Source: Sphingomonas jatrophae
GTDB taxonomy: Bacteria; Pseudomonadota; Alphaproteobacteria; Sphingomonadales; Sphingomonadaceae
Length of the DNA: 64,000 nucleotides
Direction: 5' to 3'
NCBI RefSeq assembly: GCF_900113315.1
Contig: NZ_FOZG01000001.1
Span: forward strand, 124,001 to 188,000
Positions 1-64,000 of this stretch are shown here, one piece after another (within the stretch, counting starts at the first letter, position 1; the number at the start of each line of letters is the position of its first letter). The position numbers and the translations under genes were made by a program. A model generated the notes under the pieces. That model did not search any database and was not told where the DNA came from. It saw only the letters and a program-made list of their open reading frames with translations.

Positions 1-2
1 CG

Positions 3-68
3 GCGATGGAGTTCTTCAAGCTGCCGACGAACCGCGTGGTCGAGCTGGGTAGTCAGGTCGAGATTTGA
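3..68 (+). CDS. C-terminal end of an unidentified protein (partial)
   Basis: An open frame enters from the left edge and ends at the TGA at 66-68, leaving 21 visible codons that end in ELGSQVEI. The fragment has normal high-GC codon use and the same orientation as the Crp/Fnr gene that follows, so I take it as the tail of a real gene. It is too short for me to assign a family. The 137 bases that follow before the next gene contain no terminator I can recognise. Confidence 0.45.
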   Translation, partial: AMEFFKLPTNRVVELGSQVEI

Positions 69-205
69 CCCTTTGTTGCGGTGGCGCAACTTGCGCTGAT
101 ATACGGCGTTCGCCGAACCATGCCTGATCTCTGCATCGCATCGCAAACCAACGCGCAAGCCGCGCACGCCCGATCAACTGCCGCTAGCTGCGCAGGGCGC
201 CTGGC

Positions 206-925
206 ATGATCGAGCGACACCTGATGAAGCTGCGCGCTCGCGACCAGATCGGCGTGGCCGAGGAGGCGGCGTTACGCGCCTTGCCGCGCGAGGTGATCGA
301 CGTGCCCGCGCGCAGGACGCTGATCCGGGCGGGCGAGGTGGTGCGGGACAGTACGCTCCTGCTCGACGGGCTGATGTGCCGGTACAAGGATCTGTCCGAT
401 GGACAGCGGCAGCTGACCGAACTGCATGTGGCAGGCGATTTCGTCGATTTGCACAGCTTCACGCTCAAGCGGCTGGACCACAGCATCATGACGCTGACGC
501 CCTGCCGCGTCGCCCATGTGCCGCATGCACGTCTGGCGGAGCTGACGGAGCGCTTTCCGCACCTGACGCGCCTCTACTGGCACTCGACGAACCTCGACGC
601 CGCGATCCATCGCGAGTGGGAGTTGTCGCTCGGCCGGCGCAGCGCGGTGCAGCGGCTCGCGGCTCTGTTCTGCGAGCTGTACGTGCGGCTGAAGGTGGTC
701 GGGCTCGCGGCCGATCTGCGCTACGATCTGGCGCTGACCCAGGCCGATATCGGCGAGGCGATGGGCCTGACCGCCGTGCACGTGAACCGCACGCTGCGCG
801 AACTGCGGGAGCGCAAGCTGCTCAGGTTCCGCTCGGGCAACGTGACCATCGTCGACTATGACAAGCTCGCCCGGCTCGGCGAGTTCGACATTGCCTATCT
901 GTATCTGGAGTCGTTTCCGACCTGA
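206..925 (+). CDS. Crp/Fnr family transcriptional regulator
   Basis: 239 residues, the usual length for this family. An N-terminal cyclic-nucleotide-type beta-barrel (about residues 30-120, with the hallmark LLLDGLMCRYK and LHVAGDFVDL segments) is joined through a long dimerisation helix to a C-terminal winged helix-turn-helix (about 170-220, containing LTQADIGEAMGLTAVHVNRT). There is no N-terminal cysteine cluster, so it is not an oxygen-sensing FNR with an Fe-S centre; the effector cannot be told from sequence. ATG at 206 has no strong ribosome site, and an in-frame ATG six codons later is an alternative start. It converges on purC. Its target genes are unknown. Confidence 0.85.
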   Translation: MIERHLMKLRARDQIGVAEEAALRALPREVIDVPARRTLIRAGEVVRDSTLLLDGLMCRYKDLSDGQRQLTELHVAGDFVDLHSFTLKRLDHSIMTLTPCRVAHVPHARLAELTERFPHLTRLYWHSTNLDAAIHREWELSLGRRSAVQRLAALFCELYVRLKVVGLAADLRYDLALTQADIGEAMGLTAVHVNRTLRELRERKLLRFRSGNVTIVDYDKLARLGEFDIAYLYLESFPT

Positions 926-947
926 GCCGCGCCACCGCGGCCCGCCG

Positions 948-1724
948 TCACTTGCCGCGGTTCTTGCGATGCTTTTCGAGATCCAGCACCGTGTCGGTTC
1001 CCTCGGGCAGCAGGCCGAGCCGACGCGCCACCTCCTGATAGGCCTCCACCTCGCCGCCGAGATCGCGGCGGAAGCGGTCCTTGTCCAGCTTCTCGCCCGA
1101 GGTCATGTCCCACAGGCGGCAGCCGTCCGGGCTGATCTCGTCGGCCAGGATGATGCGGCCGTAATCATTGTCCCAGATCCGGCCGAACTCCAGCTTGAAG
1201 TCGACCAGCCGGATGCCGATGCCGGCGAACAGGCCGCACATGAAGTCGTTCACGCGGATCGCCATGTCGGCGATGTCGTGCATCTCCTCCTGGCTGGCCC
1301 AGCCGAAGCAGGCGATATGCTCGTCCGCGACCATCGGGTCGCCCAGCGCATCGTCCTTGTAATAATATTCGATGATCGTGCGAGGGAGCTGCGTGCCCTC
1401 CTCGATCCCCAGCCGCTTGCTGAGCGAGCCCGCCGCGACGTTGCGCACCACCACCTCGATCGGCACGATCTCGACCTGGCGGATCAGCTGCTCGCGCATG
1501 TTGAGGCGGCGGATGAAGTGGGTCGGCACGCCGATCGCGCCGAGCAGCGTGAAGATATGCTCGGAGATGCGGTTGTTCAGCACCCCCTTGCCGTTGATCG
1601 TGCCCTTCTTCTGAGCGTTGAAGGCGGTCGCATCATCCTTGAAGTACTGGATGAGCGTGCCGGGCTCCGGACCCTCGTAGAGGATCTTGGCCTTGCCTTC
1701 GTAGATCTGGCGGCGGCGAGACAT
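948..1724 (-). CDS. purC: Phosphoribosylaminoimidazole-succinocarboxamide synthase (SAICAR synthetase)
   Basis: 258 residues, normal length for the bacterial enzyme. It ligates aspartate to CAIR with ATP in de novo purine synthesis in the cytosol. Family signatures are all present: the N-terminal YEGKAK nucleotide loop, [10 protein letters not shown], the [18 protein letters not shown] core, VDFKLEFG and the C-terminal [15 protein letters not shown] start at the ATG at 1722-1724 ([13 protein letters not shown]); the frame stays open further upstream but that stretch has no family similarity. It is not next to other pur genes here and appears to be transcribed alone. Confidence 0.95.
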
Positions 1725-1828
1725 GGCGGCGGCCTTTCGGGCGTCAAAAGAGCAGCGCCCCGTACGCGGCATCGGGTGGATGCGCGGGCGGGGCGATGCC
1801 GGGGGCATAGCGGGTGCGGCGCGGGTTT

Positions 1829-2716
1829 TCAATCGGCCGCTGGGGCGTCGCCTGTCCCCCGCCGGCGCAGGCGAGGTGCGAGGACGCGGAATGCGGCCCA
1901 GCCGATCAGCAGCAGCAGCGCCCAAGGCAGCAGCGTCGCCACCAGGACGATCATCACCGCCAGCCCATCGACGATGTTGGCGCCCGCACGATCAAGGGCG
2001 ACGAGCAGCGATGAGCGATCCTCGAAGCCGGGCACCAGCCGGCCGGAGCCGTAGTTGAAGGTGACGGGCGTGCGGGCCAGCGCTTCCTGGCCCTCAGCGC
2101 GATCGCGGGCGAGGGACCGCAATTGATCGCGCAGCTCGGACAACCGCTGCGCATCCGTGATGCGGGCGGGATCGCGCGGGGGGCGGCTGGTCTGCTGGCG
2201 CTCCAGCCGGGCTGCCTCCGCTTCGAGATCGGCCGCGGTGCGGCCGCCGTCCGCAAGGCGCTGGCCGACATCCTCGCCGGTGATCTCGCTCTCCACCAGC
2301 ATGCCCTCGGCCTTGGTCACCTCGGCAACGCCTGCCTTGCCGAAGGCACGTGCATCGGCGGGCGCGAGCTTGAACGAGAGTCGCGCCTCGACATCGTCGG
2401 CGCTGCGCACGCGGTAGAGCATGCCGGTGATCCGGCAGCGGCTGACGCCCATCGCCTCGCATGCCTGTGCGTGCCGCTCCTGCACCGCGCCGATCCGGGC
2501 TGCCGGCAAGCGGAAGGCGTAGCGATAGTTGAACGCGACGCCCGGGGCTGCGGTGACGTTGACGTCGGGCGCCATGTCGGTGGCGGTGGCACGCGCGCTG
2601 GGTGCCGCCTCCATCTGCTGCTGCGTGCTTTCGAACCGATCTTCCTGCTCCGCCGGCTTGCTGCAGCCGGCGAGAAGAAGCGTGCTCGCGATGGTGAGCG
2701 TGATCCAGCGAGACAT
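1829..2716 (-). CDS. DUF4349-like membrane-anchored lipoprotein
   Basis: 295 residues. The N-terminus is a lipoprotein signal with lipobox LLAGC (Cys about residue 17). A periplasmic region carries the [22 protein letters not shown] motif and [10 protein letters not shown] that I associate with the DUF4349 family, followed by a charged coiled coil (about 185-215, [12 protein letters not shown]). A hydrophobic segment near the C-terminus (about 255-280, [20 protein letters not shown]) is a transmembrane helix followed by a basic tail. It probably sits in the inner membrane with a periplasmic body. Function unknown. Start chosen at ATG 2714-2716 because the signal peptide begins there. The family call is from memory of the motif. 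Confidence 0.7.
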
Positions 2717-2820
2717 TGCGTGGCTTCCCCCCTGATGCCGTTGCAGCTTTCCACCGGAGCAGGACCGGTGCAAGCGGCTGACCCATGTTGTTGGCCCCGC
2801 AACGGGCAGAACATAAGGTC

Positions 2821-3027
2821 ATGCATGTGACGATTGGCGAGCGGATCGACGAGACGGGCACCCTGCTGCGGGATGGCGGCGGCTTCGTGCTGCGCCGCGA
2901 TTCGGGCGGACGATGGGCGCTCGATCTGCACCGCGTCCCGGTCGACCATGTCGAGAAGCGCGTCCGCGTGCGCGGCGTGCATGTGGGCGGCGGCGTGATC
3001 GATGTGGACGGGGTCGCCCCCGCCTGA
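2821..3027 (+). CDS. Small DUF5818-like protein
   Basis: 68 residues if started at ATG 2821 (MHVTIGERIDETGTLL); an in-frame ATG 36 bases upstream is less likely. The sequence is a compact, beta-rich single domain with GGFVLRRDSGGRWALDLHRVPVDH and RVRVRGVHVGGGVIDVDGV. It resembles the small OB-like proteins annotated DUF5818 in sphingomonads, though I recall this rather than having compared it. No signal peptide or membrane segment. It lies between the divergently read lipoprotein gene and the Gre-like gene and ends just before the latter's leader. Function unknown. Confidence 0.6.
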   Translation: MHVTIGERIDETGTLLRDGGGFVLRRDSGGRWALDLHRVPVDHVEKRVRVRGVHVGGGVIDVDGVAPA

Positions 3028-3088
3028 ACGGGCCGTCCGCTGGACCGCATGCACCATCTGCCCCATGCAGGCGCAAAGGAGACAGTCT

Positions 3089-3559
3089 TTGAGCGTAGCG
3101 TTCCGCCGCGAAAGCGACGAGGAGCATAAGGAACCCCGGTTCGAACTGCCCATCCCGCCAGGCCCGAACCTTGTCACACGGCGCGGTCTGGCGCTGACCG
3201 AAGCGAAGGTCGCCGAATTGGAAGCGGCTCTTGCAGCCGCCCCGGAGGCGGAGCGCGAGGATGTGGCACGCACCCTGCGCTACTGGCGGACGCGCAAGGC
3301 GACGGCGCAGCTGGCGCCCGACCCGGCGGGCGACGAGGCCGCCTTCGGCACGCGCGTCTTCTTCCGGCATGATGCCAAGGTCCGCACCGTCGAAATCGTC
3401 GGTGACGACGAAGCCGAACCGGCGGAGGGGCGCATCGCCTTCTCGGCGCCACTGGCCCGTGCGCTGATCGGCGTGGCGCCGGGCGAGCGGGCGCGCTTCG
3501 GGGGACGCGACGATGCGATCGAGGTGTTGAGCGTAGACCCGCTTGAACCGCTGATTTGA
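3089..3559 (+). CDS. GreA/GreB-family transcript cleavage factor-like protein
   Basis: 156 residues from a TTG start at 3089. AAAGGAG at 3075-3081 sits 7 bases upstream and decides the start over an ATG at 3065. The C-terminal half is a GreA/GreB-type FKBP-like domain (about 75-155: FGTRVFFRHDAKVRTVEIVGDDEAEPAEGRI, then the final beta strands). The N-terminal part forms only a short helix pair (about 38-73) instead of the long antiparallel coiled coil of GreA, which reaches the RNA polymerase active site. It probably binds the polymerase secondary channel, but may not stimulate cleavage. A Gfh1- or Rnk-like modulatory role is possible. Confidence 0.75.
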   Translation: MSVAFRRESDEEHKEPRFELPIPPGPNLVTRRGLALTEAKVAELEAALAAAPEAEREDVARTLRYWRTRKATAQLAPDPAGDEAAFGTRVFFRHDAKVRTVEIVGDDEAEPAEGRIAFSAPLARALIGVAPGERARFGGRDDAIEVLSVDPLEPLI

Positions 3560-3613
3560 GGACAGGCAGGTCTGCCATGTTCCGTTCACCATCTTGGCGT
3601 AATCGGACAAGCG

Positions 3614-3778
3614 ATGGATCAGGATCGTTATCGCAAGATCGGCCTTGCCGCGGTGGTGCTGCTCGCGCCCGGCGGCTTCATCCTGGGGGCGGGGCTGGCC
3701 GCCCAGTATCTTCGCCGCCGCCAGCAGGAGCGACGCGCCCGTGACGCGGCGGCGGCGGAGGCCGATCCGACGGTCTGA
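3614..3778 (+). CDS. Small single-span membrane protein
   Basis: 54 residues starting MDQDRYRK. One hydrophobic segment (about residues 9-32, IGLAAVVLLAPGGFILGAGLAAQ) is followed by a basic, then Ala/Glu-rich, cytoplasmic-looking tail (RRRQQERRARDAAAAEAD). It lies 54 bases after the Gre-like gene on the same strand. No ribosome site of full consensus is visible. The base composition and the clean membrane-plus-basic-tail layout support a real gene. Function unknown. Confidence 0.55.
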   Translation: MDQDRYRKIGLAAVVLLAPGGFILGAGLAAQYLRRRQQERRARDAAAAEADPTV

Positions 3779-3818
3779 CCGTGCCGCGCAATGCGCTCCA
3801 TGGCTCCAGGCTTCTACG

Positions 3819-4092
3819 TCAGCGGCCGTTAGGCGGCGGAATGACGAAATCGGCATCGCCGCGGAGCGAGGGCCACATGCCGATCTGGAAGCGCTGCTTG
3901 GCGGCGCAGGCATTCACGGCTGCAAAACTCGAAAGGACCGTCGCGCGGGACGGGCGACACGGCAGGTCGCACCCGGTGCTGCGGCGTGGCAAGGGTGCGG
4001 CCCATGTTGGTAAACGGATAGGCCGCAGCCGGCGCAGTTGTGAACAGGGTGAGCTAGTCGACCGTGGATGCGATCAGGGTTTTCCAGCGCAT
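3819..4092 (-). pseudogene. Remnant of a small exported protein (amber stop plus frameshift)
   Basis: On the minus strand a good ribosome site (GAGGAG) lies 6 bases before ATG 4090-4092. The frame reads MRWKTLIASTVD, meets TAG after 12 codons, and then continues LTLFTTAPAAA, which together look like a signal peptide with a stop in its middle. Further on, a second frame carries a coherent ending (AAVNACAAKQRFQIGMW ... FVIPPPNGR, stop at 3819-3821). I read this as a decayed gene of about 90 codons with one nonsense change and one frameshift. The alternative is chance plus a real 12-codon leader ORF. This and the MFS leader account for most of the 3779-4308 gap. Confidence 0.3.
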
Positions 4093-4308
4093 GATCTTCT
4101 CCTCAACTGTTAAAACCGGTAATCCGCCGCGCTCGTCGGGCGGCGATCAGGAGTTAAGCACCGTTCAGTCGAACTCAAAGTGAACAGCGATCAGAACCAT
4201 GCGGACTGGAGGGGGGGACGTCGGTTCGGCGCCGGGCGCCTGCTCGATCCGGTGCGTCGCTTCCTTGCAGAAGAGCAGTGGGAGTTCGCTGCGCATGAGC
4301 GGCCGGCG

Positions 4309-5889
4309 ATGCCCGGCTCCCCAGGATCGCCCGAGCATCACGTCCGGCTGCGGATCGCGTTCGCGGCGGTCGGGGTGCTGCTGGGGCTCACCGGCGGGCT
4401 CGGCAATGCGCTGGTGGCGGTCAATACGACGGCGTTGCAGGGAGCGCTCGGCCTCGATCCGGCAGAGATTGCCTGGCTGCCGACCGCTTATGTGATGACC
4501 AATGCGTCCATAAACCTGCTGCTGATCAAGTTCCGCCAGCAGTTCGGCTTGCGTCCGTTCGCGATGATCTTCCTCATTCTCTATGCGCTGCTCACGCTGG
4601 CGCACCTGTTCATCCACGGTCTCGGGTCCGCCATCGCCGTGCGCGCCGCCAGCGGCATGGCGGCGGCTGCACTGTCCTCGCTGGCGCTCTATTACATGAT
4701 GCAGGCCCTGCCTGCTGCGTGGCGGCTGAAGGCGATCGTCATCGGCATCGGCATACCGCAATGTGCGACGCCGCTCGCCCGCTTGTTCTCGCCCGAGCTG
4801 CTGGCCATGTCGCAGTGGCAGACGCTCTATCTGTTTGAGCTTGGCCTGGCGCTGCTGTCGCTCGCCGCGGTCAGCCTGCTCAGACTCCCGCCGACCGAGC
4901 GGCGACCTGCCTTCGAGCCGCTGGATTTCGTCACCTTCGTGCTGTTCGCGCTGGGTGTGGGCCTGCTCGCCGCGGTGCTGGGGGAGGGCCGGATCGTCTG
5001 GTGGCGGGAGGCGCGCTGGATCGGCTGGTCATTGGCGGCGTCGATCCCGCTGCTCGCGGGCGCGCTGCTGATCGAGCATAACCGGGCCAATCCGTTGCTC
5101 AACACGCGCTGGCTGGCGAGTGCGGACATCATCCGCTTCACTGTCGTAACGGTGATGGCGCGCATCGTGCTGTCGGAGCAGACCTTCGGCGCGGTCGGCC
5201 TGATGACCGCGCTGGGGCAGACCAATGACCAGCTGGTGCCGCTGTTTGCATTGATCTTCGTGGCGTCGGTGGCGGGCGTGGTCGCCAGCGCGGTGACGCT
5301 CGATCCGGCGAAGCTGACCCAATCGGTCATGCTCTCCATCGGGCTGGTCGCGGTGGCCGCCTTCTTTGATTCCTTCTCCACCAGCCTGACGCGCCCGCCC
5401 GAACTCTACGTCACGCAGATCATCATCGCCTTTGCGGCGACCTTCTTCCTCGGCCCGTCTCTGCTGTTCGGCATGACGCGGGCGCTGCAGCAGGGCACCG
5501 GCCACGTCATCAGCTTCATTGCGCTGTTCGGCATCATCAACGCGCTGGGCGGGCTCGGCGGCACGGCGCTGCTCGGCACCTATCAGGTGGTGCGCGAAAG
5601 GGCGCACAGCGCGACCATCACGCAGGCGATCGACCCGACCGACCCGATCGTCACGCAGCGGATCGGTGCCGGAACGGGCGCGGTTGGCCGCGTGATCGGT
5701 GATCCGGCGCTGGCGCGGGCGGAGGGCGCCGTGCTGCTCGGCCAGGCGGCGACCCGCGAGGCCAACGTGCTCGCCTATAACGACGTCTTCCGTCTGGTCT
5801 CTGCACTGGCAGCGGCGACCACCTTCTATCTCGGCTTCCTGATCTGGCGGCGCAAACGCCGCGAACGCCGTGCTATGGGGCTGCAATGA
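4309..5889 (+). CDS. MFS efflux permease, DHA2/EmrB type
   Basis: 526 residues from ATG 4309; a GTG at 4180 would add 43 residues without family similarity and without a ribosome site. The protein has about 14 hydrophobic helices, the layout of the DHA2 drug:proton antiporters (EmrB). The first helix carries the LTGGLGNALVAVNTTALQGALGLDPAEIAWL pattern that resembles EmrB-like proteins. It would pump a substrate from cytosol or inner leaflet to a periplasmic adaptor. It overlaps the next gene by ATGA, so the three genes 4309-8407 form one operon. Substrate is unknown; no local regulator gene is present. Confidence 0.85.
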   Translation: MPGSPGSPEHHVRLRIAFAAVGVLLGLTGGLGNALVAVNTTALQGALGLDPAEIAWLPTAYVMTNASINLLLIKFRQQFGLRPFAMIFLILYALLTLAHLFIHGLGSAIAVRAASGMAAAALSSLALYYMMQALPAAWRLKAIVIGIGIPQCATPLARLFSPELLAMSQWQTLYLFELGLALLSLAAVSLLRLPPTERRPAFEPLDFVTFVLFALGVGLLAAVLGEGRIVWWREARWIGWSLAASIPLLAGALLIEHNRANPLLNTRWLASADIIRFTVVTVMARIVLSEQTFGAVGLMTALGQTNDQLVPLFALIFVASVAGVVASAVTLDPAKLTQSVMLSIGLVAVAAFFDSFSTSLTRPPELYVTQIIIAFAATFFLGPSLLFGMTRALQQGTGHVISFIALFGIINALGGLGGTALLGTYQVVRERAHSATITQAIDPTDPIVTQRIGAGTGAVGRVIGDPALARAEGAVLLGQAATREANVLAYNDVFRLVSALAAATTFYLGFLIWRRKRRERRAMGLQ

Positions 5890-7034
5890 CTGACGTACGC
5901 ACCCCTTCTCCAGTCGCTGCCGGGCCTGTCACCGAGGAGCGCGCGGCGGAGCAGGCTGCGGCACCGCTCGGCTCGGGGTGGCGGCCGCCGCGGCCGGGGC
6001 GTGGCACGGTGCTGGTGGTGGCGCTGCTGGTGCTGGGCGGCATCGCCGCAGTGCTGGCGGCGTGGCGCCTGCCGCCGTTCGGGTCCGCCATCCAGTCGAC
6101 CGACAACGCCTATGTGCGCGGCCGCACCACCGTCATAAGCCCCCAAGTGAGCGGGTATGTCGTCGCGGTTGCGGTGCGCGATTTCGAGCAGGTGCGACGG
6201 GGCCAACCGCTCGTCCGCATCGATCCGCGCATCTACATGCAACGGGTCGAACAGGCGCGCGCGCAGATCGCCAGCAGCGAGGCGACGCTCGAGAATAGCG
6301 AGCAGGCGGCGCGCTCCCGCGCGGCGAGCCTTGAGGCGCAGGACGCGGCAGTGGCCAATGCCCGCGCCCAGCTGATGCGCGCAGAGGCGGATATGCGGCG
6401 TGTCGAGGATCTCGTGACCGATCGGTCCGTGTCGCTGCGCGAGCGTGACCAGACGCTTGCCGCGCTACGTCAGGCGCAGGCACAGCTGCAGCAGGCGCAG
6501 GCGGCGCGCGAGATCGCCCGGCAGGATATCCGGACGGTGGAGGTGGGCCGTGGCGGCCAGCGTGCCGGCGTGTCGGGCGCCGTCGCGGCTGCGCGGCTGG
6601 CGGAGATCGACCTGGCCAACACGCTCGTCCGCGCACCCGAGGCGGGCCGGCTGAGCGAGGTGGGCGTGCGGCTCGGTCAGTATGTCACCGCGGGATCGCA
6701 GCTGATGTTCCTGGTGCCGCCAGAGACCTGGGTGATCGCGAACTTCAAGGAAGCGCAGACCGCGCGCATGGCAGTCGGCCAGAAGGCCAGCTTCACTGTC
6801 GATGCGCTCGCCAATGCACGCCTGACCGGGCGGGTGGAGCGTATCTCGCCCGCCGCAGGGTCCGAATTCGCCGTGCTGAAGCCGGACAACGCCACGGGCA
6901 ACTTCACCAAGGTGGCGCAGCGTATCGCGGTGCGCATCCGGGTCGATCCGGGACAGCCGCTGGCGGAGAGGCTGCGGCCGGGAATGTCGGTGCAGGCGCA
7001 TGTCGACACGAGCGGCGCATCGGCCCCGCGGTGA
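5886..7034 (+). CDS. HlyD/EmrA-type membrane fusion protein
   Basis: 382 residues. It has a cytoplasmic Pro/Gly-rich N-terminus, one membrane anchor (about 40-60, GTVLVVALLVLGGIAAVLAAW), and a biotinyl-lipoyl half-motif (TDNAYVRGRTTVISPQVSGYV). A long alpha-helical hairpin follows (about 115-220, rich in Ala/Gln/Glu/Arg), then the second lipoyl half (LANTLVRAPEAGRLSEVGVRLGQYV) and beta-barrel domains. It links the MFS pump to the outer membrane factor. The start overlaps the permease stop (ATGA) and its stop overlaps the next start (GTGA). Confidence 0.9.
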   Translation: MTDVRTPSPVAAGPVTEERAAEQAAAPLGSGWRPPRPGRGTVLVVALLVLGGIAAVLAAWRLPPFGSAIQSTDNAYVRGRTTVISPQVSGYVVAVAVRDFEQVRRGQPLVRIDPRIYMQRVEQARAQIASSEATLENSEQAARSRAASLEAQDAAVANARAQLMRAEADMRRVEDLVTDRSVSLRERDQTLAALRQAQAQLQQAQAAREIARQDIRTVEVGRGGQRAGVSGAVAAARLAEIDLANTLVRAPEAGRLSEVGVRLGQYVTAGSQLMFLVPPETWVIANFKEAQTARMAVGQKASFTVDALANARLTGRVERISPAAGSEFAVLKPDNATGNFTKVAQRIAVRIRVDPGQPLAERLRPGMSVQAHVDTSGASAPR

Positions 7035-8407
7035 GGCGCAGTGCGATCCTTATCACCGCGATCGTCATCGCGGGCTGCGCCGGCGACCGGCCGCCATTGC
7101 CGCCGGCCAGTGCGGTAGCGCCGCCGAATGGATGGCGCACCGATCTCGGCCCCGGCGCGCCGATCGCGGCAGATTGGTGGTCGGCCTTCGGCGATTCCGT
7201 GCTGACCCAGCTGGTCGCGCGCGGACTGGCGAACAATGTCGATATCGCGGTCGCGGCCGAGCGGGTGGAGGAAGCACGGGCACAGCAGCGATTGGCCGAG
7301 GCGCAGCGGCAGCCGGGCCTCACCGCCGGTGCGCCGCTGACCGAGGCCCGCGCGCTGAACGCGTTCGGCGTGCCTGCCGTCAACACCGGCTTTCAGCCGG
7401 CTCTTCAGGCGAGCTACGACCTCGATCTGTTCGGACGGTTGCGCCAGGCGAGCCGCGCCGCCCGCGCCCAGCTGCTGGCGAGCGAGGGTGCGGCCGATGC
7501 GGTGCGGCTGGCTGTCGCGAGTGGCATCGCCTCAGCCTATATCACGCTGCGCGGGCTGGATGCGCGGCTTGCGGTGGCGCGGGAGACGTTGTCGGCGCGG
7601 GCCGAGGGCCTGCGCATCGCGCGCCGGCGGGCGGATGCAGGCTATACCTCGGCACTGGAGTTGCATCAGTCGGAGGCGGAATATCGCGCGGCGCAGCAGC
7701 TGGTGCCGCAGCTGGAGCTGGCCATTTCACGGCAGGAAAATGCGCTCAGCCTGCTGATCGGCGATCCTCCTGCGGGCATCGGCCGCGGCCTGCCGCTTGC
7801 CCGGCTGCGCACGCCCGCAATCCCGGACGGTCTTCCGGCCGACCTGTTGCGGCGGCGCCCCGATCTGTTCCAGGCCGAACAGACGCTGGTTGCCGCGGAT
7901 CGCACGCTGGACAGCGCCCGCGCCGCGCTGCTGCCTAGCGTCAGCCTGACGGGCTCGGCCGGGCTGGTGCTGTCGACCGCTTTGTCCGATCCCGTCGGCG
8001 TGTTCTCGCTCGGCGGCAGCGTCCTTGCGCCGATCTTCGATGCCGGGCGCCTGCGAGCGCAGGTGGATGCAGCGGAGGCGCGGCGTGACCAGGCCGCCTT
8101 CAGCTACCGCCGCTCTGCACTGACCGCGTTCCGCGAGGTGGAGGATAGCCTGGCCGGTGTCCGCCGATCGGGTGAGCAGGCGCGCGCGCTGATCGGCCAG
8201 CGTGATGCGCTGGCGGCGGCACTGCGCAACGCCACCAACCGGTATCGCGCGGGTTATTCTTCCTATCTGGAGCAGCTCGACGCGCAACGTGGCCTGCTAT
8301 CGGCCGAACTGGGCGCGATCCAGGCCGAAACCGACCGGCTGAGTTCCTACGTCGCGCTTTATCAGGCGATGGGCGGCGGCTGGCGCGGGGCAGCACCCGC
8401 GCCCTGA
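7031..8407 (+). CDS. Outer membrane efflux lipoprotein, NodT/OprM family
   Basis: 458 residues from the GTG at 7031, which overlaps the previous stop. An N-terminal lipoprotein signal ends in IAGC (Cys about residue 16). Two outer membrane efflux protein repeats follow (about 60-250 and 260-450) with the family's DLFGRLRQASRAARAQL and RRRPDLFQAEQTLVAADRTLDSARAALLPSVSL elements. It forms the TolC-like exit duct of the tripartite pump encoded by this operon. Together with the MFS permease and HlyD adaptor it predicts an EmrAB-TolC-type multidrug or metabolite exporter. Confidence 0.9.
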   Translation: MRRSAILITAIVIAGCAGDRPPLPPASAVAPPNGWRTDLGPGAPIAADWWSAFGDSVLTQLVARGLANNVDIAVAAERVEEARAQQRLAEAQRQPGLTAGAPLTEARALNAFGVPAVNTGFQPALQASYDLDLFGRLRQASRAARAQLLASEGAADAVRLAVASGIASAYITLRGLDARLAVARETLSARAEGLRIARRRADAGYTSALELHQSEAEYRAAQQLVPQLELAISRQENALSLLIGDPPAGIGRGLPLARLRTPAIPDGLPADLLRRRPDLFQAEQTLVAADRTLDSARAALLPSVSLTGSAGLVLSTALSDPVGVFSLGGSVLAPIFDAGRLRAQVDAAEARRDQAAFSYRRSALTAFREVEDSLAGVRRSGEQARALIGQRDALAAALRNATNRYRAGYSSYLEQLDAQRGLLSAELGAIQAETDRLSSYVALYQAMGGGWRGAAPAP

Positions 8408-8410
8408 CGG

Positions 8411-8908
8411 TTATTTCGTCTTGGCCGCCGTCGCTTCGATCTCGATCAGATATTCCGGAGCCGCCAGCGCGGCGACCTGCACGGTGGATCGCGCCACAAG
8501 GTTTGGATTGTCGCCGGTTCCGAAGAACAGGCGATATGCATCGTTGAACCCGGCGAAATCCATCCGTCCGCCGAGCTTCGGATCGCCGACGGCATAGACG
8601 GTCAGCTTGATCACGTCCGAAAGGGCATAGCCGCGCGCTGCGAGCAGGCGCTGGATCTTGTTGAACACGGAGATCGCCTGCGTCTTGGTGTCGCCGAAAG
8701 CGGGAGCCGTTGATTGCTGCGTGCTAGCGGCTGCGATCGGGTCGGCGACCTGCCCGGAAAGGTAAAGGGTCTCGGCACCGGCGGGTACGGTTACGCCCTG
8801 CAGAATGATCGCGGGTTTCGGACCCGGAGGTGCGGCGTGGCGGAGGATCTGCGCCGCGGACGGACTGGCGGTGAGGGCGAGCACGGACAGGGCGGCAAGG
8901 CGCTTCAT
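8411..8908 (-). CDS. Exported RidA (YjgF/YER057c/UK114) family protein
   Basis: 165 residues with a clear signal peptide (MKRLAALSVLALTASPSAAQ), then a RidA fold. The conserved arginine that binds the carboxylate in RidA deaminases is present in NLVARSTVQVAAL, and the final acidic strand is IEIEA. Classical RidA hydrolyses reactive enamine/imine intermediates in the cytosol; an exported form must act on something else in the periplasm or have lost that activity. Convergent with the efflux operon (3 bases apart) and divergent from the CYTH-CHAD gene. ATG 8906-8908 chosen because the signal peptide starts there. Confidence 0.8.
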   Translation of the reverse strand: MKRLAALSVLALTASPSAAQILRHAAPPGPKPAIILQGVTVPAGAETLYLSGQVADPIAAASTQQSTAPAFGDTKTQAISVFNKIQRLLAARGYALSDVIKLTVYAVGDPKLGGRMDFAGFNDAYRLFFGTGDNPNLVARSTVQVAALAAPEYLIEIEATAAKTK

Positions 8909-9061
8909 CAACAATCTCCAGGGCAGGTGCCTCAGCATCTCCATCCTCGCAGCGCGTGGCAAGCTCGGATCAGCGAGCTGCCGCAACCGCGGCTTGGTGG
9001 GGCGTGCGGCACCAGCCCGGCCCAGCCGCGTTGCTCTTCTACGGATCGAAGGAAACAGCTG

Positions 9062-10501
9062 TTGGACGAGCCCCGCGAAATCGAACTGAAGCTGGACATT
9101 GCGGAGGCAGACCTCGCCGCCGCGCGTGACCTGTTCGGTGGAGGGGCAGACGTGGTGCGGCAGTGTTCGACCTATTATGACACACCCGACGGCGCCTTGG
9201 CTGCCGAGGGCGTGTCGCTGCGCGTGCGGGAGGCGAAGGGCCGGTTCGTCCAGACCGTGAAGACCGAGGGCGGTCGTGCCGCGGGCCTGTTCGCTCGGCC
9301 TGAGTGGGAGTGCGCGCTCGACACAGCGGACGTGCGCGTGGGCGCGGATACGCCGCTTCCCGCCTTGCTGGGCGCGGCAGTCGGAAGCATCGCGCCCCGC
9401 TTCACGGTGGAGAATGAGCGGCAGACCTGGCAGGCGGAGGTGAGCGGATCCGTTGTCGAGGTGGTGCTGGATCGGGCAACGATCATGGCGGGTCAATGCC
9501 GGCAAACCTTCGCCGAGATCGAGCTTGAGCTGAAGCAGGGCAGCGTCGATGCATTGTTCCGCATCGCACGGCGGATTGAGGCGGTGGCACCTGTCCGGAT
9601 CGGCGTGCTGAGCAAGGCGGATCGCGGCGCCCGTCTGCGGGCGGGTCCGCCCGGCGGCGTGAAGGCGGAGCCCGTCATGGTCAACAAGGACGGCACCGCA
9701 CTGGCCGCATTCCGCCGGGTCGCACAGGCATGTATGCGCCACTATCGCCTGAACGAGATGGTGCTGATCGAGCGGCGCGACGCCCATGCGCTGCATCAGG
9801 CCCGCGTCGCGCTGCGGCGGCTGCGCTCCGCCTTCACCGTGTGGAAGCGACTTCTGCCGGCCGAGGCAGCGGAGGCTCATGCAGCGGACCTGCGCTGGCT
9901 TGCCGCCGTGCTGGGCAATGCGCGCAACCTCGACGTGCTGATCGAGCGCGTCCCCACCGGTGCGCTGCGCGAGCGGATCGCTGCCGCGCGCGAAGCCTCC
10001 TATGACGAGGTTCAGGCCGTCCTCGCCTCCGGGCGGATCCGCGCGGTCATGCTCGATCTCGCCGAGTGGCTTGCAGTCGGACTGGACGGTGTGGAGGAGG
10101 GGCCACCCACTGCCGAATTTGCGGCCGAAGCGCTCTCGCGCTGGCGGCGACGGGTCAAGCGGGATGGGCGCAATCTGGCGAAGGCGGACGACGAGACGCG
10201 GCATGAGCTGCGCAAGGACGCCAAGAAGCTGCGTTACACCGCCGAATTCTTCGCCAGCCTGTTCGCTGAGGGCAAAGTGGCGAAACGGCGCAAGCGGTTC
10301 CTTGAGCGGCTGGAGGTGCTGCAGGATGAGCTCGGCGCGCTCAACGATCTCGCCACCGCCCCGGAGGTGTTCGCCGATCTTGGGCTGACCCAGACCGAGC
10401 TGGCCGACGCCTTGCCCGACGATGCCCGCAAGCCGCGCCACATCGCGCGCGCCGCCGCGGCGATGGACGACCTGATCGACACGCGCCCATTCTGGCGCTG
10501 A
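9062..10501 (+). CDS. CYTH and CHAD domain protein (inorganic triphosphatase-like)
   Basis: 479 residues from a TTG at 9062 placed 8 bases after AAGGA (9049-9053). The CYTH domain (about 4-200) opens with the ExExK metal/triphosphate-binding motif (EIELK) and keeps the alternating charged strands of the tunnel fold. The CHAD domain (about 210-470) is helical and rich in conserved His/Arg (HALHQARVALRRLRS, HELRKDAKKLRYTAEFF), a histidine-rich face known to bind polyphosphate. Likely hydrolyses inorganic triphosphate or short polyphosphates in association with polyphosphate granules. Convergent with the next gene. Confidence 0.88.
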   Translation: MDEPREIELKLDIAEADLAAARDLFGGGADVVRQCSTYYDTPDGALAAEGVSLRVREAKGRFVQTVKTEGGRAAGLFARPEWECALDTADVRVGADTPLPALLGAAVGSIAPRFTVENERQTWQAEVSGSVVEVVLDRATIMAGQCRQTFAEIELELKQGSVDALFRIARRIEAVAPVRIGVLSKADRGARLRAGPPGGVKAEPVMVNKDGTALAAFRRVAQACMRHYRLNEMVLIERRDAHALHQARVALRRLRSAFTVWKRLLPAEAAEAHAADLRWLAAVLGNARNLDVLIERVPTGALRERIAAAREASYDEVQAVLASGRIRAVMLDLAEWLAVGLDGVEEGPPTAEFAAEALSRWRRRVKRDGRNLAKADDETRHELRKDAKKLRYTAEFFASLFAEGKVAKRRKRFLERLEVLQDELGALNDLATAPEVFADLGLTQTELADALPDDARKPRHIARAAAAMDDLIDTRPFWR

Positions 10502-10508
10502 CGCGGCA

Positions 10509-11753
10509 TCAGGGGCGAGGGAGGGCCTGCAAGGCGGCGATCAGCCGGTCGACCTCCTCGGCGTCGCTGTAATGGCACAGGCCGACGCGCACGAGCCCAC
10601 CCGCATCCTCCAGCCCGAGGCGCCTCAGGGCCTCGACCGCATAGAAGTGCCCGGACCAGGCGAAAATGCCCTCGCGCGCAAGGTACGCCGCGATGTCGTC
10701 CGGGTGGTGGCTCGCCATGGTGAAGGAGAAGGTTGGCACACGTCCTTGCATCGACGGCGGACCCCACAGCTTTAGCCCTTCGATCGTCGCGAAACCTTGC
10801 AGCAGCCGCTCCCCGAGGACCTGCTCATAGGCGAGACACCCATCCATGGCGGCGACCAACCGGTCGCGGCGTGTCCCGCCCGGCGTCGGCGAGAGGGTTT
10901 CGCCCAGCCACTCGAGATAGTCGATCGTGCCCAGCACGCCCGCCTGCCCCTCGAACGAGGGGGTACCCGTCTCGAACCGGTGTGCGCCCGCGGTCCCGGC
11001 CGGGCGCACCTTATAGGCCTCCACGCGCTCCGCCACCGACCGGTCGGCCCACAGCACCCCCTGATGCGGGCCGAAGAACTTGTAGGGCGAGCAGGCAAGG
11101 AAATCGCAGCCAAGCGCGCGCACGTCCGTCGCCACATGCGGTACCGATTGAACCGCATCGACATAGATCAGCGCGTCCGATCCCGCCCGCACCATCGCCA
11201 CTGCCGCCGCGACATCGTTGAGTGTGCCGAGCATGTTGCTGGCACCACCCAGCGCCACCAGCCGGGTCTTCGGGCCAAGCAATCCGGGCAGCCTGTCGAG
11301 CCGCAGCCGGCCAGACGCCGGATCGAAGTCCAGCCAGCGGACCGTCACGCCGCGATCCCTTGCTGCCAGCAGCCAGGGCGCGACATTGGCGTCGTGATCG
11401 AGCCGGGTGAGCACAAGCTCGTCCCCCTCCTGCCATCCGCTCGCCAGCGCGCGCGACACGGCGAAGGTGAGCGAGGTCATGTTCGGGCCGAAGGCGATCT
11501 CGTCCTCCGTTCCGCCCAGCAGATCCGCCACCGCGGCGTGCGCGGCCGCGCTCAGCGCGTCCGTCTCGATCGAGGAAGCGAAGGCGCCACCGGCGTTTGC
11601 GGTGCCGCCGTGCAGATGAGCCACCATCCGCTCGATAGCCGGCCTGCAGACCTGCGTGCCGCCGGGTGCGTCGAAATAGACGCGGGCGCCGGCCGGGTGG
11701 GGAACGGACAATGCGGGAAAGTGCGCGCGCACTTGCTCGATAGGGAAGCTCAT
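10509..11753 (-). CDS. Cysteine desulfurase-like class V aminotransferase
   Basis: 414 residues, PLP-dependent fold type I. The Schiff-base lysine lies in CSPYKFFGPHQG, with the aspartate that contacts the pyridine nitrogen in YVDAVQSVPH and a conserved FDAPGGTQV N-terminal loop. It fits the cysteine-desulfurase-like subgroup that lacks clear Isc/Suf neighbours and often has no proven substrate, so I do not call it iscS or sufS. Start ATG 11751-11753 (MSFPIEQV). Divergent from the diguanylate cyclase gene with about 100 bases between them, which must hold both promoters. Confidence 0.85.
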   Translation of the reverse strand: MSFPIEQVRAHFPALSVPHPAGARVYFDAPGGTQVCRPAIERMVAHLHGGTANAGGAFASSIETDALSAAAHAAVADLLGGTEDEIAFGPNMTSLTFAVSRALASGWQEGDELVLTRLDHDANVAPWLLAARDRGVTVRWLDFDPASGRLRLDRLPGLLGPKTRLVALGGASNMLGTLNDVAAAVAMVRAGSDALIYVDAVQSVPHVATDVRALGCDFLACSPYKFFGPHQGVLWADRSVAERVEAYKVRPAGTAGAHRFETGTPSFEGQAGVLGTIDYLEWLGETLSPTPGGTRRDRLVAAMDGCLAYEQVLGERLLQGFATIEGLKLWGPPSMQGRVPTFSFTMASHHPDDIAAYLAREGIFAWSGHFYAVEALRRLGLEDAGGLVRVGLCHYSDAEEVDRLIAALQALPRP

Positions 11754-11854
11754 ACGTCGGAGTGTTGCCGCATGCGGGCGGCAAGACAAGCCGATGTGGC
11801 GGGATGCTTCACGTCGTTAACGTGGCCGTAGCGCCTCCACGCTACGCCGATCCG

Positions 11855-13678
11855 ATGCGCCTCGCGACGATCACCAACTGGGCCTATGGCGCCACTGTCC
11901 TGCTCACGCTGGCCGGTGGCGCGACCATGCTGCTGGCGGCTGACGCGCAGCGGGAGGAGCGTGCCGCGGTCGAGCAGCGCCACCGCCTCGATACGGTCAG
12001 CGCGGCGCTCGGCCGCGAGATCCTCACGGCAAGTGAGCTGGCGCGGGATTACGCGGTCGGGGGCGATCCGCAGGATCTGGCCATGTTCCGCGACGAGACG
12101 GCGCGGGCCGAACGGATCGAGCGCAACGTCGCCCACATCACCGACCTCGGCGCCACGCACGAGGAGCTGCGCGCGCTGCGCGAGGCTGTCGGCTGGAGCG
12201 AAAGGCTGTTGGTGGAGCAGCGCGAGGCGGTCGCCGCTCGTATGGCGGGCGACGGGGCAGGCGCGGTCGAGCGGCTGTTCGGCGCCCGCTACGAGCGCGC
12301 GCTGGACCGCGCCGAGCAGCTGATCGGCCAGTTCCAATATCGTCTCGACGAGCGCACCGATCTGTCCGTCAGGGAAGCGGGCCGCTGGGCGGAATATTGG
12401 CGCCGGACGGCCGAGGCGGTGCTGGCGCTCACCGGCTTGTTGTTCCTCGGCGTGCTCTACTTCGTGTTCAAGAAGCGCGTGCTGACTCCGGTGGTGCGCC
12501 TCAGCGATGTGGTGAACCGGCTGGCCGCACAGGATTATCGCGCCGAGCCGCCCGATTATGATCAGATCGACGAGATTGGCGACATGGCCCAGGCGCTTCG
12601 CGTGTTCCGCGAGACCGGGCTCGAGCGCCAGCGGCTGGAGGCGGAGCGCGATCGGGATCGCGCCATCCGCGATCTGCTGTCGCGCATGACGCAGCGGATG
12701 CAGGGCTGTGACACGCTGGACGAGCTGACCGCCGTGGTCCGCCGCTTCGCCCCCGACATCGCGCCGGAGCTGGCAGGTGAGCTGTTCCTGCGCGACGAGA
12801 CGAGCCGCGCGATGGTGTCGGCCGTCAGGTGGAACGGCCCTCGCGGCACCTCGGCGGACTTTCCGTCGCTCGCATGCTGGGCGTTGAAGCGCGGTCTGCC
12901 CCACCGGCCGGTCGGTGGCGTTATCGACATGCCCTGCGCCCACATCGTGCAGCAGGATGGTGAGGCCGTGCGCGACACCTTGTGCCTACCTCTGGTGGCA
13001 CAGCAGGAGATGCTCGGCCTGCTTTACTTCGAGCCCGCCGGAGGGGCGGCACTGTCCGAACTGAGCGCGGTCTACCTCGACATGCTGGCGGAAACGGTGG
13101 CGCTCGCCATCGCCAACCTCAGGCTGCGGGAGGCGCTTCGCGCGCAAGCGCTGATCGATCCGCTGACCGGGCTCGCCAATCGTCGCCGGCTCGAGGCCGA
13201 ACTGCGGCGCGATGGCGAGCGAGCGGCACCGCCTGAAGGGACGCTGGCGTGCCTGATGATCGATGTCGACCATTTCAAGCGGTTCAACGACGATCATGGC
13301 CACGACGCTGGCGACGCGGTGCTGATGGCCGTCGGACGCTGCCTCGCTGCCAACGCCCGCCGCAACGACCTCGCGGTGCGCTATGGCGGGGAGGAGTTCC
13401 TCATGCTGCTGCCCGGCCTTGAAGCGGCTGAGGCGGAACGCTGTGCCGAGCGGCTGCGCCGGGAAGTCGCGGCGCTGCCGCTGTCGCATGAGGGGCGGCA
13501 ACTGCCGTCGATCACGCTGTCGATCGGGGTTGCCGTGACCACCGCAGCGACAGCTTCGGAGGGATTGATCCGGCGTGCCGACGCTGCGCTGCTGCAAGCC
13601 AAGGCGGACGGGCGCAACCGTGTCAGGCTGGGGCGTAGCGACGCGGCGGATCTGACCGCGAGTGCTGCGACTGGCTGA
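11855..13678 (+). CDS. Membrane-bound diguanylate cyclase (HAMP-GAF-GGDEF)
   Basis: 607 residues. Two membrane helices (about 9-29 and 186-206) flank a helical periplasmic sensor region. A HAMP linker (about 207-260), a GAF-like domain (about 280-425) and a GGDEF domain (about 435-595) follow. The active site is GGEEF (511-515), competent for c-di-GMP synthesis, and an RxxD inhibitory site (RRND) lies five residues before it, so product inhibition is expected. I start at ATG 11855 (MRLATITNWAYG), directly before the first helix; the frame is open 31 codons upstream. The signal sensed cannot be inferred. Confidence 0.88.
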   Translation: MRLATITNWAYGATVLLTLAGGATMLLAADAQREERAAVEQRHRLDTVSAALGREILTASELARDYAVGGDPQDLAMFRDETARAERIERNVAHITDLGATHEELRALREAVGWSERLLVEQREAVAARMAGDGAGAVERLFGARYERALDRAEQLIGQFQYRLDERTDLSVREAGRWAEYWRRTAEAVLALTGLLFLGVLYFVFKKRVLTPVVRLSDVVNRLAAQDYRAEPPDYDQIDEIGDMAQALRVFRETGLERQRLEAERDRDRAIRDLLSRMTQRMQGCDTLDELTAVVRRFAPDIAPELAGELFLRDETSRAMVSAVRWNGPRGTSADFPSLACWALKRGLPHRPVGGVIDMPCAHIVQQDGEAVRDTLCLPLVAQQEMLGLLYFEPAGGAALSELSAVYLDMLAETVALAIANLRLREALRAQALIDPLTGLANRRRLEAELRRDGERAAPPEGTLACLMIDVDHFKRFNDDHGHDAGDAVLMAVGRCLAANARRNDLAVRYGGEEFLMLLPGLEAAEAERCAERLRREVAALPLSHEGRQLPSITLSIGVAVTTAATASEGLIRRADAALLQAKADGRNRVRLGRSDAADLTASAATG

Positions 13679-13745
13679 CGGGCTTCGCGGCCTCCAAGTT
13701 TTTGCTGCGTGCCTCCGCGCAGGCCGCGCCGCTAGCATTCGGGGC

Positions 13746-14441
13746 ATGAAACGAGGCCTGATCGTCCGTCACACGCCCTATGAGGGCATTGCAGGGTTCC
13801 GGCAGCCGATCGAAGCGGCCGGCTACGTGCTGGACCGGGTCGACGTATCCGACTGTGCGTTCCGCGAGACCGATTTCCTCGCGCCCGACCTGCTGCTGAT
13901 GATGGGTGGGCCAATGGGCGTCTATGAGCGGCACGCTTATCCCTGGATCGACTGTGAGGTGGACCGGCTGGCCGAACGGCTGGCGCGCGGGCTGCCGACG
14001 CTGGGCGTGTGCCTCGGCGCTCAGATGATCGCGGCGTCGCTGGGGTCGAATGTGTTCGCCGGTCCAACCAAGGAAGTCGGCTTCGCGCCGGTGATGTTGA
14101 CCGCTGCCGGACAGGCCTCGCCGCTGCGGCACATTGCGGGCGTGCCTGTGCTGCACTGGCATGGCGATACGTTCGACCTGCCGGAAGGCGTCGAATTGCT
14201 GGCCTCGACCGAGCGCTATGCACATCAGGCATTCCGCAAGGGGCCGACGCTGCTGGCGCTGCAATGCCATGCCGAAATGGGGCTCGACCCACGCTTTGAG
14301 GCGTGGCTGGCGGGCGCGGACGAATATGTTGCCGAGGGCGGCACCGATCCGGCGTCGTTGCGAGCCGCGCATGCGGCGCTGGGTGCGCAGGCGGTCGCGG
14401 CGGGGCGGCGGATGATCGTGGAGTGGCTGGCGGGGCTCTAG
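13746..14441 (+). CDS. Class I glutamine amidotransferase-like protein
   Basis: 231 residues, a stand-alone GATase1 domain. The nucleophile elbow GVCLGAQM carries the catalytic cysteine, and the catalytic histidine is in LQCHAEMG, in the place of the usual HPE. An oxyanion-type loop LLMMGGPMGVYE is also present. Such free-standing domains act as GMP synthase-like or gamma-glutamyl hydrolase-like enzymes; the substrate is unclear. Start ATG 13746 (MKRGLIVRHTPYEG). A strong terminator hairpin lies just downstream. Confidence 0.85.
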   Translation: MKRGLIVRHTPYEGIAGFRQPIEAAGYVLDRVDVSDCAFRETDFLAPDLLLMMGGPMGVYERHAYPWIDCEVDRLAERLARGLPTLGVCLGAQMIAASLGSNVFAGPTKEVGFAPVMLTAAGQASPLRHIAGVPVLHWHGDTFDLPEGVELLASTERYAHQAFRKGPTLLALQCHAEMGLDPRFEAWLAGADEYVAEGGTDPASLRAAHAALGAQAVAAGRRMIVEWLAGL

Positions 14442-14450
14442 GTAAAAGAA

Positions 14451-14478
14451 GAGCCCGCCGGATCGCTCCGGCGGGCTC
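14451..14478. terminator. Terminator hairpin between convergent genes
   Basis: Perfect 12-base inverted repeat (GAGCCCGCCGGA / TCCGGCGGGCTC) with a 4-base loop. It sits between the convergent amidotransferase and glycine-zipper genes and is preceded on the plus strand by an A-rich run, so on the minus strand it is followed by U-rich sequence (TTCTTTTACC). It probably serves mainly the minus-strand gene and may act in both directions. Confidence 0.75.
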
Positions 14479-14501
14479 GTGCGACCCGATGCGGGATCGG
14501 C

Positions 14502-14792
14502 TTAGCGGCGGTAGTTCCGCCGGCCCCGCTTATCGAGATAATAGCGGCGGCCATTGCCGTCGCGGTAGTACTTGCGGTTCTTGGAGAGCGCGGTGATCGC
14601 GGCACCGCCGGCCGCACCGATCAGCGCGCCGTCACCGGTGGAGACGCCCGGGATGATCGCGCCGCCAAGCGCGCCCGCGCCCGCGCCGATCGCGGTGCCC
14701 TTGAGGATCTGGCCAGCGCTCTGCGCATAAGCCGGCGCGCCGGCACCCAGCGAGGCGATCAGCGCAGCGCCGATGAGATGAGCCTTCTTCAT
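14502..14792 (-). CDS. Small exported glycine-zipper protein
   Basis: 96 residues with a signal peptide (MKKAHLIGAALIASLGAGAPAYAQ). A glycine-zipper hydrophobic region follows (GTAIGAGAGALGGAIIPG and GALIGAAGGAAITAL) with a very basic, Tyr-rich tail (KYYRDGNGRRYYLDKRGRRNYRR). Glycine zippers of this kind occur in outer membrane or periplasmic proteins that oligomerise in membranes. Function unknown. Start at ATG 14790-14792, the first Met of the signal peptide. Divergent from the SH3 protein gene. Confidence 0.8.
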   Translation of the reverse strand: MKKAHLIGAALIASLGAGAPAYAQSAGQILKGTAIGAGAGALGGAIIPGVSTGDGALIGAAGGAAITALSKNRKYYRDGNGRRYYLDKRGRRNYRR

Positions 14793-14948
14793 ATATCCGT
14801 CCCTTCGAAGCAGATTAGCGAGGGTTGAACGGTGGCGCCCGGAGCCGGTTCCTTTCGGAGCCGTTGTTGTTTTCGGTTCAGCTTTGCCAGCGGCGTGGCG
14901 GGCGCTAAGCAGCGCGCCCACACCGCCCAACCGAGGAGACGCCGCCGC

Positions 14949-15422
14949 ATGCGCCGCGCCATGATCGCCCTGCCGCTGCTGTTGATCGCCGCCGGCGCCG
15001 TCGCCCAGGCTCCGCGTCCGCTGCCTTACTGGGCTGCGCTGGCCGCGGGCGATGCGATGATGCGGACGGGGCCGGGCAAGGAGTATCCGGCGGTGTGGCG
15101 CTACCGCCGGGTCGGACTGCCGCTCAAGGTGGTCGCGGTGCATACCAGCTGGCGCAAGGTGCGCGAGATGGATGGTACCGAGGGCTGGATGGCATCCGTG
15201 CTGCTGACCGAGGACCGGACCGCGATGGTGACGGGCGAGGTGCGCTCGCTCAGGGCAGCGCCGGACGACGCGGCCAAGGTGCTGTGGCGGGCGGAGCCGG
15301 GCGTGGTCGGGCGGGTGAGCCAGTGCCGCAGCGGCTGGTGCCGGCTGGACGTGCGCGGGCGGGCGGGCTTCGTCGAGGCGAGCGGCCTGTGGGGCGTGGA
15401 TGCGGGCGAGACGGTGGAGTAA
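14949..15422 (+). CDS. Exported bacterial SH3-domain protein
   Basis: 157 residues with a signal peptide (MRRAMIALPLLLIAAGAVAQ). Two SH3-like repeats follow: about 35-90 (MMRTGPGKEYPAVWRYRRVGLPLKVVAVHTSWRKVRE then GTEGWMASVLL) and about 95-150 (VRSLRAAPDDAAKVLWRAEPGVVGRVSQCRSGWCRLDVRGRAGFVEASGLWG). This fold commonly binds peptidoglycan peptides. GAGGAG at 14933-14938 supports the ATG at 14949. Role probably in the cell envelope. Confidence 0.85.
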   Translation: MRRAMIALPLLLIAAGAVAQAPRPLPYWAALAAGDAMMRTGPGKEYPAVWRYRRVGLPLKVVAVHTSWRKVREMDGTEGWMASVLLTEDRTAMVTGEVRSLRAAPDDAAKVLWRAEPGVVGRVSQCRSGWCRLDVRGRAGFVEASGLWGVDAGETVE

Positions 15423-15488
15423 CCGCGGTCTTAAGTTGACGAAGTTGACACTCAGACGACCTATTCCGACATCGTTCCGGACATGAAA

Positions 15489-15521
15489 CAAAGCCCCGCC
15501 GCTCGGATGAGCGACGGGGCT
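15489..15521 (-). terminator. Rho-independent terminator for the TonB receptor gene
   Basis: On the minus strand an imperfect GC-rich stem-loop (GCCCCGTCGCTC / GAGCGGCGGGGC with a 4-base loop) is followed by TTTGTTTC, about 30 bases after the receptor stop codon. The plus-strand side ends in five Ts as well, so it may also stop transcripts from the SH3 gene. Confidence 0.8.
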
Positions 15522-15551
15522 TTTTGCTGCCCGGGAGGGCGGCGCTCCCTC

Positions 15552-18500
15552 TTAGAAGGTGAAGCGCACGCCGACGCGGATCGAGTAGAGCGACTGGTTG
15601 ACGTAGACCTGATCGGTCGGCGTCGTGAACTCGCTCGTGCCACCCAGCGGCGAATAGCGATACTGGAGGCAAGGCTGCGCCGCAGTGGTCGCAACCGCGC
15701 CGCCCGGTGCCGCGGTGCCGGCAGGCGTCGCATTGCCGGCGGTGGTCAGGCACTGCACCTGGGTAACGGCAGCGTTGTACGGGAAGACGTACTCGCGCAG
15801 CTGACCCCACTTCTTGTTGATGAAGTTGGTGAAGTTCTCGATGTCCGCGAACACCTGGAGGCGGCTGTCGCCGAGGCCCGTCGGGATTTCCTGCGCAAGG
15901 TGCAGATCGAGGCGCGTGAACCACTTGGAGTTGAAGGCGTTACGCGGCGCAACCTTGCCGCGATACTTCTTCAGCCCCGACGCATCGATGAAGTTGTTGA
16001 GCGCCGCGCCATAAGCCGCACTGCTATACTGAACCAGCGGATCGTTCGTGCCGGTCGGCACGTACATCAGGTAGCGGTTGCCCGCCGTGCCCGTGGCCGT
16101 GCTGCGGCCGGTGACGCCGAACACTGCCGAGCGGTTCGCACCGAAATCCTGGAACGTATAGCTGTATGGACGACCGATACGGGTCTCGCCGAACAGGCCG
16201 ATCGAGGTCTTGTAATCCCCGAAGAAGGCGTGATCGAAGTTCGCGCCGTACTTGAAGAAGTACTTAACCTCGTCGTTCGACGTGCCATAGGCAACGTTGT
16301 TCGGATCGACGAACGCACCGTTGGAGTAGTTGGAGCCGGCCGTCGACGAGGTCGCCGGGGCCTGATCCTTCACGTCCTGATAGGTGAAGCTGCCGTTGAT
16401 GTTCAGGCCGAAATCCCACGACTTGTCGAAGCGGGCGACCGCGACGTAGCTGCGGCCCTTCTTCGTGTTGGTCAACAGGATGTCGGTGTTGGTGTTGGTG
16501 CTGCCGGCACCGTCGATCAGGTTCTGGTAACGCTGACGGCCATCGGGCGTCAGCGCATTGGCACCCGTCAGGATCGGCTGCGAGCGGATGTCGGTGAAGT
16601 AAACCTGATTGCGGACCTTGGAGTAGAAGAAGTCCGCACCGAACGTCCAGCCATCGCCCAGCGCACCGAAGTCGAACGTATATTCGCCCGACAGCGTGGC
16701 GCGCCACTGGGATGGCAGCTTGAAGTTCGGATCGAGGGCGTTGACCGTCGAGGCCGACGACACCGAGGCATTGCGCAGCGTGTCATTGACCGCAGCGGCG
16801 ATGCTGGTGCCCGTGACGCCGTTCAGCGCCGCATTGCCGACCGCGACGTTGCTGGTGGCACCACTGTAGGTGTCAGTGCCGACCGCCGCACGGTTGATCG
16901 AGATCGAGTTGGTCAGGACGCCCGTGTTGGAGAAGCTGTTGGAGATATAGACGTCGGGCGTGCCGCCGCCGAAGATGCCGCCGCCGCCGCGGATGCTGAG
17001 CCGCGGGGTGGGGCGCCAATCGAAGCCGACGCGCGGCTGGAAGAGATCCAGGCCGGAGATGTTGGCATTGTTGCCGCCAATGCCACGCAGATCGCCATTG
17101 ACGTAGCGGGCCGGACCGTAGCGGCCGAGGAAGGCGTTGCTGAGCGCCGGCAGCGAATCCATGCTGTAGAGATCGTAGCGCATGCCGTAGCTGACGTTCA
17201 GCGTCGGGGTCAGCTTCACGCTATCCATGATGCCGAAGGTGAAGCTCATGTAGCTGAACTTCGCGGCGGCGTCGTCCGGCACCAGCGACGGGATCGCGTT
17301 GCCATAGCCGAACGTGCTGGCACGCCGGTTCTGGAAGTCGGTGATCGAGTCGAAATAATAGTTGCCGGCGCTGTTCTGCAGGAACGAGTTGAACACGTCG
17401 ACGTGCTGCACTTCCGAGAAGATGCGCAGATCGTGATCGTTCATCGTCAGGCGCGCCTGGACGACGCCGCCCCACGTCTCGGTGGTCAGCTGGTTGGTCT
17501 GGCGCGAGCTGTCCGGACCGAAGGAGACGACGGGCGCGGTGCCCTGGCCCGTCGGAATGCCGGTGTTTTCGCAACCCGTGGCCGAGCCGCCCGACACTTC
17601 GTTCAGGCAGACGCGGAACTGCGCAAAGCCGCGGCCGAGGACCGGATCCTGAATGCGCTTGTAGTTCTTGTAGAAGCCGCGCGCTTCGGTCGAGAAGGTG
17701 TCCGACCAGTCGGAGTTGAGCTGGACGACGCCGGTGTAGAGCTCGTTGCCCTGGATGTAGGCGTTGGAAGCGAGGCCGAGGCCCGGGCTGCCGGTGGTGA
17801 TCGACGAGAAGGTGTTGTTGAGCAGGTTCTGCCCATCCTTCGCGTAGGTGCCGGTGATCGACAGGCGCTGCGTATCGGACAGGTTGGCATCAAGGCGGCC
17901 GACGACGCGGTCGTCCTTGTCGCCCAGGCTGCGCAGCACGCCGCCCGTGTCATAGCCGTAGACGCTCTGCGCGATCTGCGACACGCGATCGACCTGCGCC
18001 TGGCTCAGGTTGGGGATCGCGGTGCCGGCATTGTTGTCGACGGGGCCTTCCGGGATCGGACGGCCGCCGCGCAGGCGCTCGCCCGCGATCATGAAGAACA
18101 GCTTGTCCTTGATGATCGGGCCGGACAGCTCGGCGCCGTAATTCTCGACCTTGAAGTTCGGGATGTTCGTGCGGCCGGTGGGGATGCCGGGGCCACGCTT
18201 CGTCTCGTCGCCGACGAACTCGTCGCCAGAGCGCGCATAGAAGCCGGTGCCGTGGAACTCGTTGGTGCCGGACTTCAGCAGGACGTTGATGACGCCGCCC
18301 TGGAAGTTGCCCTCGCGCACGTCATAGGGCGCGACGCGTGCCTGGAACTGACCGATAGCATCGAACGGCACGGGCGACCGGCGCGACGGCAGACCATCCG
18401 GGTTGAGGCCGAAATTGTCGGTGATCGGCACGCCGTCGACGGTGAAGCGATTGTAGCGCGCATTCTGACCGGCGAACGAAATCGCGCGGCCGCCCGTGGG

Positions 18501-19001
18501 CGAGTCGTCAAGGCGGGCGAACGGATCGCGGCGCGCCAGATCGCGGACGTCGCGGTTGAGCGAGGCGACGTTGGCGATCTGCGCTGCGTTCAGCACGGTT
18601 GCCGGGCCCTGGCTGACCGAACGGGCATTGGGCAGTCGGGCGGCGGTAACGACCACCTCGGGCGCAGCCTCGCCACCGGCGGTGAGTTCAACCGGAAGCT
18701 GGAAGTTCTGACCGGCGACGGTCTCGATGTCGGTCACCGACGCATTGGGGAAGCCCGCAGCGTTGACGTTGACGGTGTAGCCACCACCCGCGCGCAGGCC
18801 GGTCGCGTTGAAGTTACCGCTCGCGTCCGAGGTGGTCGTGGTGCGCGTTCCGGTCGCGGCATTGAGGATCTCGATCGTCGCGCCGGCCACCGGCGCACCG
18901 TTCGCCGTCACCGTCCCCTGGATGGTGGACGTGGTTTCCTGGGCGTAGGCCGCCGAGGTGGCGAGCGCGGCGACGGCGCAGCCGATGAACAGATTCCGCA
19001 T
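15552..19001 (-). CDS. Oar-like TonB-dependent receptor with carboxypeptidase-regulatory-like domain
   Basis: 1149 residues, outer membrane. Signal peptide (MRNLFIGCAVAALATSAAYAQ), then a carboxypeptidase-D regulatory-like beta-sandwich (about 25-105, with VTANGAPVAGATIEI). A plug domain follows (about 120-240, PEVVVTAARLPNARSVSQGP and YNRFTVDGVPITDNFGLNPDG), and a large barrel that ends in the aromatic residue expected for outer membrane insertion (VGVRFTF). This architecture is typical of Oar-type receptors for large substrates such as peptides or polymers. ATG 18999-19001 is preferred to the upstream TTG at 19010 because it begins the signal peptide. The region 19002-19262 upstream is non-coding with only a weak Pho-box-like repeat. 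Confidence 0.9.
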   Translation of the reverse strand: MRNLFIGCAVAALATSAAYAQETTSTIQGTVTANGAPVAGATIEILNAATGTRTTTTSDASGNFNATGLRAGGGYTVNVNAAGFPNASVTDIETVAGQNFQLPVELTAGGEAAPEVVVTAARLPNARSVSQGPATVLNAAQIANVASLNRDVRDLARRDPFARLDDSPTGGRAISFAGQNARYNRFTVDGVPITDNFGLNPDGLPSRRSPVPFDAIGQFQARVAPYDVREGNFQGGVINVLLKSGTNEFHGTGFYARSGDEFVGDETKRGPGIPTGRTNIPNFKVENYGAELSGPIIKDKLFFMIAGERLRGGRPIPEGPVDNNAGTAIPNLSQAQVDRVSQIAQSVYGYDTGGVLRSLGDKDDRVVGRLDANLSDTQRLSITGTYAKDGQNLLNNTFSSITTGSPGLGLASNAYIQGNELYTGVVQLNSDWSDTFSTEARGFYKNYKRIQDPVLGRGFAQFRVCLNEVSGGSATGCENTGIPTGQGTAPVVSFGPDSSRQTNQLTTETWGGVVQARLTMNDHDLRIFSEVQHVDVFNSFLQNSAGNYYFDSITDFQNRRASTFGYGNAIPSLVPDDAAAKFSYMSFTFGIMDSVKLTPTLNVSYGMRYDLYSMDSLPALSNAFLGRYGPARYVNGDLRGIGGNNANISGLDLFQPRVGFDWRPTPRLSIRGGGGIFGGGTPDVYISNSFSNTGVLTNSISINRAAVGTDTYSGATSNVAVGNAALNGVTGTSIAAAVNDTLRNASVSSASTVNALDPNFKLPSQWRATLSGEYTFDFGALGDGWTFGADFFYSKVRNQVYFTDIRSQPILTGANALTPDGRQRYQNLIDGAGSTNTNTDILLTNTKKGRSYVAVARFDKSWDFGLNINGSFTYQDVKDQAPATSSTAGSNYSNGAFVDPNNVAYGTSNDEVKYFFKYGANFDHAFFGDYKTSIGLFGETRIGRPYSYTFQDFGANRSAVFGVTGRSTATGTAGNRYLMYVPTGTNDPLVQYSSAAYGAALNNFIDASGLKKYRGKVAPRNAFNSKWFTRLDLHLAQEIPTGLGDSRLQVFADIENFTNFINKKWGQLREYVFPYNAAVTQVQCLTTAGNATPAGTAAPGGAVATTAAQPCLQYRYSPLGGTSEFTTPTDQVYVNQSLYSIRVGVRFTF

Positions 19002-19262
19002 TGTTTCCAAGTCCCCTGCTTGAACCGGGTGCTTCGGCCCGATCCCGTCCGGCTCCCTTGTTCGGCAGCGCAGACAAGAACATGACCGAAATATTGCAAA
19101 ATTATTGCGACATCCGCCCTGTGGCGGCGCAGCATGTGGCGGCCCCTAGGCGAGGTGTCGCGGCCTGCCAAGCGGCCGGAAAAGAATCGTTTTTCTGTTG
19201 CTGCAATGCAGCACCGGGGCGTCTGGCGGCAGTTGCGACGGCTTCAACCGGCTCTTGCGCCT

Positions 19263-19295
19263 ATGTCATCCAGGTGTAACACTTCTCGCTAGAGT
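19263..19295 (+). promoter_or_regulatory. Pho-box-like promoter of the small TPR protein
   Basis: ATGTCAT at 19263-19269 and GTGTAAC at 19274-19280 form a direct repeat with an 11-base period, 12 of 14 positions matching the consensus CTGTCAT-N4-CTGTMAY. TAGAGT at 19290-19295, about 10 bases downstream, fits a -10 element, the spacing seen at PhoB-activated promoters that lack a normal -35. The start codon follows at 19323. Confidence 0.5.
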
Positions 19296-19322
19296 AGGAA
19301 GTTTTGAGTCGAGGAGATGGTC

Positions 19323-19679
19323 ATGCGGAAGGGCTTGGGAACAATTTTCGGTTCGTGTCTTGTTCTCCTCACCGGCGCCGCGGTCGCGCAGCCGGCGGAG
19401 GACTATGCGCCTGGCGCCCTCGCGCTCAGCGCGATGGAACGCCAGGACTGGGCCGCGGCGGAACGCGCGCTGACCAGCGGATCGGCCAAGGATGCGGGCC
19501 AGCTGATCAACCTGGGCGAGGTCTATTACCGGAGCGGTCGCCCGACCCAGGCCGCGGCTGCCTGGCGCGCGGCCGCAGAGGCCAAGCCCGTGCTGGTCTA
19601 TACGCGGGACGGCCGTGTCGTCTCCACCGCCGATCTGGCGCGCGAGGCTCTGGCGCGGCGGGAGCTGGGGGGGCGCTGA
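19323..19679 (+). CDS. Small exported TPR-like protein
   Basis: 118 residues with a signal peptide (MRKGLGTIFGSCLVLLTGAAVAQ). A short helical-repeat region follows (ALSAMERQDWAAAERALTSGSAKDAGQLINLGEVYYRSGRPTQAAAAWRAAAEA), about two TPR-like units. GAGGAG at 19311-19316 sets the start at ATG 19323 rather than the ATG at 19317 that abuts it. It opens the T2SS-associated block and is followed 53 bases later by gspO. Probably a periplasmic scaffold; a role in secretion is inferred only from position. Confidence 0.75.
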   Translation: MRKGLGTIFGSCLVLLTGAAVAQPAEDYAPGALALSAMERQDWAAAERALTSGSAKDAGQLINLGEVYYRSGRPTQAAAAWRAAAEAKPVLVYTRDGRVVSTADLAREALARRELGGR

Positions 19680-19732
19680 GCGCCGCCTGATCCGCGCTTG
19701 ATCGCAGGGGGCAGGCGGGCGATGCGGCGGGC

Positions 19733-20497
19733 ATGGCCCTGCACCCGCTTTCCCCTCTCGGCGCCCTGCTCGGGGCGGTGCTCGGCCTGATCGTCGGCAG
19801 CTTCCTCGCGACCGTCGCGCGGAGGGCGGGGGAGGGGCGATCCGCGATGCGCGGGCGCTCCGCCTGCGACCGATGTGACGCGACCCTGCGGGCGGCCGAG
19901 CTGGTGCCGGTCGTCAGCTGGGCGTTGCAGCGGGGGCGCTGCCGGCGGTGCGGCGTGCGCATCGATCCGATCCACCCGGCCGTGGAGCTTGCCGCGGCGC
20001 TGGCTGGCGCGCTGGCGCTCGGCGTTTCGCCTGATGCCGTGGGCATCAGCGGCGCGGTGTTCGGCTGGGGCCTGATCCTGCTTGCCGCGCTCGACCTGCG
20101 CCATTTCTGGCTGCCCAATCGGGGGACGCTGCCGCTCGCCGTGCTGGGCCTGGGCGCGAGTGCTGCGGGCGGGGTGGGATTGACCGACCGGCTGATCGGG
20201 CTGGCTGTCGGCTATGCCGGGCTGGAGGCGGTGCGTCTGCTTTACGCGCGGGTGCGCGGGCGCGCGGGGCTGGGTGGGGGCGATCCCAAGCTGTTCGGTG
20301 CGATCGGCGCATGGCTCGGCTGGGCGGCGCTGCCGGGCGTGCTGCTCGGTGCCGGACTGTTGGGGCTTGGCGTGGCGCTCGTCCTGCGGGTGCGGGGACA
20401 TGCCGTGGGAGCGACGACGCGGCTGCCCTTCGGCGCGCTGCTGGCGCCCGCTGGCTTTGCGGCCTGGCTGTTCGCAGCCGCAGCAACCCGGCTGTGA
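19733..20497 (+). CDS. gspO: Prepilin peptidase (type IV leader peptidase/N-methyltransferase)
   Basis: 254 residues, polytopic inner membrane aspartyl protease. The cytoplasmic zinc loop carries CDRC (45-48) and CRRC (70-73). The two catalytic aspartates are D121 in LDLRHFWLP and D184 in GGGDPK. It cleaves the G-F junction of the GspG/H/I/J pseudopilins encoded further on and N-methylates the new terminus. It is separated from the main gsp operon by two genes and has its own short leader after the TPR gene, with which it is probably co-transcribed. Confidence 0.92.
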   Translation: MALHPLSPLGALLGAVLGLIVGSFLATVARRAGEGRSAMRGRSACDRCDATLRAAELVPVVSWALQRGRCRRCGVRIDPIHPAVELAAALAGALALGVSPDAVGISGAVFGWGLILLAALDLRHFWLPNRGTLPLAVLGLGASAAGGVGLTDRLIGLAVGYAGLEAVRLLYARVRGRAGLGGGDPKLFGAIGAWLGWAALPGVLLGAGLLGLGVALVLRVRGHAVGATTRLPFGALLAPAGFAAWLFAAAATRL

Positions 20498-20559
20498 CCG
20501 TCACGAAACCGTAACGGCATAGTCCCCGACATGTCACATCATTCAAACGCAGCCGTCAC
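20498..20559 (+). promoter_or_regulatory. Array of Pho-box-like repeats upstream of the lipoprotein gene
   Basis: CCGTCAC (20498) and CCGTAAC (20509) form one 11-base-period pair with 11 of 14 consensus matches. ATGTCAC (20531) and CCGTCAC (20553) lie exactly 33 and 55 bases from the first, so all four fall on the same helical face; the units in between are degenerate. The array fills the gap between gspO and the lipoprotein gene, which starts at 20628. PhoB control is inferred; single 11/14 matches also occur by chance in this window. Confidence 0.42.
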
Positions 20560-20627
20560 GAAGCGCGCCTAGTCCGCCCCTCGACCGAACCCGGCGCCGT
20601 CGCGACCGGGGCAAAAGGGGATCAGCT

Positions 20628-22238
20628 ATGCGCCTTCGTTCCGTCCTGCTCATGGGCAGCGCTGCCATGATGCTGTCGCTGGCAGGTTGCGGTGCCGACG
20701 ACGTCGCCTCGCCCGGCGAGGGAACGATCGTCACCCCGCCGCCGACGAGCACCTCCTCCGGCGGCACGACGACGCCGCCCCCCAGCGGCAGCACCGGCGG
20801 CGGCGCGGCCTCGGCCTGCCCGTCGGGCACGATCGATCGCAACACGATCACCAACTCGACCAGCAACACGACATGGCGCAACTGCGAGATCTCCGGCCGC
20901 ATCACCGCGGACACGACGATCCAGAAGCTGCCGGGCGTGATCTACTCGCTCTCCGGCCCGGTCAACGTCGGCACCGACGTTGGCGGTGACGGCAATGCGG
21001 CGGGCGGCCAGCGCGTGACGCTGACGGTTCAGCCGGGCGTGGTGATCTTCGCCAGCGCAGGCAATGACTATCTGATCGTCAATCGTGGCTCGCGCATCAA
21101 CGCGGTGGGCACCGCCAATTCGCCGATCATCTTCACCGCGCGCCAGAATGTCGAGGGCAGCGCGACCGACAGCAGCCAGGGCCTGTGGGGCGGCGTCATC
21201 CTGCTCGGCCGTGCGCCCATCTCCAACTGCCAGACGGCGGGCACCGCCGGCGGCAGCGCGGGCTGCCAGCAGATCGTTGAGGGCACGACCAGCTCGCTCT
21301 ATGGCGGCAACGTGCCGACCGACAACAGCGGCACGATGCAATATGTGCAGATCCGCTATTCGGGTTTCTCCATCGCGCCCGGCAACGAGCTGCAAGGCCT
21401 GACCACGGGCGGCGTTGGCTCGGCCACGACGCTCGACCACATCCAGATCCACAACAGCTCGGATGACGGCGTCGAGTTCTTCGGCGGCCGTCAGAATGCG
21501 AAGTACCTCGTGTTCACCGGCACCGACGATGACGCGATCGACACCGATCTCGGCTATCGCGGCACGATCCAGTTCGTGATCGCCGTCCAGCGCGACGCCT
21601 CGAACGGCGATTCGATGATCGAGGCGGACTCCGCCGATGGCGCCGAGGAGGCGACCCCGCGGCAATATACCCGCGTGTCGAACGCCACGTTCGTGCAGCG
21701 CTCCACCGCGCAGGGCCTCAACGCCATCCTGCTCCGCGGCGGCACCGATTATGCGCTGCTAAACAGCATCGTCGTGGGCCCGTCGAGCTGCATCGACATC
21801 GACAATGGCGGCGGCTCCGATCCGACGCCTTACACGACCCGCGACGCCGATGCATCGAAGCAGGAGATGGGCCCGCCCGTCTTCCGCTCGGTCGTCCTGT
21901 CCTGCACCACCGCGCCGTTCCGTGCGGACGGCAACGAGGCGATCGTCGCAACGATCTTCGGCACCGGCACCAACAATAACAACTCGACCTACACGTCGAC
22001 GCTGACCAACGTGTTCGTCAACGGCGCCAACGAGACGGCGGTGGCCGCGACCGATCCGACCACGTTCAACGCGGACATGATCGGCGGCGAGAACACCAGC
22101 GCGCCGAACCGCCTGACCGCCGTCAGCTACATCGGTGCGGTGCGGAACAGCACCGACACCTGGTATGCGCCGTGGGCGTGCAGCCCGGGCTATGTCAGCT
22201 TCGGCACCGCGGCCTGCACCGCCATCCCGACCAACTGA
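20628..22238 (+). CDS. Surface or secreted lipoprotein with a beta-helix-like domain
   Basis: 536 residues. The lipoprotein signal ends in LAGC with Cys21 as lipid site. A low-complexity Thr/Pro/Gly/Ser linker (about 30-60) is followed by a long Thr/Asn/Gly/Asp-rich region with recurring short strands and turns (GTANSPIIFTARQNV, LDHIQIHNSSDDGVEFFGG, TDDDAIDTDLGYRGTIQFV) that resembles a parallel beta-helix. The composition, rich in Asn, Thr and small residues, suits an extracellular protein. It is followed by a TonB receptor and then the T2SS operon, so it is a good candidate T2SS substrate or receptor partner. No catalytic motif recognised. Confidence 0.75.
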   Translation: MRLRSVLLMGSAAMMLSLAGCGADDVASPGEGTIVTPPPTSTSSGGTTTPPPSGSTGGGAASACPSGTIDRNTITNSTSNTTWRNCEISGRITADTTIQKLPGVIYSLSGPVNVGTDVGGDGNAAGGQRVTLTVQPGVVIFASAGNDYLIVNRGSRINAVGTANSPIIFTARQNVEGSATDSSQGLWGGVILLGRAPISNCQTAGTAGGSAGCQQIVEGTTSSLYGGNVPTDNSGTMQYVQIRYSGFSIAPGNELQGLTTGGVGSATTLDHIQIHNSSDDGVEFFGGRQNAKYLVFTGTDDDAIDTDLGYRGTIQFVIAVQRDASNGDSMIEADSADGAEEATPRQYTRVSNATFVQRSTAQGLNAILLRGGTDYALLNSIVVGPSSCIDIDNGGGSDPTPYTTRDADASKQEMGPPVFRSVVLSCTTAPFRADGNEAIVATIFGTGTNNNNSTYTSTLTNVFVNGANETAVAATDPTTFNADMIGGENTSAPNRLTAVSYIGAVRNSTDTWYAPWACSPGYVSFGTAACTAIPTN

Positions 22239-22245
22239 TGCGCGC

Positions 22246-22276
22246 CAGCCGCCGCGGCCACGTGTCGCGGCGGCTG
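22246..22276 (+). other. Intercistronic stem-loop between lipoprotein and TonB receptor genes
   Basis: Perfect 11-base stem (CAGCCGCCGCG / CGCGGCGGCTG) with a 9-base loop and no U-run. In an operon such a hairpin can protect the 3' end of the upstream message or partly stop transcription, giving more lipoprotein than receptor. Confidence 0.55.
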
Positions 22277-22308
22277 ACTAACCGGACGACGGCAGGGGGC
22301 CGAACATC

Positions 22309-25053
22309 ATGAAACCGATCGCTTTCGGGAGCGCGCTGCTCCTGTCCACTGCCCTCTGCGCGCCTGCGGCCTGGGCGCAATCCGGCCCGAGCGCCGGCCA
22401 GGTGAGCCCGCCGTCCAGCCCGGCAGGTGGCGTCACGCCGCCGGGCACCGAGGCGGGCGCCCCCGCCAGCAGCGACACGGCCGAAGAGCAGGTCGAGATC
22501 TCGACCCCGGGTGCCGACGCGACGACCGAGATCGTCGTCACCGGCCGCTATATCCCGCAGCCGGTGCGCTCCACGCCGCAGGTTGTCTCCGTCCTGTCGA
22601 CGGCCGACATCGCACGCACGGGCGAGGGCGACATCGCCGGCGCGCTCGGCCGCCTGCCAGGCCTGTCGGTCGTCGGCAACGGCTTCGTCTATGTCCGTGG
22701 CCTGGGCGACCGTTACTCGCTCGCGCTGCTGAACGGCCTCCAGCTGCCGTCGCCCGAGCCGCTGCGCCGCGCCATCCCGCTCGACATCTTCCCGACCAGC
22801 GTGGTCGCGAGCGCCGTCGTGCAGAAGAGCTATTCGGCCAACTTCCCCGGCGAGTTCGGCGGCGGTGTCGTCAACCTGACGACGCCTGCGGTGCCGGCCG
22901 AGAATTTCCTCAACATTGGCATCGGCGGTTCGGTCGACGTCGAGACCACCGCCAAGCTCGGCTACACCTATGAGGGTGGCGATCTCGACTGGCTGGGCTT
23001 CGACGACGGCACACGCAAGGTGCCCGCCGGCATCCGCGCCGCGACGACCGGTGGCGGCCGGCCGCTGACCACCGCCAATTACACGGCGCGCCAGCTGCAG
23101 GACATCACCGCCAGCCTGAACAATGCCGAGACGACGCTGCTCCAGCGCAACCGGGACATCCCGGCGAACTTCTCGGCGGACATGAATTTCGGCTTCCACA
23201 AGGAAGTGGGCAGCGATGCCGAGTTCGGCATCTTCGGCTCGGCCAGCTACGGCAACACCTTCCGCACGCGCGACATCCGCCAGCAGGTATCGACCAGCGT
23301 CGACCTGTCGTCGCTCGTCTCCGACTTCAAGACGATCATCACCGATCAGCGGACCGTCGTCAGCGGACTGCTGGGCATGGGCCTGAACTTCGGCGACAAC
23401 AAGATCCGCTGGACCAACCTGTTCATCCGCGACACGGTAAAGCAGGGGCGCCTGAGCGCCGGCTATGACACCAGCGTGACCGGCGCCGATCCGGTGCCCA
23501 ATCCGGATTTCACCGGCACGCCGCCGATCCTCGTCCAGAACACCTTCTGGTTCGCGCGGCAGCTGTTCGACACGCAGGCGGTGGGCGAGTTCAAGTTCGA
23601 CGACCTGTCGGTGGACGTGCGCGGCGGCTATGCCAACACCAAGCGCAAATCGCCCTACGAGCGCGAATTCCTCTACGTCTACAACCCGACCGTCCGCGAT
23701 TACACCAACAACCTGTCGGGCGGCGGCGGTTCGGCGAGCGTCGCCTTCTCCGACCTGAACGAGGATGCGTATAGCGGCGGCATCGACTTCGGCTACAAGC
23801 TGCCGACCGAGCGGCCGATCACGCTGTCCGCCGGCTATGCGTTCAACAAGAATGAGCGCACCTCGTCGCGTTACGACTTCGCCTATCGTACCGTCTCCGG
23901 CGCGTCGCTGCCGAGCGCGGTGGCGCAGGAACGGCCGGATTATCTGACGTCGGACTACAACGTCTACACCTACGGCGTGTCGCTGGTGGACCAGTCCGGC
24001 TTTGCCGGCAGCGCCGCCTATGACGCATCGCTGCGCGTGCATGCGGGCTACGGCCAGATCATCGCGGAGCCGACCGACGGTGTGCGGATCACCGCGGGCG
24101 TCCGTTACGAGGATGCGCGCCAAATTGTGACGCCGCTCGGCGACGACCTGCCGACGCGGCTGAGCAAGAGCTACTGGCTGCCCGCGGGCACGATCACCTG
24201 GAACTTCATGGACGATGCGCAGCTGCGCCTGTCCGCCTCCAAGACGATCGCGCGGCCGCAATTCCGTGAGCTGGCGCGGCAGATCTTCCAGGATTTCGAG
24301 TCCGACCGTTCGTTCACCGGCAACCCGCTGCTGACGGACACGCAGCTCTACAATGGCGAAGCGCGGCTGGAATATTATCCTGGCCGCAACGAGATCCTGT
24401 CGATCGGCGGCTTCTACAAGCGGCTGAAGAACCCGATCGAGCAGCTGGCCTTCGTGATCGGCGGCGGCGGCTTGCGCACCAGCTTCTCCAACGCGCCCGA
24501 GGCGGACCTCTATGGCGGCGAGGTGGAAGCGACCAAGTTCTTCACGATCGGTGAGAGCGGCTTCTTCACCTCGCGCCGCCTGCGCGTGTCGGCCAATTAC
24601 ACCTACACGCAATCGAAGGTGAAGGCGGACGACTCGCTGGTGATCAACCCGATCGACCTCAATCCGATCGCGGCCAGCACCCTGTTCCGTAACGGATCGC
24701 CGCTGACCGGCCAGTCGGACCATCTGGCGAACGGCCAGATCGGCTTCGAATCCAGCGATCACCTGTCGCAGCAGACGCTGCTGGTGAATTACGCGTCCCC
24801 GCGCGTCACCAATCGCGGCCCGGTGCAGGACGGCCGCACGCCGGACATCAAGGAGAAGCCCGGCATCACGCTCGACCTGGTCCTGCGCGAGGAAGCACAG
24901 TTCCTCGGCCTGCCCGTCGAGTTCAAGGCGGAAGGGCGCAACCTGCTCAACCGGAAGTACAAGGAATATCAGGCGAACGGCGAGCGGCGCGTGGATGTGA
25001 ACCGCTACCAGCTCGGCCGGGTCTTCTCGCTGTCGGCGACGGCGAAGTTCTGA
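22309..25053 (+). CDS. TonB-dependent receptor paired with the lipoprotein
   Basis: 914 residues. Signal peptide ending AWAQ, then a roughly 55-residue Pro/Gly/Ser/Ala-rich periplasmic segment. A TonB box-like EIVVTGRYIPQPV (about 76-88) precedes the plug (about 90-200, with VRGLGDRYSLALLNGLQLPSPEPLRRAIPLDIFPTSVVASAVVQKSYSANFPGEFGGG). The 22-strand barrel region ends in the aromatic-terminated SLSATAKF. The plug is of the type found in sphingomonad and Caulobacter receptors for carbohydrates or unknown ligands. It lies 70 bases after the lipoprotein gene and 130 bases before gspC; co-transcription with the lipoprotein is likely. Ligand unknown. Confidence 0.9.
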   Translation: MKPIAFGSALLLSTALCAPAAWAQSGPSAGQVSPPSSPAGGVTPPGTEAGAPASSDTAEEQVEISTPGADATTEIVVTGRYIPQPVRSTPQVVSVLSTADIARTGEGDIAGALGRLPGLSVVGNGFVYVRGLGDRYSLALLNGLQLPSPEPLRRAIPLDIFPTSVVASAVVQKSYSANFPGEFGGGVVNLTTPAVPAENFLNIGIGGSVDVETTAKLGYTYEGGDLDWLGFDDGTRKVPAGIRAATTGGGRPLTTANYTARQLQDITASLNNAETTLLQRNRDIPANFSADMNFGFHKEVGSDAEFGIFGSASYGNTFRTRDIRQQVSTSVDLSSLVSDFKTIITDQRTVVSGLLGMGLNFGDNKIRWTNLFIRDTVKQGRLSAGYDTSVTGADPVPNPDFTGTPPILVQNTFWFARQLFDTQAVGEFKFDDLSVDVRGGYANTKRKSPYEREFLYVYNPTVRDYTNNLSGGGGSASVAFSDLNEDAYSGGIDFGYKLPTERPITLSAGYAFNKNERTSSRYDFAYRTVSGASLPSAVAQERPDYLTSDYNVYTYGVSLVDQSGFAGSAAYDASLRVHAGYGQIIAEPTDGVRITAGVRYEDARQIVTPLGDDLPTRLSKSYWLPAGTITWNFMDDAQLRLSASKTIARPQFRELARQIFQDFESDRSFTGNPLLTDTQLYNGEARLEYYPGRNEILSIGGFYKRLKNPIEQLAFVIGGGGLRTSFSNAPEADLYGGEVEATKFFTIGESGFFTSRRLRVSANYTYTQSKVKADDSLVINPIDLNPIAASTLFRNGSPLTGQSDHLANGQIGFESSDHLSQQTLLVNYASPRVTNRGPVQDGRTPDIKEKPGITLDLVLREEAQFLGLPVEFKAEGRNLLNRKYKEYQANGERRVDVNRYQLGRVFSLSATAKF

Positions 25054-25059
25054 AGGCTG

Positions 25060-25092
25060 CACCCGTCGTCGCCCGGGCGGCGATGACGGGTG
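25060..25092 (+). terminator. Terminator-like hairpin after the TonB receptor gene
   Basis: A 14-base stem with one G-U pair (CACCCGTCGTCGCC / GGCGATGACGGGTG) and a 5-base loop begins 7 bases after the receptor stop. No U-run follows, so it may be a partial or Rho-assisted stop. It separates the receptor from the Pho box and gspC. Confidence 0.5.
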
Positions 25093-25113
25093 TGCGACGG
25101 CGGCGCGGCGCCA

Positions 25114-25152
25114 TTGTCATAAAAGTCCTGTCCGCTGTCATGCAGCTGTCAT
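25114..25152 (+). promoter_or_regulatory. Pho box upstream of the type II secretion operon
   Basis: CTGTCAT at 25135-25141 and again at 25146-25152 with a 4-base spacer is a full match to the PhoB consensus repeats. A third copy, TTGTCAT, lies at 25114-25120, 21 bases upstream of the first. The gspC start codon is 33 bases downstream. This predicts PhoB-dependent expression of the whole gsp operon; no clear -10 is visible at the expected distance. Confidence 0.7.
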
Positions 25153-25185
25153 AAGGACGCTCCAGGGACTCCGCGTGGGTGGGAC

Positions 25186-25998
25186 ATGCGTTTAACTCTT
25201 GATCCGCGGGCGCGGGCGCTCCTCGCGCGCGTGCCGCGGACCCGGCTGGTCGCGGTGCCGGAGCTTCTGCTGCTGGGGGTGCTTGCCCTCCAGGCGGCGC
25301 GGCTGGCGTGGGCGGTGGTGACACCGGTCGGGCCGGTGGGCGACTGGCGGCCGGTGCTGCCCGTCGAAGGTGCGGCCGTGCGGCCGGACGGCTTCGATCC
25401 CTTCTTCCGCCTGGTCGGGGAGACCGCACCGGCAGTGGTCACCTCGGCCAATCTCAAGCTGTTCGGCGTGCGTGCCGATATGGTCAGCGGGCGCGGCGCG
25501 GCGATCCTGCAATTGCCGGACGGCACGCAGGCGAGCTTCGTGGTGGGCGACGAGGTGCTGCCGGGCGTCCGGCTGGACGCGGTGCGGCTGGACGGCGTGA
25601 CGCTGCTGCGCGGCGGTGCGCGCGAGCAATTGTTCCTCGACCAGTCGGTCGCCCCTTCGCCAACCGTCGTTGCGGCACCGCCCGCGGGGGCGCCGCCGAT
25701 CGTCAGTACGGTGGCCCCGCCGCCCTCATCCGCGCCGATCCAGAGCGCGGTGTCGGCCAGCCCGCGCGTGCAGGACGGGCGGATCACCGGCTTCACGCTC
25801 GCGCCGAACGGCGATGGCGCCGCCTTCCGCGCGGCGGGGCTGGAGCCGGGCGACGTGCTGCTGCGCGTCAACGGCCAGCCGGTGGGCGAGGGCGGCGCGG
25901 GATCGCTGCCGGGGCTACTGGCTGCCGGTAACGCCACGATCGAGGTGGATCGCGGCGGCCGCACCGTCACCCTCTCCATCCCGGCGCCGGCGCGATGA
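25186..25998 (+). CDS. gspC: Type II secretion system inner membrane protein GspC
   Basis: 270 residues. A short cytoplasmic N-terminus precedes one membrane helix (about 21-45, LVAVPELLLLGVLALQAARLAWAVV). The periplasmic homology region follows (about 70-150, with LKLFGVRADMVSGRGAAILQLPDGTQASFVVGDEV), then an Ala/Pro linker and a C-terminal PDZ domain (about 190-268, GDVLLRVNGQPVGEG). GspC connects the inner membrane platform to the secretin; the PDZ domain takes part in substrate recognition. First gene of the operon, overlapping gspD by ATGA. Confidence 0.9.
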   Translation: MRLTLDPRARALLARVPRTRLVAVPELLLLGVLALQAARLAWAVVTPVGPVGDWRPVLPVEGAAVRPDGFDPFFRLVGETAPAVVTSANLKLFGVRADMVSGRGAAILQLPDGTQASFVVGDEVLPGVRLDAVRLDGVTLLRGGAREQLFLDQSVAPSPTVVAAPPAGAPPIVSTVAPPPSSAPIQSAVSASPRVQDGRITGFTLAPNGDGAAFRAAGLEPGDVLLRVNGQPVGEGGAGSLPGLLAAGNATIEVDRGGRTVTLSIPAPAR

Positions 25999-28304
25999 GG
26001 CGCGCCATCCTTCTCGCCGGCCTGCTCGCCGCGGCGAGCCCGCTCATGGCGCAGCAGGTGCTGAACCTTCGCGATGCCGACATTCGCGCGTTCATCCAGG
26101 ATGCCAGCCGCGTCACCGGCCGCACCTTCATCATCGACCCGCAGGTGCAGGGCAAGGTATCGGTGGTGAGCGACCGGCCGCTCAGCCGCACCGAATATCT
26201 CGAAGTGTTCCTCTCGACGCTGCGCGCCAACGGCTATGTCGCGGTGCCGGCGGCCGGCGGCGCGTTCCGCGTGCAACCGGCGAACGGCGCGGCCGCGGCG
26301 GCGGGGCGCGTCGGGACGGGACGAGCGAGCGCGAACAGCTTTGCGACCGAGGTGTTCCGCCTCCAGACGATCGATGCGCAGAGCGCGGTGGACACGATCC
26401 GCCCGCTGGTCGGCCCCGGCGGTTCGGTGACGGCGAGCCGGACGGGCAATGCCGTCGTCGTCGCGGACTATGCCGATAACCTCCGCCGCATCCGCGACGT
26501 GCTGTCGCGCATCGACCGCGACAGTGCGGCGACGCGCGTGGTGCCGCTGCGCAATGCCGGCGCGCGCGAGATTGCAGGGTCGCTCCAGCAGCTGGTCGGC
26601 ACGAGCGGACAGGGCGGCCCGGCGGCGTCGGTGGTGGCGATCGACAGCAGCAACGCCATCGCGCTCCGGGGCGATTCCTCCACCGTCGCGCGGCTGGCGC
26701 GGATCGCGGAGGAGCTGGACCGGCGGGCAGAGAATGGTGCGGAGATCCGCGTCATCTTCCTGCGCCATGCCGAGGCGGAGAAGCTGGTGCCGGTGCTTCA
26801 GCAACTGGTCGGCCAGGCGGTGACGGCGACACCCGCCGCCGTCGGCGGATCGGGGGCAGGGCCGGCCGGCCCGGGGCAGGCTTCGGGCGCGGGCGCGTCG
26901 CAGCCGGTATCGACGCCGTCGGTCAGTGTCTCCACGGGCGGATCGCCGCAGCGGGGCACGCCGGTGATTGCGCGCTACGAGGGCGCCAATGCGGTGATCA
27001 TCGCTGCGCCGTCCGACGTGCAGCGGACGCTGGGCGAGGTGGTCCGCCAGCTGGATACGCGCCGTGAGCAGGTGCTGGTCGAGGCGATCATCGTCGAGAT
27101 CGGCGATGTCGCGGCCAAGGCGCTGGGCGTGCAATATCTGCTGGGCGGCCTGCCGGGATCGGGCGTGCCCTTCGCCGCGACCAATTATTCCAACGCCGCG
27201 CCCAACCTGCTGACCATCGCCGGCGCGATCGGCGCGCGCGAGCTGGCGACGACGACGACGGTGGTGAACGGCACCACCGTCACCACGACGACCAACAACC
27301 AGCTGTCGGACAATCTGGCGCAGCAGGCGGTCAACTCGATCCTGGGTGCTGGCGGATCGTTCGCGGGCTTTGCCGGCAAGCTCGGATCGAACGCCATCTT
27401 CGGCGCGATCATCAACGCGGTGAAATCGGACAACAAGTCCAACCTCCTGTCCACGCCGTCGATCATGACGCTGGACAATCAGGAGGCGAAGATCCTCGTC
27501 GGCCAGGAAATCCCGATCACGACCGGGCAGGCGCTCTCCAACAATTTCGACAATGCCTTCCGCACCGTGCAGCGCGAGAATGTCGGCATCAGCCTGGAGG
27601 TGAAACCGCAGATCAATGCGGGCGGCGCGATCAACCTCGCGATCAAGCAGGAAGTGTCGTCCATCGCCGGGCCGGTCGGCGGCGAGTTCAACGACCTGAT
27701 CCTGAACAAGCGCCAGATCGAGACGGTGGTGACGGTGGACGATGGCGAGATCGTCGCGCTGGGCGGCCTGCTCGACGACAATGAGCGGCGGACGATCGAG
27801 AAGATCCCGTTCCTCGGCGACATTCCGGGCCTCGGCGTGCTGTTCCGGTCGAAGGCGCGGAGCCGTTCCAAGACGAACCTGATGGTGTTCATCCGCCCGA
27901 CGATCCTGCGCACCAGCGCCGACAGCCGCGAGGTGGCGGAGCGGCGCTACGGCTATGCCCGCGCACAGCAATTGCAGCAGCGGCCCGACGTCGAGCCGAG
28001 CCTCGACGAGATGGTGCGCGACTATATGGGTGCAGCCCCGCCGGTGCCCGCGGTGCCGCTGCCCGGATCGACTCCGCCCGCCGTCGCGCCCGCGCCGGTC
28101 GTGGCGGGGCCGCAGGTGGTGACGCCGGGCGTCGTGCCGGTGCCCGCTTTGCCCGATGCGGGAACGATCCAGGTGCCGGTGCTGCCCTCCACGCCGCCCG
28201 CGCAGGCGGTGCCGCAGCAGCAGATCATCGTGCCGCGCGTCTCCACGTCGAGCGAGCGGGTGACGCTGCCGAGTGCGACGCCCGCGCCGGCGCGGCGACG
28301 GTGA
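25995..28304 (+). CDS. gspD: Type II secretion system secretin GspD
   Basis: 769 residues. Signal peptide (to about 20), N0 domain (VLNLRDADIRAFIQDASRVTGRTFIIDPQVQGKVSVVS), KH-like N1-N3 repeats (about 105-370, separated by Gly/Ala/Ser linkers), then the secretin barrel (about 440-640) with the family signature IPFLGDIPGLGVLFRS near 604-619. A Pro/Ala/Val-rich C-terminal tail of about 90 residues follows. No separate pilotin gene is visible in this operon, so the route of outer membrane targeting is open. Forms the outer membrane channel of the T2SS. Confidence 0.95.
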   Translation: MRRAILLAGLLAAASPLMAQQVLNLRDADIRAFIQDASRVTGRTFIIDPQVQGKVSVVSDRPLSRTEYLEVFLSTLRANGYVAVPAAGGAFRVQPANGAAAAAGRVGTGRASANSFATEVFRLQTIDAQSAVDTIRPLVGPGGSVTASRTGNAVVVADYADNLRRIRDVLSRIDRDSAATRVVPLRNAGAREIAGSLQQLVGTSGQGGPAASVVAIDSSNAIALRGDSSTVARLARIAEELDRRAENGAEIRVIFLRHAEAEKLVPVLQQLVGQAVTATPAAVGGSGAGPAGPGQASGAGASQPVSTPSVSVSTGGSPQRGTPVIARYEGANAVIIAAPSDVQRTLGEVVRQLDTRREQVLVEAIIVEIGDVAAKALGVQYLLGGLPGSGVPFAATNYSNAAPNLLTIAGAIGARELATTTTVVNGTTVTTTTNNQLSDNLAQQAVNSILGAGGSFAGFAGKLGSNAIFGAIINAVKSDNKSNLLSTPSIMTLDNQEAKILVGQEIPITTGQALSNNFDNAFRTVQRENVGISLEVKPQINAGGAINLAIKQEVSSIAGPVGGEFNDLILNKRQIETVVTVDDGEIVALGGLLDDNERRTIEKIPFLGDIPGLGVLFRSKARSRSKTNLMVFIRPTILRTSADSREVAERRYGYARAQQLQQRPDVEPSLDEMVRDYMGAAPPVPAVPLPGSTPPAVAPAPVVAGPQVVTPGVVPVPALPDAGTIQVPVLPSTPPAQAVPQQQIIVPRVSTSSERVTLPSATPAPARRR

Positions 28305-28308
28305 CGCC

Positions 28309-29844
28309 ATGAGGATCGCGCGCGGCGACGAGGCGCTGATCGTGCCGCAGCCGGGCGATCCGGCGCCGCCGCCGCCGGCTCTCGCGCCTGCTGCCATCCC
28401 CTACGCCTTCGCGCGCCGCTTCGGCGTGGCGCTGATCGAGGAGGGCGAGGGGCTGAGCGTCGCGCTGCGCGAGGGTGAGAGCGCCAAGCCGCTGATCGAG
28501 CTCAGGCGCCTGTTCGGCCGTCCGTTCGCGGTGGAGCGGGTGGCGGCGGAGCGGTTCGACCGCATCCTGTCCGAACGCTATGCCGTCGATGGGCGCGCGA
28601 CCGCGGACACGCTGGGGCTGGCGGACGATCTCTCGCTGCTGGCGACCGACCTGCCGACCGCGGACGACCTGCTCGACACCGCCGACGATGCCCCCGCCAT
28701 CCGCCTGATCAACGGCATCATCGCTGATGCGGCGCGCCACGGCGTGTCGGACATCCATGTCGAGCCCTATGAGAGCGGCCTCGTCGTGCGGATGCGGATG
28801 GACGGCGTGCTGCGCGAGACATTGCGCATGCCGGCGCATGTCGCGCCCGTCGTGGTCAGCCGGATCAAGGTGATGGCGCGGCTGGACATTGCCGAGCGGC
28901 GCCTGCCGCAGGACGGGCGCATCGGCCTGACGCTGGGCGGCAAACTGCTCGACGTGCGCGTCTCGACGCTGCCGAGCCGCGCGGGCGAGCGGGTGGTGCT
29001 GCGCATCCTCGACAAGGAGAATGCGGGCATCACGCTCGACGGGCTGGGCATGCCGGCGGCGGTGGAGCGGATGTTCCGTACGGCCATGGCGGAACCGAAC
29101 GGCATCGTCCTCGTCACCGGGCCAACGGGCTCCGGCAAGACGACCAGCCTTTATGCGGGCCTGCGCCTGCTGAACGACGGCAGCCGCAACATCCTGACGG
29201 TCGAAGATCCGGTCGAATATGCGGTGGAGGGCGTCGGCCAGACGCAGGTCAACGCCAAAGTCGGCCTCGATTTCGCAACGGGCCTGCGCGCCATCCTGCG
29301 GCAGGATCCGGACGTCGTGATGGTGGGCGAGATCCGCGACCGCGAGACGGCCGACATCGCGGTGCAGGCGTCGCTGACGGGCCATCTCGTCCTCTCCACC
29401 GTCCACACCAACGACGCGATCGGCGCGATCACGCGGCTGCGCGACATGAAGGTGGAGCCATTCCTGCTCGCCTCCACGCTCCGCGGCGTGATCGCGCAGC
29501 GGCTGGTGCGGCGGTTGTGCCCGCATTGCCGGACGGCGGAGCCGGCGGACGCGGCGACGCGCGACCTGCTCGGGCTGGAGGAAGGCGCGGTCGTCTACCA
29601 CGCGCATGGCTGCGAGCGGTGCGGCAATGGCGGCTATCGCGGGCGCGTCGGCGTGTTCGAGGCGGTGCGCGTCGACGACACGATCCGCCGGCTGATCAAC
29701 GCGGGTGCCGACGAGAGCCAGATCGCCGCCCACGCCTTTGCAACGACGCCGACGCTGACCCAGGCGGTGCGGCAGCTGGTGCAGGATGGCGTGACCACGC
29801 CTGAGGAGGCGGTGCGCGTGGCGCGGGCGGACGCCGATGGCTGA
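28309..29844 (+). CDS. gspE: Type II secretion ATPase GspE
   Basis: 511 residues, cytoplasmic hexameric ATPase that drives pseudopilus assembly. Walker A GPTGSGKTT (about 270-278), Asp box region around TVEDPVEYAVEGVGQTQVN, Walker B ILRQDPDVVMVGEIRD, and His box SLTGHLVLSTVHTNDA. A zinc-binding element with CPHC (404-407) and CERC (435-438) sits before the C-terminal domain, as in most GspE proteins. The N-terminal domain that contacts GspL is present but short. ATG 28309 (MRIARGDE) is chosen, 4 bases after the gspD stop. Confidence 0.95.
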   Translation: MRIARGDEALIVPQPGDPAPPPPALAPAAIPYAFARRFGVALIEEGEGLSVALREGESAKPLIELRRLFGRPFAVERVAAERFDRILSERYAVDGRATADTLGLADDLSLLATDLPTADDLLDTADDAPAIRLINGIIADAARHGVSDIHVEPYESGLVVRMRMDGVLRETLRMPAHVAPVVVSRIKVMARLDIAERRLPQDGRIGLTLGGKLLDVRVSTLPSRAGERVVLRILDKENAGITLDGLGMPAAVERMFRTAMAEPNGIVLVTGPTGSGKTTSLYAGLRLLNDGSRNILTVEDPVEYAVEGVGQTQVNAKVGLDFATGLRAILRQDPDVVMVGEIRDRETADIAVQASLTGHLVLSTVHTNDAIGAITRLRDMKVEPFLLASTLRGVIAQRLVRRLCPHCRTAEPADAATRDLLGLEEGAVVYHAHGCERCGNGGYRGRVGVFEAVRVDDTIRRLINAGADESQIAAHAFATTPTLTQAVRQLVQDGVTTPEEAVRVARADADG

Positions 29845-29873
29845 GGCCCTGCGGTGCGGCGGGCGGCGGCGCC

Positions 29874-31091
29874 GTGGCTGACTATGACTATCTGGCGCTG
29901 GACGTCGCCGGGCGCGAGCGGCGCGGCCAGGTGCGCGGCGAGAGCGTCGAGGAGGCGCGGACCGCGCTCGCCCGGCGCAAGCTCTATCCGGTGCGCGTCG
30001 AGCCGGCGCGCTCGGCGGGCGAGCCGCTGGTCGCGCGCGGGCTGCACTGGCGGCGGACGCTGAGTGCCAAGCAGCTGACCTTGTTCACCCGCCAGCTGGC
30101 GACTTTGGGGCAGGTCACGCCGCTGGAAGAGGCGCTGCGCACCATTGCCCGGCAGACGGAGAATGCGACCGCGCGGGCGATCCTAAACCGCGTCCATGCC
30201 GGCGTGGTCGAAGGGCGGCGCCTGTCCGATGCGATGGCGCGCGAGGAAGCGAGCTTCCCGCCGCTTTACCGGGCGATGGTGTCGGCAGGCGAGGCATCGG
30301 GCACGCTGCCGGCGATCCTCGAACGGCTGGCCAATCTGCTGGAGCGGCAGGCGCAGGTCCGCTCCAAGGTGTTCACCGCGCTCGCTTACCCGGCGGTGCT
30401 GAGCGTCGTCGCCATCGCGGTCGTGATCGCGCTGATGCTGTTCGTGGTGCCCAAGGTGGTCGAGCAGTTCGACGATGTCGGGCAGACGCTGCCGCTGATC
30501 ACGCGCATCGTCATCGGCCTGTCCGCCTTCCTGCGCGATTGGGGCTGGGCGCTGGCGCTGGTGGTGGCGGGAGCGCTGTTTGCGGGCTGGCGGATGCTGA
30601 AGGATGAGCGGCTGCGGCTGCGTTTCGACCGGCGACTGCTGCGCCTGCCGCTGTTCGGCCGGCTGATCCGCGATCTCAACGCCGCGCGGCTCGCCCGCAC
30701 GCTGGCGACGATGGTGGCGAGCCGGCTGCCGCTGATGGAGGGGCTGAGCCTGACCACGGCGACGGTGCGCAACCGCGCGCTCAGGCAGGCATCGCTCGAT
30801 CTCGTCGAGTCGATCCGCGGCGGGGGCAGCCTGTCGGCGGCGCTGCGGCGCACCGCCCTGTTCCCGCCGCTGCTCGTCACCATGGCGGCATCGGGTGAGG
30901 CGAGCGGGCGGCTGGACACGATGCTGGAGCGCGCCGCCGACTATATGGACCGCGAGTTCGACGCCTTTACCGCGACCGCGCTCAGCCTGTTGGAACCCGC
31001 CATCATCGTCATCATGGGCGTGGCGGTGGCGTTCATCGTTCTCTCGATCCTGCTGCCGATCCTGCAGCTCGACACCCTTGCCGGAGCCTGA
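29874..31091 (+). CDS. gspF: Type II secretion inner membrane platform protein GspF
   Basis: 405 residues from a GTG at 29874. It has two GspF/PilC-type domains (about 70-190 and 275-395) with the signature FPPLYRAMVSAGEASGTLPAILERLA and its repeat FPPLLVTMAASGEASGRLDTMLERAADYMDREFD. Three membrane segments (about 170-195, 220-245, 375-400) match the family. It forms the platform core on which GspE acts. The 29-base gap after gspE is the largest inside the operon. Confidence 0.93.
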   Translation: MADYDYLALDVAGRERRGQVRGESVEEARTALARRKLYPVRVEPARSAGEPLVARGLHWRRTLSAKQLTLFTRQLATLGQVTPLEEALRTIARQTENATARAILNRVHAGVVEGRRLSDAMAREEASFPPLYRAMVSAGEASGTLPAILERLANLLERQAQVRSKVFTALAYPAVLSVVAIAVVIALMLFVVPKVVEQFDDVGQTLPLITRIVIGLSAFLRDWGWALALVVAGALFAGWRMLKDERLRLRFDRRLLRLPLFGRLIRDLNAARLARTLATMVASRLPLMEGLSLTTATVRNRALRQASLDLVESIRGGGSLSAALRRTALFPPLLVTMAASGEASGRLDTMLERAADYMDREFDAFTATALSLLEPAIIVIMGVAVAFIVLSILLPILQLDTLAGA

Positions 31092-31097
31092 AGAGTG

Positions 31098-31556
31098 ATG
31101 CGTCTGTTCCGCCGCCATGCCCGACCGATCCGCCCGAAGCGGCCGCAGGAGGAAGGGTTCACGCTGATCGAGCTGATGGTCGTGATCGTCATCCTCGGCC
31201 TGCTGACCACGATCGTCGTCATCAACGTGCTGCCCAGCCAGGACAAGGCGCGCGTGGAGAAGGCCAAGGCCGACGTGGCGCTGATCGAGCAGGGGCTGGA
31301 AATGTACCGCCTCGACAATCTCGATTACCCGACCGACGCACAGGGCCTCGCCGCGCTGACGAGCCCGCCCGCGGGCGCGCAGGCGGGTCGCTACCGCGCG
31401 GGCGGCTATATCAAGCGGCTGCCCGAGGATCCGTGGGGGCGGCCGTACAACTACGCGAAGCCCGGCCGACACGGCACGTTCGACGTGTGGAGCCACGGCG
31501 CGGACGGGCGCGAGGGCGGCGAGGGCGACGACGCCGACGTCGGCAACTGGAAGTAG
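31098..31556 (+). CDS. gspG: Major pseudopilin GspG
   Basis: 152 residues from ATG 31098; the GTG directly before it (31095) is an equal alternative. A basic leader ends in the prepilin cleavage site EEG|FTLIELMVVIVILGLL with Glu at +5. The C-terminal domain has the GspG hallmarks LDNLDYPTDAQGLAALTSPP, YIKRLPEDPWGRPYNY and SHGADGREGGEGDDADVGNW, the last being the calcium-binding loop. It builds the pseudopilus shaft after processing by GspO. Confidence 0.96.
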   Translation: MRLFRRHARPIRPKRPQEEGFTLIELMVVIVILGLLTTIVVINVLPSQDKARVEKAKADVALIEQGLEMYRLDNLDYPTDAQGLAALTSPPAGAQAGRYRAGGYIKRLPEDPWGRPYNYAKPGRHGTFDVWSHGADGREGGEGDDADVGNWK

Positions 31557-31558
31557 GC

Positions 31559-32002
31559 ATGGCGCCGCGCCGCCATGACGAAGCCGGCTTCACCCTGGTG
31601 GAGCTGATGGTCGTGCTCGTCATCATGGCGCTGTCGAGTGCGGCGGTGCTGTTCATGCTGCCCGATCCGCGCGGCGGCGTGCGGGCGGATGCGGAACGCT
31701 TCGCCGCGCGGGTGCGGGCGGCGCAGGACGGCGCGATCCTGAGCGGGCGGCCCGTGGCGCTGACGCTGTCGCGCGCCGGCTATCGCTTCGACGAGCGGGT
31801 GCGTGGGCGCTGGGCTGCGCCGAGCGAACGTGCCCTGGCGTCGCGAACCTGGGGTGAGGGCGTGACTGCGGCGGTCGGCGGCGAGGGGCGCGTGTTGTTC
31901 GACCCGACCGGCGCGGTGGAGCCGCTGGCGCTGACGCTGGCGCGCGAGGATGAGCGCATCGCGGTGCGCATCGAGGGGGACGGGCGCGTCCATGTCGGCT
32001 GA
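31559..32002 (+). CDS. gspH: Minor pseudopilin GspH
   Basis: 147 residues. The prepilin site is DEAG|FTLVELMVVLVIMAL with Glu +5, followed by the N-terminal amphipathic helix and a small beta-rich head (about 50-147, ARVRAAQDGAILSGRPVALTLSRAGYRFDE). It starts 3 bases after the gspG stop and overlaps gspI. Minor pseudopilin that sits at or near the tip of the pseudopilus. Confidence 0.88.
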   Translation: MAPRRHDEAGFTLVELMVVLVIMALSSAAVLFMLPDPRGGVRADAERFAARVRAAQDGAILSGRPVALTLSRAGYRFDERVRGRWAAPSERALASRTWGEGVTAAVGGEGRVLFDPTGAVEPLALTLAREDERIAVRIEGDGRVHVG

Positions 32003-32396
32003 GGCGCCCGAGGAAGGCTTCAAGCGTGTCGAGCGTTCCGCCGAACACGGCTTCACGCTGATCGAGACGCTGGTGGCGCTGGCGGTGTTCGCCATCGCCG
32101 CGCTGGCGTTGCTGCGGCTGGAGGGGGCGACGGTGGCGACCGCAGCGCGGCTGCAGGAGCGGCAGATCGGCCAGCTGGTTGCGCGCGGCGTCGGCTATGC
32201 CGCGCTGACCGATCCGCAGCCGCCCGTCCCCGGCAGCGAGGCGGGTGAGGCGGAGAATGGCGGACGCAGCTGGCGCTGGACACGGACGGTCAGCCGCATG
32301 GCAGGCGGGAGTGCGCTGCGCATCGATGTGGCGGTGACCGATGCGGACGGGCGGAGTGCGGGCGCGCTGGCGCTGGTGCGGGGCGCGGGCCGTTGA
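31992..32396 (+). CDS. gspI: Minor pseudopilin GspI
   Basis: 134 residues from ATG 31992, overlapping the end of gspH by 11 bases. An unusually long, acidic leader (MSAEAPEEGFKRVERSAEHG) precedes the cleavage site G|FTLIETLVALAVFAIAALALLRLEGA. The short head domain (about 50-134) has the GspI-type pattern of strands. It nucleates the GspI-J-K tip complex. A second FTLIE-like start is not present downstream, so the long leader appears genuine unless an internal start is used. Confidence 0.88.
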   Translation: MSAEAPEEGFKRVERSAEHGFTLIETLVALAVFAIAALALLRLEGATVATAARLQERQIGQLVARGVGYAALTDPQPPVPGSEAGEAENGGRSWRWTRTVSRMAGGSALRIDVAVTDADGRSAGALALVRGAGR

Positions 32397-32992
32397 CGAG
32401 GAGGATGCACGAGGAGGCCGGCTTCACGCTGGTCGAGATGCTGGTCGCGCTCGCTTTGTTCGGGCTGATCGCGGCGGCGGGCGTCGGGCTGCTCGGCTTC
32501 GGCGTGCGAGCGCAGGCGGCGGCGGGTGAGCGGATGGACGACGATGCCGCGCTCCGCCGGGTCGACGCGCTGCTGACCGCGGACCTCGTGCAGGCGGTGC
32601 CGCGGATCACGCGCGGGACCGACGGGCGGCCGCTCAACGCCTTTGTCGGCGATGGCGGGGCGGGCGTGGCGCTGGGTCTGGTCCGCGGCGGGTGGAGCAA
32701 TCCCGACGGGCAGCCACGCGCATCGCTGCAGAAGGTGGCGTGGGAGGTGCGGGACGGCTCGCTGACACGCACGGCGTGGCCGATGCTCGATGGCGCGGCG
32801 CCGGGCGCGGCGGTGGCGGTGGTGCGCGGGGTCACCGGCCTGTCGATCCGCTACCGCCAGGCGGACGGCGCTTGGCGCGAGCGGTGGGACGCGCTGCGGC
32901 CGACGGACATGCCGCGGCTGGTGGAGCTGACGTTGACTATCGAGGCGCGCGCACCGGTCACGCTCTCCTATCTCGTGGGGACGGGCGCATGA
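32393..32992 (+). CDS. gspJ: Minor pseudopilin GspJ
   Basis: 199 residues from a TTG at 32393 that overlaps the gspI stop (TTGA); ATG 32405, four codons in, is an alternative but abuts a purine-rich run with no spacing. Prepilin site EAG|FTLVEMLVALALFGLIAAAG, then a larger beta-sandwich head (about 50-199, with FLVG-like GLVRGGWSNPDGQPRASLQKVAWEVRDGSLTR). It belongs to the tip complex with GspI and GspK. Confidence 0.88.
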   Translation: MTRRMHEEAGFTLVEMLVALALFGLIAAAGVGLLGFGVRAQAAAGERMDDDAALRRVDALLTADLVQAVPRITRGTDGRPLNAFVGDGGAGVALGLVRGGWSNPDGQPRASLQKVAWEVRDGSLTRTAWPMLDGAAPGAAVAVVRGVTGLSIRYRQADGAWRERWDALRPTDMPRLVELTLTIEARAPVTLSYLVGTGA

Positions 32993-33969
32993 CGCCGCGG
33001 CCCGGAGAGGAAGGCGCCGCCTTGCTGGCGGTGCTGATGCTGGTGGCGGTGCTCGGCGCGCTGACCGCCACCGCGCTCGACCGGCTGGGGCTGGCGACGC
33101 GCCTCGCGGCGAACGGCGCGGCGGCGGAGCAGGCGCGTGGGCTGGCGCTGGGCGCGGAGGCTTTGGCGCTGACGCAGGTCGGGCGGCTGGCCGATCCGCG
33201 TCTCGACCGGACGATGGCCGGTGACTGGACGCAGCGGCCCTACCGCATTGCAGTGGCGGGCGGCGCGATCGTCGCGCGGATGGCGGACGGGGGCAATTGC
33301 TTCAATCTCAACAGCCTCGTCTCGGGCAATGCGGGGCTCGGCCTTGCCGCACGGCCGGTCGGGGCACAGCAATTCTCCGCGCTGATGCAGGCGCTGGGCG
33401 TGCCGCAGGCGGAGGCGGAGGCGGTTGCCGCTGCCGCGACCGACTGGATCGACAGCGACACCGCGCCGCTGCCGCTGGGTGCGGAGGATGATGCCTATAA
33501 CCGCCTCGCCGTGCCGTACCGCACCGCCAACACGCTGATGGCCGATCCTTCCGAGCTGCGCGCGGTGGCGGGGGTGACGCCCGCGCTCTACGCGACGCTG
33601 CGACCGTATCTCTGCGCGCTGCCCGTGGCCGAGCTGTCGCCGATCAACGTCAATACGCTGGAGCCCGATCAGGCGCCGCTCGTCGCGATGCTGCTGCCGG
33701 GCGTGCTCACCGTGGGAGCGGCGCGGGCGATCCTGGCGACGCGCCCGCCGGCGGGGTGGAGCGATGCCAGCCAGTTCTGGGCCGGGCCGGCGCTGGGCGG
33801 GCAGACGCCGCTCGGCGAGGTGCAGGCGCAGACGCAGGTGCGCACGCGCTATGTCCGCGCGCGGCTGGACGTGCGCGTGGGCGGTGCGGAAATCGAGGAG
33901 ACGGTGCTGATCGACGCGCGCGGCACACCCGCCCGCATCCTCGCGCGCAGCTGGGGGGAGGAGGCGTGA
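32989..33969 (+). CDS. gspK: Minor pseudopilin GspK
   Basis: 326 residues, the large tip pseudopilin. The cleavage site EEG|AALLAVLMLVAVLGALTATAL lacks glutamate at +5, which is the known exception for GspK and fits its capping position. The head (about 60-326) includes the helical insertion with NCFNLNSLVSG and the calcium-loop/SAM-like segment SPINVNTLEPDQAPLVAMLLPGVLTVGAARAILATRPPAGW. It overlaps gspJ by ATGA and gspL by GTGA. Confidence 0.92.
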   Translation: MTPRPGEEGAALLAVLMLVAVLGALTATALDRLGLATRLAANGAAAEQARGLALGAEALALTQVGRLADPRLDRTMAGDWTQRPYRIAVAGGAIVARMADGGNCFNLNSLVSGNAGLGLAARPVGAQQFSALMQALGVPQAEAEAVAAAATDWIDSDTAPLPLGAEDDAYNRLAVPYRTANTLMADPSELRAVAGVTPALYATLRPYLCALPVAELSPINVNTLEPDQAPLVAMLLPGVLTVGAARAILATRPPAGWSDASQFWAGPALGGQTPLGEVQAQTQVRTRYVRARLDVRVGGAEIEETVLIDARGTPARILARSWGEEA

Positions 33970-35054
33970 CCCTGCTCGTCTGGCCCGCGACGGGGGACAG
34001 CGCGGCGGCATGGTGGCGGCTGGGCGAGGAAGGCCGTATCGCGCGCGGGCACGATCTGGCGGACGTGGCGGCGATGCCGGGCGAGCGGGTGGTGCTGGTG
34101 GCGCCGGGCTCGGCCGTGGCGCTGCACTGGATCGAGCTGCCGGCGCTCGCCCCCAATCAGGCGCGGGCGGCCGCCCGGCTGGCCGCGGCGGAGATCGTCG
34201 CCGCGCCGCTCGACACGCTGCACGTCGCGGTGGCTGCGGGCGGGGAAGGCCTGCGGCCGATGGCGGTGGTCGAGGCCGGGCTGATGGCAGGCTGGCTGGC
34301 GCAGGCCGCGGCGGCAGGGCTGGAGCCCGATCACGTCGTGCCCGAGCCGCTGTTGCTGCCTTTGCCCGACGAGGAACCGGCGGAGCTGCACTGGCCGCGC
34401 GACGGCAGGGTCGTCGTGCGGGGGATGACGAGCGGCCATGTCGCCGAGCCGGAGCTGGCGGCTTTGCTGGCCGAGGGATCGGTGCGGTTGCTTGACGACG
34501 ACGCCGTGGCGGACGGGCTCGCTTTGCGGCTCGATCCACCGGCGCTGGATCTGCGGCAGGGGGCGTTTGCGCGGCGCTGGCGGCTGGGCGTGGACTGGCG
34601 GCTGGCGCGGCGGCTGGCAGGGCTGGTCGGCCTGATCCTGCTCGTCACGCTCGCGATCCAGCTGGTCAGGATCGCGCGCTACGAAGCCGCGGCGATCGGA
34701 GCCGAGACACGCGCCGAGGCGGCGGCACGCTCCGCTTTGCCGCGGGCAACGCGCATCGTCGACCCCGCGGCGCAGCTCGACCGGCGGCTGGCGGATCTGC
34801 GCGGCGGCGGGCTCGGCTTCTCCACCATGGCGGTGCTGCTCTCCGCGGCGGTGCGAGACACGGGGGGCGTGGAATTGACCGCACTGGCCTTCGATGACGA
34901 CGGCCGGCTGACCGCGACGGTGGCGGCGCCGGGCACGGTGGAGGTGGACGCGCTGGTCGCGCGGCTGGCGGCGGCTGGGCTGGATGCGCGCGCCTCCGCG
35001 CCGCGGCCGGGCGGCGATCGCCCGCTCGCCGATCTGACGGTGACGGTGCGATGA
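33966..35054 (+). CDS. gspL: Type II secretion protein GspL
   Basis: 362 residues from GTG 33966. An actin-like cytoplasmic domain (about 1-200, LLVWPATGDSAAAWWRL through LALRLDPPALDLRQGAFARR) binds GspE. One membrane helix follows (about 217-237, LAGLVGLILLVTLAIQLV), then a ferredoxin-like periplasmic domain (about 280-362). It recruits the ATPase to the platform and pairs with GspM. It overlaps both neighbours by 4 bases. Confidence 0.9.
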   Translation: MTLLVWPATGDSAAAWWRLGEEGRIARGHDLADVAAMPGERVVLVAPGSAVALHWIELPALAPNQARAAARLAAAEIVAAPLDTLHVAVAAGGEGLRPMAVVEAGLMAGWLAQAAAAGLEPDHVVPEPLLLPLPDEEPAELHWPRDGRVVVRGMTSGHVAEPELAALLAEGSVRLLDDDAVADGLALRLDPPALDLRQGAFARRWRLGVDWRLARRLAGLVGLILLVTLAIQLVRIARYEAAAIGAETRAEAAARSALPRATRIVDPAAQLDRRLADLRGGGLGFSTMAVLLSAAVRDTGGVELTALAFDDDGRLTATVAAPGTVEVDALVARLAAAGLDARASAPRPGGDRPLADLTVTVR

Positions 35055-35530
35055 CGGGGCGGGAAAAGCTGGTCGCCTGGTGGCGGGCGCGTTCGGGCCG
35101 CGAGCAGCGGCTGCTGCTGGTGATGGGCGGGCTTGCGGCGGTGCTGCTCGTCTGGCTGCTGGTGGTGCGGCCGGTGGGCGACTGGCTGGCCGATGCGCGG
35201 CGCCGTGCCGCCGAGGCGGAGATTGCCGCGGCTCAGGCCGAGGCGCAGGCGGAGACGATCCGCCGGATCGAGCGCAGCGTGCCGCGCCGCACCGGGCAGC
35301 CGCTCCCGGCACGGATCGCCGCCATGGCGGAGCGCGACGGGCTGGCGCTGACCAATGTGCGGCCGGAGGGCGACGGCGTCGCCTTCGCGGTGGCCGCGGT
35401 GCGGCCACCCGTCCTGCTCGCCTGGATCGCGCGGATGGAGGCGGAGGGGCTGGTGATCGAGCGCTTCGCCGCGCGGGGCAATCCGGATCGCACGGTGGCG
35501 GCCGAGATCGCGGTGAGGGGGCGGCGATGA
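35051..35530 (+). CDS. gspM: Type II secretion protein GspM
   Basis: 159 residues. A short cytoplasmic N-terminus (MTGREKLVAWWRARSGREQ), one membrane helix (about 20-42, LLLVMGGLAAVLLVWLLVVRPVG), then a helical linker (AEAEIAAAQAEAQAETIRRIE) and a small ferredoxin-like periplasmic domain. GspM partners GspL in the inner membrane platform. Overlaps gspL and gspN by ATGA. Confidence 0.88.
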   Translation: MTGREKLVAWWRARSGREQRLLLVMGGLAAVLLVWLLVVRPVGDWLADARRRAAEAEIAAAQAEAQAETIRRIERSVPRRTGQPLPARIAAMAERDGLALTNVRPEGDGVAFAVAAVRPPVLLAWIARMEAEGLVIERFAARGNPDRTVAAEIAVRGRR

Positions 35531-36231
35531 GGCTGCGCCTGCCGCTCGGCCGCCGTGCCCTGTTCGCGGCGGCCGCGATCCTGCTGCTGGTGCCGACCAT
35601 GCCCGCGCGCACCGTCGCGGGTCTGCTGGGGCTCGGCTCGCTCGGCTTTGCCGCACGCGACGTGGAGGGCAGCGTCTGGTCCGCGCGCGCGAGCGAGGCG
35701 CAGCTGGGCGGCCTGCCCTTGGGTGATCTGCGCGTCCGGCTCGATCCCTGGCCGCTGTTCGTCGGTCACGCGCGGCTGGCGCTGGAGGGGGCTGGCGATG
35801 CGCGCGGCAGCGTAACGGTGGCGCGGCACCTCACCGGCTTCAGCGTGAGCGGCTGGCGCCTGCCGACCGGTGGCCGCTTCGCTCCGGTGCCCGTCTCCGC
35901 CCTCACGCTGGAGGCAATGCGCGCGCGCTTCCAGGATGGCTTGTGCGATTTCGCCGAGGGCACTGCGCGGGTGGAGTTGAGCGGCGACCCTTACGGCGTC
36001 GGCCTGCCAGCGACACTTTCCGGGCCAGCGCGCTGCGATGCGGGTGTGCTGAGCCTCGATCTGGCGGGAGGCGGCGGCGAGCGGCTGCTGCTCGCCTTCC
36101 CCGCGCCGGGGCAGTTCCGCGCGACGCTGTCGCTCAGGCCGGGCGATCCGGCGCTGGCGGCGAAGCTGGCGGCGGCGGGCTTCGCCGCGGGGCCGAACGG
36201 CCTGCAGCTGAGCGTGGCGGGCAGCTGGTAG
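35527..36231 (+). CDS. gspN: Type II secretion protein GspN
   Basis: 234 residues, the last gene of the operon. An N-terminal membrane anchor or signal (about 8-28, RRALFAAAAILLLVPTMPART) leads into a beta-rich periplasmic body with two cysteines (LCDFAEGTARVEL and ARCDAGVLSLDLAG) that may form a disulfide. GspN is an accessory T2SS component present in only some systems. The gene ends 1 base before the convergent ROK kinase gene, with no terminator visible between them. Confidence 0.82.
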   Translation: MRLRLPLGRRALFAAAAILLLVPTMPARTVAGLLGLGSLGFAARDVEGSVWSARASEAQLGGLPLGDLRVRLDPWPLFVGHARLALEGAGDARGSVTVARHLTGFSVSGWRLPTGGRFAPVPVSALTLEAMRARFQDGLCDFAEGTARVELSGDPYGVGLPATLSGPARCDAGVLSLDLAGGGGERLLLAFPAPGQFRATLSLRPGDPALAAKLAAAGFAAGPNGLQLSVAGSW

Positions 36232-36232
36232 T

Positions 36233-37126
36233 CTAGGCGAGGCCCACGGCATCCAGCGCGAGGGCGACGGCGCCGAGGGGACCGGCATCGTCGCCGAGTG
36301 CGGGTGGCACGATGATCCGGTCGAGCGCGGCGGCGTCGACCTCGTCGAGATAGGAAGCGAGCTTGGCCGCGGTGGCCGCGCGCACGCGCGGCAGCAGATG
36401 CGGCACGCCGGCACCCACGCCTCCGCCGATCAGGATGCGCTGCGGCGAGGCGGTGAGCAGCAGGATCGCCATCGCTTCCGCCAGCGCATCGGAAACGAAG
36501 CCCCAGGCGTCATGATCGGCATCCAGCTCGCTCGCCGGTGCGCCCGCGCGCGCGGCGATGGCGGGGCCGGCGGCGAGCCCTTCGAGGCAATCGCCGTGGA
36601 ACGGGCAGATGCCGGGAAATGAATCGCCCTCCACGCGGCGGACGCGCAAGTGGCCGACCTCCGGATGGAGCAGGCCGTGGAGCGGGCGGCCGCCCGCCAT
36701 CAGGCCGACGCCGATGCCGGTGCCGACCGTCATGTAGGCGGCGGTGTCGCACCCCTGCGCGGCGCCCCAGCGCGCCTCCGCCAGCACCGCGCCGTTGACG
36801 TCGGTATCGAAGCCGAGAGGCAGGCCGAGCCCGGCAAAGGCGCCGCGCACGTCCGCATCGGCCCAGCCGGGCTTGGGCGTAGCGGCAATCCGGCCATAGC
36901 CGGTGCGGGCAGGATCGAGCCGCAGCGGGCCGAAGCTGGCAAGGCCGATCGCCGCCACCGCCTCTGCCGCCGCCCAGCGCGCGGCCTGCTCCAACAGCGC
37001 GCCCAGCGTCTCGGCCGGCGTGGTCGTCGGCACGCGTACGCGCTCGACAATGTCGCGGCCGCGCGCCAGCACGGCGATGCCCTTGGTTCCGCCAAGCTCG
37101 ATCCCGATCGTGACCGGCCCGCTCAC
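36233..37126 (-). CDS. ROK family sugar kinase (fructokinase-like)
   Basis: 297 residues from the GTG at 37124-37126, which overlaps the Lrp stop (GTGA). The phosphate-binding loop is IGIELGGTKGIAVL, the substrate aspartate lies in LGFDTDVNGAVLAEARWGAA, and a second phosphate motif is TVGTGIGVGLMAGG. The ROK zinc site is HPEVGHLRV followed by CPFHGDCLEGLAAGPA. The ICPFHGDCLEG form is typical of bacterial fructokinases. Likely phosphorylates fructose or a related hexose in the cytosol. Translational coupling to the Lrp gene is predicted. Confidence 0.85.
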   Translation of the reverse strand: MSGPVTIGIELGGTKGIAVLARGRDIVERVRVPTTTPAETLGALLEQAARWAAAEAVAAIGLASFGPLRLDPARTGYGRIAATPKPGWADADVRGAFAGLGLPLGFDTDVNGAVLAEARWGAAQGCDTAAYMTVGTGIGVGLMAGGRPLHGLLHPEVGHLRVRRVEGDSFPGICPFHGDCLEGLAAGPAIAARAGAPASELDADHDAWGFVSDALAEAMAILLLTASPQRILIGGGVGAGVPHLLPRVRAATAAKLASYLDEVDAAALDRIIVPPALGDDAGPLGAVALALDAVGLA

Positions 37127-37602
37127 AGCATGTCGACCGGGACGCCCGCCTGATCCTTGGAGGTGCGGATGATGAGCGAGGTCTTGACGCTGGCGACGTT
37201 GGGCGCGGTCGTCAGCTTGGAGGTGAGGAAGGCCTGGAACGCCTGAAGATCGTGCGCGACGATCTTCAGGATGAAGTCGATCTCGCCGTTCAGCATGTGG
37301 CATTCACGAACCTCGGGCAGCGCCGCCACATGCCCTTCGAACGCGCGGAGATCATCCTCCGCCTGGCTGCGCAACGAGACGAGCGCGAAGACCATGATGC
37401 CATAGCCCAGCGCACCGGCATTCAGCTTCGCATGATAGCTTTCGATCACGCCCGATTCCTCGAGCGAGCGGACGCGGCGGAGGCACGGCGGCGCGGTGAG
37501 GCCGGCGCGGCGCGCCAGCTCCACATTGGTCATCCGCCCATCCTCCTGCAGGGAGGACAGAATGGTGCGATCAATCCCATCCAGCGGCACGCGAACGGCC
37601 AT
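37123..37602 (-). CDS. Lrp/AsnC family transcriptional regulator
   Basis: 159 residues, standard length. N-terminal helix-turn-helix (about 8-60, LDGIDRTILSSLQEDGRMTNVELARRAGLTAPPCLRRVRSLEESGVI) and C-terminal RAM ligand-binding domain (about 70-150, with ALPEVRECHMLNGEIDFILKI). It probably senses an amino acid and regulates either neighbouring or distant genes. It is divergent from the histidine kinase-like gene, and the 170 bases between them (37603-37773) include an A/T-rich patch suitable for promoters. Confidence 0.92.
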   Translation of the reverse strand: MAVRVPLDGIDRTILSSLQEDGRMTNVELARRAGLTAPPCLRRVRSLEESGVIESYHAKLNAGALGYGIMVFALVSLRSQAEDDLRAFEGHVAALPEVRECHMLNGEIDFILKIVAHDLQAFQAFLTSKLTTAPNVASVKTSLIIRTSKDQAGVPVDML

Positions 37603-37773
37603 GCGAAATCCTTCAAGAGTCGTTCAGAGGACTATAAGATTCTTTCGTCACTAGGCAATTGTCCCACAACGGAACGGGCCGTCCGCGAAATCGTGGCGGA
37701 CCTTCCGCGGTGCCCTGTGGCACGGTACAGCGTTGGCGGCGCGGCAAGGACAACCGTGCCAAGGGGTTCCGCT

Positions 37774-39423
37774 TTGCGCTACGACGACATGCTCGCCACG
37801 CTTCTGCGTCAGCCGCTCGACACGCGCGCGGCGCGCGTCACGGCGTGGCGGCAGGCGGTGGACATGCTGGCGCAAGGGCGCGGCGGCACGCTGACCGATC
37901 ACGCCTTCGATATGCTGCGTCACCTGCGCGGCGACGTGCCCGCCGAGGTGCGGCGCGAGGCGGCGGGCAGCATCGTCGGCCGCAGCGTGCCCGCGAGCCT
38001 CGTCCGCCTGTTCGCCGAGGAGCCGCCCGCCATCGCGGCGCCCGCGCTTGCCGGGGCGCGGCTGGCGCCGGAGGAGTGGGTGGCGCTGCTCCCTGATCTT
38101 GGGCCGACCGCGCGGGGCTTCGTCCGCAACCGGCGCGATCTGGCGCCGTCGGTGGTGCAGGCGCTGGAGGCGTTCGGCGCGCACGATCTGGCGCTGGACG
38201 GGCCGGTTTCCCTGCCGGCGGAGGCGCCTGCCGAGATACCGGTCGCGCCGCCAGCGGAGCCGCCGGTCGCGCCTGCTGCCGATCCGGTGCCCGATCCCAC
38301 ACCCGGGCCGGCGCAGATCAGCGAGGTTCTCGGGCGGATCGAGGCGTTCCGCGCCCGCCGCAGCGAGCCGCCGCCCGCGCCGACCGTGCCCGACAGCTTC
38401 CGCTTCGAGACGGACGGCATGGGCGAGATCGTGTGGACCGACGCCCCGTTCCGCGGCGGCCTGATCGGCGAGACGATCGCGCGCGCGGCGGGGCGCGACG
38501 GCGTGGGCGTGGATGGTCATGCCGCGGGCGCGTTCCGCCGGCGGGCTCCATTCCGCGATGCGCGGCTGGCGCTGGAGGAAGGCGCGCCGTTCGGCGGTGC
38601 GTGGCGCATCTCCGCCGTGCCCGCCTTCGACGAGGCGAGCGGCCGCTTCACCGGCTATCGCGGCGTCGCCCGCCGGCCGCGTGCGGACGAGAGCGCGGAG
38701 CCGCTGGATGGCGGCGCCTTTGCCGGCTTCCACCCGGATTCGCTGCGCCAGCTGGTGCATGAGCTGCGCACCCCGATCAACGCGATCATCGGCTTTGCCG
38801 AGCTGATCGAGCGGCAGCTGCTGGGCCCGGCGGGCAGCAATTATCGCGAGCGCGCGGGCGAGATCGTCGGCGAAGGGCAGCGGCTGCTCGACGCGGTCGA
38901 GGATCTGGACGCCGCGGCGAAGATGGCGGGCCGCCGCTGGACGCTGGATGAAGGCGCGGTGGAAGGCGCTGCGCTGGTCACGCGGCTGGCGGACGAGATC
39001 GGTGCCCCCGCGCGGGCGCGCGGCGTGACGCTGACCGTGGAGACGGCCGCTTTGCCGCCGATCGCCGCCGATCCGCCCGCGGTGGAGCGCATGATCGCGC
39101 GGCTGCTGCAATCGGTGCTCGCGGTGGCGGCGCCCGGTGAGACGATGGCGCTGACCTTGCGTGCGGCGGATGGCGGGGCGGAGCTGAGCGTCACACGGCC
39201 GGCGCTGCTGAGCGGGCGGGACGAGCGCACCCTGCTCGATCCCGGCTATGCGCCCGATGGCGACTGGCCCGATGCTCCGCTGCTCGGGCTCGGCTTCGCG
39301 CTCAGGCTGGTGCGGAACCTAGCAAGCGGGGCGCGCGGCGCGCTCGATATCCAGCCCGATCGCTTCCGGTTGCGCCTGCCGGTGCGGCGCGATAGCGCAG
39401 GGGCCGGAACGGGCCGGGGCTGA
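37774..39423 (+). CDS. PAS-linked HisKA protein with degenerate ATPase domain
   Basis: 549 residues from a TTG at 37774 with AAGGGG (37761-37766) 7 bases upstream. The N-terminal helical region (about 1-150), a Pro-rich linker (about 150-185) and a PAS-like domain (about 200-310) precede a good HisKA dimerisation/phosphoacceptor helix (HELRTPINAIIGFAELIERQ, His about 329). The expected HATPase region (about 380-540) lacks a clear N box (no Asn in RMIARLLQSVLAVAAPGE) and a D-x-G-x-G box; only a G2-like LGLGFALRLVRNLA is recognisable. It may accept phosphate without its own kinase activity. No response regulator gene adjoins it. No membrane helix. Confidence 0.75.
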   Translation: MRYDDMLATLLRQPLDTRAARVTAWRQAVDMLAQGRGGTLTDHAFDMLRHLRGDVPAEVRREAAGSIVGRSVPASLVRLFAEEPPAIAAPALAGARLAPEEWVALLPDLGPTARGFVRNRRDLAPSVVQALEAFGAHDLALDGPVSLPAEAPAEIPVAPPAEPPVAPAADPVPDPTPGPAQISEVLGRIEAFRARRSEPPPAPTVPDSFRFETDGMGEIVWTDAPFRGGLIGETIARAAGRDGVGVDGHAAGAFRRRAPFRDARLALEEGAPFGGAWRISAVPAFDEASGRFTGYRGVARRPRADESAEPLDGGAFAGFHPDSLRQLVHELRTPINAIIGFAELIERQLLGPAGSNYRERAGEIVGEGQRLLDAVEDLDAAAKMAGRRWTLDEGAVEGAALVTRLADEIGAPARARGVTLTVETAALPPIAADPPAVERMIARLLQSVLAVAAPGETMALTLRAADGGAELSVTRPALLSGRDERTLLDPGYAPDGDWPDAPLLGLGFALRLVRNLASGARGALDIQPDRFRLRLPVRRDSAGAGTGRG

Positions 39424-39438
39424 TCCCTCACGCGCCCG

Positions 39439-40494
39439 ATGATCGGGGGAGCGGCATCGGGCATGGAGCGGGCAGGGGGAGAGGCCGGTGCTCGGCTCGA
39501 CCGACCCGCGCCTGCCGGCGCCCGCGTTCGCTTTCCCGACAGTTTCGGCCGGCGCTTCGCCATCTTCGCGGATGCGGAGGAGGAGTTCGACTGGTCGCAG
39601 CCCTTCTCGCGCGAGGCTGTCGCCACCACGGCGGTTGCGGCTCTACCGGAGGGGACGCGGCGGCTGAACGCGGCGGGGGTAGTGCCGACCTATCTGGCCG
39701 ATTATCCGATCGCCAACGATCCCCGCTCCGCCGCGATCGTCGCGGAGCTGGCGGCGGCGGGGGCGTGCGATGTCGGTGTGCAACTCCACCCCTGGGTGAC
39801 GCCGCCGTTCGACGAGGTGGTAAGCGCGCGCAACAGCTTCGCCGGCAATCTGCCGCCGGCGCTGGAGGCCGCCAAGCTGCGCGCGACGACGGAGCGGGTG
39901 GCGGAGGCGACGGGCGTTCGGCCGATCGTCTACCGCGCGGGCCGCTACGGCGTCGGACCGTCCAGCGTGGCGGCGATCCGCGCGGCGGGGCACCGGCTGG
40001 ACGTGTCGGTGCGGCCATTATTCGACTATTCGGCGGAGGGCGGCCCGGATTTCCGCGCCGCTACGCCCGATCCGTGGTGGGCGGCGGAGGATCTGCTGGA
40101 GGCGCCGCTCGGTGTCACCCTCGTCGGTGCGCTGCGGCGGTGGGGGCGGCTGCCGCACTCGGCCGCGGCACGGGCATTGCTCGCGAGGACGGGCCTGCTG
40201 GCGCGCGTGGCGCTGACGCCCGAGGGAACGCCGATCGCTGCGGCGTGCGCGGCGGTGCAGGCGATGCTGGCGGATGGTGCGCGCTTCCTCAGCTTTTCCT
40301 TCCACACGCCGTCGCTCGCGCCAGGGCATACGCCCTACGTGCGCGACGCCGCGGGCCTGGCACGCTTCTGGAGATGGTGGGACGCGATGTTCGACCTGCT
40401 CGCACGCGAAGGTGTGACCGCGGTGCGCCCCGACGAGCTGATTGCCGCCGCGGAGGCGGGGCGCGACTTGTCAGCGGGTGGCACGCCGCGCTAG
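39439..40494 (+). CDS. Polysaccharide deacetylase family protein (WalW-like)
   Basis: 351 residues from ATG 39439; ATG 39463 (MERAGGEAG) is a reasonable alternative. It has the NodB-fold layout of the WalW-type deacetylases. A leading DAEEEFDWSQPF replaces the canonical Asp-Asp metal motif, the CDVGVQLHPWVTPPF segment carries the His of the second metal motif, VYRAGRYGVGPSS is the family arginine loop, and SFHTPSLAPGHTPYV is the final catalytic histidine region. Likely a metal-dependent N-deacetylase acting on a glycan of cell wall or capsule. No signal peptide. Function of the exact substrate unknown. Confidence 0.8.
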   Translation: MIGGAASGMERAGGEAGARLDRPAPAGARVRFPDSFGRRFAIFADAEEEFDWSQPFSREAVATTAVAALPEGTRRLNAAGVVPTYLADYPIANDPRSAAIVAELAAAGACDVGVQLHPWVTPPFDEVVSARNSFAGNLPPALEAAKLRATTERVAEATGVRPIVYRAGRYGVGPSSVAAIRAAGHRLDVSVRPLFDYSAEGGPDFRAATPDPWWAAEDLLEAPLGVTLVGALRRWGRLPHSAAARALLARTGLLARVALTPEGTPIAAACAAVQAMLADGARFLSFSFHTPSLAPGHTPYVRDAAGLARFWRWWDAMFDLLAREGVTAVRPDELIAAAEAGRDLSAGGTPR

Positions 40495-40504
40495 GCGAAG
40501 CGCG

Positions 40505-40580
40505 GGGCCTGTAGCTCAATGGTTAGAGCTGGCCGCTCATAACGGCTAGGTTGCGGGTTCGAGTCCTGCCGGGCCCACCA
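40505..40580 (+). tRNA. tRNA-Ile2 (CAT anticodon, lysidine type)
   Basis: 76 bases with encoded CCA. The acceptor stem GGGCCTG pairs with CGGGCCC. D arm AGCTCAATGGTTAGAGCT, anticodon loop CTCATAA and T arm GCGGGTTCGAGTCCTGC are all regular. The CAT anticodon could mean Met or Ile2; the body closely matches bacterial Ile2 tRNA (AGCTCA..GGTTAGAGC..CTCATAA..GG), whose C34 is modified to lysidine to read AUA. I prefer Ile2 over elongator Met. Confidence 0.9.
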
Positions 40581-40585
40581 AATGC

Positions 40586-41557
40586 ATGAGGTGCCGATTG
40601 GGGGATGGTCATCATCATGCCCATGGCGGCGGCCACGGGCACCATGCGCACGGCCATGGCGGGCATGGCCACGCGCACGGACACGGTGCCGACGCGCATG
40701 GCCGCGCCTTCGCGGTCGGCATCGCGCTGAACATCGCGTTCGTCGTCGCGGAGGCGGCGGCGGGGCTGCTGGCCAATTCGATGGCGCTGCTGGCGGATGC
40801 GGGCCACAATCTGTCCGACGTGCTGGGACTGGCGGTGGCGTGGGGCGCGACCCTGCTCGCCCGCCGGCCGCCGAGCGCGCGCTTCACCTATGGCCTGCGC
40901 GGCTCCTCGATCCTCGCCGCCTTGTTCAATGGGCTGGTGCTGGTGCTGGCATGCGGCGGCATCATGTGGGAGGCGATGAGGCGGCTCGGCGATCCGCCGC
41001 AGATCGCCGGGCCGCTGGTGATGGTGGTGGCGGCGATCGGCATCGCGATCAATCTGGCGACCGCACTCATGTTCGCGCGCGGGGCGAAGGGCGACATCAA
41101 CCTGCAGGGCGCCTTCCTGCACATGGCCGCGGATGCGGCGGTTTCCGCCGGCGTCGTTGCGGCCGGCGCGCTGACCCTGTGGACCGGCGCGGCGTGGATC
41201 GATCCGGTGACCAGCCTCGTCATCGTCGCGATCATCCTGGCGGGCACGTGGGGGCTGCTGCGCGAGGCGACGACCCTGGCGCTGGCCGGCGTGCCGCGCG
41301 CGATCGATCCGGAGCGGGTGGAGGCGCTGCTGGCCAGGCTGCCGGGCGTCGTGCGCGTTCATCATCTCCATATCTGGCCGCTCAGCACGACCGAAGCGGC
41401 GCTGACCGCCCATCTGGTGATGCCCAGCGGCGCTGACGACGGGTTCCTGCACGATGCCGCCGAACAGCTGCAGGCGAAGTGCGGCATCGCCCACGCGACG
41501 TTGCAGGTGGAGCGGGGCAGCCGCGAACATCACGGCTGCGGCGGTGCCGCTGGCTGA
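40586..41557 (+). CDS. Cation diffusion facilitator metal exporter (CzcD-like)
   Basis: 323 residues from ATG 40586, only 5 bases after the tRNA. TTG at 40598 with GAGG (40588-40591) 6 bases upstream is an equally good start. A His/Gly-rich cytoplasmic N-terminus (about 7-37) binds metal. Six membrane helices follow, with the CDF zinc-site motif LADAGHNLSD in helix II and AFLHMAADAAVSAG in helix V. The C-terminal domain (about 235-310, GVVRVHHLHIWPLSTTEAALTAHLV) is the CDF dimer domain. It exports Zn2+ or a related divalent cation by proton antiport. Confidence 0.92.
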   Translation: MRCRLGDGHHHAHGGGHGHHAHGHGGHGHAHGHGADAHGRAFAVGIALNIAFVVAEAAAGLLANSMALLADAGHNLSDVLGLAVAWGATLLARRPPSARFTYGLRGSSILAALFNGLVLVLACGGIMWEAMRRLGDPPQIAGPLVMVVAAIGIAINLATALMFARGAKGDINLQGAFLHMAADAAVSAGVVAAGALTLWTGAAWIDPVTSLVIVAIILAGTWGLLREATTLALAGVPRAIDPERVEALLARLPGVVRVHHLHIWPLSTTEAALTAHLVMPSGADDGFLHDAAEQLQAKCGIAHATLQVERGSREHHGCGGAAG

Positions 41558-41581
41558 ACCAGGCGAGCCCGCGCTGTTCGC

Positions 41582-42247
41582 TCAATAGCGGCGCAGCAGC
41601 CCGGCGAGGCGACCCTGGACGCGGATCTGATCGGGGGCGAAGCGCTGCGCCGTATAGGCGCGGTTGGCCGGATCGAGCCGGATCATCGCCCCTTCCCGGC
41701 GGAAATATTTGAGCGTCGCCTCGCTATCCTCGATCAGCGCAACGACGATCTCACCCTCGCGCGCCTGTTCGGTACGGCGGATCAGCGCATAATCGCCGTC
41801 GAGGATGCCCGCCTCCACCATCGAGTCCCCGGCGACCTCGAGCGCATAATGCTCGCCCGGCCCCAGCAGGGCGGATGGGACGGCGAGCGTCGTCTGCCCC
41901 TCCAACGCCTCGATCGGCACGCCCGCGGCGATACGGCCGTGCAGCGGGATCTCAAGGATATCGTTGGCGGCGGTCGGCACGACCGGGGCGGGCGGGGGCG
42001 ACGATGCCTTCGACTTGGGCGCGGACTGCGCCAGTTCGGGCATGCGCAGCACCTCGAGCGCGCGCGCGCGATTGGGCAGGCGGCGGATGAAACTGCGTTC
42101 CTCCAGCGCGGAGATCAGGCGATGGACGCCCGACTTGGAGCGCAGATCGAGCGCCTCCTTCATCTCCTCGAACGAGGGAGACACGCCGGTCTCCGCCAAC
42201 CGGTCGTTGATGAAGCAGAGCAGCTCATGTTGCTTGCGCGTCAGCAT
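41582..42247 (-). CDS. lexA: LexA repressor
   Basis: 221 residues. N-terminal winged helix (about 1-65, [66 protein letters not shown]) and a C-terminal S24 autopeptidase domain. The cleavage site is the Ala-Gly in [11 protein letters not shown] (about 108-109); the catalytic dyad is Ser142 ([10 protein letters not shown]) and Lys180 (EATLKYFRR). It represses SOS genes until RecA-stimulated self-cleavage. It is last in the trpGDC-moaC-moeA-lexA row but has its own promoter with SOS boxes, so it is autoregulated. Confidence 0.96.
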
Positions 42248-42266
42248 CGCGGATCCCCGATCTTCG

Positions 42267-42292
42267 GAACGAACGCGGAACGTGTAGGGAAC
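42267..42292 (-). promoter_or_regulatory. Tandem SOS boxes upstream of lexA
   Basis: GAAC occurs at 42267-42270, 42278-42281 and 42289-42292, each separated by exactly 7 bases. Read on the minus strand this is GTTC-N7-GTTC-N7-GTTC, two overlapping copies of the alphaproteobacterial LexA operator. The first GAAC is 19 bases from the lexA start codon. The array lies between moeA and lexA. Confidence 0.85.
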
Positions 42293-42305
42293 GCGAATCG
42301 GCGTG

Positions 42306-43487
42306 TCAAGCGATTGGCAGCACGTCCACCACATCGCCAGGCCGGGCGGCGGGCGCGTGGCGCGGTCGGACGATCAGCACATCCGCCTGCGCCAGCGTCG
42401 CCAGCCCCGCGCTGTCCTGACCGGACAGCGGTGCGACACGATCGCCCTCGGTCCGGCCGCGGAGATATTCGGCGCGGATGCCGGTGGCGGGCAGCGGCGC
42501 GGCAAGCGTCATCGGCCGTGTCGAGGCCGGGGCAGGCTCACCCGTCATCCGAGCGACGAGGGGCAACAGGAACAGGCGCGCGGTGACGAAGGCGCTGACA
42601 GGGTTGCCGGGCAGGCCGAGCACGATCGCGCCGTCGAGCATGCCTGCCATCAGCGGCTTGCCCGGCTTCATCGCGATCCGCCAGAAGTCGATGGCCGCGC
42701 CCGCCTGCACCAGCGCGGGCCGCACCAGATCATGGTCTCCCACCGAAGCGCCGCCGGTGGTCACGAGCACATCGGCGCCCGCCGCCTCCTCGAACGCGCG
42801 GGCCAGCGGGGCGAGGCGATCCGGCACGATGCCGCGATCCTCCGCATCGGCGGCATGGGGGGCGAGCAGGGCGGCGAGCATCGGGGCGTTGGAGGCGGGC
42901 AGGTCCAGCCCGTGGGTCGGTGCACCGACGGGCACGAGCTCGTTGCCGGTCGACAGCAGGGCGACGCGCGCGCGTCGGCGGACGGGGAGCGTGCCGTGGC
43001 CGCCCATCGCCGCGAGCGCGAGGTGCGCAGGGCCGAGCCGGGTGCCGGCGGTGAGCAATGGCGCGGCCGCGGCGAAGTCCGACCCGGCAGGGCGGACGTG
43101 CGCGCCAGGGCGAGGCGGCCCCTCGCCGGTGAGGCGCACGGCGGTGCCCTCCGCTTCGATCTCTTCCTGCACGACGACGGTATCCGCGCCCGCGGGCAGC
43201 GGCGCACCGGTGAAGATGCGCATGGCCTCGCCGGGTGCCAGCGCGCGATCGGGCAGGCGGCCGGGCGTGCTCTCGCCGGCAAGCGTCCAGGGGCCGGGCA
43301 GCTCGGCGAAGCGGATGGCGTAGCCGTCCATGGCGGACAGGTCTGCCGCGGGTTGCACGCGCGCGGCGGCGACGTCCGCGGCCAGCGTGCGGCCGAGGCA
43401 GGCGGCCAGCGGCGCGGGCTCGACCGGCAGGGGCGTCCCGAGCGCGAGGATGCGGGTGAGCGCCTCCTCGACCGGCAGCAGGCTCAT
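42306..43487 (-). CDS. moeA: Molybdopterin molybdotransferase MoeA
   Basis: 393 residues. Family motifs: [10 protein letters not shown] in the N-terminal domain, [14 protein letters not shown], the MPT-binding [20 protein letters not shown] and MKPGKPLM, and [10 protein letters not shown] before domain IV. The enzyme inserts molybdate into adenylylated molybdopterin to make Mo cofactor. The start codon overlaps the moaC stop, so the two are translationally coupled. Part of the trpC-moaC-moeA-lexA order common in alphaproteobacteria. Confidence 0.95.
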
Positions 43488-43954
43488 GCCGCGCGCCAGT
43501 CGCCCGAGCGGCCGCCCGACTTGGCGAGCAGGCGGATGCCGCCGATCGCCATCCCGCGATCGAGCGCCTTAGCCATGTCGTAGACGGTGAGCAGGGCGAC
43601 GGACACGGCGGTCAGCGCCTCCATCTCGACGCCGGTCGGGCCGGTGGTGCGCACGGTGGCGCTGGCCGACACGCCGTCCGCCTCGACCGTCAGGTCGAGC
43701 GTGACGCCGGCGATGGCGATCGGGTGGCAGAGCGGCACGAGGTCGCTCGTCCGCTTGGCCGCCATGATTCCCGCTACACGGGAGACGGCGATCACGTCGC
43801 CCTTCTTCACCGATCCCGCGCGGATCGCCTCGGCGGCCTCCGCGGTCATCGCGATGCGGCCGACCGCGGTCGCTTCCCGCGTCGTATCCGCCTTGGCCGA
43901 GACGTCGACCATGCGCGCGGCGCCGTCCGCGTCGAGATGGGTCAGGCCGGTCAT
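43484..43954 (-). CDS. moaC: Cyclic pyranopterin monophosphate synthase MoaC
   Basis: 156 residues, normal length. [14 protein letters not shown] near the N-terminus, the [13 protein letters not shown] active-site stretch, [29 protein letters not shown] and the C-terminal KSGGRSG are all conserved. With MoaA it converts GTP to cyclic pyranopterin monophosphate, the first step of molybdenum cofactor synthesis. It overlaps trpC upstream and moeA downstream by 4 bases each. moaA is not in this window. Confidence 0.95.
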
Positions 43955-44748
43955 GCCAGCAGCCGGCGGGTGGCGGCTTCGAGATCGGGCTCGCGCATCA
44001 GCGTCTCGCCGACCAGCGCGCAGCGGATGCCGGCGGCGTGCAGCCGGGCGAGATCGGCGGCGTCGCGGATCCCGCTTTCCGCCACCAGCGTGACATCGCC
44101 GGGCACGAGTGCCGCCAGCCGTTCGGTGCGGCCGAGATCGACGGAGAAGTCGCGCAGATCGCGATTGTTGACGCCGATCAGGCGCGAGCGGAGGCGCAGC
44201 GCCCGCTCCAGCTCCGCCTCGTCATGCACCTCGATCAGCACGTCCATGCCGTGATCGAGCGCGGCGGCCTCGATCTCGTGCACCAGCCCGTCGTCCAGCG
44301 CGGCCATGATGACGAGGATCGCATCGGCACCCAGCGCACGCGCCTCGGCCGACTGCCAAGGGTCGACCATGAAGTCCTTGCGCAGGCAGGGCAGGCTCAC
44401 CTCGATCCGTGCCGCGACGAGATAATCGTCGGAGCCCTGGAAATAGGGCTCGTCGGTCAGGATCGAGAGGCAGGCGGCGCCGCCCGCCTGATAGGCGCGG
44501 GCATGGGCGGCCGGATCGAAATCGGCGCGGATCAGCCCCTTGGAAGGGGAGGCCTTCTTGATCTCGGCAATCAGTGCCGTGCCGGCCTTGGCCTTTTCGC
44601 GCAGCGCCGCGTGGAAGCCGCGCGCAGGAAAGGCGGCGCGGGCCATGCGATCAATCTCGGCCGGGCGGATCACCGCCTTGCGGGTCGCGACATGCTCGCG
44701 CTTGGTTGCGCAGATTTCGGCGAGGCGGTCGGTCATCGAAGCACTCAT
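43951..44748 (-). CDS. trpC: Indole-3-glycerol phosphate synthase
   Basis: 265 residues from ATG 44746-44748, which shares one base with the trpD stop (TGATG). TIM barrel with [73 protein letters not shown] and [10 protein letters not shown], the catalytic Lys/Glu/Asn set of TrpC. It closes the indole ring in tryptophan synthesis. A stand-alone enzyme, not fused to TrpF. Confidence 0.95.
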
Positions 44749-45743
44749 CAGAAGGCGATCCAGCAATCGAGCAGCGCCTTGGCGAGGCCGCGGTCGATCG
44801 CTTCGGCGGCCTCCTCCACGCCCTCCTGCCAGTCGGCGGCGTGGCCCGCGACGATCAGCGCGGCGGCGGCGTTGAGCAGCACCGCGTCACGATAGGCGGA
44901 AGGCTCGCCCAGCAGCAGCTCGCGCAGGCGCGCGGCGTTGAACGCGGCATCGCCGCCGCGGATCGCATCGAGCGGATGACGCTCCAGCCCCAGCGTCTCG
45001 GGCGCGACCGTCTCATCCGCGCGCCCGGCGGCATCGAGGCGAATGACGCGGCTGGGCCCGGCGATGGACAGTTCGTCGAGGCTTTCCTCGCCCGAGACGA
45101 GCATCGCCCGCTCGATGCCGAGCAGCTGCATCGCGCCGGCGACTGTATCGAGATAATCGACGCGGGCGATGCCGACGAGCTGGCGCGTGACGCGTGCGGG
45201 ATTGGCGAGCGGGCCGATCAGGTTGAAGATCGTCCGCCGGCCGATCGCGCGGCGGACAGGCGCGAGGCGGGCGAGCGCGGGATGGTGCTTCTGCGCGAAC
45301 AGGAAACAGAGGCCCAGATCGGCGAGGCTCTCCTCCGCCCGCGCCGACGCACGGTCGAGATCGAGGCCCAGCGCCTCCAGCGTGTCGGCAGCGCCCGCCT
45401 TGGACGAAGCGGCGCGATTGCCATGCTTGGCCACCGGCACGCCGCAGGCGGCGACGACGATGGCGACGGCGGTCGAGATGTTGAGGCTGTGCGCGCCGTC
45501 GCCGCCGGTGCCGCAGACGTCGATCGCACCCGGCGGCGCCTGCACCTCGATCATCCGTTCGCGCAGCGCCCGCGCGGCGGCGGCGATCTCGACCGACGTC
45601 TCCTCGCGCAGCGTCAGGCCGAGCAGGAAGGCGTGGACCTCCTCATCCCCCGCACGCCCGTCGAGCATGTCGGCAAATGCCTGGTGCGCGGTGGCATGGT
45701 CCAGCGGGCTCGCCGGATCGGGGAGCAGCGCCAGCGTCGTCAC
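44748..45743 (-). CDS. trpD: Anthranilate phosphoribosyltransferase
   Basis: 331 residues. The PRPP-binding signature [50 protein letters not shown] (a Gly-rich loop plus KHGNRAASS) is intact, with [16 protein letters not shown] and the C-terminal [10 protein letters not shown]. It transfers phosphoribose to anthranilate in tryptophan synthesis. Overlaps trpG by 4 bases upstream and trpC by one base downstream. Confidence 0.95.
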
Positions 45744-46327
45744 GCGAGGCTCTTCACCGGCAGGCCGGCGACGCGAAGGAAGTTGGCGAGCAGATCGTGG
45801 CCATGCTCGGTGGCGATGCTCTCCGGATGGAACTGCACGCCGTGGATCGGCAGCGTCTCATGCGCGAGGCCCATCACCGTGCCGTCGGCGGTGCGCGCGG
45901 TGACGCGGAGCGCGGGCGGCACATTCTCCACCGTCAGCGAGTGATAGCGCGTGGCGGTGAAGGGGGTCGGCAGGCCTTCGAACAGGCCGGTGCCGTCATG
46001 CTCGACCGGCGATGTCTTGCCGTGCATCAGCTGGCCTGCGCGCACGACGCGGCCGCCGAAATGCTGGCCGATCGCCTGATGGCCGAGGCAGACGCCCATC
46101 AGCGGGCGCGCCTCCGCCGCGCAGGCCGCCACCAGATCGAGCGAGATGCCCGCTTCGTTCGGCGTGCAGGGGCCGGGCGAGATGAGGAAACCCCTGGCCC
46201 CGCTGCTCAGCGCCTGGCCGACCGAGAGCGCATCGTTGCGCACCACCTCAACCTCGGCCCCCAGCTCGCGCAGGTAGTGGACGAGGTTCCAGGTGAAGCT
46301 GTCGTAATTGTCGATGACGAGGATCAT
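45740..46327 (-). CDS. trpG: Anthranilate synthase component II (glutamine amidotransferase)
   Basis: 195 residues from ATG 46325-46327 ([19 protein letters not shown]). Class I amidotransferase triad: Cys in [14 protein letters not shown], His and Glu in [14 protein letters not shown]. The [13 protein letters not shown] and [12 protein letters not shown] segments are typical of TrpG/PabA. It supplies ammonia from glutamine to TrpE and may also serve PabB. First gene of the trpGDC-moaC-moeA group. trpE is not adjacent; a divergent GGDEF gene lies between. Confidence 0.94.
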
Positions 46328-46411
46328 GTCCGGCTGCTTTCCCACAGCGCGGCGGCGGCGTCCACGCCTTGTTCGACGGAGATGGCGCTGCTCGGCGCTT
46401 AAGCAACCTCC

Positions 46412-46417
46412 TGTCAA
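46412..46417 (-). promoter_or_regulatory. Possible -35 element for the trpGDC operon
   Basis: On the minus strand TTGACA lies about 85 bases before the trpG start in the divergent gap with the GGDEF gene (46328-46441). The base sequence 17 bases further on is not a clear -10, so this is only a tentative promoter. No leader peptide or Trp-codon run is visible. Confidence 0.25.
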
Positions 46418-46441
46418 TATTTGATATGTGATGATCTCGGC

Positions 46442-48052
46442 ATGGATGCCCTGCTTCGCCGCTCGGTTGACGCCCTGCCGGCGCTTGTCGCCACGCTGGA
46501 CGAGAGCCTCCGCTTCGAGGCGGCCAATGCCGCCCATGGTTATTGGCTCGGCGTCGCCCCGGCATCGCTGATCGGCCGCCCGGCGCAGGAGGTGTTCGGC
46601 CCGGCGCTATGGCCGCTGGTGGAGCCCGGCGTGCTCAGGGCGCTGGCGGGGGACTTCGCCGACATCGAGGTGGAGCTGCCGCCCGCCTTCGCGCTCCGCT
46701 GGGCGCGAATCATGATCACGCCCGAACGCGGCGCCGGGGGGCAGATCGTGCGGCTGCACGTGCTCGTCACCGATCTCAGCCGGCAGCGCGCGATGCTGCG
46801 GAAGCTCGAGCGGACGGAGGCGACGTTCAACGCCGCCTTCGCCGCATCCGCCATCGGCAAGGCGCTGGTCGAGCCCGACGGCAAGATCGCGCAGGCCAAT
46901 CCGGCCTTTGCGCGGATGCTGGGGCTTCAGGTGAGCGACATCGTCGGCCGGCACTTCAAGGATTTCACCCACCCCGACGACATCGGCGACGACACGGATC
47001 GCTTCGCCGCGCTGAAACGCGGGGAGATTGACAGCTACTCGCTCGAAAAACGCTACATCGCGGCCGATGGCTCGCCCGTGGACACGCTGCTGACGGTGGC
47101 GGTGGTCCGCGACCGGGACGGTGAGGCCGCCTTCTTCGTCTCCGAGATCAGCGACCTGCGCGAGCAGAAGCTGGCCGAGCAGGCGGTGCGCGAGCGGAGC
47201 GCCCAGCTCGCGCTGGCGATGGAGTTGGTCGACGGCGGCGTGTGGCAGCACAATCTGGCGACCGGCACGGTGCAGCTGTCGGCGGGGCTGGCGCGCGCGC
47301 TCGAGCTGCCGCCCGACCGCGCGGTCGCCTATTCCAGCCTGCTCGATCGGCTTCACCCCGAAGATCGCGCGCGGCTGGAGGGCAAGGACATGCTGACCTA
47401 TCGCGACACGCCGGGCACCGCGGTGTTCCGCATGCGCGTGGCCGGCTGCAAATGGCGCTGGCTGCGATCGCGCCGGCAGCTCGTGCGCAACGATCGGGGC
47501 GAGCCGGTGAGCGTGCTGGGCATCATCTTCGACGTGACGGAGGAGCGTCAGCGCGAGGAGCGGCTGTCGCGACAGGCCTCGACCGATCCGCTGACCGGCG
47601 TGCTCAACCGGCGCGGTTTCGATACGGCGCTGTCGCCTGCCTTGCGGGAGGCGGGCGCGCCGCCCGCGCTTCTGCTGGTCGATCTCGACCGGTTCAAGCC
47701 GATCAACGACACGTACGGCCATGACATGGGTGATCGCGTGCTGCGCGAAGTGGTGCGGCGGCTGCGCCAGTCGGTGCGCTCACGCGACATCGTCGCGCGG
47801 CTGGGCGGCGACGAATTCGCCGTGCTGCTGCCGCGGATCGACATCGCATCGGCAGAGCAGGCGGCGCAGCGCATCGTCACGACGCTGGCCGAGCCGATCG
47901 AGCTCGGCAGCGTGGTGGTGCATACGGGCGCGAGCGTCGGCGTGGCGATCGCCGAGCCGCAGGACGACGCCCCATCCATCCTGCGACGGGCGGATGAGGC
48001 GCTCTATGCGGTGAAGCGGAGCGGCCGGGGCAATTGGCGGATGGCCGCCTGA
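46442..48052 (+). CDS. Multi-PAS diguanylate cyclase
   Basis: 536 residues, soluble. Three PAS-type modules (about 10-115, 125-240 and 255-365), the second with the classical [22 protein letters not shown] and a PAC-like ending, precede a GGDEF domain (about 375-535). The active site is GGDEF (about 455-459), with an RxxD inhibitory site (RSRD) five residues before it; no EAL domain. It should make c-di-GMP in response to a cytosolic cue, possibly redox or a small ligand. Start ATG 46442 (MDALLRRSV). It separates trpE from trpGDC on the opposite strand. Confidence 0.9.
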
Positions 48053-48074
48053 GGACGGGCGGCCGCGCGGGCGG

Positions 48075-49580
48075 TTACTGGCCGAAACCGGGCGCTGCGG
48101 CGCGGGCCACGGCCTCGCGTGCGGCGGCGAACAGTGCGCCGGCCTTGTGGCGGCACTCGGCAGCCTCCGCGGCGGGATCGCTGTCGGCGACGATGCCGGC
48201 ACCTGCCTGGACGTGCATCATGCCGTCCTTCACGACCGCGGTGCGCAGCACAATGCAGCTGTCCATCGATCCATCGGGCGAGAAATAGCCGACGCCTCCC
48301 GCATAGGCGCCGCGCGTCTCCGGCTCCAGCTCGGCGATGATCTCGCACGCGCGGACCTTGGGCGCGCCCGAGACGGTGCCGGCGGGGAATCCGGCGAACA
48401 GCGCGTCGAGCGCGTCTCTCGCCGGATCGAGCCTGCCGACCACGTTCGACACGATGTGCATGACGTGGCTGTAGAACTCGACGGTGAAGCGCTCCGTCAC
48501 GGCGACCGAACCCGCCTCCGCCACCCGGCCGACATCGTTGCGGCCGAGATCGAGCAGCATCAGATGCTCCGCCCGCTCCTTGGGATCGGCGAGCAGTTCG
48601 CTCCGGTGCGCCTCGTCCTCGCGTGCATTGCGCCCGCGCGGGCGGGTGCCGGCGATGGGCCGGATCGTCACCTCGCCGTCGCGCGCGCGGACGAGGATTT
48701 CGGGACTGGAGCCGGTGATGGCGAAGCCCGGCAGGTCGAGATGGTAGAGGAAGGGCGACGGGTTGATCCGCCGCAATGCCCGGTAGAGATCGAAGGGCGG
48801 CAGCGGGAAGGGCGCGGTGAAGCGCTGCGCCAGCACGACCTGGAAGATGTCGCCCGCGGCGATATAATCCTTCGCCTGCGCGACCATCGCGGCATATCGC
48901 GCGGAGTCGAGGCAGGGCTGCGGCTCGGGCGGAGCCGCCGGTGCGGTGGCCTGAGCGCGCGGGCGTGGCGCGGCGAGGCGTGCCATCGCCGCCTCCAGCC
49001 GCTCCACCGCATCGCCGACCACATCGCCCGATGCCTCCGGCCAGACGGGGGCGACCAGATGGAGCAGGTCGGCCAGCCGATCGAAGACGAGGATCGTCGT
49101 CGGCCGGACGAAGATCATGTCGGGCAGGTCGAGCGGATTGGGCGCGGGGCGGGGCAGCGTCTCGACCAGCCCGATCGTCTCATAGGCGAAATAGCCGACG
49201 AGGCAGGCGAGGGCGGGCGGCAGCCCCTCGGGCACGTCCATCCGGCACCGCTCGACCAGCGTGCGGAGCGCGGCGAGCGCGCCGCCGGGCAGAGGCTGGA
49301 ACGCATCGCGGTCGGTCAACCAGCGGGTGTTCAGCTCGGCGCTATCCCCCTGCGCGCGGAAGACGAGATCGGGGGCGAGGCCGAGCAGCGAGTAGCGGCC
49401 GCGCGTGGCGCCGCCCTCGACCGATTCGAGCAGGAAATCGCCCCGTCCGGGCTCGATCAGGGCGAGCGCGGCGGAAACCGGCGTTTCCGTGTCCGCGACG
49501 ATGGTGCGCCAGACGAGCGCCGGCCGACCCGCGGCCAGCGCCTCGCGTGCGGCGCGGTCCGCCGCCCCGCCGTCGCTCAC
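48075..49580 (-). CDS. trpE: Anthranilate synthase component I
   Basis: 501 residues. The N-terminal domain includes the feedback-site element LLESVEGGATRGRYSLLGLAP (the LLES motif for tryptophan binding). The C-terminal chorismate-binding domain has DIFQVVLAQRF, SSPEILVRARDGEVTIRPIAGTRPRGRNAREDEA, LLDLGRNDVGRVAEAGSV, SHVMHIVSNVVG and FPAGTVSGAPKVRACEII. It makes anthranilate from chorismate with TrpG. Its start overlaps the ppiD stop, so it is co-transcribed with the chaperone gene. Confidence 0.96.
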   Translation of the reverse strand: MSDGGAADRAAREALAAGRPALVWRTIVADTETPVSAALALIEPGRGDFLLESVEGGATRGRYSLLGLAPDLVFRAQGDSAELNTRWLTDRDAFQPLPGGALAALRTLVERCRMDVPEGLPPALACLVGYFAYETIGLVETLPRPAPNPLDLPDMIFVRPTTILVFDRLADLLHLVAPVWPEASGDVVGDAVERLEAAMARLAAPRPRAQATAPAAPPEPQPCLDSARYAAMVAQAKDYIAAGDIFQVVLAQRFTAPFPLPPFDLYRALRRINPSPFLYHLDLPGFAITGSSPEILVRARDGEVTIRPIAGTRPRGRNAREDEAHRSELLADPKERAEHLMLLDLGRNDVGRVAEAGSVAVTERFTVEFYSHVMHIVSNVVGRLDPARDALDALFAGFPAGTVSGAPKVRACEIIAELEPETRGAYAGGVGYFSPDGSMDSCIVLRTAVVKDGMMHVQAGAGIVADSDPAAEAAECRHKAGALFAAAREAVARAAAPGFGQ

Positions 49581-51520
49581 CGCGCCGCCTGGCCGCTGGC
49601 AAGCTCCGCCCGGACGCGGGCGATCGCCGCGGGATCACGCGTCGTCTTCAGCTGCTGCCCGGCGGCGCGGACGAACTGCTGGGCATATTCCTCACCCAGC
49701 GCGCGCGAGAACTGGCTTTGCGTCGCGGCGATCAGCTGCGGCACGCGGCGCGCATCGCCCGGCTCGATCTTCGCCACGTAGGAGACGAACCAGCCCTGGC
49801 CCTGCGGCGCGGCGACGAGGCCGGCGCGGCCCTGCGGCAGGCTGAACATCAGGGCGAGCGGCGGCGGCATCTGCTGGTTGGCGCGCGCCAGATCCGCCTG
49901 GCGGCCACCCGCGGGCTCAGGCGGGGGCAGCTTCAGCCCGGTCGCGGCGAAGGCCTGCGCCAGCGGCGTGCCGGCATTGGCCTTGGCGACGATCCCCTGC
50001 GCGACCTGGCGTGCCCGCCGGGCGGCCTTGTCCCGCGCCACGTCGCGCAGCACGACGGGGCGGATCACCTTCAGCGGCACCGGCGCGGCGGGCAGCACGC
50101 GATCCACCTTGAGCAGCACGCTGGGCTGACCCTGACCAAGCGACTCGAGCGTCGGATCCTCGTCGGCCGCAGCCTGGAAGCCGGCCTTCAGCATCGCCGC
50201 CAGTTCGGGCGGGGCGCGGTAGTTGGGATCGTCCGGCGACAGGCCGTTCAGTGCCACGGCGGGCGAGGTCTGTGCGGTCAGGCCACGTGCCTTCACCACC
50301 TCATCGAAGGTGGAGCCGCCGGCGATCGCATCGTCGACCCCGGCCACCAGATCGGCAAAGCCTTCCTCGGCCTTCTGCTTGGCGAGGCTGGCGGCGATCT
50401 CGCTCCGCACCGCGGCGAGCGGGCGCGCGGCGTTGCGCTGGATCGCCTCCACCTGGATGACGTGCCAGCCGAGCGGCGAGCGGACGGGATCGCTGACCTG
50501 ACCCTCGCCCAGCGCGAACGCCGCGGTGGCGGCGGCGGGGCTGGCAAGCGCGGCGAAAGCCTCGCGCGTCTGCTTGCCGACCTCGGTGTCCGCCGGGCCG
50601 AAGCCCGCGGCCTGCGCCGCCGCGGCGAAGCTCTGCCCGCCGGCGATCTTGGCCTTCAGCGCGCGGGCGGCGGCCTCCGCCGGAAGGATCACCTGGCGGA
50701 GCGTGCGCGTCTCGCTGGCGGCATAGCTCGACGCATTGGCCTTGTAGAATGCGGCGATCTCGGCCTCGCTCGGCGCGGCAGGCTTCACCTGCGTGGGCGA
50801 GACGAGCGCGTAGCGGAACACCCGCCGCTCCGGCAGCGAATAGGTGGCGATATGCTTGGCATACCATTCGGCCACTTCCTGCTCGCTCGGCGCCGCGCCG
50901 GGGGTGAGTGCGGCCGGCACGAAGCCGACGAGACCGTCGCGCCGCTCCAGCAGCAGCGAGGCATAAGGCAGGACGAAGCCCTGCGACACGCCGGCACCAC
51001 CCGAAATCGGTGCCACGAGCTGGCGGCGGATGGCATCGCCGGCAAATTCGCGGCGCACCTCCGCCTCGCTGGCGCGCTGGCGGGCGATCGCCTGGCGGAA
51101 CAGATTCTCGTCGAACTTGCCGGTCGGCCCGCGGAAGGCGGCGATGCTGGAAATGTCGCCATCCACCATCCGGCGGCTGGCGACGAAGCCATGTTCGCGC
51201 GCCCACGCCTCCAGCGTGCGGCTGGCGACGATCTGATCGACCAGCTGGTCGAAATCGCCCGACTGAATGAAGCGACCCATGTCGATGTCGGGATTGCGCT
51301 GCTGCGCCAGCTGCAGCTGCCGCTGCGCCGCCTGCGCCACTTCCGGCGCGGTGACCGACAGGTCGCCCATCCGCGCCACGCTGTCGCCGGCCGCGCCGCC
51401 GGCACCCGCGCCCATGCCGGCGGGCGTGCCGATGCCCGTCACCACAACCGCGATCGCGATGAAGCCGAGCAGGCCGAGCACAATCCAGGATCGGAACGCA
51501 CGGCGGAAGAAGGCGAGCAT
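49577..51520 (-). CDS. ppiD: PpiD/SurA-type periplasmic peptidyl-prolyl isomerase
   Basis: 647 residues from ATG 51518-51520 (MLAFFRRAFRSW). One N-terminal membrane anchor (about 12-33, WIVLGLLGFIAIAVVVTGIG), a SurA-like N-terminal chaperone domain, and a parvulin-like PPIase domain (about 240-345, with TRTLRQVILPAEAAARALKAKI and SPLGWHVIQVEAI). A second, divergent domain and the C-terminal part of the chaperone module follow. It helps fold exported proteins at the inner membrane, including outer membrane proteins. Conserved gene order with trpE downstream. The symbol is by family, not proven orthology. Confidence 0.88.
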   Translation of the reverse strand: MLAFFRRAFRSWIVLGLLGFIAIAVVVTGIGTPAGMGAGAGGAAGDSVARMGDLSVTAPEVAQAAQRQLQLAQQRNPDIDMGRFIQSGDFDQLVDQIVASRTLEAWAREHGFVASRRMVDGDISSIAAFRGPTGKFDENLFRQAIARQRASEAEVRREFAGDAIRRQLVAPISGGAGVSQGFVLPYASLLLERRDGLVGFVPAALTPGAAPSEQEVAEWYAKHIATYSLPERRVFRYALVSPTQVKPAAPSEAEIAAFYKANASSYAASETRTLRQVILPAEAAARALKAKIAGGQSFAAAAQAAGFGPADTEVGKQTREAFAALASPAAATAAFALGEGQVSDPVRSPLGWHVIQVEAIQRNAARPLAAVRSEIAASLAKQKAEEGFADLVAGVDDAIAGGSTFDEVVKARGLTAQTSPAVALNGLSPDDPNYRAPPELAAMLKAGFQAAADEDPTLESLGQGQPSVLLKVDRVLPAAPVPLKVIRPVVLRDVARDKAARRARQVAQGIVAKANAGTPLAQAFAATGLKLPPPEPAGGRQADLARANQQMPPPLALMFSLPQGRAGLVAAPQGQGWFVSYVAKIEPGDARRVPQLIAATQSQFSRALGEEYAQQFVRAAGQQLKTTRDPAAIARVRAELASGQAAR

Positions 51521-51671
51521 CGGCGGGATCGTTCCGGAAGCTGGGAGAAGGAAAGCGCCGCCTTTAAGCCGCCCGGCCCGAGGCGACAAGCATCGGGGCG
51601 CACGCAGGTTGGCAAGCGCCGCGCGGCTGCTTAGGGCGGCTCAGCGGAAATATGTAGAATAAGGGGCGGAC

Positions 51672-52433
51672 ATGGCGCGTCGCAGGCTGGTCGCGGGCAA
51701 TTGGAAAATGAACGGCAGCCTGGCTGCGCTGGCGGAGGTCGGCACCATCGCCGAGGCGGCGGCGCGTGCCACGGCCGTGGATGTCGCGATCTGCCCGCCG
51801 TTCACGTTGCTCGGCGCCGCGGTGGCGGCGGGCAAGGGCCTGCCCATCGGCGCGCAGGATTGCCATCAGTCGGCCAGCGGCGCGCACACCGGCTGCGTCT
51901 CTGCCCAGATGGTGGCGGAGACGGGCGCGACGCTCGTCATCGTCGGCCATAGCGAGCGGCGGCAGGATCAGGGCGAGACGGACGGGCAGGTCCGCGCCAA
52001 GGCGGCGGCGGCGATGGCGGCGGGCCTGATCGCCATCGTCTGCGTCGGCGAGACGGAGGCGGAGCGCGATAGCGGTGCCGCGGTGCAGGTGGTGGAGGCG
52101 CAGCTGCACGGCTCCATCCCGCTGCGCGCCAAGGCCTCGCAGATCGTCGTCGCCTATGAGCCCGTCTGGGCGATCGGCACCGGCCGCACGCCGAGCGTGT
52201 TTGAAGTGACCGAGATGCACGCCGCGATCCGCGCCAAGCTGACCGGCCTGTTGTGGAGCGAGGGGGAGGCGGTGCGCATCCTCTATGGCGGATCGGTGAA
52301 GGCCGAGAATGCGCGCGAACTGCTGCGCGTCGAGAATGTCGACGGCGCGCTGGTCGGCGGCGCGAGCCTGACCGCGGCGCAGTTCGTGCCGATCATCGAA
52401 GCGGCGAACGACCTCGCGCAATCCGTCTGGTGA
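51672..52433 (+). CDS. tpiA: Triosephosphate isomerase
   Basis: 253 residues. Substrate lysine in VAGNWKMNGS, catalytic His in IVGHSERR and catalytic Glu in VAYEPVWAIGTGRTP, followed by the phosphate-gripping ILYGGSVKAENA and ALVGGASL. Interconverts dihydroxyacetone phosphate and glyceraldehyde 3-phosphate in the cytosol. Divergent from ppiD, upstream of secG with a 126-base gap that holds the secG leader. Confidence 0.97.
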   Translation: MARRRLVAGNWKMNGSLAALAEVGTIAEAAARATAVDVAICPPFTLLGAAVAAGKGLPIGAQDCHQSASGAHTGCVSAQMVAETGATLVIVGHSERRQDQGETDGQVRAKAAAAMAAGLIAIVCVGETEAERDSGAAVQVVEAQLHGSIPLRAKASQIVVAYEPVWAIGTGRTPSVFEVTEMHAAIRAKLTGLLWSEGEAVRILYGGSVKAENARELLRVENVDGALVGGASLTAAQFVPIIEAANDLAQSVW

Positions 52434-52559
52434 GCCATGCGCCGGCCGCGCCGTCACGGGTGCGGCCGATCCGCGACGTTGAAGCCGTGCCCTTGATCCG
52501 ATAGAGGCGCGCCACACATTCGCGCCGGCCGTGGGCGGCCGCCGACCAGAAAGCCTGTC

Positions 52560-53228
52560 ATGCTCTTCACTTTCCTTCTCGTCATCCACGCGCTGATCGC
52601 GGCCGCGCTGGTCGGCGTCATCCTGATGCAGCGCTCGGAAGGCGGCGGCCTCGGCATGGGCGGCAGCCCCACCGGTTTGATGAGCGCACGCGGTGCCGCG
52701 GACTTCCTGACGCGGACGACGACGATCCTCGCGGCGATCTTCGTCGTCATGTCGATCGGCCTTGCCGCACTCGCCTCCGTGCAGAATCGCCCGCGCACGA
52801 TCGACAGCTCGCTGGCGCGGACCCCCGCGGCCGGTGTGCCGCCGCTCGCGCCCGCCGCACCCGCAGCGGTGCCCGGCGCGGTGCCGTTCGAGGGCGATCC
52901 CGTCGCCGGTGCCGCCACGGCCGTGCCGAGCAGCGCGCCTGCGCCCGCCCCGACGCCCGCGGCCACGCCTGCGCCGGCCGCCGAGCCGAAGGCGGAGACG
53001 CCGCGCCGCCGCGAAGCCGCGACCACCACGGGCGCGCCGAACAGCTCGCTGGCCGCGCCTGCGCGGACCGAGCGGAGCAGCACCTCCGCCGCGCCTGCAC
53101 GGACCGAGCGCAGCACCCCGCCGGCAGCGGAGCCCAAGGTCGATTCGACCCCGGCGCCTGCCATCCCGGTGATCACGCCGCCCGGCGTGCCCGCCGCGAC
53201 GACGGGCAACAGCAGCACGCCGCAATAA
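52560..53228 (+). CDS. secG: Protein translocase subunit SecG with long Ala/Pro-rich tail
   Basis: 222 residues, about twice the usual length. The conserved SecG core occupies about 1-80: first helix (MLFTFLLVIHALIAAALVGVIL), the cytoplasmic loop MQRSEGGGLGMGGSPTGLMSARGAADFLTRTT, and the second helix (about 58-76). A low-complexity tail rich in Ala, Pro, Thr and charged residues follows, including a short internal duplication APARTERS-ST. The protein stabilises SecYE during Sec export. Alphaproteobacterial SecG often has such tails; this one is long. Confidence 0.92.
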   Translation: MLFTFLLVIHALIAAALVGVILMQRSEGGGLGMGGSPTGLMSARGAADFLTRTTTILAAIFVVMSIGLAALASVQNRPRTIDSSLARTPAAGVPPLAPAAPAAVPGAVPFEGDPVAGAATAVPSSAPAPAPTPAATPAPAAEPKAETPRRREAATTTGAPNSSLAAPARTERSSTSAAPARTERSTPPAAEPKVDSTPAPAIPVITPPGVPAATTGNSSTPQ

Positions 53229-53371
53229 GCCGCCGCCCCGGCGAGGCTGCCAGGGCGCGCTTCCTCCACCGTCGGCACCCTTGCTCCGGCCCCGGGCCGG
53301 GGCACGGATGCCCTTGTTGTTGCGACGGCCACCTTTCCGGCCCGCCACCTAATCGCTAAGGCCCGACTCCC

Positions 53372-55006
53372 ATGACGCGGTTCATCTTCATCACCGGCGG
53401 CGTGGTCTCCTCGCTGGGCAAGGGCCTCATGGCCGCCAGCCTCGCCGCTCTCCTCCAGGCGCGCGGCTACACCGTGCGGATTCGCAAGTTCGATCCCTAT
53501 CTGAACGTCGATCCGGGGACGATGAGCCCCTATCAGCATGGCGAAGTCTATGTGACGGACGACGGCGCCGAGACGGATCTCGACCTCGGCCATTATGAGC
53601 GCTTCACCGGCGTGCCGAGCCGCCAGTCTGACAATGTGACGAGCGGGCGCATCTACCAGACGATCATCGCCAAGGAGCGGCGCGGCGATTATCTCGGCGC
53701 GACGGTGCAGGTGATCCCGCACGTGACCGACGCGATTAAGGCATTCGCCGTGGCCGAGACGGACGGGCTCGATTTCGTGCTGTGCGAGATTGGCGGCACC
53801 GTCGGCGACATCGAGTCGCTGCCGTTCATGGAGGCGATCCGCCAGCTCAGGAACGATCTCGGACGCGAGCGGACGGCGTTCGTTCACCTGACGCTCGTTC
53901 CCTATATCGCCGCCGCGGGCGAGCTGAAGACCAAGCCGACGCAGCACAGCGTCCGCGATCTGACCGCGCTCGGTATCCAGCCCGACGTGCTGGTCTGCCG
54001 GTGCGAGCGGCCGCTGCCGGAGAGCGACCGGGCGAAGATCGCCCTGTTCTGCAACGTCCGCCAGTCCGCGGTCATCCCGGCGCTGGATGCCAAGACGATC
54101 TACGGCGTGCCGCTGCAATATCATGCCGAGGGGCTGGACCGCGCGGTTCTGGAGGCGTTCGCGCTGCCGGCCGAGGGCTCGCCCGATCTGACCCGGTGGG
54201 ATCGGATCACCGAGCGGCTGGGCAATCCCGAGGGCGAGGTGACGATCGGCGTCGTCGGGAAATATGTCGGCCTGGCGGATGCCTACAAGTCATTGAACGA
54301 GGCGCTCGTCCATGGTGGCATCGCCAACAGGGTAAAGGTCAACATCCGCTGGCTCGACGCCGAGATGTTCGAGGGCGACAGCGACGAACTGGCGCAGCAG
54401 CTCGAGCCGCTGCACGGCGTGCTGGTGCCGGGCGGCTTCGGCGAGCGTGGCAGCGAGGGCAAGATCGCCAGCGTCCGCTTCGCGCGGGAGCGGAAGGTGC
54501 CGTTCTTCGGCATCTGCCTCGGCATGCAGATGGCGTGCATCGAAGGCGCGCGGAATACCGCGGGCATCGGCGGCGCCTCCACCACCGAATTCGGCCCGAC
54601 GGACGAGCCGGTCGTCGGCCTGATCACCGAATGGATGGGCAAGGAAGGGCTGGAGCAGCGCGCGGCGGAGGGCGACCTCGGCGGCACGATGCGGCTGGGC
54701 GCCTATGATGCGGCGCTGTCCGGCAACAGCGTCGTGGCCTCCATCTATGGCGGCACCGCCATCTCCGAACGCCATCGTCATCGCTACGAAGTCAACGTCC
54801 ACTACAAGGACGCGCTGGAGCAGGGCGGGCTCGTCTTCTCCGGCATGAGCCCCGATGGTCGGCTCCCCGAGATCGTGGAGCGGCCCGATCACCCGTGGTT
54901 CGTCGGCGTGCAGTTCCACCCGGAGCTGAAGTCCAAGCCGTTCGATCCGCATCCCTTGTTCAAGAGCTTCGTCGAGGCGGCGGTGAAGCAGAGCCGGCTG
55001 GTCTGA
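53372..55006 (+). CDS. pyrG: CTP synthase
   Basis: 544 residues. The synthetase domain begins [19 protein letters not shown] (P-loop) and contains [12 protein letters not shown]. The glutaminase domain carries the nucleophile Cys in [14 protein letters not shown] and the His/Glu pair in [11 protein letters not shown]. It makes CTP from UTP, ATP and glutamine. It follows secG by 143 bases; that gap holds no recognisable element apart from GC-rich sequence. Confidence 0.97.
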
Positions 55007-55010
55007 GGAT

Positions 55011-55232
55011 CTAGCCGCCGTTCAGCTGACGAACGAGCCGCTCCGTTTCGTTGAGCGCGGCGGCGCCCTCGGCGGCTTCATCGGCGGCGTTGCTTGCGTT
55101 CACGGCGGCGTTGGCCGGGGCGTCGGGCTTCTGATCGTTGGCCACGTCCACCGCGAACCAGACGATTCCGGCGGACCAGAGCAGCGCCACCCAGCGGCTG
55201 CGGAAGATGGAGCGGGTGCGGACTGGGATCAT
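55011..55232 (-). CDS. Small single-span membrane protein
   Basis: 73 residues, convergent with pyrG (stops 4 bases apart). A basic N-terminus ([13 protein letters not shown]) precedes one membrane helix (about 14-30, [18 protein letters not shown]), then an Ala/Asn/Glu-rich periplasmic tail ([20 protein letters not shown]) ending in a short amphipathic helix ([13 protein letters not shown]). Layout and base use support a real gene, and similar short proteins next to pyrG are familiar in sphingomonads. Function unknown. Confidence 0.65.
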
Positions 55233-55267
55233 CGCGTGACGCTAAGCCGGACGCTGATACTCTCTGC

Positions 55268-55364
55268 CGTCATCCTGAACTTGCTTCAGGATCCACTCTT
55301 CCGCCTGACCAGCAGCGCGGGGCGAAGACCGCCCGGTGGATGCTGAAACGAGTCCAGCATGACG
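55268..55364. repeat. REP-like inverted-repeat element
   Basis: The block starts CGTCATCCTGAACTTGCTTCAGGATCCA and ends with TGGATGCTGAAACGAGTCCAGCATGACG, so the outer arms (CGTCAT / ATGACG and GGATCCA / TGGAT) are inverted around a GC-rich core. Each arm also has its own small hairpin (CCTGAA/TTCAGG; GCTGAAA..TCCAGC). This is the layout of dispersed extragenic palindromes of sphingomonads. Only one copy was noticed in the window. Confidence 0.6.
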
Positions 55365-55405
55365 AACGCGGGGGGCGAACCCATCGCTCGCCCCCGCGCT
55401 TCATC

Positions 55406-55555
55406 CTACGGCCCTTCGACGAACGGATCGCCACCCGCACCCGGATCCAGCACGGGATCGGTCGGCGTGGGCGGAATGGGATCGGTCGGCGACGGCACGG
55501 GCACGTCGACCGGCGATTCGTTCGGGATTTCGGGCGTCGGGGGCTGGCTGGCCAT
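55406..55555 (-). CDS. Proline-rich microprotein
   Basis: 49 residues from ATG 55553-55555 ([20 protein letters not shown]), with AGGAGA 7 bases upstream; the frame continues further upstream but lacks a ribosome site there. About a third of the residues are Pro, arranged in short PxPxD/PTDP units ([18 protein letters not shown]), giving an extended acidic chain with no membrane segment or signal peptide. Function unknown. It may be intrinsically disordered and act by binding SH3-like or other proline-recognising partners. The good ribosome site argues for translation. Confidence 0.6.
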
Positions 55556-55610
55556 GGCGGCGTCTCCTGTGCGGTTCGGGAGGTCAACGCACCGCACGCA
55601 ATCGGGAGCC

Positions 55611-55790
55611 GCACAAAAGCGAACGCCCGGACCGTTTCCGATCCGGGCGCCCGCGTGACGATTGCTCGTCAGCCCCCTGACTTGTTTGCCGGACCCTCCG
55701 AACGGGCAACCCCCCGATCACCCGTGGGATCCAGCCTCCCCGAACCATGGCCTGCGCCTTGTGTCCGCAAGGAGAGGCGTAAGGGATTGT
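55611..55790 (-). ncRNA. Candidate structured RNA or leader, unidentified
   Basis: The non-coding stretch right of the proline-rich microprotein gene folds, on the minus strand, into a series of short perfect hairpins: CCTTG/CAAGG, TTGCC/GGCAA, GTCAG-GGGG-CTGAC. It ends in an 8-base GC hairpin (55624-55649) followed by TTCGCTTTTG, a terminator-like tail. It matches none of the RNA families I know well (not SRP, tmRNA, RNase P; not clearly 6S). It could be a small RNA or a transcription-attenuating leader for the microprotein gene 55 bases downstream. Confidence 0.25.
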
Positions 55791-55942
55791 TGCAGTCTTG
55801 TCATCGTGCCGTAGCGTCAGGCACGCCGAATGACGCAAGCTGTGGATTCCCGGCAACAGCGCGCCCAAGCGGACGCTTCCGCCGCGGGGCTTCCCGTTCT
55901 ACAGACGGGCCTCCTTTTCCTCCATGGACGTGTCCGAACCGC

Positions 55943-57259
55943 ATGCGCCTGTCCCGCTATGTCCTGCCCGTCCTCAAGGAATCGCCTGCTGACGCCCAGA
56001 TCGTCAGCCACAAGCTGATGCTGCGCGCCGGCCTCATCCGCCAGCAGGCGGCGGGCATCTATGCCTGGCTGCCGCTGGGCCTGCGCGTGCTGAAGAAGAT
56101 CGAGGCGATCGTGCGCGAGGAGCAGGACCGCGCCGGCGCGGTCGAGCTGCTGATGCCGACGCTGCAATCGGCCGAGCTGTGGCGTCAGTCCGGCCGCTAC
56201 GATGCCTATGGCCCCGAGATGCTGCGCATCAAGGATCGGCACGACCGCGAGATGCTGTACGGCCCGACCAACGAGGAAATGGTCACCGCCATCTTCCGCG
56301 ACACGGCGAGGAGCTACCGCGATCTGCCGCGCACGCTCTACCACATCCAGTGGAAGTTCCGGGACGAGGTGCGGCCCCGCTTCGGCGTGATGCGCGGGCG
56401 CGAATTCCTGATGAAGGATGCCTATTCGTTCGACATGGACGAAGCCGGCGCACGGCACAGCTACAACCGCATGTTCGTCGCCTATCTGAACACCTTCGCG
56501 CGGATGGGCCTTCGCGCCATTCCGATGCAGGCGGATACCGGCCCGATCGGCGGCGATCTCAGCCACGAGTTCATCGTGCTGGCGCCGACCGGCGAAAGCG
56601 ACGTCTTCTACCACGCCAATTGGGAACGGCCGGCCGAGCTGTCGGCGGTCGACTTCGACGACGTAGCGGGCCTCCAGACGATCGTCTCCGGCTACACCGC
56701 CGATTATGCCGCCACCGACGAGAAGCGTGATGAGGCACGCGAAGCGGAGGCGGGTGAGGCGCTGCGCCAGTCGCGCGGGGTCGAGGTCGGCCACATCTTC
56801 TATTTCGGCACAAAATATTCGGCGTCGATGGGGCTGAAGGTGCAGGCGCAGGGCGGCGAAGAGGTTGTGCCGCACATGGGCAGCTACGGCATCGGCGTGT
56901 CCCGGCTGATGGGCGCAATCATCGAGGCGGGCCATGACGACAAGGGCATCATCTGGCCCGATGCGGTGGCGCCCTTCCCGGTCGGCCTCGTCAACATGCG
57001 CGTCGACGATGCGGCCTGCACCGCGGCGGCGGACGCGCTCTATGCGCAGCTGCAGGCAGCCGGCGTCGAGGTGCTCTACGACGACCGGGACGAGCGGGGC
57101 GGCGCCAAGTTCGCGACGATGGACCTGATCGGCCTGCCCTGGCAGATCATCGTCGGGCCGAAGGGCGTCGCGGCGGGCACGGTGGAGCTGAAGCGCCGCG
57201 CCACGGGCGAGAAGGTGGATGTGGCCACGGCCGATGTCGTCGCGCGGGTAGCTGGATGA
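55943..57259 (+). CDS. proS: Prolyl-tRNA synthetase (short alphaproteobacterial type)
   Basis: 438 residues from ATG 55943 ([19 protein letters not shown]), the length expected for the ProRS type without the editing insertion domain. Class II motif 1 region [24 protein letters not shown], motif 2 [26 protein letters not shown] and motif 3 [20 protein letters not shown] are intact, followed by the anticodon-binding domain (about 345-438). It charges tRNA-Pro. Lack of the insertion domain implies a separate trans-editing factor elsewhere. Overlaps the Lol permease gene by ATGA. Confidence 0.95.
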
Positions 57260-58506
57260 TCCTGTCCCGCTACGAGCGGATGGTGGCCAAGCGCTACCTT
57301 CTGCCCGGCCGCGGCGAGGCGTTCATCTTCGTCGTCGCCTCCATCGCGCTCGGCGCAGTGGCGATCGGCGTGATGGCGCTGATCGTCGTGATGAGCGTGA
57401 TGAACGGCTTTCGCGCCGAGCTGTTCGACAAGATCGTCGGGCTGAACGGTCATGCCGTGGTGAAGGGCTATGGCGGGCGGCTGCCGGACTGGCGCGACAT
57501 CGTGCGCGAGGCACGCGCGACACCCGGCGTCACCTCCGCCACCCCGCTGATCGAGCAGCCGCTGATGGCGAGCTACAACGGCCGGGTGGAAGGCGTGCTC
57601 GTCCGCGGCATGTTGCCGGCCGATATCCGCATGAACCCGGTGCTGCGGGGCAAGGTGGTCGGCGGCGATCTCGCGCGTGTGGCGCCGGGATCGGAGACGG
57701 TGGCGATCGGCGCGCGGCTGGCGGAGACGCTCGGCGCGCAGGTGGGCAGCCAGATCAGCCTGATCAGCCCCGAGGGGCAGACGACTCCGTTCGGCACGGT
57801 GCCGCGCATCGTCAGCTACACGGTCGGCGCGATCTTCGAGGTCGGCGTCTACGATTATGACAAGGCATTCGTGATCCTGCCGATGCAGGATGCGCAGACC
57901 TTGCTGATGCTGGGCGACGCGGTCGGCATGGTCGAGATCGATACGGTGGATGCGGACCGCGTCGGCCAGATCCTCGCGCCGCTCGGGCAGAAGGTGCGCG
58001 GGCAGGGCGAGATTGCGGACTGGCGGACGATGAATGCCAGCCTGTTCGAGGCGCTGGCGGTCGAGCGCGTGGTGATGTTCGTCGTCCTGTCGCTCATTAT
58101 CCTCGTCGCTGCGTTCAACATCCTGTCGTCGCTCATCATGCTGGTCCGCGCCAAGACGCGCGACATCGCCATCCTTCGGACGATGGGCGCGACGCGCGGC
58201 GCGATGCTGCGCATCTTCATGACGGTGGGCGTCACGATCGGCGTACTCGGCACGGGGCTGGGCCTCGTCCTCGGCCTCATCATCCTGCGCTTCCGCCAGC
58301 CGATCGTCGGCGCCATCCAATATGCGACGGGGCAGAATCTGTGGGATCCGTCGATCCGCTTCATCACCGAGCTGCCGGCCAAGACCGACCCGGTCGAGGT
58401 GGTGACGATCGTCGCGCTCGCGGTCGGATCGTCGATCCTGTTCACCCTCTATCCCGCGCGGCGGGCCGCTTCGACCGATCCGGTGCAGGTGCTGCGTTAT
58501 GAATGA
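57256..58506 (+). CDS. Lipoprotein-releasing ABC transporter permease (LolC/LolE family)
   Basis: 416 residues. First membrane helix (about 23-48, [30 protein letters not shown]) carries the LolE/C signature [11 protein letters not shown] periplasmic MacB-like domain follows (about 50-270), and three C-terminal helices (about 275-300, 320-350, 380-400) surround the [19 protein letters not shown]-type coupling helix ([19 protein letters not shown]). Only one such permease gene is present, so the transporter is probably a homodimer (LolF-like) with LolD. It extracts mature lipoproteins for LolA. Confidence 0.92.
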
Positions 58507-59170
58507 GGTTCTCGGCACCACCGCTCTGACGCGTGCCTTCGCGCAGGGCGGGCAGAAGATCGAGGTGCTGCGCGGCGTCGACATGTCGATTGCAGAGGGC
58601 GAGATCGTGGCGCTGCTGGGCCCCTCAGGCTCGGGCAAGTCGACCTTGTTGCAGGCGGTCGGGCTGCTGGAGGGCGGCTATGGCGGCTCGATCCGGATTG
58701 CGGGCGAGGAGGCGGCGCAGCTCGACGATGGCGGGCGCACGCGGCTGCGGCGCGAGGCGCTGGGCTTCGTCTATCAGTTCCACCATCTGCTGCCCGACTT
58801 CTCGGCGGAGGAGAATGTCGTCCTGCCGCAGCTCGTCCGCGGTCGCAGCCCGGTCGAGGCGCAGGAGCGCGCGGTGGGGCTGCTCGACGCGCTCGGCTTG
58901 GCCCATCGGCGCGAGCACCGGCCGAGCCAGCTGTCGGGCGGTGAGCAGCAGCGCGTGGCCGTCGCCCGAGCGCTGGCGAACAGGCCGGTGCTGGTGCTGG
59001 CGGACGAGCCGACCGGCAACCTCGACGAGGCGACGGCGGACGTGGTGCTGGCCGAGTTCCTCCGGCTTGTCCGGGGGGAGGGCGCGGCGGCCCTCGTCGC
59101 CACGCATAACGAGCGGCTGGCGTCGCGCATGGACCGCGTCGTCCGCCTGCATGAGGGCGTGCTGGGCTGA
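58499..59170 (+). CDS. lolD: Lipoprotein-releasing ABC transporter ATP-binding protein LolD
   Basis: 223 residues. Walker [13 protein letters not shown]-loop [18 protein letters not shown], signature [17 protein letters not shown] and Walker [15 protein letters not shown], with the H-loop in VATHNERLA. Overlaps the permease gene by 8 bases and completes the Lol exporter. Lipoproteins in this window (DUF4349-like, NodT-type, the beta-helix lipoprotein) would be among its substrates unless they carry retention signals. Confidence 0.95.
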
Positions 59171-59173
59171 GGC

Positions 59174-59287
59174 TCAGCCGACCAGCGCGGAAACCAGTGC
59201 GACCGCGCCGACGGCGTTGATCAGCAGGCCGGCGGTCAAGCGGACGGGGTCGAGGCGAAGGCCGGCGGCCTGTTCAAGCGTGGACAT
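59174..59287 (-). CDS. Membrane microprotein
   Basis: 37 residues, MSTLEQAAGLRLDPVRLTAG followed by a hydrophobic helix LLINAVGAVALVSALVG to the end. AGGAG lies 7 bases before ATG 59285-59287, a textbook ribosome site. Convergent with lolD, stop codons 3 bases apart. One C-terminal membrane segment, so probably tail-anchored in the inner membrane. Function unknown. The next 98 bases (59288-59385) hold nothing I can identify. Confidence 0.55.
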   Translation of the reverse strand: MSTLEQAAGLRLDPVRLTAGLLINAVGAVALVSALVG

Positions 59288-59385
59288 GGGTAAGCTCCTG
59301 ATGGTGACTTACCAGATAGGCGAAGCGCTGGTGCGATCCAGCGAAGCGTGCCGATAGGAGTGATCGACAGCACCGCTCGTCCCGC

Positions 59386-59631
59386 TCAGCCGCTCGCCTC
59401 CGCCTCGCGCACGCGGCTCATCGCACCGCAGGCATGATCGATCAGGCGGGCCGCATGGGCAATATCGGGCGTGATCAGCGCAACGGCGAGACGTTCCATC
59501 GCAAGGCGCCGATTGCGTTCAGCCTGCTGTTCAAGCGCCGCCCCCAAATTCTCTGTAAATTGCATGGAAGGTTGGACGTCCGGGCGCGAAGCGTCGTTCC
59601 CGTCTGGATTGGCTAACATCATGTTCACCAT
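59386..59631 (-). CDS. Small helical protein of unknown function
   Basis: 81 residues from ATG 59629-59631 (MVNMMLANPDGND), chosen because GAGGGG lies 4 bases upstream; longer starts at 59646 and 59673 lack a site. The body is an amphipathic helical stretch (FTENLGAALEQQAERNRRLAMERLAVALITPDIAHAARLIDHACGAMSRVREAEASG) without signal peptide or membrane segment. It lies between lolD and dnaE on the dnaE strand. No family recognised. Confidence 0.55.
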   Translation of the reverse strand: MVNMMLANPDGNDASRPDVQPSMQFTENLGAALEQQAERNRRLAMERLAVALITPDIAHAARLIDHACGAMSRVREAEASG

Positions 59632-59736
59632 TGTGCCCCTCGCCATTCCGACTGACCGGATTGGCGGCGTCACAATGCGGTAACTTGCGTAATTTGCCGA
59701 GTGGCTGAGCGATGAGTTGCCCTGCCGCTGCGCCGG

Positions 59737-62700
59737 TCAGCCCGCGCGGGCGAGGCGTGGCGGATCGGCTGCGCGCAGGCGCACCGCGCGCACGCCCGCG
59801 ACCCGCTCGATCCGCGCCGCCACCTCCGCGTCGAGCAGCAGATCGCCCGCCAGGCGCAGCCGCGCCTCGCCGCCATCCGGCAGCACCGCCATCAGCAGCA
59901 GCTCACCCCGCCCGCCGCCGGCATCGCGCAGCATCGCGGCGAGCGCGGGCAGCGCCTCCGGTGCCTCGGCCTCCACCTCCATCACCAGCCGGGCGGAGGA
60001 GGCGAGCTCCTCCAGCGGGCGGGCGCCGCGGATGGTGACGCGGGGCGTCTCCTCGCCGGGCCGGCGATCCAGCTCCACCGTCAGCAGCGCACAGGCCCCG
60101 GTGCGCGCCGCCGCCTCCACATCCTCGCACACCAGATCGTCGAAGCAGGTGGCGATATACTGGCCGCTCGCATCCGAGCAGGTCGCCATCATGTAGCGGC
60201 GGCCTTTGGCGGAGGTGCGCCAGCGCGCCTCCTCGACCAATGCGGACATGGTGACGGTGGGGCGCGGCAGCGGCCGGCCCTTGTCGTCGCGGCCGGGATC
60301 GGCGGAAACGGGCAGGGTGAGCACCTGCGCATAGTTGCGCGCATTCTGCCCCGCGGCGAGGTGGCGGAAGCGGTCCGTCGGATGTGCCGAGAAATAGAAG
60401 CCGAACGCCTCCTTCTCCGCCGCCATCCGCTCGGCCAGGCTCCAGCTGCCCTGTGGCAGGCGGATCGCCGCCAGCCCCGCGCTGCCCGCCTCACCGAACA
60501 GGCCACCCTGACCGCTGGTGCGCGATTCGTGCGCCGCGGCGGCGTGGGCGAGGATCGTCTCGGCGCCTGCGAACACACAGGCCCGCTCGGGCGCGAGCGC
60601 ATCGAACGCGCCCGCCGCGGCCAGCGCCTCGATCTGCCGGCGATTGACGATGCGCGGATCGATGCGCGCGGCGAAATCGTCGAGATCGGCGAAGGGGCCG
60701 GCGGCGGTCCGTTCGGCGACGAGCCGCTCCATCGCCGCCTCGCCCACGCCTTTCAGCGCTCCGAGGCCGTAGCGCACCTCACCGTCCTGCACGGTGAACT
60801 CGGCCAGCGATCCGTTGACGCAAGGCGCCCGGCATACGACGCCGGCGCGGCGCATATCCTCCGCCCAGATGGCCAGCTTGTCGGTCAGCGCGATGTCGTA
60901 GCACATCGATGCCGCAAAGAATTCGGGCTTGTGATGCGCCTTCAGCCACGCGGTCTGGTAGGCGAGCAGGGCGTAAGCGGCAGCGTGGCTCTTGTTGAAG
61001 CCGTAACCCGCGAACTTGTCGATCAAGTCGAACAGCTCGTTCGCCTTGGCCTCCGAAATGTCCTTCTCGGCACAGCCCGAGACGAAGCGTGCGCGCTGCG
61101 CATCCATCTCCGCCTTGATCTTCTTGCCCATCGCGCGGCGCAGCAGATCCGCCTCGCCCAGCGAATAGCCGGCAAGGATCTGCGCCGCCTGCATCACCTG
61201 TTCCTGATAGACGAAGATGCCGTAGGTCTCGGCCAGGATGCCTTCGAGCAGGGGGTGCGGATAGGCGATCTCCGCCCGGCCGTTCTTGCGGTCGCCGAAC
61301 AGCGGGATGTTGTCCATCGGGCCGGGCCGATAGAGCGAGACGAGCGCGACGATGTCGCCGAAATTGGTCGGGCGGACGGCGGAGAGCGTGCGGCGCATGC
61401 CCTCCGATTCCAGCTGGAACACGCCCACCGTGTCGCCGCGCTGGAGCAGGGCGTAGACGTCCGGATCGTCCCAGCCGAGCGTGTCGAGATCGATCGTGAC
61501 GCCGCGCCCGGCCAGCAGCTGCACCGCCTTCTGCAACACGGACAGCGTCTTCAGGCCGAGGAAGTCGAACTTGACGAGCCCCGCGCCCTCGACATGCTTC
61601 ATGTCGAACTGGGTAACGGGCATGTCCGACCGCGGATCGCGGTAGAGCGGCACCAGCCGGTCGAGCGGGCGATCGCCGATCACGACGCCCGCCGCGTGGG
61701 TGGAGCTGTGGCGCGGCAGCCCCTCCAGCTTCATCGCCAGATCGAACAGGCGCTTCACCTGCGCGTCCGATTTCACCTCATGCGCCAGCTCGGACACGCC
61801 GTTCAGCGCGCGGTCCAGTGTCCAGGGATCGGTCGGATGATTGGGGACGAGCTTGGCGAGGCGATCGACCTGACCGTAGCTCATCTGGAGGACACGGCCC
61901 GTATCCTTCAGCACCGCGCGCGCCTTCAGCCGCCCGAAGGTGATGATCTGCGCCACCTGGCCGCGGCCATATTTCTGCTGGACGTAGCGGATCACCTCCT
62001 CGCGCCGCGTTTCGCAGAAATCGATGTCGAAGTCGGGCATCGACACGCGCTCGGGATTGAGGAAGCGTTCGAACAGCAGGCCGAGCTTCATCGGATCGAG
62101 GTCCGTGATCGTCAGCGCCCAGGCGACAACCGAGCCCGCGCCCGATCCGCGGCCGGGGCCGACAGGGATGCCCTGCGCCTTGGCCCACTTGATGAAGTCG
62201 GCGACGATCAGGAAATAGCCGGGGAAACCCATGCCGACGATGACGTCGAGCTCGAACTTCAGTCGTGCGAAATAATCGGGGAAGGCGGCCTCGATCTCTG
62301 CCGCGGTCCGCTCCGCATCCGCATAGCGGGCCAGCCGCGCGACCAGCCCGGCATGCGCATCCGCGCGCAGCATTGCCGCCTCGCCGTCGCGGTCGCCGGC
62401 AAGGCTGGGCAGGATCGGCTTGCGGCTGGGCGCGGCGAAGGCGCAGCGCTGGGCCACGACGGCGGTGTTGGCCAGCGCCTCGGGCAGATCGGCGAACAGC
62501 GCCGCCATGGCGTCGGCCGGTTTCAGCCACCCGTCGGGCGAGGAGCGCGCGCGCTCCGGCTGGTCGACATAGGCCGAGCCCGCAATGCACAGCATGGCAT
62601 CATGCGCCGCGTGGAAGCCGGGTTCGGGATAGGCGGCCGGGTTGGTCGCCACCAGTGGCAGATCGCGGGCATAAGCCAGGTCGATCAGCGCGCTTTCCGC

Positions 62701-63246
62701 GGCCGTCTCGTCCGCCTCGCCGCGGCGAGCCAGCTCGATATAGAGACGCTGCGGGAACAGCGCCTCCAGCCGGTCGAGATAGGCCGTCGCCGCGCGCGCC
62801 TGGCCCGCCGCCAGCAGCCGCGTCACCGCGCCGTCGCCGGCCCCCGTCAGGCAGATCAGCCCCTCCGTCCGCCCGTCCAGCGCCTCCAGCGTGACGTGCG
62901 CGTCCTGCTCCACCGGCCGATCGAGATGCGCGGCGGAGACCAAGCGGCAGAGATTGTCGTAGCCGACGGCGTTCTGCGCGTAGAGCGGCAGCCAGTCGAC
63001 GCTGACCGGCTTGCCCTCCGGCGTGCCCGGCCGCGCAATGCCGAGCAGCGCCGCGACGATGGGCTGCACGCCCTCCTTCTTCGCCGCATCGGAAAAGCCC
63101 ATCGCGGCGTAGAGCCCGTTGCGATCGGTGATCGCCGCGGCAGGAAAGCCCAGCTTGCGCGCCTGCTTGGCCAGCGCCGTCGGATCGATCGCGCCTTCCA
63201 GCATCGTGTAGGCAGACAGGATGCGGAGGGGTATGAACAGGGTCAC
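59737..63246 (-). CDS. dnaE: DNA polymerase III alpha subunit
   Basis: 1169 residues from a GTG at 63244-63246. PHP domain at the N-terminus (FIPLRILSAYTMLEGAIDP, AAITDRNGLYAAM). The polymerase active-site aspartates are in the palm motif MPDFDIDFCETRREEVIRYVQQKYG, preceded by PVGPGRGSGAGSVVAWALTITDLDPM. A tandem HhH region (YGLGALKGVGEAAMERLV) and an OB fold near the C-terminus (about 990-1070, TVTMSALVEEARWRTSAKGRRYMMATCSDASGQY) complete it. Replicative DNA polymerase (DnaE1 type). The long frame on the opposite strand is a shadow. Confidence 0.96.
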   Translation of the reverse strand: MTLFIPLRILSAYTMLEGAIDPTALAKQARKLGFPAAAITDRNGLYAAMGFSDAAKKEGVQPIVAALLGIARPGTPEGKPVSVDWLPLYAQNAVGYDNLCRLVSAAHLDRPVEQDAHVTLEALDGRTEGLICLTGAGDGAVTRLLAAGQARAATAYLDRLEALFPQRLYIELARRGEADETAAESALIDLAYARDLPLVATNPAAYPEPGFHAAHDAMLCIAGSAYVDQPERARSSPDGWLKPADAMAALFADLPEALANTAVVAQRCAFAAPSRKPILPSLAGDRDGEAAMLRADAHAGLVARLARYADAERTAAEIEAAFPDYFARLKFELDVIVGMGFPGYFLIVADFIKWAKAQGIPVGPGRGSGAGSVVAWALTITDLDPMKLGLLFERFLNPERVSMPDFDIDFCETRREEVIRYVQQKYGRGQVAQIITFGRLKARAVLKDTGRVLQMSYGQVDRLAKLVPNHPTDPWTLDRALNGVSELAHEVKSDAQVKRLFDLAMKLEGLPRHSSTHAAGVVIGDRPLDRLVPLYRDPRSDMPVTQFDMKHVEGAGLVKFDFLGLKTLSVLQKAVQLLAGRGVTIDLDTLGWDDPDVYALLQRGDTVGVFQLESEGMRRTLSAVRPTNFGDIVALVSLYRPGPMDNIPLFGDRKNGRAEIAYPHPLLEGILAETYGIFVYQEQVMQAAQILAGYSLGEADLLRRAMGKKIKAEMDAQRARFVSGCAEKDISEAKANELFDLIDKFAGYGFNKSHAAAYALLAYQTAWLKAHHKPEFFAASMCYDIALTDKLAIWAEDMRRAGVVCRAPCVNGSLAEFTVQDGEVRYGLGALKGVGEAAMERLVAERTAAGPFADLDDFAARIDPRIVNRRQIEALAAAGAFDALAPERACVFAGAETILAHAAAAHESRTSGQGGLFGEAGSAGLAAIRLPQGSWSLAERMAAEKEAFGFYFSAHPTDRFRHLAAGQNARNYAQVLTLPVSADPGRDDKGRPLPRPTVTMSALVEEARWRTSAKGRRYMMATCSDASGQYIATCFDDLVCEDVEAAARTGACALLTVELDRRPGEETPRVTIRGARPLEELASSARLVMEVEAEAPEALPALAAMLRDAGGGRGELLLMAVLPDGGEARLRLAGDLLLDAEVAARIERVAGVRAVRLRAADPPRLARAG

Positions 63247-63291
63247 ACAACCGTAATAGGGCGCCGCCGGTGAGTCGGCTAGCGGCGTGGG

Positions 63292-63765
63292 TCAGCGTGC
63301 CTTTCGCGCGCGCCGGATGAGGTCGCGCGCCGTGTCCGCCGTCTCGGCGTCTACCTCGTCGAACTTCGGCGAGCGGCAGGACAGGCAGTAGAAATAGCGC
63401 GCCGGCCGCCCCGCAATGGTGAGCATGCCGCGCCGGGCGAGATCGATCGTCCAGCGCCCCCGGCGTCCGTCCGCGAGCCGCACGGTGCCCGCCGCATGGC
63501 AGCGCGACATGTCGAGATCGTGGACATAGGCCTGCTGGTCGACCGGATCGGCATCGCGGAAATAGCCGCGCACCTCGGCCGGCGTCAGGCGGAAGCGGCG
63601 GCAATAGGCCGCGCTCTCGTCGCCACTCACCGCCGCGGAGCGCGCGCCGTTGCGCTGGATGGTGACAGCGGTGACCCTCGGCAGCCCGCTGGCGGCGAGG
63701 ACCGGCTGGAGCGGCAGCACGGCGAGCGTCAGCGCCGCGGCGGCATGGCGGATCGTCACGCTCAC
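63292..63765 (-). CDS. Small exported protein of unknown function
   Basis: 157 residues from the GTG at 63763-63765, which overlaps the stop of the upstream amidase gene by 4 bases and so decides the start. Signal peptide (VSVTIRHAAAALTLAVLPLQPVLAAS), then a soluble domain with four cysteines, two as CLSC near the C-terminus (YFYCLSCRSPKFDE), and a basic helical tail (DTARDLIRRARKAR). Translationally coupled to the amidase, so a cell-envelope role is plausible. Family not recognised. Confidence 0.7.
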   Translation of the reverse strand: MSVTIRHAAAALTLAVLPLQPVLAASGLPRVTAVTIQRNGARSAAVSGDESAAYCRRFRLTPAEVRGYFRDADPVDQQAYVHDLDMSRCHAAGTVRLADGRRGRWTIDLARRGMLTIAGRPARYFYCLSCRSPKFDEVDAETADTARDLIRRARKAR

Positions 63766-64000
63766 CACCGCGCCGTGCTCGCCTCGGAGGGGGTCTTCTG
63801 CGAGACGGTGGGATGACGGAAGATCTCGGTGCGATTGATCTTCAGCTGCTCGCACAGGCCATCGATCAGCCAAACCAGCATTCGGTTCTGCTCCGCGGTC
63901 ACCGATTCATACTGCGCCTCGGCTTGCCCGGCGACAAGCACTGCGCGGCCGACCAGCTCGATGCCGATGCTGTCGCGATTGTCGGGATAGCGGGCGGGCA
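63762..64000 (-). CDS. N-acetylmuramoyl-L-alanine amidase, C-terminal part (partial)
   Basis: The visible 78 codons run from the right edge to the TGA at 63762-63764. They include DNRDSIGIELVG, characteristic of the amidase_2 (AmpD/T7-lysozyme-like) zinc amidases, followed by a helical section (MLVWLIDGLCEQLKINRTEIFRHPTVSQKTPSEAST) that carries the HPTVSQKTPSEA ending. Such enzymes cut the bond between N-acetylmuramic acid and the peptide stem. The N-terminus, including any signal peptide, lies outside the window. Confidence 0.75.
   Translation of the reverse strand, partial: PARYPDNRDSIGIELVGRAVLVAGQAEAQYESVTAEQNRMLVWLIDGLCEQLKINRTEIFRHPTVSQKTPSEASTARW

Follow-up and report, generated by a model that had tools for sequence, protein, structure and literature searches.

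A predicted PhoB-controlled lipoprotein and TonB receptor pair beside the type II secretion genes of Sphingomonas jatrophae

Does the lipoprotein encoded among the type II secretion system (T2SS) genes of Sphingomonas jatrophae belong to the secretion system or to the TonB-dependent receptor encoded next to it? We addressed this question for a stretch of 64,000 nucleotides of contig NZ_FOZG01000001.1 (positions 124,001 to 188,000, forward strand), called the window here, whose own numbering is used throughout. Our answer is that the two proteins, orthologues of the Caulobacter ElpS/Cc0171 pair, probably constitute an outer-membrane unit under PhoB control that binds a phosphorus-containing ligand and takes it up, and that in this lineage the regulon probably includes the T2SS as well.

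The lipoprotein and receptor genes (20628-22238 and 22309-25053, both on the plus strand) were verified as open reading frames. The gap between them measures 70 bases (22239-22308), and they are flanked by gspO upstream and gspC downstream, so the adjacency described in the initial annotation is borne out by reading frames and domain matches. The features of the locus are as follows.

15552..19010, minus strand: Oar-like TonB receptor, 1152 aa (CarboxypepD_reg, OMP_b-brl_4)
19082..19099, minus strand: predicted Pho box 5' of the Oar-like receptor gene (15.3 bits)
19263..19280, plus strand: predicted Pho box 5' of the TPR gene (12.1 bits)
19317..19679, plus strand: small TPR-like protein, probably secreted; ATG at 19317 or 19323
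19733..20497, plus strand: gspO, prepilin peptidase (A24 peptidase), by family match
20498..20515, plus strand: predicted Pho box of elpS, weak (9/14 to the consensus; 12.6 bits)
20628..22238, plus strand: elpS orthologue, lipoprotein of 536 aa, predicted right-handed beta-helix
20688..20690, plus strand: codon for Cys21, the cysteine of the LAGC lipobox; the conserved stretch GADDVASPGEG comes next in the alignment
20727..20813, plus strand: Thr/Pro/Gly/Ser linker, about residues 34-62, mostly of low model confidence
22309..25053, plus strand: TonB-dependent receptor, Cc0171 orthologue, 914 aa (Plug and barrel)
25059..25093, plus strand: strong GC hairpin in the receptor-gspC interval (z -2.43)
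25135..25152, plus strand: Pho box, perfect match to the consensus, 33 bases 5' of the gspC start
25186..25998, plus strand: gspC (T2SSC), by domain match, downstream of the receptor gene
25186..36231, plus strand: T2SS genes, of which gspC, D, E, F, G, I, J, K, L and N were identified

Within the last of these stretches gspM matched weakly, below its cut-off. The hairpin is followed by no U-run and is therefore not a canonical terminator. The product of the TPR gene matched Pfam TPR_2 at 3.9e-05, below the family cut-off, and the Oar-like receptor may be another receptor at this locus that responds to phosphate. The genome (4.06 Mb) holds a single copy of the lipoprotein gene.

The closest described counterpart is found in Caulobacter. 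The lipoprotein was 45% identical, over its whole length, to the reading frame in the same position of Caulobacter vibrioides DSM 9893, which likewise has a lipobox and a linker, and the receptor was 46% identical to the adjacent gene; both identities refer to this strain and not to the C. crescentus CB15 protein. The pair in DSM 9893 is followed by gspC, D, E and F. Residue 38 of its lipoprotein is Asn, in agreement with the cleavage of ElpS reported before Asn38 (PMC2996285). As in C. crescentus, the window holds a lipobox lipoprotein of this sequence family, then a TonB receptor directly downstream, then gspC. Judged by sequence, the window pair is orthologous to Caulobacter ElpS and Cc0171.

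In C. crescentus, ElpS (CC0170) and Cc0171 lie beside gspC-N (Le Blastier 2010, PMC2996285). There gspO lies downstream of gspN in the opposite orientation (PMC2996285), whereas in the window it lies upstream and is preceded by the small TPR gene. A similar gene order was named for Xanthomonas campestris, Sphingomonas alaskensis and Hyphomonas neptunium, and the authors read the co-occurrence of elpS and cc0171 homologues as probably reflecting a functional interaction (PMC2996285). The organisation and the co-occurrence were thus published in 2010, and the pair itself was already known (PMC2996285). According to the same report, ElpS is induced under phosphate starvation, and stalk extracts of cells grown in low phosphate contain both ElpS and Cc0171 (PMC2996285). 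To reach the surface ElpS does not need the T2SS, the route being left unnamed in the paper, and it is later released in a T2SS-dependent manner, probably via a secreted protease; in gsp mutants ElpS is retained at the surface and its released form disappears (PMC2996285). The initial annotation had cited Caulobacter as a precedent for lipoprotein cargo of the T2SS; the precedent is not one of cargo in that sense, surface display being T2SS-independent and only release T2SS-dependent (PMC2996285).

The lipoprotein matched no family in Pfam (E ≤ 0.01) or NCBIfam (E ≤ 0.1) and no sequence in the PDB (E ≤ 1), and a PDB sequence search with its profile returned one match only, at E 0.3. A Pfam scan of 21 relatives yielded eight families with one member each (E between 0.009 and 0.055); Beta_helix was one of them (E 0.026). 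The structure of the lipoprotein alone was modelled from 21 sequences, and the mature domain is predicted to be a right-handed parallel beta-helix (pTM 0.83, mean pLDDT 78.2). Most of the body was confident, and residues 1-57 fell under a pLDDT of 50. A beta-helix-like lipoprotein with a Thr/Pro/Gly linker had been proposed from the sequence, and both features stood, the linker as a stretch also rich in Ser. With VIA-align the model matched a phage tailspike (Z 22.8, rmsd 3.1, 278 aligned), alginate epimerase/lyase (Z 21.8) and NosD (Z 20.6); Foldseek returned nothing at E ≤ 0.001. The match list consists mostly of phage tailspikes and polysaccharide enzymes, and the fold therefore gives no pointer to phosphate. 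Invariant residues in the 21-row alignment include D279, D280, E283, D301, D302, D305, D307, D328 and E332; these conserved Asp/Glu of the alignment may mark a candidate binding surface.

An alternative to ligand capture is that ElpS is an enzyme or an enzyme activator (a beta-helix hydrolase or lyase, or a phosphatase helper) that frees phosphorus from polymers, the receptor importing the product. Polysaccharide lyases, epimerases and polygalacturonases make up, with phage tailspikes, much of the match list, and the conserved Asp/Glu residues also speak for this alternative. In Caulobacter, overexpression of elpS raised phosphatase activity in the supernatant, an effect hinting at some function different from ligand capture (PMC2996285), and relatives in Flavobacterium were modelled as polygalacturonase-like (PMC8115612). 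However, neither refolded ElpS nor immunoprecipitated extracellular ElpS had phosphatase activity in the assays reported (PMC2996285), no Pfam enzyme family was matched, and a common fold proves no function. We judge an enzymatic role unlikely, though the least unlikely of the alternatives, and prefer capture of a ligand.

Several other features of the lipoprotein family were observed. In alphaproteobacterial members a strongly conserved stretch follows the lipid cysteine, approximately CG-x-x-[DE]-[IV]-x-SPG (20688 onward in the window), and members from other classes often have CGGDIN at this cysteine. Surface-sorting signals behind the lipid cysteine are known in Bacteroidota, and by analogy the conserved residues may be such a signal. 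Five of the 21 aligned lipoproteins, all from Sphingomonas relatives (L042 8554-10200, L044, L051, L060 and L061), carry a Trp/Cys module between lipobox and beta-helix and have no usual C-terminal end; in other lipoproteins this module is terminal, and the order of modules in the five looks like a circular permutation in sequence. Many lipoproteins from other families of the order (L173-L199) are about 900-1000 aa long with the domain in two tandem copies, as are many from other classes (e.g., L214, L215 and L222-L225). A natural fusion of lipoprotein and receptor was looked for in two long frames (G133 and G143) and rejected: both contain the lipoprotein only, one being extended by a run of N. 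Named records with close relatives of the lipoprotein were mostly from sphingomonads.

The receptor is of ordinary build. It matched Pfam Plug (5.7e-11) and TonB_dep_Rec_b-barrel (5.1e-22); neither STN nor CarboxypepD_reg was among its Pfam matches, and no SusC family was among its NCBIfam matches. Its model was good for the barrel and poor for the plug. BtuB entries stood at the top of its structural matches, within ties, and BtuB/BtuG entries were present; with Foldseek, PfeA ranked first and TbpA/TbpB entries were also listed. In one draft genome (L066, 10228-13016) the receptor stretch contained four stops in the frame tried, owing to either frameshifts or a pseudogene.

We compared the pair with other known systems. 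SusC/SusD, including the phosphate-induced PusC/PusD (PMC8115612), shares the idea of a surface lipoprotein with a cognate TonB receptor. The initial annotation had drawn this likeness while noting that the families differ. It stands as a working analogy, and the difference stands too: the lipoprotein has no SusD domain, membership of SusD having been rejected on the Pfam and NCBIfam searches above, and the receptor has no CarboxypepD_reg before the plug. BtuB/BtuG of Bacteroides is like the window pair in having a non-SusD lipoprotein on a TonB receptor, although the fold of BtuG and its ligand (vitamin B12) differ. Flavobacterium johnsoniae encodes the lipoproteins FI and FII beside TonB receptors induced by low phosphate (Fjoh_3857 and Fjoh_0545); these lipoproteins show modest similarity to that of Caulobacter (PMC8115612). 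They belong to another phylum, their receptors differ from that of the window by an N-terminal pf13715 domain (CarbopepD_reg_2), and no T2SS link was seen in the available text of that study (PMC8115612).

Next, we computed how far the two genes occur together. Among 197 genomes of the order (Sphingomonadales), each at least 90% complete, the lipoprotein was found in 134 (E ≤ 1e-10), and the receptor profile (E ≤ 1e-60) was found in exactly the same 134. Loci were fetched for 132 of these genomes (G013 and G084 had no listed position). The receptor gene was the next gene downstream on the same strand in 130 loci, with 74-358 bases between alignment ends, and in the other two the contig ended first. 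Outside the order we analysed 36 loci from 35 different genomes; in wider samples the lipoprotein was detected in 9/337 genomes of the class (five within the order) and 52/348 of the phylum (18 within the order). The receptor gene was next and downstream in 31 of the 36 loci and upstream in three (L216, L220 and L218, the last with a second lipoprotein-like frame between); in L217, a second copy, it was not adjacent, and L213 was cut by the contig end. Counting other classes only, the receptor was adjacent in 21 of 22 loci. A Bacteroidales contig also carried the adjacent pair, with identities of 37% and 34% across roughly 235 residues. The arrangement is not due to chance. As the genome sets are identical and the adjacency does not depend on a T2SS, we take the lipoprotein's partner to be the receptor; the dedicated pair suspected at the outset is supported.

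Such one-to-one co-occurrence and adjacency would also be expected if the receptor displayed or exported the lipoprotein, as its route or helper to the outer face, and were not, or not only, an importer. The T2SS-independent crossing of the outer membrane by Caulobacter ElpS, for which the paper gives no route, would fit this (PMC2996285). Against it, the plug and barrel of the receptor are of the usual kind. A precedent on one side is Oar, a TonB receptor needed for protease secretion in Myxococcus, and on the other BtuG and TbpB, surface lipoproteins that sit on receptors without being exported by them. We consider a display role unlikely, slightly more so than an enzymatic one, and a combined role, in which the receptor is the T2SS-independent route of the lipoprotein and afterwards also imports what it binds, more doubtful still. 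A receptor that imports what the lipoprotein captures remains our preferred reading.

The T2SS was a far less constant companion. The N0 domain of GspD was detected in 100 of the 197 genomes, namely 83/134 with the pair and 17/63 without it; as a control, it was found in 2/14 named genomes (E. coli and Caulobacter vibrioides). The 134 pair genomes divided into 65 with gspD adjoining the pair, 18 with it elsewhere and 51 with none detected. In this split G001, G013 and G084 were counted as linked, since each has its receptor gene and gspD on one contig; G001 counts as unlinked in the locus, Pho-box and TPR counts. The best matches to the whole GspD of the window in the 51 genomes were at E 1.3e-25 or weaker, as expected from paralogous secretins; the assembly of one of these genomes (G078) is fragmented, and a T2SS of strongly diverged sequence could escape detection. 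On a tree of 130 receptors (FastTree, with a long-branch warning and the root not inferred), GspD presence needed 5 changes and linkage 13. All 28 rows from other families were linked, which makes loss of the T2SS from the locus the simpler story. All counts give close relatives full weight. Outside the order, gspC or gspD lay within the fetched stretch in 11/14 loci from other families of the same class and in 0/22 loci of other classes, a count that covers the fetched stretch only. The T2SS thus looks like an optional, lineage-specific companion of the pair. Against the refuting condition set in the initial annotation the outcome is divided: the genomes with the lipoprotein but no detected GspD (51/134) are a minority and not the main part, and none is without the receptor. 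That the lipoprotein is T2SS cargo and the receptor a mere neighbour, the first part of which had been proposed initially, is nevertheless very improbable: it draws on the linkage in 65 genomes of the order and 11 loci beyond it and on the Pho boxes common to gspC and the lipoprotein gene in the window's family, but the lipoprotein occurs in 51/134 pair genomes without detected GspD and in 22 other-class loci without gspC or gspD nearby, and its Caulobacter orthologue is displayed T2SS-independently (PMC2996285).

The unit may include a third gene. The TPR-like gene was present in 83 of 127 loci of the order (out of 132; the search profile combined 47 of the 127 with the window): 48/50 T2SS-less loci, where it diverges from the pair, 29/58 linked loci, where it runs in the same direction, and 6/19 unlinked loci. 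Beyond it, genes read from their sequences as a VirB-type T4SS were seen in 45/50 T2SS-less loci (e.g., L088 and L112); these come mostly from one tree group of 44 rows, so we read this as inherited position and not function. After the receptor, an OmpR-type response regulator was likewise read in 39/50 T2SS-less loci.

The regulation of the pair was assessed by scoring CTGTCAT-N4-CTGTCAT, which we take to be the Pho box consensus, in the 220 bases 5' of the lipoprotein gene. A box was called at 10 or more of the 14 positions, a threshold set after a first look. The 121 regions scored were the window and 120 of 131 other loci (L138 is the copy of the window and was removed as redundant); regions with no called start with a lipobox, under 200 bases upstream or N present were omitted. 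A Pho box was present in 89/121 regions: 44/50 without T2SS, 14/18 unlinked and 31/53 linked. The median was at least 10 in 28/41 genera. Controls gave 20/121 on the opposite strand, 6/119 5' of the receptor gene and 316/7156 in tiles elsewhere. None of 200 permuted heptamers reached 89/121, and other spacings gave 19-46. Coding DNA makes up most of the tile and receptor controls; for the heptamer permutations, the altered spacings and the opposite strand, scoring used the 121 regions themselves. A profile from the 89 best sites recovered the same consensus, with an A-rich spacer.

Outside the order, where 250 bases were scored at 32 of the 36 loci, a Pho box was present in 24/32 regions versus 163/2290 tiles (17/19 in other classes, 2/7 in family f59 (L200-L206) and 5/6 in other families of the class). 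L216-L218 had no lipobox start and L213 was cut by the contig end; the starts of L211, L219 and L220 look wrong and were kept in the 32, with L211 among the 24. The gspC promoter had a Pho box in 23/27 other linked loci of the window's family and in 4/25 of other families (52 linked loci, the window's own left out). The permuted heptamer maximum was 22/32 outside the order and 24/52 for gspC. Permutations in which most of the TGTCA core survives obtain high scores, so these two controls are weaker than that of the 121 regions.

In the window itself, the perfect Pho box at 25135-25152 was matched in 0/100 dinucleotide shuffles. With a profile built without the window, the gspC site ranked first, the Oar-like receptor second, elpS fourth and TPR about sixth; first-order promoter shuffles (2000 draws) gave p values of 0, 0, 0.0015 and 0.0025, respectively. 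Two further sites, the third-ranked one at 35040 within the T2SS genes and another at 63240, have scores similar to those of the elpS and TPR boxes. In the window the profile found no site in front of gspO or the receptor gene, which would fit transcription of both by read-through from upstream. Pho boxes with up to three mismatches numbered 4 in the whole window versus 2.36 expected (22/100 shuffles reach 4); this count is not above chance, and the weight rests only on position, the perfect match and conservation across genomes. A conserved promoter box is thus weak for elpS of the window and perfect for gspC. The C. crescentus T2SS belongs to the PhoB regulon (PMC11208175). These sites indicate a probable PhoB-type control of the pair that is conserved with or without the T2SS, and we infer such control in S. 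jatrophae. The weakness of the window's elpS box (9/14) and the patchiness of boxes across groups count against it.

According to the preferred reading, phosphate scarcity would lead PhoB to switch on a two-gene outer-membrane unit. The lipoprotein would carry a lipid anchor, be exposed at the cell surface and adopt a beta-helix fold. It would most likely capture a phosphorus-containing ligand (e.g., fragments of phosphorylated glycans, nucleic acids or phospholipids) and pass it to the receptor, which would import it with TonB energy. The T2SS, under its own Pho box, would most likely export enzymes producing such ligands, and possibly a protease that later sheds the lipoprotein. We infer the physical complex, the ligand and its import from the comparisons above. 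Observations in Caulobacter count against capture and import: cc0171 is constitutive, being expressed equally in rich and poor medium, intracellular phosphate was unchanged, and elpS overexpression had the phosphatase effect described above (PMC2996285). The shedding of ElpS into the medium would also be odd for a permanent receptor cap (PMC2996285).

In the literature searched we met no report of the pair's exact co-occurrence, of its persistence without T2SS in the order, of Pho boxes in genomes without the T2SS or of the TPR gene. What our comparison adds indicates Pho-box conservation, the receptor as the invariant partner and the T2SS as a lineage-specific companion. The Caulobacter reports gave the pairing, the phosphate response and the proximity to the T2SS separately, and the comparison sorts what belongs to what. 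A loosely described T2SS-associated lipoprotein would thereby become part of a testable phosphorus-import unit, and the sphingomonad T2SS would gain a predicted condition of use.
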